Below are positions 1 to 64,000 of a stretch of DNA of 64,000 nucleotides, piece by piece. The stretch spans positions 35,349,756 through 35,413,755 of the forward strand of contig NC_069135.1 of assembly GCF_026914265.1 (NCBI RefSeq), read 5' to 3'. The notes below the pieces were generated by a model. The model made no database searches, was not told the origin of the DNA, and saw nothing but the letters and a program-made list of their open reading frames with translations. The position numbers were made by a program, and so were the translations under genes. This DNA is from Mya arenaria (taxonomy: Eukaryota; Mollusca; Bivalvia; Myida; Myidae). Each line of letters starts with the position of its first letter. Positions within the stretch are counted from its first letter, which is position 1.

Positions 1-416
1 GATATATTTCTTAAATTAAAGATGCATGGTGGCCCGTGGCCATTTTTCATTCCCGTTCGTTATGTGATTAGTTTTGTTTTTATGTGATCTTGAGTGTTAA
101 TTTCAAACAGTATGTCACCGACACATAAAACATTGTGTTATCACTATATATTTGAGATCGTAAATATACTATGCATTATAACTTTTGACATTACAGGAAA
201 ATGTGATTAAGATGAAAAAATACAATTTTGAGTGTCGTTATTTAAGACAGATATCAAAACCCACATATGTTAACTGTATATTACACTAAGTCACTGGTAA
301 ACGTTAGTAAGTAGGTAACACCAAATGATCAGAGCCTTGCCACAACACTTCACAATATGACACTGTTCGATTGCCTTTATGAAATTTACCCTCCCTGCAT
401 GTTCAATCCCTACTCC
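1..416. other. 3' flank of C1q gene A
   Basis: AT-rich sequence without a gene. It matches the flanks beyond the stop codons of the other C1q copies (4,900-5,207 and 15,830-16,438), so it is the 3' flank of the first unit, cut by the window edge. Near 190-210 it keeps the uninterrupted form of a site that holds a MITE in the copy at 15.9 kb. Confidence 0.6.
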
Positions 417-2102
417 CTACGGGTATCCATTTACCCTGTGGAGCAAGGCCCCAGAGAAGGAACTTCTACGAGCAGAACCACTGAAGAACAGGTCGTCTGT
501 ACTTCCTGATCGACACTCTATCCACAGTCTCTCGTTCTGCAACAGAAGAACTACGGCGCTGGCCGTCTAACACACGCCAGCTTGACCGTAATACATGACA
601 GCCTTTACAACAACGACGTCGTTCTCTTCCATGAAAGCGTAGTGCCAGCCTCTACCGCTATATAGACAGAAGTGTGCGGAGAAGAAGTAGACTCCGGAGA
701 TGGGCGCCGTGAAGATTACTGCCCCATTGTCGTACTCCTCCCCGATATTGAATAGAGGATTGCAGAACACGAGAACCTGGCCCATAGCCAGTGACTTGTC
801 CACACTCGTGTGAGCGTTGAATGCCACAACAGTGTCTGAAACAGAAATATTATGTAAGATTGCTGAACATGAAGACTTGGCCGTTAGCCAGTGACTGATT
901 TCTGCTCTGAAATGAAAATACATTTAAAAACCGTTAATCCTTAGTCGGGATCAGTTAAAAAATATTCGGTTAAACGATAATTCGAATTAAAATTTGGGCT
1001 ACACGCTAACAGCATGTTGTATTTTGTTTAAGTGTTCGTTCAGTATACATATAAAGTGAAAAGTTGTTAAATAAATGACAAATAATTTGTTATTATACTT
1101 AAAGACGATGGTCTTCAACAAGGGAGGTAATTGTGTGAAGACAATTTAGAAGGAGTTCCATACTGGTACTTGTTTTATCTTTGCCCTTGGTCAAGCTAAG
1201 AATTTCCAGCACGGCAAATTTTTGAATGTATTTATCTACGGTGGAAGAATTCTTTTTCCAAACAATAAAATTCATAGCAGTAATATATAACTATAATAAA
1301 TTAGATGATATCATCTTAAGAAACAATATTCTTTGATATACTTTTTTAAATCGATCCTTATCAAATATGGTCTTAATAACTTCAGCCAAGAGGTGATACA
1401 TCCCAAGTGTTTAAAAAACAATGTTAAGCAATAGCTAAATGGTATATTTTTAAATGGGTGTCAAATATAGAAAATGCAAGTAACAGTATTTTTCATTGAA
1501 TATTAAAAGAATAATTTGGCCTTGAACAAAATCTCAGTAAAATGCCAAACAAAATAATCCTTATTTATTAGATTCAGAACAAGAAATCACATGGTGCGTA
1601 TTGGCGTAGAATAACACTAAATGAAAGAGAAGGTAATTATTGCAATAATAAAGCAGGTGACTAAAAAGAGTTTCTCAAAACCTTACTTTAAAGACACCCC
1701 AATAAATATATGTTTGAAAACAATATGAAATTGTGACCGAAACATAAATTCGATTTAGCGATAAATTCGGATAAACGGCGTTCTGATTAACGGTGTTTAA
1801 ATGCAGCTGATTACAAAGAAATTTAATTAATTTTTAGTTTACACGAAATGTTGTCAGTAATATACGTCTGCATAGCGCCGACCGTCTGCTTCTTAGCGTC
1901 CATGTCACTCAGACCTGAAGTGACCTGGTCACGTGCCTGCTGCATCTCCTTGTGCATGGCCTCCACATTGAGCTCCATTCGCACCATTTTTTTCGAGCAG
2001 TTGCTCCACTAGGGAGAGCCACGACTGCGGCTCCACCGGAAGTGAGGCGGCTATCCAGACGCACGCGAACACAAGGATCGGCTTTGCTAGTTTGTAAGCC
2101 AT
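417..2102 (-). pseudogene. C1q-domain gene A, broken copy
   Basis: Two-exon gene of the same build as the intact copies. Exon 1 is about 1845-2102 (start MAYKLAKP) and exon 2 is 417-835, beginning after a TTTCAG acceptor. Exon 2 encodes the C1q jelly-roll domain: VVAFNAHT near its start, GVYFFSAHFCLY in the middle and SSFSGALLH at the end. It is broken. Exon 1 has one extra A in an A-run after LVEQLLE, which shifts the frame. Exon 2 has a TAG where the intact paralogues read GVCETA. The exon 1 end has diverged, so the donor is unclear. The upstream TTTATAA box of the intact genes reads TTGTAA here. The A-run could be a sequencing error, but the stop and the promoter change point to decay. Domain and residue patterns SGRGWH and GQAGVC match the right-arm copy. 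Confidence 0.85.
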
Positions 2103-3500
2103 GTTTTCACCATTTATGATACAGAGCGACTGCCGGTTACAACGTCTCTACCTGCCGATCTCTACCTGAGCATATAAGCTGAGGCCCGTACATATTAACA
2201 TATACAGGAAATGCCGCATGGTTGTACGGAGTAGTACATAAGCCAAACATTTGTGATTCTGCTATTGAATCTTTGGCCCAATGTGACTGATAATGATACT
2301 TATGTGATCTGAAAAGAAACTATCATTTTAATGTCTTAAAATGGCTCCGAAAATATATAATTTTTGATATTCAAAAACGGCTTGATGCAGAAATTTTAAT
2401 TCAACGTACCTGGCCTCTGCTCTTCGTGTGCGGTTATTTTGCTGATTTTGCCAGGAATCATGGCATTTAACAGAAGCAACCTTAGATAATTTATCTTTAT
2501 TAATGATTCCAAACGACGAAAACAGTTTGTGCATTTTTGTAATCCATGTTATCACACATTATGCCTAGATATATTCTAGGTGTTTTGTACAAGGCTGAAA
2601 TGGGTCTTGTGAATCTCTTCGCATATCACAATAGAACCACAAGAAACGCGTCTTCCATCAAATATAACAAGCTCTGCCTCCCACTGGTTGCTTGGGTTTC
2701 ATCACTGTTATCATCAAAATAATTTAAGGATCTTTGTATTGCGTATATTTGATAGAGTGTCACAGACAGTGAAAAACAATTCAAAATTATACTGTGAGCA
2801 GAGTCTGTATTAACATTTATCAGCAAACGAAACCTATTTGTTTAGATACAAATATGTTGATACCATTTTGTTAGGATACAGGTAATTTACTAACACCCGG
2901 CAAAATTGCGGGAAAACAGAAAAACTTCAACAACTGCCTTAAAACGTGTCTTCACAGACACGAGACGTGATTGAAGTACTCTTGGGAATATTTTGAGACA
3001 ATTTTACATTGTATTGTGTTCAATATTACGACATAGATATTCTGCAATTATTTATGCATTAAATTGCCCCGCTCACGTTAACGTTCGTTGCTATGGTGAT
3101 AATTACTAGCGTCTTATTTTTAATTTTGTTATGTTGTTTCTAAAAATGAACAAAATGTATGTAAAGCTATGTATGTTTAAAGAATTGTGTATCAATATTA
3201 AAAGTTGAGAATGTTATGTCACTGGTCCCAAAACTTTCGAACACCCCTCGTATCGCATTGTTGTTGTCATTTTATCATCGTTGGCATATGTTCGAAGAAA
3301 AAAATTCTCAAAGTATAGTTAAAATAACGTCCTTATGAAAACGAGCTCATGTTTTTCTAGAAACGCCCGCGAAACCTTCTTATTTATGTATAAATTTTGG
3401 AAAAGGCAGTATAATTCAGTCAGAGTCGATCCTTTGGACCCTTTCTTTATACAACGCATAAATAAAATACATCTGGGTTGCATATAATAATGTTTAGCTT
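2103..3500. other. 5' flank of C1q gene A
   Basis: No gene seen. About 2,390-2,460 and 2,640-2,930 align with 17,600-17,670 and 17,900-18,060 upstream of the intact copy at 17.3 kb, so this is a diverged copy of the C1q 5' flank. The short open frames here are not conserved between the copies. Confidence 0.5.
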
Positions 3501-5207
3501 TTACTAAACTGTATCATATGTGGGGCTCGAACAACTGACAGCCGGAATACTTGCTTGACACGTTTCCAATAGAGATATCTGTTCTTGTGTCCTAAGCTTT
3601 ACCTTCCTTTTAAAACCAATGTGATCAAAAGAAGCATTATTTACTGAGATTTTTGTGATTGTTAGGACGAGCGATATCTGAGTATCGATCAAGGCGTCCA
3701 GTATGGTCTCCTTCCAGCGTCCCATGAACAGCGTCGCCTACAGCAACGGCGGCCTTTCCGTGGAATTAAACGTGTGACCAACCAGAGTGGCTGGCTAATG
3801 GCAATCTGATAATATTGTGCATGTTTAAAACATGGTGACATAGGAGTTAAACTAGTTAAAGGATATCACAGCCTACCTAAGTTTCGAGAATCTTACAATG
3901 TGACAACTAGATGAACAGTTCTTCTTAAAGCTAAAGCTCGCGTACAGCATCTGACTCAACTAGCTAACTCATATTCATTGTATTCTATAACAAGTTAACG
4001 CTTGACAGTACGGTCGAACGGAGCTTAGAATCCTATCATATTATCACTCTGTAAATAAATATGTTTTGTGGTTCGAAACATGAACTGCTATGATATACAA
4101 GCATGTTCTTCAATATTTAGGAATGGATTAGAAATCTCAACATCTGTGTTCCAAAAATGGATACTTTGCATATAGAGATACTTGTAAGATTGAGGTATGT
4201 TTCACCGAGCGACCACAAGAAGAAATGTTGTTTGTTTGTGATTGAGAGTGATTATCTGTATCTTACACCGAATTGCTCAAGAGAAAACTCCTTTTAACTC
4301 CGTGAAGTCTGTTTTGACCTCATTGGAACTACGTTTTTTTCTTGCACCTAAATTGAGCAATGTTTCTGTTTATGTTATGTTTTCAAGACGTCAATTCAAT
4401 TGGTGTTTATTGGAACATTGCATGAGAAACCTTACGTCATGTCGTCATTTTACGTAACGTTTAGTTAAGCAATGCGGGAGCCAATATATATAAAGAGCAG
4501 TAAAAATAACAGCAGTAAAACAATATGATGTTTCATTTGTATTATTCAATCTCTTATCAAATCAAGAATGTTGATGCAAATAAGCGAGACACATAACGTA
4601 TTCGTTCATTGTAAGAACTGAGGTCCCAGTAATAAACAAGAAAACCGAAGTGTTGTAAATACACTATAACAAACCAACAGTATTTTGTATGAACACCGAA
4701 AGACTCGGAGAAGTTGTACAATTCACTCATTATTCTGTAAATATTTTATTCGAAATCAGTACAAAAGCGAGCGTACAATGGCTAAATGTGCAATTCGATA
4801 TATTTCTTAGTTATTTAAAGTTAAACATGTATCCGTTCCAATTCATGATTTCTTTTTATATGAGCTGTTGTAGTGTATGTTATCTTTAATGGTGATTTCA
4901 AACAGTATACCGCCGACATGTAACACATTGGGTTATCACTTTATCTTTGAGATGGTAAATAAACTATGCATTATAGCTTTTAACACGTGAATGTGATTAA
5001 GATTAATAAATACAAACTTTGAGTGTCGTTATTTAAGACAGATATCAAAACACCTATAAGTTAACTGTACATTACACTTAGTCACTGGTAAACGTAAGTA
5101 GGTAGGTACTACCAAATGATCAGAGCCTTGCTACAACACTTCAACATACGATACTGTTCGTTTTCCTATATCATATTCACCATCTCTGCATGTGCAATCC
5201 CTACTCC
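3500..5207. repeat. 3' flank of C1q gene B (tandem-unit module)
   Basis: This block recurs in the same order downstream of the other C1q copies: 14,450-16,438 (gene C) and, shorter, 11,190-11,770 (remnant D). It shows that the duplicated unit is a gene plus about 1.7 kb of 3' flank. A GC-richer stretch of about 100 bp near 3,690-3,780 looks coding-like (see findings), but no intact gene is visible. Confidence 0.6.
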
Positions 5208-6336
5208 CTACGGGTAATCATTCACCCTGTGGAGCAAGGCCCCAGAGAAGGAACTTTTACGATAAGAATTACTGAAGAACAGGTCGTCTGTACTTCCTGA
5301 TCGACACTCTATCCACAGTCTCTCGTTTTGCAGCAGGAGAACAACGGCGCTCGCCGTTTCACACACGTACTCTTGGCCGTCATACTTGACACCCTTTACA
5401 ACAACGACGTCGTTTTCTTTCATGAAAGCGTAGTACCAATGCCTAGCTAAATAAAGACAGAAGTGTGCGGAGAAAAAGTAGACCCCGGAGACGGGCGCCG
5501 TGAAGATTCCTGCCCCACTATCGTATGCCTTCCCGATGTTGAACAGAGGATTGCTGAACACGAGAACCTGACCCGTAGCAAGTGATTTGTCCACAATCGT
5601 GTGAGCGTTGAACGCCACAACATTGTCTGAAACAGAAATGTAATGCTAGATTGCTGTATGTGGACCTGGGTCAAAGATTACAGTCTCAAGTCTGATTTCA
5701 GACACAGACGCAGAGAAGCACTTTTATTTAATTACAAAGACTCATTTTTATTTCATTCGTTTGGTTCTGAAAGCATAATGGGAATAGTCGTACAATTTCA
5801 ATAGTTATAATATTTAGCAAATTTTACCAACAATATTCAAATAAAAGGAAAGGAAAATTACAATGAAATGAAGATTTGCAGTTTTGTCATTTGATTTTGA
5901 ACTGAGACTTGCCACTGTACATAGCCCCATTTCGGATAGGAAATATGATTCAATCGATGACAATTTCCCATATCAGGGAGTTTTATTGACAAAGATGTTC
6001 TGGAATAAAACAACAACATATCAACTGAAAATTTTAAACTTAACACAACAAAAATAGTTGAAGTTTGTAAGGGATACCTGATTTGTTGTCAGAAAAATAC
6101 GTCTGCAGAGCCCCGACCGTCTGCTTCATAGCGTCTACGTCCTTAAGACCAGAAGTAACCTGGTCAAGCGCCTGTGTAATCTCCTTATGCATGGCCTCCA
6201 CGTTGAGCTCCATTCGCACCATTTTTTCAAGCAGTTGCTCCACTAGGGACAGCCACGACTGCGGCTCAACCGGAAGTGTGGCGGTCAGACAGACGCCCAC
6301 CAATACGGGGAATAAGTTTGTAAACTGGTAAGCCAT
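5208..6336 (-). CDS. secreted C1q domain-containing protein B
   Basis: Exons 6078-6336 and 5208-5626 (259 + 419 nt) join in phase to give 225 residues. Exon 1 encodes a signal peptide (start MAYQFTNLF, hydrophobic to about residue 20), then a short helical, coiled-coil-prone stretch from SWLSLVEQLLEKM to about residue 86. Exon 2 is a complete C1q domain with NAHTIVDKS, GVYFFSAHF and SSFSGALLH. The donor is CAG/GTATCC and the acceptor TTTCAG. I chose this ATG because it starts the signal peptide and matches the paralogues. In bivalves such proteins are soluble, probably multimeric recognition molecules of innate immunity; ligand and partners are unknown here. Residues LARHWYY and QEYVC are shared with gene C, not with A or the right-arm copy. 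No frame breaks were seen. Confidence 0.88.
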
Positions 6337-7230
6337 GTGTTCTCTTGTAAAACTTTAGAGCTTCTATAACCAGCTTTTCTCAGATTCCGTATCTGCGCAA
6401 ATGGACTGAGGCCCGTAATAATTCACGGTAAAGAAATTTAAAGTGCTGCACAAATATTTGCAATACGAGGTAAAATTTTTATTCAAATTTAAAAAAGATG
6501 ATACATTCCAGATTTGTTTTCCGAAGACGGGTAAACAAAACTACTTAATAATTTCAAATAATATGGCGAATACATGGTGACTCAATGAACTATGCATTTA
6601 CTTCCGGTCAGTTAAAGTCGAATCCTTTTGGGATTTCATGACACTGTTAATGATGACGCTATCTACAACAAAAACAACCATTGTTTCATGATTGTAGATT
6701 AAGTTCCTCTATTTTATGCTTTACATTATTACATCTGTTTAAATTGTTCACTCAGTCGAAATTTACAGTCTCTACGTCGGGGCCTCTTGTTCGATTTTGC
6801 TTGCTGGTTTTGCCGTGTTCGTTAAGTTGGAGGAATCTTTGCCAACTGAAGAAGGCAATTCTTTATTACGAATCAAAGGAATCTGAAAAGTTCTTGATGA
6901 ATTTCAAATTGAATAACAAGCTTGTTGGTGAGATAAACTGCTTTCCATGTTGTATTCCGGATGTTTTTTTTTATAACACTATAGTTTTGTCGCAATTGCC
7001 ATGACTAAAAAGTGATTCATCTTGATTGTAAATAGGTTTGCAGCTGCCGTGAGAAGGATAAATGCTAATTGTGCATGGAAGGCATAACATGAATCATAAT
7101 CCTTACAGTACTGTTTTAAATCCATCATGTTTTCTATGAAACTCGTGAGAGAGAAAAAAACACAGAAATTAAGAATTATCCTCTATCTGTTTGTATTTTT
7201 TTTTATATTTTTATCATATATTTATAATTT

Positions 7231-7270
7231 ATAAGCCCTGATGAGCTACAAGCGAAACCGGTCGGCGTAT
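7231..7270 (+). ncRNA. hammerhead ribozyme motif
   Basis: The conserved core is present in order: CTGATGA, a 3-bp stem II (GCT/AGC) with an ACA loop, GAAA, a minimal helix III (ACCGGT), then the cleavage triplet GTC. Stem I closes it: ATAAGCC before the core can pair with GGCGTAT after GTC, 6 of 7 positions. This is the minimal type with a very short helix III, known from Penelope-like elements and small retroelements of animals. It lies on the strand opposite to the Penelope-like fragment 1.3 kb away, so it may belong to another insertion. Activity is not shown by sequence. Confidence 0.7.
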
Positions 7271-7805
7271 TACCGAAAAGAATACCAATGTGATGTTACT
7301 TTTTTATTATACATAATATATATATATTATTTTTTAACCATTAACTTCATTTTAGACCTACTATTTTAACACTTTTCTAACATGTTTTTTTTTTTTATCA
7401 ACTTGATAGATATATAAAAACCGTAAAAATGGTAGCGTTCTTTAAAAGTTAGTGAATACCGTGTAAATAGTATTCTTAACGCTAACGAGTGTTTACCTTA
7501 CGCTTTTAAATTTACGTGCAGTACTTCGGTACATTGCACATTGATAGTAACAGTATGGCAATAAATAAAACTGTTCTTTTATGAAAACAGAAGCGTAACA
7601 TTTCAGGACGATTTTAGCTCCCTTCGGTATAAGCATGTTGTTACCTAATGTTACAATTATTTCGCTAAAAACGTTTTGAAACGCTAGCAATATGCTCAGA
7701 CGTCATGCGCGAGCTGTTGGGTTGCCTATTTATGGACACTATCTTTAACCGTATACTGTCGACCTTCACTGACACGTTATATATTCAGTGTGTGTATACC
7801 ACGTG

Positions 7806-8252
7806 CTAAATAACGTCATAAATGCTACGTCGGAAGGCAACATTTTGCTTGAAATATAGACTTAAATCAAAGATAACTTTTCGTCCACTACAATATTTTA
7901 ATTTAAACAAAGGGCAGTCTATGCCGCTTAAAGAGCCCCGCCTTCGTTTATTTAGCGAAGTTTGATAAGGTGATAATAAGGTCAAACACTTTGACAAACC
8001 TGTTTCCAAAATAATGTTTTGATTGTGCTCCGTCAGACGACCGTATTGTAAAATGGTTTGTCGAAGTGTTCTAAGAAACTAAACTCTCAATCAAAAATTC
8101 TGGTAAAAGACCGAAGGCGGGGCTCCGTAAGCTGCGTAGACTGTGCTGTATTTCATTTCAAATGGTGAATAAATAGTGAAGTTACCTTTGTTTAAAGTCT
8201 TTATCCGAAGCAAATATTTCATTCCGACGTAGCATTTATGACGCAATTGATC
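7806..8252. mobile_element. degenerate foldback element
   Basis: Two diverged inverted arms. ATAAATGCTACGTCGGAA near 7,818 faces its reverse complement near 8,220-8,240. Further in, GGGCAGTCTATGC near 7,912 and AGCCCCGCCTTCG near 7,935 have inverted partners near 8,105-8,140. The arms are about 150 bp each around a centre near 8,030. This is typical of a non-autonomous foldback or long-inverted-repeat MITE. No protein is encoded and target duplications are not clear. Confidence 0.5.
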
Positions 8253-8599
8253 ACGTGATATACACATACTGACATTGCTTCGTATATTAAATTTAGTTGT
8301 GCGCGTTTCAGCTACAGCCATGTATAAAAAGTATGCATTAAGCCTTCTATGTTTCCACTATTGACAAATCTAACTAGTTTAATATTAATCTTGATGTTCA
8401 CATTTTATCTAGCCTTAAACGTTGCCACTATTTCAAACTTGAGTTCGTCTTTGACAAAGACCAACGGCACACTACAAAATATATGTACATCAAAGTACAG
8501 GTATAGCATTAATGTTGCGCAGTGTTTAGTTATCAATTACAACCATAAATTATATTTTACTGAATTTCATAAAGAGTTGTTTCTGAATAAGTGATGATT

Positions 8600-9105
8600 T
8601 AATCTACACTTCACAATTTTACTACTCCAAGCGGATATGGAGTTTGCACGCGTTTAATCCAGTCAAGTTTTGCGGTGCATCTTGCTTTGAATTTAAAGGA
8701 ATTATCTTCTTTATCTGTAAATGATATATGTCCTACTGGATGAATCGTTTATACTTCAAAACTATGTCCGGTCTTAAAAAATGAAGGAGTTATTATTCGT
8801 TTTGATCTTATAAACATGTTCTCTTAATTAGGCTTTCAATGGCCTCCTTGTCTGTCCTACATACTTTATTTCAGAAGTATCCACAATTAAAGTTAGGACA
8901 TATATAATATTAGATGATTTTCAAGAGACTTTTTCCTTGAGTAAACAATTAAACGTTTTATTGTCTATGGAAGCGGTAATATGTGGGCTATTTTGAAGCA
9001 AAGAACAGCAGACACATTTCCCAGAATTGCACGAAGGACTTTTAGGTAACAAGCCACGCCGTAACTTTCGCACTGTTGATAGTTGTATTGGAGAGACTAC
9101 CACTC
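8600..9105 (-). mobile_element. Penelope-like element fossil, GIY-YIG part
   Basis: On the minus strand the reading shows a cysteine-rich segment (CNSGKCVCC) followed by a GIY-YIG-type nuclease signature (IIYVL, then KYVGQTRRPLK and a REH). This order is typical of the C-terminal part of Penelope-like retroelements. No reverse-transcriptase part was recognised next to it. The copy is short, broken in several places and looks old. Confidence 0.65.
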
Positions 9106-9719
9106 TTTAATTCTTTAATGAGAAAGGTTTATTATTTGAAACTGTATTAGAACTTACTCGACAAGTATTAGCTATAGATGCAAATTCAATCTACGAATTT
9201 TTACTATAAATGTCCTTTTAAACAAATCAGAGAAATAATGTTGAACGTTAACGGAGCCTGCATACTAGGTATAGGTTTTTAGTTGCTATTCATTAATTTT
9301 GGTAAGAATAGCCACCTACTTTATAGAAACGTTGTAGAACATTGTTAAAAAACTATGTTAAGGATCACCGATAATCGACGTAACTATACATGCATAGACA
9401 CATTAGGGTAGGGTCATGGAAAGATAAATGCAGTCTAAAAACTAATTAGTGATTACAAATACAGTCATATAAAGTGAATACATGAAATTAAAACTAAGTG
9501 ACTAGAAAAATGTAATAAAACCTTAGTATATACAAGGTATTCAAAAAGGATACGACTATTTAAACTTAAAGCTACCGTTTTCAGTCTCTGTAAAACTGGA
9601 AATTATGAGAACATTATGAAATAATGAGAAAGTGCGGGGCGACTTTTTACAGCTTCCAATGAAAACAGTGAGGCTGCCGATTATTTCATCAAAATTAATA
9701 GTTTATGATCAGATATATG

Positions 9720-11190
9720 TCCTGGTTATTTGAGTCTAACAAAATCCCTCTTATTTTGTCAGTCATCGTACATTGCCAGCAAAAGAGAAGTCTCATTCAA
9801 TCAGGCCTTAACGGCTCTTCGTCCAACAACGTGCTGTGCTTTGTTTTGTCCACACCAAAATGAGTCAAGGAACTTGTTTATAGTGTCACAGACAAAATTT
9901 GTGAAAGATACATTCTAAAGTATAGCACGGAAGGAGTTTGTGTTAACATTTTTAAACAAAATGAACACAAAAAAGAAGTAAACATCATTGGAAACCGAAT
10001 TATTCATGCCATTTTGGTAGGTACAGGTTATCTAACGAAACCCAGCAAAACTGCAGAAACTCTAAGCAGTTGTTTTTTTTTCAGGGAAGGGGCTGATGTT
10101 TGTGGATTACCCACAAGCCGGTAACTTTCAATTCAACGTAAATTTACCCATAATAATGAGCCACTGTGCCAAAGAAGAAACAATCCCATGTGATCATGTC
10201 CTTTCGATTACACGAGGACAAAAATCACTACGTGCACTCTATGTATAAATTTAAAGCACCGTCACGCTGTGAAGAATGCCGATGTTGATGTTTGGACCAG
10301 GGGCCAGTTTCTCTAAAAAGTAAGAACAAAAAGCTCTTATTTTACATTTAACTTGATTATCTTAAAAAAAAAGTTTATAAGTCTTCAAACTATTCAAAAT
10401 AAGAATAGAATACAAATTATAGCAAAATTAATACTGTGAGCTCAGCTTGTTATTGTTATCGGGATCAAGATTGTTCGAAAAAGTAGGACCTAGAGCCGTC
10501 CCTTCGCACCCTGAAGAAGCTCGTCTTCTTCATAATCTGCACCCTCTTCTATCCTCTTGGGACTTCGTCTCACATCCTCTTGGACTTCTCACCCACAATA
10601 ATGCGCGTTTAGGGATCTTTTTTTAACATTTGGATATTCATTTTGTTCCCTAAACGCCACAAGTCACTTGAGCAGTACCAATGTAAAATATATTCTTCAA
10701 CTATAACTCCACAATACTTAACACTTCACTGTTAAATTAAAACACAAATAGTACACTTTAATTATTTTAGTCAATACCTTTAATTTATTACACTTAAGTG
10801 TTTTATGAAACACAAATAATTAGTGTAATTTAGATCGACTTCTGTCAATAAAGCATTGCCATTTTGAAACCATTTAGCAGGTGCCCGTTATCTTTTCGCT
10901 CAATATACTTAGCGCTGGGATCTGTCAATCTTGGCTAAGAAAACAACAAGTGGGTTATGGACTCGTAGAGTCGCCAAATCAAAAATATATTTTTATATGG
11001 ACTAATAACTGGCTAAGACATAGGTGAAAATATAACTATTGCGAAATGTTCAGACTCCGAAATATATCAAATTCACGAACTCGTTTTAATGAATTACTGT
11101 AAAACGTCCAATAATGTATGTTCTCCTGTATAGAATTCAGATACAACTTGTATCGTCGAATTTATCGAAAATGCCATTTAATGTCTAACA
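9720..11190. repeat. duplicated C1q 5' flank and AT-rich spacer
   Basis: Positions 9,720-10,080 align with 17,810-18,190, and 10,200-10,290 aligns with 18,645-18,735, in the same orientation. They are shared flank of the C1q unit, here belonging to gene B. The rest (10,300-11,190) is AT-rich with no gene seen. Confidence 0.5.
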
Positions 11191-11771
11191 TTCAAGTATT
11201 CGATGAATAGCGTACAACAGCAATGGCCTTTCAGTGGAATCAGTAACGTTCAGTGATAGTGTTCATAAAGCCTCTAAATCATTTATTTACTTAAGTGAAA
11301 GTTTTATTAATACGGTCCCAGGCTATTATCAACCAGACAGGTTGACAATCTGGTAGTGTTGTACATGTTTAAAACTTCATCAAAATTGGCTTGGTGCTGA
11401 GGTTTGTACGTAGGACAGTTGATTCGGGTGGTTCGTAGAATAATGACTTTATTTGATGCTCGATCACCAATAAAATGACATCATACATGTATATGTTTTC
11501 AAATCAATTTTATTTTATATGAATACCGAAAATCTCGGAGAAGTCGTACAATTTACTTCGTATTCAGTGCATTTTATTTAATGCATATACAAGCATGACT
11601 AAATTTTCAGTTCGATATATTCATTGCGTTGATTTAAACAATTGTGGCCATTCATGATTCTCCTTTTATATAACATTTGCTTTATATTATCTTAATTGTT
11701 CATTTTAAACATAATGACGAATTACACGACATTGTATTGAAACTGTGAGAGTATTACTTTTTACATATTTA

Positions 11772-12041
11772 TTTTCTACGATAAGAATCACTTAAGAACA
11801 GGTCTGTCCTGTTTCCTGATAGACAATATATCCACAGTTTCTCGTTCTGCAGCAAAAAAACCACGGCACAATCAGCCGCCATGCACACAGAGTATTGTCC
11901 GTCAAACAGAGAACACTTTTTCACAACGACGTCATCCTCTTTCAAAAAAGCATAGAGCCAGGCTTTAGACTGATTATTGCAGAAGTGTGTTGAAAAGAAT
12001 TAGACCCCGGAGTCGGGCGCCGTGAAGAGTCCTGCACCACT

Positions 12042-12044
<3 letters not shown>
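11772..12044 (-). pseudogene. C1q remnant D, truncated
   Basis: The minus strand still resembles exon 2 of the C1q genes. The pieces matching the C-terminal half (NERLWI-like, KENDVVV-like, SGVYFFS-like and FTAP-like regions) occur in order from about 12,040 down to 11,772. The upstream part of exon 2 is replaced by a (GA)n run, and no exon 1 follows. The reading is damaged by substitutions and small indels. It is a dead fourth copy; its downstream flank matches the 3' flank of the intact units. Confidence 0.75.

Positions 12045-12129
<85 letters not shown>
12043..12129. repeat. (GA)n microsatellite
   Basis: About 43 GA units, almost pure. It sits exactly where homology of the C1q remnant to exon 2 stops, so its growth or a break within it may have truncated that copy. 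The long Glu-Arg and Leu-Ser open frames across it are translation artefacts. Confidence 0.95.
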
Positions 12130-12130
<1 letters not shown>

Positions 12131-12131
<1 letters not shown>

Positions 12132-14450
12132 TGTGTACTTTCCAGACTCTCACTTAAGACGAACATCTAAAATGGTAGGGCATCAACATTCTGATGATGT
12201 TGTCATTGTCTTATTCTCATCTAAAAGCTTACTTTGCATTAGTCTGACATCGTTCCAGGCAAGCTCCGGCTAATCGGATAATGTTGCCATTGTATTAAAC
12301 TCTTCTAAATGATAACGTTATAGTAGTTGTCATCTGTTCATGCAGACAAACGTCGGGCAATCGAATAGTGTTAACATAATATTAAACTCTTCTTAAGATT
12401 ATATTGCGAACGTATTATACGTCTGAATTTGACCATGCAAGTTAACTTGAATTGTTAAATTATTTACTTATTATGATTAGTTTTATAACCAGATCCTGTA
12501 GACCTGTTCAACAAACGTTCGACCACTGCTATTTTTTTGTGGACAACATAACAATCACATATTTCATATTTCATTGCAAGTGTTTACAAACTCAAATTAA
12601 AATAGTGCTGGTGTTTGCATTGTTTTCAAACATTATACGTTGCCACGTTTGACAAACTCGAATAAAATACGTGCATGTCTTGTTTGTGTGCAATTTATAT
12701 TTTTTAAAATGCTTACATACATCAATTATTCCACCTTCATGGTATTTTATACAAATATATTGAATTCAAGTGGAAGTGTTATCTTTTTAATGAGATATGT
12801 TGGAAGTAAGAAGTTAAGTTATGAATAAGTAACTTATAATAGAATGTTCTGTTTGTAACTGTATAGTTTTAACGACATTAACGACTTTCCAGTGTCCTTC
12901 CATCGGACCAAATATTCATACAACTCATACGCATAAAATATATTTGAGTTTTATATAATTGAATTTAACTTGTGCAAAACAATGTATCGGCTGTGGAGCT
13001 CGAACCACAAGGAGCTTAATATTAGCTAGACAGGTTGCATACTGTCGGCTTGTAAACTTGATAATGTACACTCCTCAATAATGCAATGCCTTTAAAATCA
13101 TCGGGATCAAAAGAAGCATTTTTAACTTTTCGATTGTTACAAAGGCAAGCGATGTCTAAGTATCAGGTCACCTTAAAACTATAATGTTATTAATTATGTG
13201 ATTTCATATTAGCCTAGTTATTTGTCCGAGGTTAGCTTCATTTGCCTGAGCCCGATATCACCTAATTAATAAGTATTTTATTAATTAACTATTACCATTT
13301 TGGTTAAAAACATTCTTATAACTTACCTTTAGTTCACATTGAAGCCGTAATTATCCATTTTCCATTGATGGTGTCAGTCTGCTTTTCTAGACTTGACTTT
13401 GCTAATTTTGGCATGTATCCTTAAAGTGACATTGCACATATTTATGAATAAAGCACTGTACATTGTAAGGAAGCATGTCTTTTCGTCTTACTTTCGTAAA
13501 TCGTTTGTTAAAACGTCAAATGTTTCACCTTCGTCGTCCATGTTGTTGGTGTATAAAATCATAATAGTAAAATCCACCAACGGGTTAAATACAACTGTAA
13601 TATCAAACCGTACAAAGTGGTTCAATCATTCAATAGGTTCAAGTATTCCAAATAGAGTTATACGAAGCACAAAATTTTCATAACAGTCGGAAAACGGAAA
13701 ACAAAATGGCTACCTTCAAAATATTTCCAGCATATTTCTCATATTAGGCGACTTTCGACAGCCAATGAAAATGGCTTATTTCTCAAATCCTATATTAGGC
13801 GAGTTTTGTAGCCAATAAAAACGGAGGAAACCCATATTAGGCGAGTTTTGTTGATATTGGCCGAGTTTGGTCGATATTGAGCGAGTTCTGGCATATATTG
13901 TCTTCAATTGTCTGGTATTGGTACAGCAATTGTCTCTGTATCACGTCAAATACGTAACAGTTGATTAATAACACGTCGTATAGACATGGTCCACCTGTTA
14001 TATTTGATATAATTACCGGTTTGGAGTCACCCTCCACAAACATGTTAGATATGGGTAATGCAGAACAGTTCATACACTTCTAGCTTACATTTGGTTTGGA
14101 TATTTTATTATTAACAGTATATGATATGTTTTATTTCTTAATTGCAAAACTAATCTCTATAGAAACTGACGAACGCGATTATAGGAGCCGGGCCCCTACT
14201 TGGTGAAACACCGACAGCTTATCGAGAAGAAAAGGCTACGTGGAGGGATTCGTCATGGACCCTTACTCCGAGAGTGACAAAAAACATAGGCATCAAACGG
14301 CACTACAGCAAATCCAGCCTTTCGATAAGACACTGGTATATTAAAATTTTACATAGCACCTCTTCTTATAAATAGCTCAAATAAAACGTTTTACTGAAAA
14401 AATACATTAACATTTTATATTGGCATTCGTCGACAGGTAAAAAAAATCGT
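12131..14450. other. gene-free spacer
   Basis: AT-rich, with no exon I can support. Near 13,741-13,885 a short motif with core ATATTAGGCGAGTTTTG recurs three to five times at about 40-50 bp spacing, in degenerate form. A GC-richer stretch at 14,184-14,340 is open in one plus-strand frame but matches nothing I know. Confidence 0.4.
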
Positions 14451-15923
14451 TCATGCTAGTATTTTTCTTCCTTTATACAATTCAGACTTCGTCGAATATG
14501 TCGAAAGTTCCGGGCAAGGCGCCCAGCATGGTATCCTTTCAACGTTCCATAAACAGCGTCGCTTACAGCAACGTCGTTCTTTCCGTGGAATCCAACGTGT
14601 GCCCAACCAGTGCTAGTGGCGATCTGATATAAATGTGGTGCATGATTACAACTAAGTGACATCTAGGTTAAACTATTTAAAAGGCTAGTTCAGCCTACCT
14701 TCGAGAAGCTAACGCTATCGTACAACATCTGACTAAGCGAGCTAACTCGGGATGATCATGTTCATGTATTATATAACATGCTAACGCTTTATCCGGTATG
14801 GTTAAACGGAGCTTAGAAATTTACCATATTGGCACTCTCTGTAATTCTTTCGATTCGAAACATTTGCCCTGATTTCAATAATATATATGGATGTTCTTCA
14901 ATATTTAGGAATGGATTAGAAATCTCAACATCTGTGTTTCAAACATGGATACTATACATATAAAAATACCTGTACGATTGAGATATGTTTCACACAAGTA
15001 AATGTTGTTTTTGTTTTATCTTACACCGAAGTTGAACAATGTTTCTGTTCCTGTAATGTTTACAAAAAGTCAATTCAATCGGCGTAAATTGGAACATTGC
15101 GTGAAAAACCATATGTCGTGTCATCATTTTGGTGACGATATTTCAAAACAGTTCAACCCACCATACTTAACGCATCGTTATGTTTAGTAAAGCAATACGG
15201 GAACCAATATCTATAAAAACTTAAAAAGCAGTAAAGATAACAAAACAGCAGTGAAAATAATATGATACTTCATTCGCACAATTCAATTTCTTATTAAATT
15301 GAGATTGTTAATGCAAATGAGCGACACATATATCGTCTTCGTGAATAATAAGAACTAACGTTCCTGTTATAAACGAGACACCCAAAAGGTTTCTGCTAGG
15401 CTTCTCAAATTATAAATGAAGAATGACACCACGTTCTAAAGAAGAATTCACAACAAGGGGACAAGCTGTTAAACATTTTGATCGACTTGTTTGTGTGTTA
15501 TCAAACTACAAACTACCAAATAAATTTCAATTTCGTTTTAGGCGCCAATGATTTCTTGATCAGGTTCACATATTTAACATTATTTTTCTTATCTTCAACT
15601 TCACTGTGTACAATACATCAACGGAGGAGCACCGGAACACTCAGAAAAGTTGTACAATTCACTCATTTTTCTGTAAATATTTATTAGAAATCCACACATA
15701 AACGTGCGTGCATTGGCTAAATATGCAATTCGACATTTTTCTTTAAGCATGCATCTGTGGTCATTGATGATTCTCTTTTTGTTATATGACTTGATTTTTG
15801 CTTTATTTGATCTTTATTGTTGATTTAAAACAGTATGCCGCCGACACATAACACATTGGGTTTTCACTATATCTTTGATATCATAAAGATAATATGCATA
15901 ATGACATTTTAACATTACACGTT

Positions 15924-16219
15924 AAAGCTGCACTATCACAGATAAACCGTTTTGACAACTTTTGTATATGTTTTTGTCTTGGAATGAGCCTAATTTTACG
16001 TAAATATCTGCAATCCAGTGATATATGACTGCTGACAAAAAATCAGATCGCAGACTTTCATATTTCTGTTCGAAAATTAATGTTTTATCGCTAAAAGCGT
16101 TACTAACGGTTTAAGAAAAATGCATAAAACATCAATTTTTGAACTTAAATATGAAAATCTGGTGCGTCCCAAGATAAAAAATAGTTGTTAAAACAGTAAA
16201 TCTGTGAGAGTGCCGCTTT
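15924..16219. mobile_element. MITE with about 35-bp terminal inverted repeats
   Basis: The ends are AAAGCTGCACTATCACAG and, inverted, AAAGCGGCACTCTCACAG; pairing continues through a GTTTT(G/A)ACAA block. The element has no coding capacity. The same site is empty in the 3' flanks of C1q genes A (about 200) and B (about 4,988), and filled in the right-arm copy (63,058-63,323). It therefore inserted after the units split and before the arms were made. Confidence 0.8.
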
Positions 16220-16438
16220 GATGTTATTCAGATGAATAAATACAAACTTTGAATGTGTTCACTTAAGACAAATATCAAAACACCTATAAGTTAACTGTAC
16301 ATTACACTTGGGCACTTGTAAACGTAAGTAGGTAGGTACTACCAGATGATCAGAGCCTTACTACAACACTTCAACATATGATACTGTTCGTTATCCTTTA
16401 CGTAATCCACCCTCCCAGCATGTACAATACCCTACTTC

Positions 16439-17310
16439 CTATGGGTATCCATTCACTTTGTGGAGCAAGGCCCCAGAGAAGGAACTTTTACGATAAGAAT
16501 TACTGAAGAACAGGTCGTCTGTACTTCCTGATCGACACTCTATCCACAGTCTCTCGTTCTGCAGCAGGAGAACAACGGCGCTCACCGTCTCACACACGTA
16601 CTCTTGGGATTCATACTTGACACCCTTTACCACAACGACGTCGTTCTCTTTCATGAACGCGTAGTACCAATGCCTAGCTAAATAAAGACAGAAGTGTGCG
16701 GAGAAGAAGTAGACCCCAGAGAAGGGCGCCGTGAAGATTCCTGCCCCACTGTCGTACGCCTCCCCGATATTGAATAGAGGATTGCTGAACACGAGAACCT
16801 GGCCCGTAGCCAGTGACTTGTCCACAATCGTGTGAGCATTGAACGCAACAACAGTGTCTGAAACAGAAATATAATGCAAGATTACTGCACTCGGGGACCT
16901 GGCTTTTAGCCAGTGCCTTGTGCTTTGAACGCGAGGATCTCTTATAGAAAAGTTAATTTACATTTCAGGACTTTGTATTCGTACAGTTGTTTTGAAATTA
17001 AAATAATTTAAAACGAAATAAATTTAGTTTGGAAACGTGAAATACCTGATTTGTTTATGTTTTCAGTAAAATACGTCTGCAGAGCCCCGACCGTCTGCTT
17101 CATAGCATTCATGTCACTTAGACCGGAAGTGACCTGGTTACGCGCCTGCTGCATCTCCTTGTGCATGGCCTCCACATTAAGCTCCATGCGCACCATTTTC
17201 TCGAGCAGTTGCTCCACTAGGGAGAGCCACGACTGCGGCTCCACCGGAAGTGAGGCCGCCAGCCAGACGCCCGCAAACACAACGATCAGCTTTGCAAGTC
17301 TGTAAGCCAT
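16439..17310 (-). CDS. secreted C1q domain-containing protein C
   Basis: Exons 17046-17310 and 16439-16857 (265 + 419 nt) join in phase to give 227 residues. Residues 1 to about 19 are a signal peptide (MAYRLAKLIVVFAGVWLAAS). About residues 27-88 form a short amphipathic helical region (SWLSLVEQLLEKMV, EAMHKEMQQA) that could drive trimer formation. Residues 89-227 are the C1q domain (VVAFNAHT, GVYFFSAHF, SSFSGALLH). A TTTATAA box on minus at 17345-17351 lies about 35 bp upstream of the ATG. An upstream in-frame ATG (MRHFLLC) lies beyond that box, so I prefer this start. Exon 2 carries LARHWYY and QEYVC like gene B, whereas the right-arm counterpart carries SGRGWHF and QAGVC. Predicted role: soluble innate recognition protein; ligand unknown. 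Confidence 0.9.
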
Positions 17311-17344
17311 GTTTTCTCCTTTCAAGATACAGAGCGACTGCCGG

Positions 17345-17351
17345 TTATAAA
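17345..17351 (-). promoter_or_regulatory. TATA box of C1q gene C
   Basis: TTTATAA about 35 bp upstream of the ATG implies a very short 5' UTR. The box is conserved in the right-arm copy and altered to TTGTAA in broken gene A. Confidence 0.5.
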
Positions 17352-18899
17352 GTTCCGAGTTGTCTTCCTGAGCACATAAGCTGAGGCCCATACATAGCAG
17401 GAAGTGCCGCATTTAAGAACTGAGTTGTACATGAGCCAAACATTTTAGCTCTTGAACAGGTCTTTTTTCAGCTTTAGACAAGTAAATGATAGCAATACTG
17501 ACGTGATATACGCAGAGACCATCACTTTAATAAATTGTTCATTTAAGTTTGCTCCAAAAATATAAAAGCTTGATATTCAAAAACGACTCGATGCAGATAT
17601 CAAAATGCAACGTACCGGGCCTCTTCTCTTCGTGTGCGGGTATTTTGCTTATTTTGCCAGGAATCTTTGCACATTAATTTGCCAATCTAGCTAAGGTAAA
17701 TATTTTGTTAAAGTGTTGATTCCAAAGGATAAAAACAGTATGTGAAATTGTGCTCATCAATTTTATAACACATGCTCATGTGTTTATGACTAGATCTATC
17801 TCCTGGTTTTCTGAGTTTTAAAAAATCTCTCACATTTTGCCAGTCATCTCACATTAACAGCAAAAGAAACGTCTCATTCGATCAGACCTTAACGGCTCTG
17901 CATCCCACAACGTGCTTGGGTTAATGTCCCATCAAAATGAGTTAAGGAACTTTGTTTATAGTGTCACAGACAATAAAATACAATTCAAAAGTACAGCACG
18001 GTCAGCGTTTGTTTTTACATTTATAAACAAAATGAACACAAACAAAGAAACTAAACATTGGAAACCGAATTATTCATTGCTATTTTGGCTATTGGGCTTT
18101 CAAAAATGAATGTCGTGCCAGCGACATTGGACATTGGACATACAAAAGTGAAATTACAACAATTATAATAAACAAACTGCGGAAACTCTTGGCATGTGGT
18201 ATTTTAAGGGAAAAGGCAGACGTTCGTAGATAACCCAAAAGCAGAAACCAATTTTCAGTTGATTTTTTTTCGGATTCGGGGCTGGCGTTCCTAGTTAACC
18301 CACAAGCTATAATCAATCTGCTGTATTCTTAAGGTTTTACCAACAAGGGTTAAAAACCTACCTACTGTAGGTTCAGGCGAGGCTAGCGATCCAAGTTTCC
18401 CGCAAGCAGTAACCGATTTGCCATAATTTTAGTGCGGGGCTAGAAGTTTTAGTTTAACCACCACTGCGATTTTTTTCATTTAAATCCCTCCGATAGTTTT
18501 GATGATTTCGTGCTGACAAACTTTGAGGTGACAAAATCCAATATGGCCACCAATATTTTGAATGCAATCGGAAAACTTTTTATGCAGCATAAATTTACTC
18601 AATATGTTAAGTCACTGAGCCAATAAAGAAAAAAGTCCATGCTATCATGTCTTTTACATTACTTGAAAACAAGAATCTCTACGTACACTTTATGTATAGA
18701 TTTTAAGCACCGTAACGCTGTGAAGAATATCAGGTGCACATCATTCCGTTGTAAGTGCACAACATTGCTTGGTACATGTACTTAAAAACGAATGTCGTGT
18801 AAGACACGTTGGTCATTCAAAAATGAAAGTCGTGCGCTGGACAACAATTTATTCTCTGAGGTTTACTTCGACCTGTTCACAAAATGACCGACTCTTTTT

Positions 18900-19100
18900 T
18901 AATATCATGTCCAATGTTGTGCCAGCACGACTTTCACTTTTGAATGTCCAATGCCCCATGTCGTGCTGGCATGACATTCATTTTTGAAAGCCCAATGTCC
19001 AATGTCTTGCCCGGATGACATTCATTTTTGAATGTCCAGTGTCCAATGTCTTGCCAGCACAACTTTCATTTTTGAATGTCCATTGTCAAATGTCGTATGT
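18900..19100. repeat. minisatellite, about 45-bp unit
   Basis: About four tandem units built from TTTTTGAATGTCCA, ATGTC and GCCAGCACGAC in alternating order. A single related unit lies at about 18,106-18,145. The array is present in the right arm at about 60,180-60,370. GACATTGGACATTC-type steps let it fold on itself. Open frames across it are artefacts. Confidence 0.75.
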
Positions 19101-19438
19101 TTAGCTAACTCCACACAGCTACATGCATATGTATAACAAACTTAATATTCGAGCGATACACCTTTTGCTACTTACTACATAATGCATTTATGGAAAATAT
19201 TAATTACTGATAACAATATTGTAACCGTGTATTTACTAGCTGGAAAAGAAAAAAAAGCAATTGATTTGTGAGTGCTAAAACATTTACTGTGATATACTAT
19301 AGTCTCATAAGGTAGAAATACCATGGTTTCTGCACCTCTCTTTCAAATTAAACTCGTTATCCTTTATAAGAACCATTATTTACATCTTTTCATCCTTTAA
19401 ATTTTAGAACAATTGTGTGTTTTTTTGGTTAATCTTAT

Positions 19439-19555
19439 TTGGGAGTAAGAGTGCATCTCATTAAAATCATATCGTGACGTTTACTTCATTTCATTACGTA
19501 ATGAAGCGTGTATTGAGGATCTGATTTTAATGAGATTGGGAGTAAGAGTGCATCT
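19439..19555. repeat. hairpin insertion between 20-bp direct repeats, left arm only
   Basis: TTGGGAGTAAGAGTGCATCT occurs at 19439-19458 and again at 19536-19555. Between them ATCTCATTAAAATCA and TGATTTTAATGAGAT form an inverted pair. The right arm has one copy of the flanking repeat and no insert near 59,820. Confidence 0.75.
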
Positions 19556-21649
19556 TAAATGGAATATGGTCATGTAATTTTTTATTGAAACTACAATCCT
19601 AGTTATAAATTTGGACTGCACATATCAGTTACACGGTAAGTGGTGACCTCGGCTTTGGAGCTCAGAGTATGAATGCTTTGCTCAACATATCTTCCAGTGG
19701 TGTTTTATAATTCTATGAAATCCGAATATAAACCCATCTGTAACAATAGCACACACACAATATTGCAAAGAAACTCGATTGGACTTCATTGACCAACAAA
19801 ACTGCTATTTTTTTTCCTTTATCTTTGAGACGAGAGTACGAAATCACATAATGACAATTATATGCCTGACACGTTGGTCCAATAGTGAACTATAGTTCTG
19901 TGTGTAACATTGTGACTATAAATCATTATTTCAGTACACATGATGGCCACAAATTCTACGCCACCACAAACACCACAGTCTCAATAATACCTCGATTTTC
20001 TGGGCAAAACACTGACGAGAAATTAAAACAAAATCGTACATGTATTTCGTACCTTTATATTTTACATATGAAATAATCATGGTCATTTAACAATGTGCCA
20101 ATATAAACAAACCTCATTTATACAATCACTCAACCATTTCTGAACGGTAGTTTTTTGCGTCATATGATTAAAACTTCATCAAAATCACTGTGAACACCAG
20201 GAAGAGTCGGAATACTCTTAAGAAAAATTAACAAAAAACACTTACTAAAACATTTAAAGTAAAATGATTGAATAAACTAACTCCTTTTATGTATGATTGT
20301 ACAAATGTGAAAGCTGACCAGCTTTTCCCACTATCAATGAACATGTATGCTAGAACATGCACATGATTTTCTGTGTTCTCAATATATGACATGAAAATGG
20401 GAGATAACGTGTTCACAGTGTTGCTCTATATACATAATAATCTATTTTGTTTATCAAAAACATGGTAATATGTATTATAACATTTAATGATTATGCCATA
20501 TAACTGACAAGCCTCGCATTAAAGACCTAGACTTCTATCCAACTACTCATTTTGTAATCAAGAAGTGACCCCTAGCCATATAACTAATGACAATTTAAAT
20601 TTCTACTACTTAAAAGAAAAAGAGAAATGAACACCGATAGTCACCAATTATCTCTCAACAATGACTTCATTTACACATTTAGATGTCTAAGGCCGTATAA
20701 ACTTATTAATTTACAAACTACAAAAAAAAATCGAAAAAAAATCCAAGATGCTAGTATTCGATCAAAAGCCATATCCAAATAATAAAAAATATCACTGTCT
20801 TTTTTAGAATATTTCTCACACAAAGGATAGCTTAAGTAACATATATTTTTCAAGCATTTGAGGGCTGGGAGTTGAGCTGTATAATGGTCAATTAGACCAT
20901 TATGTTGATACAGGAGGCTCTTCTAAGTGTTTTATGGGTTTACTGAGTATTTGTTCAAACTAAGATGTGTTAACATTAAAATATGCATCACTTTAAATAT
21001 GCATGTACATGTATGTACAGAAATCCCCTATATGCATGGGCAGTGTCATAGATTTGAAAAACACACACAACATATCTGTATTTATAAATGATTTTGGTCA
21101 AACTTTTTGAAATTACTCCTTAATTTATTTAAAGCAATAGAAATCGTACGAATAACTGAGGGCTATTCCATTTTAACATAAAACCAATCCTTGGAATTGG
21201 ACTGTTGCATTTAGATTCTTTTTAAAATTGTTGTAGCAAACCTCCCCTTTATATTTATTCTTTGGGATGGGCTGGGTTGTATGTTTAAATCGAATAGCCC
21301 TAAGAGACCCTGATTTAAAAGCATAAAATTACAAATACATGATTGCACATTCCATATTTACAGAGTACAGATTTCAATCGGAGGGAACATTATTTGCTTC
21401 AATTATATCATTTTGGTACTAGAATTTTTTCATGATATGACAAAGTAATATTTCAATAATTTTAAATTTAAATACATGTATATACTCTGTGAATGTTCAA
21501 AGCAGCAATGTCAATAATTATGAATGTCACAAGTTTTTCACGGCAACCTCAACAGAATACTTCACGAGTAGCGTGGAATATTCTACATTTCATTTTTTCA
21601 CATTTTCACAATAACTCTATATCTCTTCAGAAATATTATAAGTAATTCC

Positions 21650-21655
21650 TTTATT
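21650..21655 (-). terminator. Rab7 polyadenylation signal
   Basis: AATAAA on the minus strand, 104 bp past the Rab7 stop codon. It is conserved in the right arm at 57716-57721. Confidence 0.6.
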
Positions 21656-21758
21656 TAATTTATGGACAGATGTCGCTCACAGAACTTTGGTTGTGGTGCC
21701 TCACGAAAGCATGATCACTATTTAAAATCAACAACAACAACAAGTAGTCATTGGCAAA

Positions 21759-26737
<4,979 letters not shown>

Positions 26738-26771
26738 GATTATGTCAACAGATTCTAACTGTCAGCTGCTG

Positions 26772-29700
26772 GAAGAGAAATAACGCTAATTAAGGCTAGT
26801 AGAAATTGTATTCAATTAGTCACGACTACCAACAATGGATGTGCAGTATTATCGATAAACCAATATATTACCATACAGAACAGAAGGGGCAATATTAGGG
26901 ATACCTTCTTTAAATTTCTATTATTTTGGGATAATAATCATTAATGGGTTGTCCTTTAAAATGTATTTTCATAGTTCTTGATAGAAATTTCAACTGCCAG
27001 TTTTGTCAATTCAGCATTTTATTTATGATAACATTGAAACTGTTCTTCCATTACATCAATTTCATAATAAAAACATGTGACATTACAACTACGATTTTTA
27101 ACTACAGTAATGAAAGGGTGCTTCACGGCTTTGACAAAGCTGCATCGATGCATCTAGCATGTGATTGTTGAATATTTGCCCCTGTTTAATTATGTCAAAT
27201 TGCATTATGTAGTAAACTGTACCAAACTTCACAGTAAGAAATTCTTAAAACTGACGCAGAAAGAAAATCCTTCGAACGTTGATCATGAAACATTAGTATT
27301 ATTTAAACAAAACAATATCCTTTTTTATCTTAATTTGAAGGGGTTAATTGAACACACAAATAAACATTTTCTGAATTAACATTTTCTGAATGAATGAATG
27401 TACCAGTACAAATTGTAGTTATTGTCAATACTATAAGTATTAAAAGTATCTTTTGAAAGGGCAGAAACTATAATTGACATCTAAAATACATTTTTAAATA
27501 CCATAACGCATATGGTGGAAAGGTGGAGCTTGAAAGACCCTTGATCTTTGGATTTTTTTATAATAAAGTGTAGAATTTAATGCAAGCCGTAAGGTTGTAT
27601 TCTACGAGGCTTCAAGTGTGATGAAACTGTTTTGAGAGACATCAAGTGACCATAAACAGTCTTATGAACCATTAAGTGTAAAATGCATTGCATATGAAGC
27701 TGATCAATCAGTTGATTATGAGTTAAACATTTTCTATTTATTATTTAGGCTTTATTCTATTATAAAAAAAAATATAAACATTTTCAAACACAAATGTTGT
27801 TATTTACATTCAGCTTATCTGTCAATTGAATTCATAATAAATAGAAGAATCCAAGGGGACAAGTTTTTTTGAAAGTAGAACTAGAGCAGCAAATGTTGCA
27901 GAATATGCTTGCCCTACTTTAAAGGCAACAAGTTTAGGTGATAAATAGTGCATATTATGTTAAAATTAAAGAACAGGCACTGTAAATACATTATGTAAAT
28001 TTGAGTATAATTTAGTTCTGGGTCAAAACGGTTGGTTGTCAAACCTGGTGGAGAGATTTTACCCCTGCATTGCTGAAATATATGTATACTATACAAGGTG
28101 TAGCGATTTTTTTGGTGCAATTTACTGACTTCTAAAGGCAAAAAAAATGTCCATTTTCTCAAAAATTTATATTTTTTTCCCAATTTGATAAGTGCAGATT
28201 ATGTTCATGAATAAAAAAGCAATGAATTTCTTGAAAAATAACCAATATCTAGACAAGACTAACTCTGTCACAGCATAATGTATGCATATTAAGAAGGTGA
28301 AAACATGTATATTTGCCATTATATTTGAAATTTTGTTCTGATTTTGTATTTTTCCCAATATGCACTTTTTTCCCCAATTTGCAAGGCACAGGCAGTATAA
28401 ATTTTTCAATAAAGGGGTGAATTTTTCCAAGTAGATTTTTCGCATGATAATCTTCTAAACCTACCAACAACATATTTTTTTCAATTTTCAGTAGCCGGCT
28501 AATCCTAAAATTGCTAATAAAAAGAACTGCAATTTACTTAACGCTTTCATGTCTTGACCTACCATTGTTGGACTACTCACTAGAAAAATGTTGATGCAAC
28601 TAGTAGGCGCGATATCAATGATAGTCCTGTTTTTTTCTGCTCATTTGCACTATCAGTCTACAGGTTTTTAATCCAATGAAACAACAAAGAAAAAATGTCC
28701 ACTGTTAAGGCATTATATTACGCGATGATTTATCATAATCAAAATAAGTTTTGGTGCTTAGAGGTTATTATGCCTTGCCTGCTAATTAGCAGTTCATACA
28801 TACATGTGGTAGATAACAGGAGACGTTACAAAACAATTGTCATATAACAAACATCAAAATTCGCTGATCATTACATGAAACTGTGCTGCGTGCCTAGATA
28901 GATCTGTTGTTACGGTTTCAAACTTAACTTAAGAAGAACACAAAGACAATTGTTGATTTTAAAGGCTAAATCTACAATGCAAAATATTTGGGTATGGTTC
29001 CTGGCCCGGCCTTTCAATTCAATATTGAAATGGCTTAACACAAATATTCTTGCTTTGTTAAAAAAACCTGAACAACTTTATTTGCATTCAACAACTAAAC
29101 AATTTGTGCGCATCTTCTTAATCATAGAGAAACCTTGATCAATATTTTCCATTTTCACAATTTTTTGTGTTTGTTACTTCCAGTAAATTATAGGAGAAGT
29201 TGTTTATATACATTTTTTATTCTAGGTTGACAGCCTTGGACTGATTGTGTTTCTAAATATATATAAATTTTAACCTTGATTTTTAATGGTGTGAGGCAAC
29301 AAAAACAAACATGCCTATTGCGAGCGTTTTTGCAGTATTTATATATCACAGTCATTGAAATTAGACTTTTGGATGAACAAGCCCGAATTTTTATACTATT
29401 GCATGGAATCATATTTTTAAACAAGCCCTGCTATATAAAATTCAGAATTTAGCAAGCCCGGAAGACATTTTACCAGCCCAGGGCTTTCGGGCTTGTGCTA
29501 ATTTCAACAACTGATTTCAGCATTGAAATCAGCAGAAAAATGGCCTTCGTGTGGTCTAGTATCCTTGGCTGTCAAACTGTATAATTTTCACCAAAACATA
29601 CCACAAATATCTCATTTTACTGAGAATGAGAGTCTGAATAGTAGTTAATTCCGATTGATAAAAAGACATTAATCGGAACTGCTTCTCACTTATGGTAGAT

Positions 29701-30400
29701 TTGCCTTATTGATAACCGCCTTGGCGCAAGCTTCATATTGTCATTGATTTTAAAAACAAACAATAACGTTGACGATAAAGTACTCTAATTTAAGAAACTG
29801 TAAGTAAGGCTCCTACACTTACAAATTTTTGTAAACGTGTACATGGGACATTAAAAAAGGGTGACAAAATGGTCATAATTCAATATAAAAATATAAAAAT
29901 ATAAAGAGTTACACCTATTTTGCCCTATGCCCATGATTTTTTTTATGTGTCTGTAATGATGTTAGGTCATTATTTTAATCAGAATCAGTGAAAGACATGA
30001 ATTACCTGAAAAAGTAACTGTCACAAAATGTTGACAATATAAATTAAAAAACAGTCCAAATTACAACGTAAAGAAAAACAACAACATTGGTAAAAAAGGC
30101 AGAAGAAAAATGTCAGATCAAAGTCAAACTAACGAAGAGTGTTTGTTTCATCCTGTTTTTTTCCAATCAAGACATGCCTTTTGAAGAAAAACAGTTGACT
30201 TGATCTAATAACATGTCATGATTAGATCAGCTGATTTGTCACCATTTCTTGATTTTCTACGTTTTTTAAAACAGACAAAAACACTTTCAAAACATAACAA
30301 AACACAGACAACCATTCATTTCAGCGTTTTGAACAAACCGTATACATAGTAAAATATAAGTTTTCATTGATGAAAAGGTTTCAAACCTTAAATGGTATGT
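26772..30400. other. probable first intron of Rab7, no coding sequence
   Basis: AT-rich with one hAT-like MITE at 29,351-29,512. If the Rab7 first exon is noncoding and lies near 30.41-30.53 kb, this whole stretch is its first intron. No other exon could be supported on either strand. Confidence 0.45.
29351..29512. mobile_element. hAT-like MITE, copy 1
   Basis: Ends CAGTCATTGAAATTAG and the inverted CTAATTTCAACAACTG. The body repeats AACAAGCC(C/T) and AGCAAGCCC. A second copy in opposite orientation lies at 49,502-49,665. CAGTNNTTGAAAT-type ends are common in small hAT-derived elements. Confidence 0.6.
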
Positions 30401-30402
30401 AT

Positions 30403-30620
30403 ACTCACAAATAATTAATTGAGATCAAAGTTTTCACTTTCTGGTCCTCCCCAAAAATAAGATGGCGAAGAATCATGTGATCGTGACGTCATCGAGAATG
30501 GTTCTCGTTTCACAGTGTCGCTATCGAGGGAAGCTGAAAACCAATATGTCAAAATTACCTCCCTGTCATACATGTGTTTGTTGACAATCACGTGTAAATA
30601 TCAACATCTTATCTGATAAT
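30403..30620. promoter_or_regulatory. probable divergent promoter of Rab7 and EEF1AKMT2
   Basis: A perfect CRE, TGACGTCA, is at 30484-30491. E-boxes are CATGTG at 30474 (within ATCATGTGATC) and CACGTG at 30589. AAGATGGCG, a YY1-like core, is near 30,458. EEF1AKMT2 starts at 30622 on plus. On minus, a GTGAGT donor at 30408-30403 could end a noncoding Rab7 first exon that would join the acceptor near 26,771. The head-to-head arrangement is inferred. Confidence 0.5.
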
Positions 30621-30621
30621 T

Positions 30622-33600
30622 ATGGCTGCAGCCGATGACAAGAGTCTGCCCGATTTCGATTCTTCGGAACTGGGAACAAAAGAATTGTTGGTATCATTTT
30701 GACCACACCATTAAAACAACAACACATGCTGTCATTTTAGTTGCCATGCATGTTGATGTACTTCATGACATACACGCACTTAGAACTATACCCAATGTCC
30801 TGTTTCAGGGACATTGGTTCATATTAACTATGGCTAGTCTTTACGATTGATCCGAACCTATATGTGTACATAGCTGATATTTTACCCTTTGTAATTAAAC
30901 ATTTTTGGTGGAAATGTACATGATTATTTAGGTCAGGGCACAGTAGCAAACTACTGCACCAGTCAATTGTAACCATGCCCCCCCCCTTCCCCGGTCCGGT
31001 GGTATACCGGGGATAGCGTGGGAAATGGGCTGAGTTTCTGCCTTCGAGGTGGCCCGGCAGTGTCAAGTGGATGGGGTGGTTTTGATTTTGTGCAAAAATA
31101 GCTGGAATGGGCCTTACCTAAGATGTCCCCAGGTTGTGGGGGCATTATGCCGGGTTTTTACTAGCAGTTTGTTTCCGCAGGGCGAGGATTTTACCTGTGA
31201 CTGTCTTGAACAAAAGTCAAAGTCCCCGCTATTCTCCAGACCTGGGGGGCCATGGTTACAATTGACTGGTGCAAAGTTTTATGTTTTCTTAGCCTATCCA
31301 TTGTAAATATTATATATATAGGTAAGGGAAACAAAACGAAAAATAGTTCTGTCCCTTGAGGCATAGAAAAACATACTATAAACACAGTGTATATATTCCA
31401 TATAGGCTAGGAAAACATAAAAATAGTTTGCTTCAGACCCCTTCTTTCCACTGTGGTTTAGGCCGAGCTATAGTTGGGTTTCAGGTTAGGTAAGTTTGAA
31501 GGCATTTAAATAGTGCCGGACTAACTGCGAAATCACTCCAAGACTTTTATCATGTACACTGTGGTAATGTGAAATGATCAATGTTTGCATCCAATTTGGC
31601 GGTTTAAGGCAGTGTTAGGAGGGCCATAATATCTCACACCCTAATATTTTTAAAGAAAATATGTTGAACTAATAGATACATGTACAAGTCCATTAACTGG
31701 CAATAAATTGAAAGACAATACATTTGGATATACAGACCACCCCCCATGTACATGGGGGGGCATATGATGGCTTGCAGTTACATTGATACAAAAGTGATGT
31801 ACTGTTTATATCTTCATCATACTAAATTTGAATGAAACTTACATGTATCTCATGGTCAACTTGCTACAGCTTTATTGTACTGGTGGTATACATTTGTACA
31901 TAAAGTGTTTTTATTACATTGTATGTTTTGTGCTTTTTAACTAAATCATGTTATATATTTCAGTTGGGATACGACATATGGAAAAGAAGTGGAAAATTTC
32001 AATGACATTGGAGATGTGGGTGAGATATGGTGAGAACATCACATTTGGAATTACTACATGTACTATCATAGACACAAATGAGTTGTATGTTTCTGTTTTT
32101 AGAGACATGTGAGTCTCTAGCAATACAGAAACTTTCTGTAACCAGGTATACGTAACCCCACATTGGGCGCAAAATGTAACAGACTGCACATATTGCTATG
32201 TGCACCTGTCGGGGTTTGAACCCATGACCTCTCGCTCTGCATGCTGACACTCTACTGTGTTGTTATAAAAGCTAGCTCCATAGATAGACAGTGCTGCTAT
32301 ATACATTTCAAATACCTGGTTACATTCCTTGACACAATATGGTGTCAGTGGTTGTTAAGAAAGTTCTGTTGAGCACCAGAATGATTATGACTGTTTAAAA
32401 ATATGAATAGTACAGTATACAGCTATACATGCAGTACGGCACGCGAGCATATTCCATGAAGCATGCTAGCACTTTAAGGTCAATTGCTCGCTTGCCCTAC
32501 TGTGTTCATACAGCATAAACGCAAGAAAAAATGTGATCAATACTTATACTTACGTATACAAAAAATATTCATTGAGATTATAAATAAGCAGTATCTTCTG
32601 CATTTGAGTATTTCTTCTTAAAGAAGTGAACCGAAAACATATTTTTGTATAACAGAAGCTGATTTTTGTAACGTTGTATATCATTGGTTAAATGATATCA
32701 CACTAATCCAATCAGAGAGCAATATTGAAGTTTACAATGATGTCATAATTCCTTTCTTGTTATATTGTATGAACGTCTACATCAAGGACTAGGAGCATGT
32801 AAATATTTATAGAAAACACTAATAAATAACCTCTTTGCATATGTTCATGTACGTGAGCAGGTTTGGTGAAGAAACGATGGAGAAGGTTGCTGATTGGCTA
32901 GAGAACTGTGCTGATGTCCACACAGATGACCCCATCATTGACCTTGGGTCTGGGAATGGCATGATGTGTATAGAACTGGTATACCATGTCTTTTGTTATC
33001 TTTTTTATACAGATTTTTTTATTAAATATAGACTACAGGATTGCATAAGACTTTAATATTTAGTTTGATGAGGAAAAAACATTATTAACTGACACACAGT
33101 CATGTATTGATAGCATTATTATAATAATACTATTATAATAATAACTGTCCCAGACCCATTCTAAATGCTATGTTAGCTGTTAGTCCAGATGATTGAAAAG
33201 TTTGTCTGTGATTTGATGACTAACTTGTTTTTGTTACCATCACTTGTGAGTAGCTAGATTTAACAACTTTGATCAATGTGCCATTATTTCTTTAGTTCAA
33301 TATGTAAAGCGTGAACATTAGAGCCATTGATTATATGCGGATCTAATAAAATATTAATCTGAACATAATCTCTGAAGGGCTGAATTTACAATTTAATCAG
33401 GTGTTTTGACGAATTATAAATAGGAGTTGTTTTGAAATGTAATGCTTTCTGTATCAGTAATAGTTAAGAAATATCACTCACCACAGGGGAGCAAATGACA
33501 CTATAAGGACCGGCCAGTCAGTCCCCTAAGAGTGCATATGGACCGCGGATTCAGGGGCTGACCGGCTGGTCCTTATAATGCCATATGGCCCGAAATGTTG

Positions 33601-36600
33601 TGTTATATTTCTTATATTATACCAAACACTTTATATTACCATTCAATAGTTTCAAAGTGCTTTTGATGTGTTTCATTGAACAAATCTTAAATGTTTCCTT
33701 GCAAAAATGTTTCGCCTTTGTGAAAATCGCAAGCAGCATTCACCTGTTTTATGATGTCAGTGGTCCATATTATATTTTGGAGGGGTCCAGAATGGCCAAA
33801 AATATGATATGGACAACCATTTATTGAATTACAATGATATACGGACCGATTAACTTTATATACACAAAGAAGGGACATGTTTATGTAAGGTATAACATTT
33901 ACTTATAGTCATACATGTTATGCTTGCATTTCAGTGCAAGCGAGGTTTCACAAGGTTGACAGGGGTAGATTATTCTGAGCTGGCAGTCATGCTGTCCAAG
34001 TCAGTTGCATCTTCGGAGGGCTTTGGCAATATTGAATTTGAGGTAGGAGGGCTCAGTTCATCTGCTTTTGGTTAAATACTAGATATTTGAACAAACATTA
34101 GGCCCCCTGTGTCATTCTTTTTCAAAGTAAAACACTAAGCAGTATGTGTCCATTACTCTCAAATTCTTGAGTGGATAAAGTTTTTCCATGACTTTGACCT
34201 CTGACCCTAAAAACAACTGTGGTCTAATTTCATGGCCAAGAGTCAAACATCCGTTGTTTTGCGGATGAAGCTTTAACATGCTGACTCTGAATTGAAAATT
34301 TTGCAGGATTTCAAATTTGGTGGCCATGACCTTGACTTATCTGACCTTACAAATAAAAGACCTCATCTACTTGTCAAGGGCACAGAAGAATATTCAAAGA
34401 ATATTGACTGCTACACTCACTCAGCCCTTTCTTAATCATTAAGGAATTACTTTATGTCATCTAACTATTACTTAGTACACATGTTACAAGTGAAAAAACT
34501 ATACATGTAAGGCAATGTCCATACCCCTGGCTATAATATTCATTGGGTTATGACATTTGATCATCTATATTTTTAAATAATTTTTTATACATTACGATAA
34601 CTAAATAACAGTTGAACACATTCACATGTTCAATCATTAATTATGTTAATCACTTATGAAATCTGCTTTCAATGGCATACTTAAATAATAAGATTTATTT
34701 TATGTCATACTATTATTTCCTGCTGTATAGATAGATCTTGAAATTGAAATTTGACGCTAACTTGGTATGGCCTTACGAGAAACAGTATGTTTGTGTACCT
34801 TTGCCCATAGCTTTTGCTGCGATAGCTGTCGGGTTATGCCCTTTGAGCATTAAAAAAAGTTGTGCAATAACTGAAATATTGCCCTTACTCAATAGAGGTT
34901 CAAGATTTTCACATAAAACTTTACCAGTATAAACCATTGACCTTAACTGTTGCGCAAATGACTGTTGATTATCTCCTTTGATTATTTAAAAAAAATGTCA
35001 TGCAAAAACTTTGCCAAACTCAATAGCAATTTAAGATATCAAAATAAACTTAGTACACATGTTTCAAGTGACAATACAGTATGTGTACTATGAAACCTGT
35101 TACAGGTCTGTCAGTAGGGCGATCAGCTTTTTGAAAACTTTGAGCAACCATAAATAATTAATGCACCTTTATTTAATCTTCCAACTGTCTATGACAATGT
35201 AGGACTTATGGTGGAATAATGACAAATATCTTTTGTTTTGATGGTTTTAAGATCACACACATAATTATTTAGATGTACCCGTCAGTTGTAACCAGGGCCC
35301 CCCCAGGTACGGGGTATACCGGGGATAGCTGGGGAAATGGGCCATGTTTTTACCTTTGCAGTGCCGGGTAAATGCGGTGGTTTTGTATTTGCGCTAAATA
35401 TAGCGGGAATGGGCCTTACCTAGGGTCCCTGGGGTGCGGGGGCATTTGGCGGGGATCAGTTCATCTCCGCAGGGCGGGGAATTTACCCGGGGTTGGCTGA
35501 ACTGAAATAATTCAAAGTCCCGGCTATTCCCCAGACCTTGGGGGGGGGGGGCGTGGTTACAATTGTTTGGTGCATTATCAGCAAACTATGCATATCATTC
35601 GATGTCACCTTCTGATACTTATTTTGTAAGTGTATTTCTCAAACACCTTGATGGCATTCAAAACTATTGAACTACATCTCTAGACAGGAGACCTGATCAG
35701 TGAAGAGCGACCAAACCCTTGCACGTGTCTCACAAGGAAATACAAGGTGGTTCTAGATAAAGGCACGTACGACGCCATCAGCCTCATGCCCGGGGACTCT
35801 GTCTCAGCCCGCATGCACTACCTCGCTACAGTGAAAGAATTGATGACCAGTGATGGCATATTCTCCATAACATCGTGTAACTGGACAAAGGATCAGTTGC
35901 TGGAGTTCTTCAAAGAGCGTGAGAGTTAACAAATTATTATTTTATGATGTCAATGTATGCAATAGTATCATTATATAATGACAGCCACAACTTGTATATG
36001 AAAAAAATCAACCACTTTCATAAATTTTTCATGCTTATTACTGACTGACATCTGTGCTCGATGTAGGCTTACATCATTATTGTGAATGTGACTTTTGAAT
36101 ATTCACTGTATTCATGTATGGCCTTTAAAAACAGTTATTAAAGCAGCACTCTGTGTTCTGGCCAGACTAATTGTTTATGTACAAATACAGATATAAATAG
36201 CTGGTTTTATACGGCACCTTGAAAACTTCTCATTAGCCATACATTCCATATCACCCGTGCGAGGGAAATATCCCCCAGAATTTTTATCTTTACTCCGGTC
36301 TCCAAGTTGGGGACGAATATCCCCTGGATTTTTTTTTTTTTAATTGTTGTATGTTAATTGTTCAAAATCCCCTGAAATTCAAAACAAAAATATAAAAATC
36401 CCCCAGTATTCAGAACAAACCCTGGAAAATACCCTGGAAAAGTCTCCAGAAATATGGCATGTATGATTACATTAGTACCTGATAGGTACTGTCTATAAAA
36501 AAGAAAGTTTAAATTATTTTTTTAGCTAATCAATGAGTTATCATAAGTTTGTTTGAACAAATGGAAATAATAACAATTAACATTAAATTGCTAATACTTT

Positions 36601-37051
36601 TGTTACGACACCATTTTTGTTTCTATGTTACTTAAAACCCAAGGTTTTAGGATTCGTACCCGGGTACTCCATGTCAAGGATAGTTTTATACGTCAAAAGT
36701 GGTGATATGGATCCTTGACATGAAGTACCCGGGTACGAATCCTACTGCTGGTGGAATATATTTTTTATTTTCTTGTATCTTTTTTTTTTTTATCATTCTA
36801 TTAATTAAAATGATGCCATTTCTTAGCTTTACCCATAGATGTTTTCTAAAATTTTAGAAACAACAAACGTCAAAGCTTCTGGTATTAAATTGCCTTTTAA
36901 TAGTTCTTGTGTTTGCGTATTTTCAGATTTTACTCTACATGACGAGATCAAGTTCAAGACGATACAGTTTGGAGGGGTCACTGGGAGTACATACACAAGT
37001 CTTATCCTTAAACAAACCTACAGTGACACATATGTCTTACAGCAGACTTAA
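30622..37051 (+). CDS. EEF1AKMT2: EEF1A lysine methyltransferase 2 (METTL10)
   Basis: Six exons: 30622-30686, 31964-32029, 32861-32978, 33935-34042, 35684-35918 and 36927-37051. They sum to 717 nt, giving 238 residues, close to the 236 I recall for the human form. All junctions keep phase. After an acidic N-terminus comes FWDTTYGKEVENF and GEIWFGEE, then motif I DLGSGNG that binds S-adenosylmethionine, GVDYS (motif II), and DKGTYDAISL followed by ITSCNWTKDQL. This order is specific to this family rather than to generic class I methyltransferases. The known role is lysine methylation of translation factor eEF1A in the cytosol. Introns 1 and 4 hold two copies of one MITE. Intron 2 holds a tRNA-derived SINE-like repeat. 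It is a complete gene with no breaks. Confidence 0.96.
30956..31272. mobile_element. MITE in EEF1AKMT2 intron 1, copy 1
   Basis: Perfect terminal inverted repeats of 20 bp or more: GCACCAGTCAATTGTAACCA and its inverse ending at 31272. Inner C and G runs follow. The body is GC-rich against an AT-rich intron. A more diverged copy lies in intron 4 at 35,275-35,574. Confidence 0.85.
32100..32290 (-). mobile_element. tRNA-derived SINE-like repeat
   Basis: On minus, a tRNA-like head has a B-box-like GGTTCAAACCC at 32223-32213 and an A-box-like GTAGAGTGTCAGC upstream of it. It does not close into a full cloverleaf with an acceptor stem, so it is not a tRNA gene. Confidence 0.5.
33499..33580. repeat. 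82-bp hairpin
   Basis: Arms CACTATAAGGACCGGCCAGT and its near-inverse continue through CAGCCCCT, about 28 bp each with few mismatches. A 26-bp loop contains CCGCGG. It lies in EEF1AKMT2 intron 3 and is likely a tiny foldback MITE. Confidence 0.75.
35275..35574. mobile_element. MITE in EEF1AKMT2 intron 4, copy 2
   Basis: Same family as 30,956-31,272. Shared blocks include TATACCGGGGATAGC, AATGGGCCTTACCTA, TCCGCAGGGCG and GTGGTTACAATTG. The ends are more worn than in copy 1. Confidence 0.8.
36648..36744. repeat. 97-bp hairpin with nested palindromes
   Basis: TAGGATTCGTACCCGGGTAC continues to CATGTCAAGGAT and faces its near-perfect inverse, arms about 34 bp. Each arm itself contains GTACCCGGGTAC. 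It lies in the last intron of EEF1AKMT2. Confidence 0.8.
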
Positions 37052-38092
37052 ATTAAAAGAAAGGCTTTTTGGGATTAGCTTGATATCTCCTGAGATGTAT
37101 CTTGGGATGAAGGGCAGTGTGTTTTGTCCAACAGTCTACCTATGATCGTGCTTAGCATGGATTTGATAATACCTTCATGAACTGGCAGTCGAAGCAAATA
37201 ATTGTGATTTCTCATTCTAGAATCTGATTTTTTTACCGTTGTCATAATTCAGCAAAATCAATGCTAAATTTGCACCGACTGTACTTCGAACAAAATCTGT
37301 ATTTTAACAACTGATCTATATATAGAATCCATTAAAACTGTGTTCAATTTGATATTCCTCATGTTTCAATCCTACTGCAATAACACTAAACATTTAACTT
37401 TTAAAAATGTTTTACATCATCGTTTTTGACAACTTAAAAGTATGAAAAGACCTATCAATTATTATTTTCATGCCCCTCTTTTGAAAACAAGGCGTTTGTT
37501 ACGCATTATGCCCCAAATGCAATTTTGTCCCTATGACCTTGAAACAGTAAGGGTCATCTGGTCAATCTACCACTCCAGTTATGTGTTCCTAGTTTAACCC
37601 ATTGTAGTCATTGTGCAACAAAGTTTTCATAAGACTGTTGTCCATGACATTTGACTAAAAATCAATAGGGGACAACAACTAGTCAAGGGCAACCAACCAC
37701 TAAAGTTTCATGGTTTTAGATCAAACCATTCTAATGTTATTGTGCAACAAAGTTTCCTTAAGACTGTTAATTAAAAGGAGAAAAGAACTGGTCAAGGGCA
37801 CCCAACCACTAAAGTGTCATGGTTCTAGGTCAAACCATTCTCAAGTTAGTCTGCATACATAGTGTTCCCAAGAATGTTGACAACGACCTTATTAATAGAC
37901 TTTTGATCATTGTATTTAATGGTAAAACTCTTCTTGTATATGTACTTTCGAACTTCTTCAGGGAGTGCTATATCATTACAACCATGGCTTCTTAAAACCA
38001 ATGATTTGCCAGTCTGGACTAATTTTGACTTTATGGTTGTGACTGCCGAACCGATTTCGGTAACAGAAAATGGCATAAAATATCTCATTTTT
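37052..38092. other. EEF1AKMT2 3' flank
   Basis: Probable 3' UTR and spacer. About 37,500-37,850 contains two related blocks around GTGCAACAAAGTTT and AAGGGCA(A/C)CCAACCACTAAAG, a diverged dispersed repeat. No exon is supported. Confidence 0.4.
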
Positions 38093-39138
38093 ATGTCGCC
38101 TGAAAAGATGACATATAGGGGTTACTTTTGTCGGCAGCATCGGCGGCGGTGGCAGCGTCGGCGTCCCATTTTCGCTTGTCCGGGGTATATCTCCTAAACT
38201 ATTAGTGGTATCAAGTTGAAACTTCATATGTACATAGATCTAATTGAGGGCTAGTGCAGTGCACAAGAACTGTTGCTCTTGCTTCCATATTTTTTAGAGT
38301 TATTGCCCTTTGTTATTTTTCATGCTTAAAGTTTTGTCCGGGGCATATCATGTACAATATAAGAGTTATCAACTTGAAACTTCATATGTAGATAGATCTC
38401 ATGGAGGGCAAGTGCAGTGCACAATAACAGTAACTCTTGCTTTCTTAGTTTTAAAATTATTGCCCTTTGTTAATTTTCATGCTTAAAGTTTTGTCCGGGG
38501 CATATCTTAAAGAATATAAGAGGTATCAACTTGAAACTTCATAGCTAGATAGATCTCATTGAGGGCACAATAACAGTAACTCTTGCTTTCTTAGTTTTAA
38601 AGTTATTGCCCTTTGTTAATTTTCATGCTTAAAGTTTTGTCCGGGGCATATCTTGAAGAATATAAGAGGTATCAACTTGAAACTTCATAGCTAGATAGAT
38701 CTCATTGAGGGCAAGTGCAGTGTACAATAACAGTAACTCTTGGTTTCTTAGTTTTAAAGTTATTGCCCTTTGTTAATTTTCATGCTTAAAGTTTTGTCCG
38801 GGGCATATCTTGAAGAATATAAGAGGTATCAACTTGAAACTTCAATGCTAGATAGATCTCATTGAGGGCAAGTGCAGTGCACAAGAACCGTTACTCTTGC
38901 TGCCATATTTTTAGAGTTATTGCCCTTTGTTAATTTTCTTGCTTAGGTTTTGTCCGTGGCATATCTCGTAAACTATAGGAGGTTTCAACCTGAAACTTAT
39001 TCCATAGGTATATCTGATTGAGGGTTCAAATGCCACCTACACTTGAAAGTTAAATGGCAACATCATTGTCTATAAATGAATTAAATGCCAATCTAACAGC
39101 TATAATGTCGACAGTAAATAATTCGTCAGGCGACACAT
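38093..39138. mobile_element. tandem-core element 1 (157-bp units)
   Basis: 10-bp terminal inverted repeats TGTCGCCTGA and TCAGGCGACA bound a core of about 5.4 tandem units with 157-bp period. Unit anchors GTTTTGTCCG start at 38331, 38488, 38634, 38791 and 38947; one unit is 11 bp shorter. The architecture resembles the pearl-type elements described in bivalves. No protein is encoded. Confidence 0.75.
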
Positions 39139-39789
39139 CCGACTCGCGGGGTTCTAGTTTTAAATTTCAGTCCAAAATGGCCGAGTCAGGAACATATGTA
39201 CAATTTGTAATCATTCTCATACAAATACCAGTAGTCTCGTGCTAGATGAACAGTAAAGACATCTACATAGTTATATGGAAATTTTTTGCATGTCACCTAG
39301 CTTAACATTCAAGTAGCAATTCACAACCACTGTTCTATCGTATATTTTGCTGCTAGGCTTGTTCGTTTTATGTTGTTGAATTGTCCGAGACAATACATTT
39401 TATACAAGTTTTGTTAAGATTGGGCCAAAATTATGAGCTCAATGTTAAAACATCAATTGTTGAATGCAGATGCAAACTCTCGTCCTTTTCTTTAGCTGAC
39501 CAAAGGCATAGCTCAAAACTAATTTGGTCAGTTATGGAACTTGCTACACATGCACAATGTATTTTTGCCAAGTTTCATCTGAATATCTTGGATAGTTTCT
39601 AATAGTGATGGCGCCTTGGTCATCCATAATCAATTTTCATGATTGATCATTATTTTACCTTAAATAACATAGAACACAGGAGTATAATATTACTTTTAGT
39701 ACCAGGATGGGTCCAGGCATAAAATCTTATAATCAAAGTTGGTGCCATATTTGTACAAACTTTGATTAAACAAGAGATGTTTGTCAAAC

Positions 39790-39793
39790 ATTA

Positions 39794-39824
<31 letters not shown>

Positions 39825-41356
39825 GAGCGCCATGTTGTCTGGATTATTTGCACAATTGAATGAAGTATGCATGGACCGAAATGACAGCTGATTTGTCACT
39901 GACATTGGATGCCGTTAAGGTAGTTTTAAGATTATGACCATTCAAAGTGTGAGGATAGTTTTTTTTGTACAAGGTCACTGTGACCTTGACCTTTGACCCG
40001 ATGACTCCTAAAATCATTAAGGGTCATCTACTGGTCAGGCCAAACTTCCGTGTCAAGTTTGATGATCATAGGTTCAGGCATTCTTGAGATATCACTGGGA
40101 GAAGATTTAACTTTTTTGCAGTAAAGGTTACTGTGACCTTGTCCTTGCCTCGATGACCCCTAAAGTCAAGAGAGGTCATCTACTGGTCAGGCCCAACCTT
40201 TATGTAAAGTTTGATGACCATAGGTCCAGGAATTGTCGAGTTTGCTTTCAAGGTCACTGTGACCCTTAAATCAATAGGGGTCATCTACTGGCCAGGCCCA
40301 ATCTCCAAGTACAGTTTGAGGGCCATGGGTGCAGGCATTGTTGAGTTATCACTCGGACATTTTATCATTCAAGGTCACTGTGACCTTGATCTTTGGCCCA
40401 ATGATCCCTAAAATCAATAGGGGCCATCTACTGGTCAGGCCCAACCTCCAAGTCAAGTTTGAGGGCCATGGGTGCAGGCATTGTCGAGTTATCACTGGGA
40501 CAACCTTTTACCATTCAAGGTCATTGTGACCTTGACCTTTGGCCCAATGACGCCCAAAAACAATAGGGGTCATCTACTGGTCAGGCCCAACCTCCAAGTT
40601 AAGTTTGAGGGACATGGGTGCAGGCATTGTCAAGTTGTCAGGCCCAACCTCCAAGTCAAGTTTGAGGGACATGGGTGCAGGCATTGTCCAGTTCTCAATG
40701 TGACAACCTTTTATCATTTAAGGTCATTGTGACCTTGACCTTTGGCCCAATGACCCCCAAAAACAAAACGGGTCATCTACTTGTCAGGCCCAACTTCCAA
40801 GTCAAGTTTGAGGGCCATGGGTGCAGGCATTGTTGAGTTATCACACGAACAACCTTTTACCATTCAAGATCACTGTGACCTTGAACTTTGGCCCGATGAC
40901 CCCCCAAAACAATAGGGGTCATCTACTGGTCAGGCCCAACCTGAAAGTCAAGTATGAGGGCCATGGGTGCAGGCATTGTCCAGTTATCACTCTGCCAACC
41001 TTTTAACATTCAAGGTCACTGTGACCTTGACCTTTGGCCCAATGACCCCCAAAAACAATAGGGGTCATCTACTGGTCAGGCCCAACTTCCATATCAAGTT
41101 TGATGACCATAGCTCTAGGCATTGTTGAGTTATCACTAGGACGTGCTTTAAAATTTATTTTACCATTAAAGGTCACTGTGAGCCCTTAAATAAATAGGGG
41201 TCATCTACTGATCAGGCCCAACCTTCATGTCATGTTTGATGACCATACGTCCAGGAATTGTTGAGTTATCACTTGGACATGCTTTGGTCTACCGACGGAC
41301 CGACCGACATGCCTGTGCAAAGCAATATACCCCTTTTCTTCGAAGGGGGGCATAAT
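39790..41356. mobile_element. tandem-core element 2 (about 146-bp units)
   Basis: Terminal inverted repeats ATTATGCCCCCC and GGGGGGCATAAT bound nine units. Anchors (AGGTCACTGTGACCT or close variants) lie at 39972, 40125, 40251, 40372, 40518, 40721, 40867, 41013 and 41170. The unit from 40,518 contains an extra internal duplication of about 57 bp. A poly-C run of more than 30 follows the left end. No protein is encoded; open frames across it are artefacts. Confidence 0.75.
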
Positions 41357-44300
41357 TATCCATTTAGAAATTTGTCTGATTATCCAACACTAGTTTCCTT
41401 TATATGCCAACAACCACAACTTGACAAAACAAAGACTACGACAAAACCTTACTTTTTGATTGGCCTGTACCGCTTTGCTAGAATCTTTGGAGTCAGTAGA
41501 TCAAAGTGGAGATCTTTGTAACCTTTACTTGCGAATGTTATTTTTAAGCTAATCCAAGGATTATCCTGAGAGCTCAACCTAAACAATTTGTGTTTAAGTA
41601 AGCTGAAAAACGATTATACCCAACAACAAGCTTTGATCTTGTCTCAACCTGTGAATGTCAATAATAAGAATAATAAAGGGACTAGACACCAGATGGTCCA
41701 AAAGTTAGCAAATACAGTATTTCTTCAAAACAACCCAATGCAAGTTGGTAGGAGGCCAATAATACATCACTTTACATGATTTAAATAACTACCATATTGC
41801 TGTCTCATCTGTGTTTCCCCATTTGAAATAGTGCATAAAGGTTTCACAGTTTGTCATATCTGTTGATGAGTACAGATAAATATACAAACGCTATTTTTAA
41901 ACTTACTTGGGTTTACATGGTCGACAACCCTAGTAAATTTCAATTGGAAAAATGTGCAAAAACTGCAAAGAATGCTTGTGTTGTGCAATGTGATACATCA
42001 TTAAGTAAGATTCAATGCGTTGTACACGATGTCAAAAGTTTTTCATAATTTTATTTTTTTCTTGCAATTGTATTATCTGGTGTCTAGCCCCTTTAAGCCA
42101 CAATAGCCTTGCCTATTGTCCAATTTCAAGGTTTGAAGTGAATGGATTTAATTTTGCAGTTTAATGCATTTTTCAAGAAAAAGCCATCCACAATGAAAGC
42201 TTACCAATTACTCCCTGTCAGCATGTATATGGATCCGATTTCATCAAGAACAACACAAAGTGACAAAAAAACAACATTTAATCAAAAATAACAGCTGTTC
42301 CATACAAAACAATCTCTTCTGGGCTTGACATTCCAGTTCTTACCATCCATTCAATTCTTAATTTCACATTGATAATTTTTAATTCCTAACAACTAGTACA
42401 AGTCAAAGAGGCTTTTTTTTTATCCTAAATTAACATTAAAGCTCAGTTCTAATGACATTTATCATTTTCATATTACAATATGATAGCTTCAACATTTTAA
42501 AAGTGATAGATAATGTTTACAAACATGTTTTTCTATACCCTAGTCATACCGCTATCTTCCTCAGTATGAAACTGCTGAAGAAGTACAAAGTACTTTGTTG
42601 TATTTACTAACTAAACAAAGCAAAGGGAAAGTTAAAAAGGAGAAGATTACAAACTTATATATAATTTACTTCTGATACAAGGTCAATCTGCTGCAGCGTT
42701 ATCGAAAAAAAGAGAGAAACCATTTTAAAGTCACGGTCCTATGTTCTATTCACTAGCTTTTCAATAATAATAAGTATCTGGTTCACTTTTGTCAACAGTG
42801 CTACATGTGTTTCGTAACAAATTTTGGCGTCTTTAAACGATCTGCATTCCATCTCTGAGAATGGTCGTAACATTAACAAGTTGAACAGGCAATATCAGTT
42901 ATTCATTTTGTATTTCTTACTTTTAATTCTAAAATAATTTTGCTTCAGTTTTCATGAAATTATTTACCATAGTAAAACATGTACGGAACTTGTGAGCATG
43001 GCCATCTTGCTTTTAACTTTTTATAAACATCTAACAACGTAGGAAGCCGTAAAGATAAATGTATTTTTGAACCAATGTTTACTTAACCCCCCTTTTTACC
43101 TGCATTTTTATTTACCTAAAGGATTATTTTCATGCAGTCCTGCTTTTTAAACCTGAAAAAATCTACTGCAGCAGACCGTTACAATCTCCTAATTATAATA
43201 ATGATTAAACCACTCCATTACAATGTAAAATAATGACAGGTCTGATATAAATACTAAGAAGCAAAACAGTGTGCAACCACAAATAGAACTATACCACTAA
43301 CAAGCAACTTAGCATACAAAGAAACAGGAACTGGTATAGAGCAACGTAATGTTTTTAACCGATAATAACATCAAAATAAAAAAAAATAGTTTTGAAAGAA
43401 ATATCTTAATATTTAAGTTATATTTTGCTTATTTTCAAACGTTAAATTGTTGCATTTTTATACTTCATATTTAAAGGTTTAACACAAAATGTTATAAAAA
43501 AACAAAACTATTTGATTACCTTATATATATTTATATATATAACATTGTTAAAAGCCAGACTATACAATATAACATTTGTTTTTGAAAATGACCTAAATGA
43601 CAGACTGGTTACTGCTTGGCAACTGGAGTTCTAAAAACGTCAACTTCAGCTAGTTTCATCAACAACTTTGAACATTAAATGCTGTCCAAGATGAGCCAAA
43701 TATTTTCAGTGTATAATTCATGTTTTAATACACGTACATTAAATATTTCGCTGTACTTCTACGACATGTCACAACCTTGTTAATCAAACTCGCCATAAAA
43801 CAATATTAACCAGTCTTAAAGGAAAAAACATGCGAGAACATAATAAATGTGAATTAAATTACTTTTTTACATTATTTGCTTTGCTATATAAATATATTAT
43901 TTCATATAAAATCACACTTTAAAAAATCAACTATTTTTAGCAAAGCTATCAGTGATATTTGAAAAAGATACGTTTTTTTTTTGTTTGAATCCAACAACTT
44001 ATTTATTTTCATAATTTTTCCCATTAATGTAAAAAATGAATTCAAAGCACACTTTTCAGAATACATTTTAAGTATGTGCTAGTAGTTAAATTCAAGTTAT
44101 ATACAAAATATATTCAAAGAACTGCAATTTTTTATGAATTTTTTTATATCTTTTTTTTTTGTAAAATAAAATAACACAAGAAATACAATGACAAACATAG
44201 CATTGCAAACGTCCAAAATTCATCTTAACTTGAGAGAGATTTATATATATATATATATTCATTTTTTATTCTACAAGAAAATCCATTTACTTTTTCTTCA

Positions 44301-46099
44301 TTTTTTCTAGCAATGCTATGTTTTAACTTAACTGATACAACTTTTTGTACAATTTTTATTTAAAATATAACATATTTTACAAACAATGGTTCTTTAGTTA
44401 ACTGACATTTCTCTTGACATGGTGATACCGAAGAAAGCGATCAACCTTTTAATTGAAAACATTTAACTGTTTACATGTCAGTCATTATGATAAGATCGTA
44501 AATGTCTAGTCAACTTGCATGAACAATACAAGTGTGGTTGCACATAAATTTCCCAAGAATTAACAGTTTACCGAATACAACTGACACTGGTGTCAGATGT
44601 ACATGTTATTATAATTATACATGTATACCGGAAAAGTCGTACAACTGTTCTGATAAATTTTATCGAAATCCCTCATTTCAAACTATATGTATAAGAACGT
44701 CAGAATGAACTATATTTTAAATATTTGCAGGATAACTTCCTCCAACTAAATGAAAACATTACTTTGCAAATAAAGCAAAAAATGCTTTAAAAACACTCTA
44801 TTTATACTGTCTGTAGTAACTTCTCAATATCTTAGCACAAACATGTCTAAGCAATGAAGAAACATTATTCTGCCATACTTCATGGCTATCGCATGTCTTG
44901 AGGCCAACCATTGCCGTTTTACAGCGATTCAACTGTGCAGCAAACACAGGTTTCTAGCTTCTCAATTTTTCACATTTTATACCCAAATCATTTAACATGG
45001 ATAATGAATCCATGTGACACATAGATCAATAATTTTTTACAGGTCAACAAAGCCTGCTGTATGTTCTGGCCCGCCCGTGGGCAAACAAGATTTGTTCAAA
45101 ATAATACCCACAAAACTAGTTCATTATATTCCATCTTAACAACTTCCATTTCTTTCCCAAGCCCTTTTCAATCTCCAAAGGTTAAATGTTAACAGTCGAC
45201 CATCTGCATTGGCCAAACTTACAAATGAAACAAGTTGTATCACAAACAGCAATGCTCACTATTTAACCCATGGACAGCATCCCACTACCTCATTCCCAAC
45301 TTAAAACATCTAACGTGTGTAAAGTCACAATTCTCTTAACAATACCATAGAAAAATGAACAAATATCAATGTATAAAAATAATAGATTTGTATAAAATAT
45401 CACCAAAATCAATTTGTGACAAACCTTTGCTATGAGGACCAGCATTTGTTGTAAAACAAAAGAACACATTCATAGCACTTACCAACATCTCCATAGCAAA
45501 GGGTTGTGAAAATGTTTCCATGGAAACAGAACAGTCTCTTAACTACGCACCATTGTAGCCCTTAGTGACATTTGTCTCTAGTCCCAATTCACAGACCTCG
45601 TTTCAGTACAAATAATTAAACGAGCAGCTTGCATGTACTGACCATACATGTAACTTTCCAACAAGTGTCGCTCAAGCGAGACCATTGGGTTTCCATGGCA
45701 ATACTGGCATCACATACAGCTGCTTGCCACCCCCATTGTGAACACATGGTAGGGGGAACAACTCTGTCAACAAACAACAAAACCTAATGCCTCAATAATA
45801 TTTCAATGAAACAAGTTCGTTATCCTATGCTTAACATCTAAATTTCCACATATCTTAACTACTTAAATTAATCCATTTTAATAAACCAACAATATATTAA
45901 AAGTACAAATAGGAACAAGTGTGAATAAATCATATATTTTGTATTGTTCTTATCCACTAACTAAAACTGAAAACTTACAACAATAGAAATAAACTAATCT
46001 GTACACAGTCAGAATCTACATGTAGCATGATGTTGACACAAGTTGTTCCCTGAAGGTCTACGGCCAAAAGGGCCCGGTGTGATATTGAGTATGCTTGTT
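41357..46099. other. gene-poor AT-rich interval, probable FAM120 3' UTR
   Basis: No exon or clear repeat recognised over 4.7 kb. The part nearest 46,099 must include the FAM120 3' UTR. AATAAA signals on minus occur (for example near 44,350, 43,990 and 42,052), but I cannot say which is used. Confidence 0.4.
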
Positions 46100-49000
46100 C
46101 TAGGCGTTCAGGGTTAGCTCCCCTCCCGACTTGTCTCCATGGATACCACTGTCTGGGCTCTGTAAGCCATTCTGCATCAACTGTTTACCTGCAAAAACAG
46201 TTGGTTTTAAGTAGGATTTATTGTGTGATATTACCTGATGTCATGTAGTTTGATTTGTTTAAAGATGTTTATATGTCATAAAATATAATCAATGAAACAC
46301 TGCAAGTAGGACATAATTGGTTTGCTAGTTGAGTGCGTCTTCCTCCCACCATGGACACTGTAGGTTTGAGTGCCACCCAAGTCACTCATTATCTCACAAA
46401 ATGGACACATTAAGTACTGGACGAAGCGGAGCGCCGCCACGAGGATGACGCCCGCAAGCTGAGGCAGTCCACGGGAAGGCTTGGGCGGACGGTTCGGGCT
46501 CGACCGTGAGGCCTCGCCCAACCCGTGCCCGTCCCGCTTCCTACTCCAGCCCGACCGGCCCGGCCCTTAGAGCCAATCCTTTTCCCGAAGTTACGGATCT
46601 GACTTGCCGACTTCCCTTACCTATAGGATTCCAGCTTTCACAAAAGTATAGCTTAAATAAGTAACTAAAAGTGTAAACTTTGTCATGTAATCTACCTATT
46701 GCACCATTGTCATCTTCTGTCTCGTCCTCTGCATCCTCAAAGTTCTCGTCCTCACCTTCATCCGAACCATCATCTTCTTTGTCCAGGCCGTCACCCCTTG
46801 AGTATATACAACAATATTGCACAAAACCTGTCCTTTCAAAAAAGAGCAGTCAAGGTTCATGAAAAAACACCCCCAAAGACAGCCATTATAAGTATTTGGG
46901 CCTGTATGGACAGATGCCTTTCAGTATGTAACATATTTACATTATGACCACACCTACCTTTCCAAGAAGTTCGTAAATATTAGAGGCCTCTAGTAACAAT
47001 GGATACTAGTGATAAAGAAATCCCCTCTTAGGGTTACACATCATTTGAGGAGAGGAATAATTTCACAGACCAAGGTAAACCTAAGGTTAAACACATTACA
47101 TTTTGTTTTACCGCTTTTTAGTAAAGGTACTTCATCTTTAAGTTAAGCTAAATCTCTGCTTTGAAGCTAAAACATACATAAGCCATTTTAAGTAGCCAAG
47201 GCCTTTAGACAAGTTCTTTCTTTAACAAATCCATCAAGAAAATGAATGTACATACGAATCCCCAGTGTCCACGGTCATGCCACGCCCCCTATTAGGCCTC
47301 TTCATTCTCCCAAATTTGGGCCTTGCCCGGACAGCGGGCCTCCGGATCCCCCTCACCACTCCTCGGCCCATCATACCACGACCCATACGGGCAAAATATG
47401 CCCTATCCTGAAGTTAATGTAGAAGCCAATGATGATAAGACACTAATGCATGACATTGTTCCGTTACCACAAGTTAATGCCATCAATTGTTTCAAGTTTT
47501 TATAACAGTTGTGCTTTTGACAAAGATCAAACTTAAAAGCAATACACCACAATTTATTTTTATCCTTATAAATTGACTTAACAATTAAAATGCCATTAAT
47601 TTTAAAGAAGCTACTAGTACATCTACCAAGTTAACTTATAGATAACCAAAATATACTTATCGTAACAAATATGAACTTACAGGCATCCTACCATACATGG
47701 GCATGGGCATACCTCCCCGTCCTCCTCTCATTGCTCCCCGAGGCATTCCCCCACGGAACATCATGCCTCGACTCCGCCTACATACAGAAGGCAAAATTGT
47801 ATCATTTCCATTTCTTATAACATATTGCATTTTAAATATTACACTTGTGCGTACAGGGCTGTCTTTCTATTGACTTTGGATTGTAGCCCATTTTTCAGCC
47901 ACATTTTCCACCTCACAAAGGGCCGTCTTTCTATTGACTTTGGGTTATAGTCCAATTTTTCAGCTCCATTTTCGACCAATTAAGTATATATGTTTTCCCA
48001 CATTTGAGTGGAACTTTTCCATCTAGAGGCTCTTAAATGGAGATTTATTAGATCAAAAGCAGACAAAGGTTCAACAGGCTATCACTAATTGGAATCTAGT
48101 TGAATGAAATGTGATACTGATTGTATATGGTAAAATGACACAAATTTATTGTTCAATATTATGGAATAAGTATTCAGTGGATCTTTATTTCATTAAAATT
48201 CCATATGGACAACTCTGAAGTTTTCACAAGATGATTGACGATTATCTACCTTTCTTTTCTTTTTCTTTAATCAGGCTGCCAAGCAATTTCCATATTAATT
48301 AGGAAACTTAAAAAATTCAGCCAAAAGGATTTAAATGATTTTAAACAAATTCACCTACACAGCTTAAACCAAAAGCATACTTGTAACTTGGTGCCACCAT
48401 TATATTCATGTTATCTGGGGCTTACCCCCGTTGCCCTCCTCCCACAGACATCACACGGGGCTGGAGGGGGCCGTTACCGCCCCGTCCCCGAGAAGAACCA
48501 GACAGGTTTGGTCCCCAGCTTCCAACAACCACACCAGCAATCTCTAGCTGTCCACCACGCCCATCAACAGGGGACCGGCCTGGAAACATGGCTGCAGAGG
48601 CTAAGTTGTAACCCTTCTGTGAGTGTACTCTAATATTGGGTCAGATTATAGCAGTAATTTATGTATATTTATAAACTAATAATCCAGAATCACCCCAAAT
48701 AAAACCCTTGATGTTGCATAACCACTAACAGCAATAACTTGCCCCATCTGTGTGTTCAAACTGAAGTTACTGGATGACAAACAGCAGCATGGAAAAATGG
48801 AAGTGAAATACAAAACTCAAACATTGCCAACATAGGGTAAACTGGGATAACTTGTTCTAAACAAGAACTTAACAACTTACTTTATAACTATTAAAATACC
48901 TGGATTTCTGTGCTCATAACCTGCTATAAAATGTCGACAAAAACAACTCATTCCAACTTCTGACAATAAATTCATGATTATTTTATGAAATACAAAAGCA

Positions 49001-52000
49001 TATGGTTACAACAATACAATTGAAGTCTTATTTATAGATAAATTGCTCAGGAAAACACTCGAAGGAAAGTATGCTATTTATAGAAAAAAGACCTGTTTTT
49101 TAGACAGAGGTGTTTAAAAATATGCAGCACTTTAGTATCCTAAAATGTGTTGTTGTTGTTTTTTTTACAATATTCAGGATTTTTACCAATCTAATTTAAG
49201 CTCCCTAATATTAAGGAGCTTACATTTTTGTTAGTTCACTATTGATACATACCAAGGATACCTCTACCCCTTCCCTGGGGGTTTGGGGGTCCTCCCATCT
49301 CTGGTGGTCCCATGTAGTTCATGTTCATTCCCCTGCCTCCCTGAAAACAGAGAAACTATCTTGTCATCTGAAGAAATTAACATTAAGCTAGAGTTATTGA
49401 ACTTTCACTCAACCCAACCAAATTTTATTGGAATTGAATTCTTAATAAATTGTATTGTAAAAAAAGACAAGCGTGATTAAAGCAGCAATAGTATACATAT
49501 TCAGTGGTCAAAATTTGCACAAGCCCCCAAGCCCTGCACTGGTAAAATGCTTTAGGGGCTTGCTCAAATTCAGACTTTTATACAGCAAGGCTTGTTCAAA
49601 AATTTAATGCCAAGCAGAAGTATATGAATACAGGCTTGTTCATCCAAGACTAAATTGACTGCATATTGTTTCATCTTGGGGTGCTTCACTCCCCTTACCT
49701 GTGATGGGGGCATGCCCCTCATGCCTGCGGGCCTGTAGCCAGGGAAGGGTCCCCCCGGGGCCTGGCCACACGGCATGGGGTAGCCTGCGTAGAGCGCGCC
49801 ACCGGGAAGGAACGGCTTAGCAAACTCAAACTTGAGGTTCTCCAAAATCGCCTGGCGAAGACGCTCCACTCGCAACACCTGCTCCACCTGGATATTAACA
49901 ATGATAAGATGCTTACAAGTTGTATATGGCACCATGTATATTCATGTTAATATGCGTGCATCCTTATACATTGACAGTTTGATTTCAGGTTGAAGCTCAA
50001 ATTTTTGTTGGGATCTTGAATTCGTGGATAAGCCAACCCAAAAATTAAAGTCCCACAAATATTTATGATTTTTACAATAATTGATATTTGTGACTCACTA
50101 AACTCAAATGAAAGAACTGCAGAATAAGTGCCAAACATTTGTGATCAGTCTCCCAAGTAATGAAATAAATTTCAAAACAAATCAAAACAAAACTTATTTA
50201 AGTTCTCATTGGTATAAGTATATCGATTTTTCATGTATTACCTGTCCATCACACATGTCCACAAGGGGCGTGTTGTTTTTGGCTTTGAGCAGTTTGAAAT
50301 GGAAGAGTTTTCCGTCGAAGAATTGCCAAGGACAGATCATGTTCCAGGGAACGGGGGCTCCACACACATCATTGGCAAACTGGGCCACCTCAACCCCAGA
50401 CATGAACAGGGCTGCAAGGGCTACACCTCGGGGGTTTACAGACGGCAGCTAAATGGTATACAAGATGTGCTTATTATAAGTACTACAAGGTCTAGCCTGA
50501 AGGTAAACAAACACCTAAAACCTAAACAATTGGCTTCAAGTCAAATTCAAATGTGTCTTAAATCACAGGTGTTAGCAACTTTTTTAAAGTCATGCAACAC
50601 AGCAGTGTTAAAAATACTACTACAACACAGCATTTTACCACAAATTTCTTCAGTTTATTAAACATTATTGTAAATGGCATTTATACACCAGGAACATCAA
50701 AGTATGAAGTTGCAGAGCATCCTTAGTCTAGTGTTACATACAATGTCAACTATGTTTTCCCTTACCTTGAGGTCCTGCATGGTTTGTACATCCTCAAGGA
50801 GGGGAGAGACACTCATAGCTAGGAAGGCATCAAGTTCCTGGCGCTGAAGGATACGACCATACTCTAACATGTATCTGCAAACAATAGGTAGACAATGTTA
50901 CTTGTCAGCAGGTAATAATTTTGCAACACCACAAGTGGTGTTACAAAATACAATGGAAGGAGATAATGACACAACTCACAATATTAATTGCTGATATCCA
51001 AACGCTGTCATAACATATAAGTAAGTTTGGTGAAAAGTGGTTGTATGTCGAGCTATATTAGAGCAGGACACTGTAAATACAGTTTTTGCCAGGATCATAA
51101 CTCTTGAGTGAATAAGGCAACATAGCTGGTTATCAAACCTTACAGAGATATTCTGCCCATACACATTCTCACCAAATTTGGTGATGATTGGACAAAGGAT
51201 TCTTGCCCAAGATGCGCATTCTGACTAAATATGGTGATGATCACACAAAGGTTTCCACAATTATTGATCAAACAACTAATTGGACACTGCCCCAAAAAGC
51301 TAAGCTATAATATGTCCCCTTCTATGTACAGGAGGGTAAATAATAAAAGAGGTGTATTAGAAATAAAAAGAGGATAACTGATAGTGTCAGTGTATGATGG
51401 CAATACATTTCACTGAGTGAGCCTACCTGAGCACACAACAAAGGTTTAATGCCTACCTGAGCACACGACAAAGGTTTAATGCCTACCTGAGCACACAACA
51501 AAGGACTAGGAGATGTTGAGGTACGTAGTTTGTGTTAAGCATTAGCGGAGTGTCACTGTGCATGCATGTGAGGAATGCCCGGAGTCTTCTGGTCTTATCA
51601 TCCGGCTGCTGACCCAGCCACATTCTCTCAATACTGGGGGTCTTCCAATCTACTGGGCGGGCCATTACGAGGTCGAAGCTGGGCTTCTGGCTGCCAACAC
51701 GTCGCACCACCCACTCCTTGACTGGGACCTCAAAATTCTTCATGGTCACCTGAGGTTGGTGACTGCTAGGAGCTGCTCCACTTCCATCCACTGTTCAATG
51801 AAAGTTTCAATGCATATAGGGATTGTCTACTTAATCATAGAAAAACAGTACATCTCAAATAGTACAGAAGCCAACAAGCTTCAAGCATAAAATTAACTTA
51901 TTTTTCAATATTAGAATCAGCTCAATTGGCATTTGAACTGTCTATTTTGGCTGGCAGCCAGTTCTTATTAATAACACTGTTAAACAAGCTATGTCAAACG

Positions 52001-53043
52001 ACATCTTAATGCTCTTAAGATGTATAGCAGTGAAATAAACCATAAGAGGTCCTACCTGTCTCCTGGAGTTGGTTATCGTGGATAATCTTGAGTTTGTTGA
52101 GGTTAAGGAGGACACTGTACACAGTTTGTCTGATGGGCCGGAACAGGTCCATGCTAGTGGGCAGTTCCCGGTTTCCTTCATCTTCCAAACTCACCACCAT
52201 CTTGATCTCTGCCTGCGGGGAGCAAACATCAGTTTAGTAAATATTAACATATCATCCGTTTCATTTAATAATAGATCATCTAATATCTTAAACACAACTT
52301 TGACTGACCATCATAATCTAAGGCACTCTTGTTGCTTAAAAAATTACAAGCATTTATTTATTAGCGTATCTGATGTACAATAAGTGAACTTTGGATGCCT
52401 GATGGTCCCATGGTAATTTTTTTTGTCTTTTTAAGTGAAAGAATATGTAAAACATGGGTCAAAAACAAAATTACAAGCTTTTTTGGCCGTGAAATATGGG
52501 AGTTCATATTTTGATTTCATTTCAACTGTTAACGGACAACTCTATTTGCATTAACTTTGTTTACAACGCTTTATCGATCATTCATTTAACACACAAGTAA
52601 TCAGCAAGCCCTTAATGGCTTCATATATATAAATCATGCATGCACCAGGATTTCTTATGCATTATAATATAAATTTTCAGCCGACTTGAAAGCCAAACCT
52701 TCTTCACTAAAACACAATTTCAAATGATGTTTTTGGCCAAATTTATAGCATTCAAGTTCTCCACAGCCCAAAACAATGTGCTCATTTCACCTTAAGACCC
52801 CTGGTCTTAACTCTAGCACACTGCCTTTTTTTTTTAACCCTGGCTAAAACCCTACTCTTGTTACCACCTAAACATAATGGTTAATAAATATTATGAGTCC
52901 AACATGGCACCTACCTGTGTGAGTAGTTGGTAGACCCAGGGCGACATCATGCCCTTCTGGTGGCGCTCACTGGCAATCCTCATGATGTCCGTGGACACTG
53001 GAGGCAGCTCCACCTCCTTCCCACCCACACCACGAGTGATGTG
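46100..53043 (-). CDS. FAM120: FAM120-family protein, clean C-terminal part
   Basis: Twelve exons keep one frame for 598 residues: 52915-53043, 52056-52212, 51487-51790, 50766-50874, 50242-50448, 49699-49887, 49253-49340, 48426-48600, 47681-47777, 47256-47407, 46696-46796 and 46100-46188. Matches to the family (constitutive coactivator of PPAR-gamma-like) include VSLEDEGNRELP, RAFLTCMHSDTP, ALFMSGVEVAQFANDVCG, CPWQFFDGKLF and LEIAGVVVGSW. RG- and GRG-rich segments then give an RNA-binding-like tail, followed by an acidic run (DKEDDGSDEGEDENFEDAED) and the end SGGELTLNA. The family are cytosolic RNA-binding scaffolds. The first exon listed continues upstream into damaged exons at 55.3-56.3 kb. 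The N-terminal XPG-like domain is not in the window. The splice donor at 51486 is triplicated. Confidence 0.93.
46425..46622 (-). pseudogene. 28S rRNA fragment
   Basis: On minus, starting TAGGTAAGGGAAGTCGGCAA and running through ACTTCGGGAAAAGGATTGGC and TCTAAGGG, this is the conserved large-subunit rRNA core. It continues into a GC-rich variable stretch to about 46,425. It is abruptly GC-rich within an AT-rich intron, the last intron of FAM120. Only about 200 bp of the gene is present, so it is a displaced rDNA fragment. Confidence 0.9.
47855..47980. repeat. 64-bp tandem duplication in FAM120 intron
   Basis: Two copies starting AGGGC(T/C)GTCTTTCTATTG at about 47855 and 47919, followed by GACTTTGG and TTTTTCAGC. 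Intronic, no coding effect. Confidence 0.8.
49502..49665. mobile_element. hAT-like MITE, copy 2
   Basis: Inverse orientation relative to 29,351-29,512. Shared parts are GGATGAACAAGCC, GAACAAGCC(C/T)TGCT, TATAAAA and TTTTACCAG. Ends are CAGTGGTCAAAATTTG and the inverse of a CAGTCAATTTAG-type terminus. It lies in a FAM120 intron. Confidence 0.65.
51421..51505. repeat. triplicated splice donor of FAM120 exon
   Basis: Three 30-bp tandem copies start at 51421, 51451 and 51481. Each holds the exon end GTGCTCAG and donor GTAGGC (read on minus). The true donor is the one at 51486; reading on past it hits TAG at once. Confidence 0.92.
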
Positions 53044-55270
53044 CTGAAAAAGGTAGGTAATAGGGTTATAATTTTATATACAACAGGAGACCAAGGATGT
53101 GATCCCATGATTTTCAGCAGAGCAGTAGAATCACTCCTATGATTATTGATGCAGCAAGTTTCTGAATATGGGTTGTACTATAAGTCTTTATAATTTAAGC
53201 ATGTTTTTAAGCATCATTTGAGGAATGTATGCGTAAAGGTTCTTAGTGACATTACATGAAGAAAAAAAAAGCACCTTTAAGCGTTCATCTTCTTTTTTGC
53301 ATTCAAGTTGGGAAAAATGGATAAATGACTGTGAAATAAGCTGAAAAAATAGCTCAGGATTTTGAGCCAAATACGAATGATCTTTTATCATACAAGGAAC
53401 TTTTTATACAGTGATTCTTAGTATGCTTCATATCAGTACTCATTTTTTTCCAAATCACCAATGTCATCCATAAATGAGAAAGAATTCACTGTCCAGCTTG
53501 TTTTGTTACATCACAAATTGCTTGGTGTCCACATATTTTTTTTTTTTATCAATAGTTTAGTAAGTTCTTTTACATGCTACTGCATTTGTTTTTGTCACTT
53601 CTAAAATACCTTAGAAGATTTAAATAAAGCACTTCACACAAAAAAAGTAATGAGCCTTCAATTTATTTAAAAAATTGGTGATGTAACGATGACATTCCAC
53701 TATAAATGGAACCCTTTCTTGTTGTAAACATTTGCTTTATTATAATTTGTAATGCTTTGTCACATAAATAGTTGTTTTTTATGCAGAAAAACCAAGCAAA
53801 CCATGCCGAGTTTTGAAGCATACAAAAGGTTTTAGGACTTTACATCCGGATGTAACTGGACACAAAGGGGCACATCAAAGAGTGAAGTTATATACTTTTG
53901 TGGCAGTATTATGAGCTATTTGAGGCTTATTTCTCGTATATGTCTCTTGATTATTGCGTAACAAAGGTACATAACATGTTTATACATTCTTTCTTACTAG
54001 CACTAGAGACTTAAAATGCTTTTCAAAATTATTTGGACGTAACTTGGGATTCTTTTACCCAAATGTCAAAATCGTAATGAATGGTGTCGCCGTTACGTAT
54101 TCGTGTAATAAGAGCTGTGTGACAACAGGCATTTTTTAAGAATTCCCAATTATCTGGTTAAAATTTTCTCAGTTTATATGCAAAATTGTGAATTATGACT
54201 GCTTAAAATACAGCGTGTACCGATGTAAACACAATGACTTCGTAGACTAACATAAGACACCGTAGACGTACATAAGACACCAAAATACCAGCTTTGGATC
54301 GATCTTTACAACAAATTTGAACTGAACGCGCGTGAAATTGAATGTTTTAAACCTCAAGACAATTGAGACAAATTATTAGTTTGTGCACCCGTACAGGCGA
54401 AATATACAAGCTGCATCAATTAATGTCATGAAACTGAATGAAATAAGCCCACCTCGAATCTGTTAGGACGTAACTTCCTTGACAACACTTACCCATGCTT
54501 TGCTTGTTCCGCCATCTTGGATATACTACATAGTATCAATGCGCGCGATTGTGCTACTTTTCTGTCACGGTATTAGCTATATGCCACACAGTTAAAGTTT
54601 GTCGAAATACACAAAGGGCTGTGTACATGAACAAAATCTGAATAATTTGTGACGTAACATTTGAGACACGACTTTAGGGAAATATTTCGGTCGATCATAC
54701 ACGTTTTGTACGTATTTATGGGAACTATTGTTTTCATGAAATGAACACCTGACCTGGTAAAATTAAAACAGGTCACTAAAGTGAATTATACATGTCTGTT
54801 GTTGTGTCAAAAACCAGCGATTCGAGACATAACATATTTGACACGAAATGTTACGTCATGTTTTCTTCAGATTAATCGGATTTATATGTTTTCAACTCTT
54901 TCAAATGCTTATTTGGCAAATGGACGTTGGGAAATATACCTTTCTATAAAATAAATCGTCTGAAGCGACCAAAAGTCCAAAGTGCTAAAGGAGGCAATAT
55001 CAGTTTTCTGAACCCACGGTAAAAATGTTCATCAATGTCCAACAAAACTGACCAAATTTTTATAAAAAATAACTAGTTCCTGTATTTTTAAAAATTATTA
55101 TTATACACATATAAAATACCATCAATGTTGTCTTTCTAATGATTACAACACTGGAAGCATAAAAAAACGCAAACTACAACTAAATCCAATTATTTGAGAT
55201 GTAACTGAAAATGCAGGACAGTGAATTCTTCCTCAAATACGTAGTCATTTAACAGTCAATGAACCATTAC
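53044..55270. other. FAM120 intron with promoter-like features
   Basis: No exon in frame with the gene. It contains several ACGTAAC or GTTACGT motifs between 53.85 and 55.2 kb, and a short ATG exon candidate at 54493-54515 on minus. Confidence 0.45.
54493..54515 (-). promoter_or_regulatory. possible alternative start exon and promoter
   Basis: AAGATGGCGG (YY1-like core and good start context) begins an open stretch MAEQAKH, ended by a strong GTAAGT donor. Joining it directly to the exon at 53043 is out of frame, so a coding role needs another exon. It could be a first exon of an N-terminally short FAM120 transcript, an unrelated transcript or chance. Confidence 0.25.
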
Positions 55271-56271
55271 CTTTTGTTGAGGTGGGTGCTGCATCTCTGG
55301 GCTAGCTCTAAGACTCCTGCCCATTCACTGGGGATGGAACACTGTAGCCTGCCAGCTCATTGGGTTTTCCCATCATTAGGGCTGCCCCATAAAGTTGCCT
55401 TGCACTGTAGAAAGTAAAGTTAATCTCACATGAAGTGCATGTAAAAAAGAGAATAATATATCCCGTCAAATTTATCACAGTATCTAATACTTCAATTAAA
55501 TATGAATATAAACTTTCTGTTATAAATTATGCCATTACATCAATACATCACAGTATCTAATACTTCAATTAAATATGAATATAAATATTTCTGTTATAAA
55601 TTAATGCCATTACATCAATACATCACAGTATCTAATACTTTCATTAAATATGAATATAAATATTTCTGTTATAAATTAATGCCATTACATCAATACATGT
55701 AATGTTTACTGACTTTACTCACTGATTCACCAATGAATATTTCAAATTGGATTCATCAAGCATCACTTATATGGAGAAATCTATCACATAAGAAGCCACA
55801 TATAGCATTCACAATGGTAGACATACTTGATCTTGGTTTGTATCGAAGAAAACCTTCTTCTGTTCCATTGAAGTAATACTGTACACTCTCTGACGTAATT
55901 TGGCAACAAGTTCAACCTTGCTGCTCTTGGTTGAGTTTCTGAAAAAAAATATGGAAATGATTATGATGGATGATCATTCACATCAAAATGAAGCATTCTT
56001 ATATGATTGGTCACAGTTACTTATCATTATGGTTAAATTAAACAAAAGTTTGAAAGGAACAAGCTCATCAATAAAACGCGTAACAGCTGAAGACACAGTA
56101 TTAAATCACAACAGCTATTTGCTTCATGATTCCAGCCAAATCACACATATACACCTTAAGAAGTGAAGGGCTCACCTGAAACTACTGCCTCTCCCACAAG
56201 CTCCAAGTTGGAGATGTCAAGGATACTGCGGACATAGTCCACACTACTGCACCCAACTTCTCAGGGGCAGG
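55271..56271 (-). pseudogene. FAM120: FAM120 upstream exons with frame breaks
   Basis: Three exons continue the gene upstream: 56176-56271 (VDYVRSILDISNLELVG), 55827-55938 (SSKVELVAKLRQ, then SVQYYFNGTEEGFLRY in another frame) and 55271-55404 (MQGNFMGQP at the start, SPEMQHPPQQK at the end). They match the end of the family's XPG-like region. Splice sites are intact and the last exon's total length keeps phase with 53043. Each exon carries frame damage: about one base missing in the first, two extra (GA) in the second, and a compensating loss and gain with in-frame stops in the third. The next twelve exons have none. Either this end is decaying next to the duplication junction, or base accuracy is poor here. 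Earlier exons are absent. Confidence 0.75.
55473..55703. repeat. three tandem 73-bp repeats
   Basis: Copies start near 55473, 55545 and 55619, each with CACAGTATCTAATACTT and ATTAAATATGAATATAAA. They lie in the intron between two damaged FAM120 exons. Confidence 0.85.
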
Positions 56272-56557
56272 CTGAAATAATTGGAACATAATCTTATTCT
56301 TGTGTTGAAACCCATGTTAGTGAAATATGCAATGATATTAGTAATCGTTCTTTGATATAAATGTTGTTTATTTTTTCATGCAAAATAATATTCTCCTCGT
56401 ATTACAATCAGTTTTTAATCGCCAAAGGTCAAAAGTATCATTTTGTCTGATTTCCAGCACAACAGCTATAATTGAAATTAATCTGTAGATTTTCACCTCA
56501 GCTACATTAACAAGTACATGTACCTGTATTTAAGCTCTCCATTTTCCCATATTTCAG

Positions 56558-57612
56558 ATCTGGGACACGGCGGGTCAGGAACGTTTCCAGAGTCTGGGTG
56601 TGGCATTCTACCGTGGGGCTGATTGCTGTGTACTTGTGTTTGACGTCACTATGCCCAACACATTCAAGTCCCTTGACAGTTGGCGGGATGAGTTCTTGAT
56701 ACAGGCCAGTCCGAGAGACCCAGAAAACTTCCCTTTTGTTGTCATTGGAAACAAGATTGATTTGGAAAACAGGGCTGTATGTATAAACCAGTGTTTGTTG
56801 ATGTCCTATTAAGTATTATATTATGAGCAATAGATGAAATCAATACTGTCAAAAATATTTTTATACTGATTGAACAAATAACCAAGACGTAATAGACAAA
56901 AAATGGATATTTCCTCTGTGTTTTATTATGTTATAAAATAATTGTCTTATTTTAGACAACAATATACAATCCAACCTGTATTAAGTGGCCACCTTTGGGA
57001 AAGGTCAAAGTGGCTGCTTAAGACAGGGGAGGGGGCAACTTGAACGCTTAATGCACATACTTTATATAGTAAAAATGTTTTGGGGGGTATTTGGAGTTGT
57101 TCGATAAGGCAGGTGGCCATTCAAAACAGGTGACCATTCAACCAGGTTTGACTGTACGCATGTAGACTGCAGGTAAAAAACTGACTTTCTGGAATGGTTA
57201 TTTAACTGGAGCTCCATCTTGCTACTGCACCAATATTGTCCATATATGCTAATGCCAGCTCAAGCAAGTGATATATTCTTTTCTTATTTAAACACTTAGT
57301 TAAAATTGTTCACTCTACAATCTGATTTATTTAAGGTATCTGCAAAGCGAGCTCAAGTTAAAATTGTTCACTCTACAATCTGATTTATTTAAGGTATCTG
57401 CAAAGCGAGCTCAAGGATGGTGCCATTCGAAGGGAGACATTCCCTATTTCGAGACGAGTGCCAAGGAAGCCATCAATGTAGAACAGGCCTTCCAAACCGT
57501 TGCCAAGAATGCACTGTCCCAGGAAACGGAGGTGGAACACTACGAATTCCCCGACCAGATCCGACTTAATAACGACCAGAATAAGCAGAGCCAAGGAGGG
57601 TGTGGCTGCTGA
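56558..57612 (+). pseudogene. RAB7A: Rab7 3' half, 5'-truncated copy
   Basis: Exons 56558-56776 and 57394-57612 encode residues 61 to the end ([10 protein letters not shown] to GGCGC) with a protein identical to the full gene. One synonymous difference was seen (CTG versus CCG-context change near 57,500). Both splice sites, the 58-bp acceptor duplication and the AATAAA at 57716-57721 are kept. Exons 1-2, with the P-loop and switch I, are missing: upstream is FAM120 in the opposite orientation. Without them it cannot encode a GTPase. If the join is an assembly error, this would instead be part of the other Rab7 allele. Confidence 0.9.
56965..57156. mobile_element. MITE, right-arm copy of 22,223 element
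   Basis: Inverse of the left-arm element with the same ends (TACAATCCAACCTG and GGTTTGACTGTA). It moved with the duplication rather than inserting anew. Confidence 0.65.
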
Positions 57613-57721
57613 TTTGCCAATGACTACTTGTTGTTGTTGTTGATTTTAAATAGTGATCATGCTTTCGTGAGGCACCACAACCAAAGTTCTGTGAGCGACA
57701 TCTGTCCATAAATTAAATAAA

Positions 57722-60700
57722 GGAATTACTTATAATATTTCTGAAGAGATATAGAGTTATTGTGAAAATGTGAAAAAATGAAATGTAGAATATTCCACGC
57801 TACTCGTGAAGTATTCTGTTGAGGTTGCCGTGAAAAACTTGTGACATTCATAATTATTGACATTGCTGTTTTGAACATTCACAGAGTATATACATGTACT
57901 TCAATTTAAATTTATTAAAATATTACTTTGTCATATCATTAAAAATTTCTAGTTCTAAAATGATATATTTAAAGTAAATAATGTTCGCTCCGATTGAAAT
58001 CTGTAGTCTGTAAATATGGAATGTGCAATCATGTATTTGTAATTTTATGCTTTTAAATCAGGGTCTCTTAGGGCTATTCGATGTAAACATACAACCCAGC
58101 CCATCCCAAAGAATAAATATAAAGGGGAGGTTTGCTACAACAATTTTAAAAAGAATCTAAATGCAACAGTCCAATTCCAGGGATTGGTTTTATGTTAAAA
58201 TGGAATAGCCCTCAGTTATTCGTACGATTTCTATTGCTTTAAATAAATTTAGGCGTAATTTCAAAAAGTTTGACCAAAATCATTTATAAATACAGATATG
58301 TTGTGTGTGTTTTTCAAATCTATGACACTGCCCATGCATATAGGGGATTTCTGTACATACATGTACATGCATATTTAAAGTGATGCATATTTTAATGTTA
58401 ACACATCTTAGTTTGAACAAATACTCAGTAAACCCATATAAAACACTTAGAAGAGGCTCCTGTATCAACATAATGGTCTAATTGACCATTATACAGCTCA
58501 ACTCCCAGCCCTCAAATGCTTGAAAAATATATGTTACTTAAGCTATCCTTTGTGTGAGAAATATTCTAAAAAAGACAGTGATATTTTTATTATTTGGATA
58601 TGGCTTTTGATCGAATACTGGCATCTTGGATTTATTTTCGATTTTTTTTTGTAGTTTGTAAATTAATAACTTTATACGGCCTTCGACATCTAAATGTATA
58701 AATGAAGTCATTGTTGAGAGATAATTGGTGACTATCGGTTTTCATTTCTCTTTTTCCTTTTAAGTAGTAGAAATTTAAATTGTCATAAGTTATATGGCTA
58801 GGGGTCACTTCTTGATTACAAAATGAGTAGTTGGATAGAAGTCTGGGTCTTTAATGCGAGGCTTGTCAGTTATATGGCATAATCATTAAATGTTATAATA
58901 CATATTACCATGTTTTTGATAAACAAAATAGATTATTATGTATATAGAGCAACACTGTGAACACCGTTATCTCCCATTTTCATGTCATATATTGAGAACA
59001 CAGAAAATCATGTGCATGTTCTAGCATACATGTTCATTGATAGTGGGAAAAGCTGGTCAGCTTTCACATTTGTACAATCATACATAAATGGAGTTAGTTT
59101 ATTCATTCATTTTACTTTAAATGTTTTAGTAAGTGTTTTTTGTTAATTTTTCTTAAGAGTATTCCGACTATTCCTGGTATTCACAGTGATTTTGATGAAG
59201 TTTTAATCATATGACGCAAAAAAACTACTGTTCAGAAATGGTTGAGTGATTGTATAAGTGAGGTTTGTTTATATTGGCACATTGTTAAATGACCATGATT
59301 ATTTCATATGTAAAATATAAAGGTACGAAATACAGGCACGATTTTGTTTTAATTTTTCGTCAGTGTATTGCCTAGAAAATCGTGGTATTATTGTGGCTGT
59401 GGTGTTTGTGGTGGCGTAGAATTTGTGGCCATCATGTGCACTGAAATTATGATTTCTAGTCACAATGTTACACACAGAACTATAGAACACTATGTACTAA
59501 TGTGTCAGTCATATAAGTGTCATAATGTGATTTCGTACTCTCGTCTCAAAGATAATGGAAAGAAATAACAGTTTTGTTGGTCAATGAAGTCCAATCGAGT
59601 TTCTTTGCAATATTGTGTGTGTGCTATTGTTACAGATGGGTTTATATTCGGATTTCATAGAATTATAAAACACCACTGGAAGATATGTTGAGCAAAGCAT
59701 TCGTACTCTGAGCTCCAAAGCCGAGGTTACCACTTACTGTGTAACTGATATGTGCAGTCCAACTTTATAACTAGGATTGTAGTTTCAATAAAAAATTACA
59801 TGACCATATTCCATTTAAGATGCACTCTTACACCCAAATAAGATTAACCAAAAAAAACACAATTGTTCTAAAATTAAAAGGATGAAAAGATGTAAATAAT
59901 GGTTCTTATAAAGGATAACGAGTTTAATTTGAAAGAACGGTGCAGAAACCATGGTATTTCTACTTTATGAGACTATAGTAAATCACAGTAAATCTTTTAG
60001 CACTCACAAATCAATTGCTTTTTTTTTTCTTTTCCAGCTAGTAAATACACGGTTACAATACTGTTATCAGTAATTAATATTTTCCATAAATGCATTATGT
60101 AGTAAGTAGAAAAAGGTGTATCACTCGAAATTTAAGTTTGTTATATATGTGTATGTAGCTGTGTGGAGTTAGCTAAACATACGACATTTGACAATGGACA
60201 TTCAAAAATGAAAGTTAAGCTGGCAAGACATTGGACACTGGACATTCAAAAATGAATGTCATGCGGGCAAGACATTGGATATTGGGCTTTCAAAAATGAA
60301 TGTCGTGCCAGCACGACATGGGGCATTGGACATTCAAAAGTGAAAGTCGTGCTGGCACGACATTGGACATGCTATTAAAAAGGAGTCGGTCATTTTGTGA
60401 ACAGGTCGAAGTAAACCTCAGAGAATAAATTGTTGTCCAGCGCACGACTTTCATTTTTGAATGACCAACGTGTCTGGCACGACATTCGTTTTTAAGTACA
60501 TGTACCAAGCAATGTTGTGCACTTACAACGGAATGATGTGCACCTGATATTCTTCACAGCGTTACGGTGCTTAAAATCTATACATGAAGTGTACGTAGAG
60601 ATTCTTGTTTTCAAGTAATGTAAAAGACATGATAGCATGGACTTTTTTCTTTATTGGCTCAGTGACTTAACATATTGAGTAAATTTATGCTGCATAAAAA

Positions 60701-61925
60701 GTTTTCCGATTGCATTCAAAATGTCTTATTGGTGGCCATATTGGATTTTGTCACCTCAAAGTTTGTCAGCACGAAATCATCAAAACTATCGGAGGGATTT
60801 AAATGAAAAAAATCGCAGTGGTGGTTAAACTAAAACTTCTAGCCCCGCACTAAAATTATGGCAAATCGGTTACTGCTTGCGGGAAACTTGGATCGCTAGC
60901 CTCGCCTGAACCTACAGTAGGTAGGTTTTTAACCCTTGTTGGTAAAACCTTAAGAATACAGCAGATTGAATATAGCTTGTGGGTTAAACTAGGAACGCCA
61001 GCCCCGAATCTGAAAAAAAATCAACAGAAATTTGGTTTCTGCTTGTGGGCTATCTACGATCGTTTGCCTTTTCCCTTAAAATACCACCTGCCAAGAGTTT
61101 CCGCAGTTTGTTTATTATTATTGTTGTAATTTCACTTTTGTATGTCCAATGTCGCTGGCACGACATTCATTTTTGAAAGCCCAATAGCCAAAATAGCAAT
61201 GAATAATTCGGTTTCCAATGTTTAGTTTCTTTGTTTGTGTTCATTTTGTTTATAAATGTAAAAACAAACGCTGACCGTGCTGTACTTTTGAATTGTATTT
61301 TATTGTCTGTGACACTATAAACAAAGTTCCTTAACTCATTTTGATGGGACATTAACCCAAGCACGTTGTGGGATGCAGAGCCGTTAAGGTCTGATCGAAT
61401 GAGACGTTTCTTTTGCTGTTAATGTGAGATGACTGGCAAAATGTGAGAGATTTTTTAAAACTCAGAAAACCAGGAGATAGATCTAGTTATAAACACATGA
61501 GCTTGTGTTATAAAATTGATGAGCACAATTTCACAAACTGTTTTTGTTCTTTGGAATCAACACTTTAACAAAATATTTACCTTAGCTAGATTGGCAAATT
61601 AATGTGCAAAGATTCCTGGCAAAATAAGCAAAATACCCGCACACGAAGAGAAGAGGCCCGGTACGTTGAATTTAGATATCTGCATCGAGTCGTTTTTGAA
61701 TATCAAGCTTTTATATTTTTTGAGCAAACTTAAATGAACAATTTATTAAAGTGATGGTCTCTGCGTATATCATGTCAGTACTGCTATCATTTACTTGTCT
61801 AAAGCTGAAAAAAAGATCTGTTCAAGAGCTAAAATGTTTGGCTCATGTACAACTCAGTTCTTAAATGCGGCACTTCCTGCTATGTATGGGCCTCAGCTTA
61901 TGTGCTCAGGAAGAGAACTCGGAAC
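57722..61925. other. right-arm spacer, no gene seen
   Basis: Counterpart of 17,352-21,640 in reverse. It contains the minisatellite at about 60,180-60,370. No exon is supported. Confidence 0.5.
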
Positions 61926-61932
61926 TTTATAA
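61926..61932 (+). promoter_or_regulatory. TATA box of right-arm C1q gene
   Basis: TTTATAA about 35 bp upstream of the ATG at 61967, as in gene C. Confidence 0.5.
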
Positions 61933-61966
61933 CCGGCAGTCGCTCTGTATCTTGAAAGGAGAAAAC

Positions 61967-62838
61967 ATGGCTTACAGATTTGCAAAGCTGATCCTTGTGT
62001 TTGCGGGCGTCTGGCTGGCGGCCTCACTTCCGGTGGAACCGCAGTCGTGGCTCTCCCTAGTGGAGCAACTGCTCGAGAAAATGGTACGCATGGAGCTTAA
62101 TGTGGAGGCAATGCACAAGGAGATGCAGCAGGCGCGTAACCAGGTCACTTCCGGTCTAAGTGACATGGATGCTATGAAGCAGACGGTCGGGGCTCTGCAG
62201 ACGTATTTTACTGACAACATAAACAAATCAGGTATTTCACGTTTCCAAACTAAATTTATTTCGTTTTAAATTATTTTAATTTCAAAACAACTGTACGAAT
62301 ACAAAGTCCTGAAATGTAAATTAACTTTTCTATAAGAGATCCTCGCGTTCAAAGCACAAGGCACTGGGTAAAAGCCAGGTCCCCGAGTGTAGCAATCTTG
62401 CATTATATTTCTGTTTCAGACACTGTTGTTGCGTTCAATGCTCACACGATTGTGGACAAGTCACTGGCTACGGGCCAGGTTCTCGTGTTCAGCAATCCTC
62501 TATTCAATATCGGGGAAACGTACGACAGTGGGGCAGGAATCTTCACGGCGCCCGTCTCTGGGGTCTACTTCTTCTCCGCACACTTCTGTCTTTATAGCGG
62601 TAGAGGCTGGCACTTCGCTTTCATGAAAGAGAACGACGTCGTTGTTGTAAAGGGTGTCACGTATGACGGTCAAGCTGGCGTGTGCGAGACGGCCAGCGCC
62701 GTGGTTCTTCTGTTGCAGAGCGAAAGACTGTGGATAGAATGTCGATCAGGAAGTACAGACGACCTGTTCTTGAGTGATTCCAATCGTAGAAGTTCCTTCT
62801 CTGGGGCCTTGCTCCACAAAGTGAATGGATACCCATAG
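61967..62838 (+). CDS. secreted C1q domain-containing protein C' (right arm)
   Basis: Exons 61967-62231 and 62420-62838 join in phase to 227 residues. Signal peptide MAYRFAKLILVFAGVWLAAS is followed by the helical stretch SWLSLVEQLLEKMV to about residue 88 and a full C1q domain (VVAFNAHT, GVYFFSAHF, SSFSGALLH). Exon 1 and the first 160 bp of exon 2 are nearly the same as gene C. From CLYSGRGWHF onward about 20 residues differ (VTYDGQAGVC, LFLSDSNRRSS), and these resemble broken gene A instead. No frame breaks. Predicted soluble innate recognition protein; the changed part would alter the domain surface, an inference not tested by structure. It is either a second locus or a divergent allele of gene C. 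Confidence 0.9.
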
Positions 62839-63057
62839 GAAGTAGGGTATTGTACATGCTGGGAGGGTGAATTTCGTAAAGGATAACGAACAGTATCATA
62901 TGTTGAAGTGTTGTAGCAAGGCTCTGATCATTTGGTAGTACCTACCTACTTACGTTTACAAGTGCCCAAATGAAATGTACAGTTAACTTATAGGTGTTTT
63001 AATATTTGTCTTAAGTGAACACACTCAAAGTTTGTATTTATTCATCTGAATAACATC

Positions 63058-63323
63058 AAAGCGGCACTCTCACAGATTTACTGTTTTAACAACTATTTTT
63101 TATCTTGGGAAGTTCAAAAATTGATGTTTTTCTTAAACCGTTAGTAACGCTTTTAGCGATAAAACATTAATTTTCGAACAGAAATATGAAAGTCTGCGAT
63201 CTGATATTTTGTCAGCAGTCTTATATCACTGGATTGCAGATATTTACGCAAAATTAGGCTCATTCCAAGACAAAAACATATACAAAAGTTGTCAAAACGG
63301 TTTATCTGTGAGAGTGCAGCTTT
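63058..63323. mobile_element. MITE, right-arm copy of 15,924 element
   Basis: Same terminal inverted repeats and site as the left-arm copy, with an internal deletion of about 30 bp relative to it. Confidence 0.8.
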
Positions 63324-64000
63324 AACGTGTTATGTTAAAGTGTCATTATGCATATTATCTTTATGATATCAAAGATATAGTGAAAACCCAATGTGTTATG
63401 TGTCGGTGGCATACTGTTTATCAACAATAAAAAATCAAATAAAGCAAAAATCAAGTCTTATAACAAAAAGAGAATCATAATGACCACAGATGCATGCTTA
63501 AAGAAAAATATCGAGTTGCATATTTAGCCAATGTACGCACGTTTATGTGTGGATTTCTAATAAATATTTACAGAAAATGAGTGAATTGTACAACTTTTCT
63601 GAGTGTTCCGGTGCTCCTCCGTTGATGTATTGTACACAGTGAAGTTGAAGATAAGAAAAATAATGTTAAATATGTGAACCTGATCAAGAAGTCATTGGCG
63701 CCTAAAACGAAATTTTAAAGAAATTGAAATTTATTTGGTAATTGGTAGTTTGATAACACACAAACAAGTCGATCAAAATGTTTAACAGCTTGTCCCCTTG
63801 TTGTGAATTCTTCTTTAGAACGTGGTGTCATTCTTCATTTATAATATGAGAAGCCTAGCAGAAACCTTTTGGGTGTCTCGTTTATAACAGGAACGTCAGT
63901 TCTTATTATAAGACGATATATGTGTCGCTCATTTGCATTAACAATCTCGATTTAATAAGAAATTAAATTGTGCAAATGAAGTATCATATTATTTTCACTG

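Follow-up and report, generated by a model that had tools for sequence, protein, structure and literature searches.

Probable ectopic gene conversion of a variable-loop tract between C1q genes in an inverted duplication of the bivalve Mya arenaria

Introduction

This locus raises the question of how two C1q genes of the bivalve Mya arenaria, C and C', which lie in the two arms of an inverted duplication, came to differ strongly over about 200 bases of their second exon. The window, that is, the whole stretch of DNA analysed, comprises 64,000 nucleotides (contig NC_069135.1, C14:35349756-35413755). Its preliminary description had attributed the divergent patch to gene conversion, with C resembling a neighbouring gene B and C' resembling a broken gene A, and had suggested that a pseudogene might have donated sequence to a functional recognition domain. 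Gene conversion is well known in tandem immune families. Bivalves possess hundreds of C1q genes, whose diversity is credited to duplication and positive selection in PMC6835236, where the binding face of bivalve C1q is described as virtually unknown. According to PMC8905726, sC1q-like type 2 is the largest C1q class in Mercenaria mercenaria. Genes of this type combine a signal peptide, a coiled coil and a C1q domain. Among the titles and opening parts of abstracts listed in our searches of the open-access literature, none described gene conversion for the C1q genes of bivalves.

Results

The 200 kb around the window contain 16 copies of C1q exon 2, spread over about 161 kb; truncated C1q fragments (e.g. 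region 36796-36529, 92341-92514 and 149203-149341) were left out of this count. A mechanical check found both exons open in 10 of the 16 copies (g3, B, C, C', A', E, g11, g12, g15 and g16), the remaining six being g1, A, B', F, g2 and g14. B' is broken by a 4-base deletion located outside the patch and F by a 4-base insertion, while exon 1 is defective in g2 and g14. Four of these copies (B', A', E and F) are situated beyond the window, and it is they that decide the patch question. The arms and the main gene models are as follows.

1720..22972, minus strand: left arm of the inverted duplication, in pieces of 94.9-98.7% identity, holding exon 1 of A and genes B and C
56407..64000, plus strand: in-window part of the right arm, which extends outside the window to about 78776, with B' and exon 1 of A'
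61967..62231, plus strand: exon 1 of C', open, with ATG and a donor at base 265
62420..62838, plus strand: exon 2 of C' with stop, C1q domain, AG acceptor, open to the stop (PF00386, 63.7 bits)
17046..17310, minus strand: exon 1 of C, open
16439..16857, minus strand: exon 2 of C with stop, C1q domain (PF00386, 65.7 bits)
6078..6336, minus strand: exon 1 of B, open
5208..5626, minus strand: exon 2 of B with stop, C1q domain (PF00386, 67 bits)
417..835, minus strand: exon 2 of A, interrupted in frame by a stop at codon 89

All PF00386 scores are to be read against a cut-off of 23.7 bits. From the sequence, C and C' are each predicted to consist of two exons separated by a single 188-base intron, with donor and acceptor sites present. 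Exon 1 of C' has, by eye only, a signal-peptide-like start followed by a coiled-coil-like stretch, and gave no match to Pfam.

The inverted repeat noticed in the preliminary description belongs to a more extensive inverted duplication, of about 22 kb, whose arms are separated by 33.4 kb. The left arm stops inside gene A (at window position 1720; gene A region 417-2102), with exon 1 within the arm and exon 2 beyond it, and exon 2 of A', the partner of A, is a different one. At window 11774-12041 (region 36796-36529) there is a decayed fragment of a C1q exon, interrupted by an internal stop, and a partner fragment is present in the right arm. The spacer between the arms contains minisatellite arrays at 38176-39024 (unit of about 157 bases) and 40268-41137 (unit of about 146 bases). 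A GC-rich segment at 46420-46600 resembles, by eye, part of a large-subunit ribosomal RNA; an Rfam search of 44000-52000 at gathering thresholds gave no match.

Around C and C', the two arms differ by 209 substitutions over 8037 aligned columns (2.6%). The densest 200 aligned columns are 62590-62789, with 35 substitutions, a number reached in none of 2000 column shuffles; counted by position, 62590-62790 has 35/201 substitutions as compared with 174/7836 (2.2%) in the rest. The location of the patch given in the preliminary description was thus exact. Only 3/169 substitutions separate C from C' in exon 2 before the patch, and 8/260 at 62791-63050. Within the patch, 9/200 positions distinguish C from B and 9/200 distinguish it from B', B and B' being identical throughout. 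The motifs cited for the two types, LARHWYY, QEYVC and FFSNSYRKSS on the one hand and SGRGWH and QAGVC on the other, are indeed present in the translations. The resemblance of C' to broken A also exists (17/200 differences), but F (9/200) and E (11/200) are closer to C' than A is. The GC content of the patch is 0.474 in C, 0.464 in B and 0.521 in C'.

Other divergent stretches of the arms are less dense, namely 57780-58080 (14 substitutions) and 59300-59560 (20), so that exchange appears not to be confined to exon 2. At 57780-58080, the left arm is 99% and the right arm 94% identical to a third copy, and this stretch is another possible exchange tract.

A divergence of about 2.6% is what one would expect to find between the haplotypes of a heterozygous bivalve. 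The arms could then be two haplotypes of one locus, misassembled side by side, and C and C' its alleles; high heterozygosity did shape the strategy of the Mya arenaria assembly, as related in PMC10663159. Such an artefact is nevertheless quite improbable, considering that the 200 kb contain no N, that the flanks beyond the arms differ, that an arm ends inside gene A and that more C-like blocks (E and F) are present on the right. Even then, the patch and the mosaic statistics given below would stand as the trace of an allelic exchange.

The patch also contains the most variable codons of the domain. Among the 12 of 16 copies in which exon 2 is open, the mean pairwise amino-acid difference is 0.59 in codons 58-62, 0.59 in codons 80-86 and 0.36 in codons 110-123. 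Taken together, these three hypervariable stretches reach 0.46, as compared with 0.05 in loops BC, DE and FG and 0.07 in other codons; they are about seven times more variable than elsewhere, and among 138 circular rotations the observed placement alone reached a mean of 0.46. By their order between predicted strands, the three stretches would correspond to loops CD, EF and GH. The structure model, built from three window sequences, has a mean pLDDT of 52.5 and was used for its strand order alone; a structure search with it returned C1q folds for the most part, along with some unrelated folds.

C and C' could in principle have simply diverged in place at loop codons under diversifying selection, with C converging on B. 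The presence of the hypervariable codons in the patch fits this idea, as does the episodic positive selection described for oyster C1q clusters in PMC6835236. However, the synonymous divergence between C and C' rises from 0.025 on the 5' side of the patch to 0.41 within it and is 0 on the 3' side, a jump for which amino-acid selection alone is no sufficient explanation. The corresponding values between C and B are 0.34, 0.13 and 0.29. Where C, C' and B encode an identical residue, the codon used by C is that of B in 8/11 cases inside the patch and in 0/11 outside (Fisher p 0.001); among sites outside the hypervariable codons, C is B-like at 8/11 inside and 2/20 outside (p 0.0007). Synonymous codons and non-hypervariable sites therefore follow B within the patch as well. 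Silent sites refute selection or convergence as the complete account, which we regard as very improbable, although selection may act on top of conversion.

Tract and tree tests point in the same direction. We tested 2726 triplets of 15 copies, B' being left out of both the triplet and the tree tests, and 11 triplets passed correction, the mosaic being E in six of them, C in two, A' in two and C' in one. The triplet in which C combines C' and B has a corrected p of 5.7e-4 and a tract at 62596-62789, within which 29 informative sites are B-like and 3 are C'-like; with its outer bounds, 62571 and 62819, the tract measures 194 to 247 bases. The stretches concerned are listed below.

16488..16681, minus strand: B-like tract in C, which is the likelier recipient; supported by synonymous codons and by the tract and tree tests, and equivalent to right-arm 62596-62789 via the arm alignment
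62596..62789, plus strand: corresponding stretch in C', of the type common to E and F
5257..5450, minus strand: corresponding stretch in B, representative of the donor type (coordinates from the exon-2 starts)
466..659, minus strand: corresponding stretch in broken gene A, unneeded as a donor

Inside the patch, the AU test rejected the tree grouping C with C' (5e-7) and kept that grouping C with B (0.67), whereas outside the patch the C+B tree was rejected (7e-65). For the 5' part alone, C+B was rejected (0.0097) and a group of C, C', E and F was accepted (0.70); strict sisterhood of C and C' was mildly rejected there (0.033), because C' groups with E. Of the interpretation given in the preliminary description, an exchange within exon 2 is backed by the triplet tract test, by AU tests that oppose each other inside and outside the patch and by the count of synonymous-only codons, with different nearest relatives inside and outside 62596-62789.

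A test of mismatch-free runs with 16 copies over exon 2 did not support the pair C-B' (global P 0.77), owing to the nine patch sites that separate C and B; it supported E-B (global P 0.0007) and C-E (0.012). When the 3' flank was added for 12 of the 16 copies, further runs became significant, among them A'-g16 (none of 3000 permutations) and B-C' at 62899-62959 (0.0043), indicating that the 3' flank is patchy too. We found no reciprocal product among the cluster copies, and in one assembly conversion and double crossover are not separable.

Which of the two genes was altered? Upstream of the patch, the three pairwise distances among C, C' and E are similar (C-C' 50/2337 differences, C-E 58/2344, C'-E 57/2342), and the patch type of C' is common to E and F. 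From these comparisons C is the likelier recipient, a single change in C being able to explain the pattern; in the opposite direction, the same type would need to have been acquired by C', E and F, or by an ancestor of theirs followed by its loss in C. Two results count against C as the recipient: the triplet in which C' combines C and A passes correction (0.0045), and the pairing of C' with A inside the patch is kept by the AU test (p 0.081). Both, together with the motifs SGRGWH and QAGVC common to A and C', would favour a donation from broken A to C'. Yet F and E are closer to C' than A is within the patch, and the synonymous divergence between A and C' is about equal before the patch (0.168) and in it (0.149; 0.35 after it, on 10.8 sites), so that an A-to-C' tract is unneeded. 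We rejected A as a donor to C' on these grounds, its chances being minimal, and read the C'-A signals as reflecting A as an older relative of the C'/E/F type.

The suggestion that a pseudogene donated sequence to the recognition domain of C' is not supported, as C' carries the type common to E and F, and C is the odd one, matching B and B'. The donor type is carried by B, with both exons open, and by broken B'; as the two are identical in the patch, pseudogene B' is a possible donor to C. A search of the genome itself with the patch of C returned at least 19 matches, all on this contig, among which none besides C itself was closer than B and B'.

The transfer into C is not very recent. Of the nine C-B differences in the patch, six are sites at which C has a base found in neither B nor C', and three are sites at which C equals C'. 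Between B and B', only 8 sites differ over the region windows 97450-101949 around the gene, as against 82/8559 over the arm; this near-identity suggests either that B and B' were homogenised later, or that the donor was an unsampled relative of B. At the arm rate, nine or more C-B differences have a probability of 0.036, or of 0.16 if they are counted as seven events (three adjacent ones as one), and the five synonymous differences in 42 sites have a probability of 0.002. This excess over the arm rate suggests that the transfer may be older than the present arm divergence, unless the donor is unsampled.

These figures bear on an allelic origin of the patch, in which the ancestral C locus would have been polymorphic for both patch types and the arms would have captured different alleles, the exchange being older and sorted by ordinary recombination. 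The difference of C from B in the patch, which exceeds the 2.2% arm average, and the three changes common to B and B' but absent from C would be in line with such a history. Against it, E, whose upstream distance is the same, carries the C' type up to 62719; and a relative of B must in any case have supplied the B-like type to the C lineage, so that conversion would merely have occurred earlier. We consider an allelic origin unlikely.

C is not the only mosaic in the cluster. The strongest signal is that of E (corrected p 1.5e-6), which agrees with C' at 23/23 informative sites from 62596 to 62718, then with B at 26/26 from 62720 to 62876, and again with C' at six sites to 62967; its B-type tract thus starts between 62718 and 62720. 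A' is a weaker third mosaic (corrected p 0.016). A C1q family search of the genome gave 824 candidates, of which 150 were scored and listed, and from these 150 matches we picked 28 copies in four other arrays (8 in C7, 7 in C16, 7 in C17 and 6 in C1) and compared their exon 2. Significant tract tests, corrected within each array, numbered 1/312 in C7, 0/150 in C16, 4/184 in C17 and 2/108 in C1. Loop diversity is raised in C7, where one copy is shortened by a stop, partly in C16 and C17, and not in C1. Neither tract exchange nor loop diversity is general across the arrays sampled, and no sign of a targeted mechanism was seen in the cluster or in these four arrays.

On C1, two C1q arrays (C1:35.00-35.06 Mb and C1:45.12-45.18 Mb) lie about 10 Mb apart on opposite strands and, among the matches listed, contain paired matches of equal or near-equal score, as if they were inverted copies.

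Discussion

Outside the tract, C is nearest to C', E and F, and inside it is nearest to B and B'. In one assembly from one individual, these affinities are probably best explained by ectopic gene conversion of a B-like loop tract between intact C1q genes. A B-like gene would have served as the template from which the tract was copied into C by ectopic (non-allelic) conversion. Since the tract covers codons 59-123 and so begins and ends with hypervariable loop residues, the first and the last of them, the whole variable-loop set of C may have been replaced in one step. Arm-to-arm exchange since then would have kept the flanks alike, above all in B and B'. Of the 18 residue differences between C and C', 14 fall in codons 59-65, 80-86 and 117-123, and the match between tract ends and loop ends is partly built in, because informative sites are densest in those codons.

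The CD, EF and GH loops of the C1q fold lie together at the barrel end that is distal to the stem. In EMILIN1, an integrin is bound by a loop at the apex of the trimer (PMC5225433), and residues of C1ql3 in contact with BAI3 are given in PMC12048575. Three loops that moved together in Mya would constitute a candidate binding face. It is possible, albeit on the doubtful side, that the three putative loops generally move as a unit, as cassettes exchanged in the germline that swap complete binding faces between bivalve C1q genes. If so, a gene could take the specificity of another in one step while its barrel and trimer contacts remain fixed. Moreover, should loop sets be carried from copy to copy by such tracts, exchange can be mistaken for selection by tests that presuppose a single tree for each gene.

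The Mya tract would add a further example to an established process. MHC genes are diversified by copying from related templates, and the palindromes of mammalian Y chromosomes undergo arm-to-arm gene conversion. The latter resemble the Mya locus in their inverted arms, with patchy divergence and near-identical stretches; in contrast, the source of the Mya tract is another paralogue, and its effect is to set the arms apart. Lamprey VLR and mollusc FREP, as presented in PMC13428168, also have recognition regions with parts taken from related sequences. The assembly of VLR is somatic and enzyme-driven, whereas the Mya tract was read from one assembly, in which no somatic or programmed process is shown.

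Among bivalves, the C1q genes of the clam Mercenaria mercenaria are described in PMC8905726 as arising by tandem and segmental duplication, as in Mya; the term 'gene conversion' is absent from the main text of that paper. The closest parallel is provided by the sC1q-like type 2 clusters of Crassostrea virginica, which according to PMC6835236 are likewise composed of tandem two-exon genes and recent duplicates, with a few hypervariable sites in a conserved domain; a small number of sites in the oyster genes are under positive selection. The words conversion and recombination are absent from the main text of PMC6835236, and oyster diversity is credited there to duplication, unequal crossing-over and positive selection, whereas the cluster of Mya arenaria exhibits a mosaic tract.
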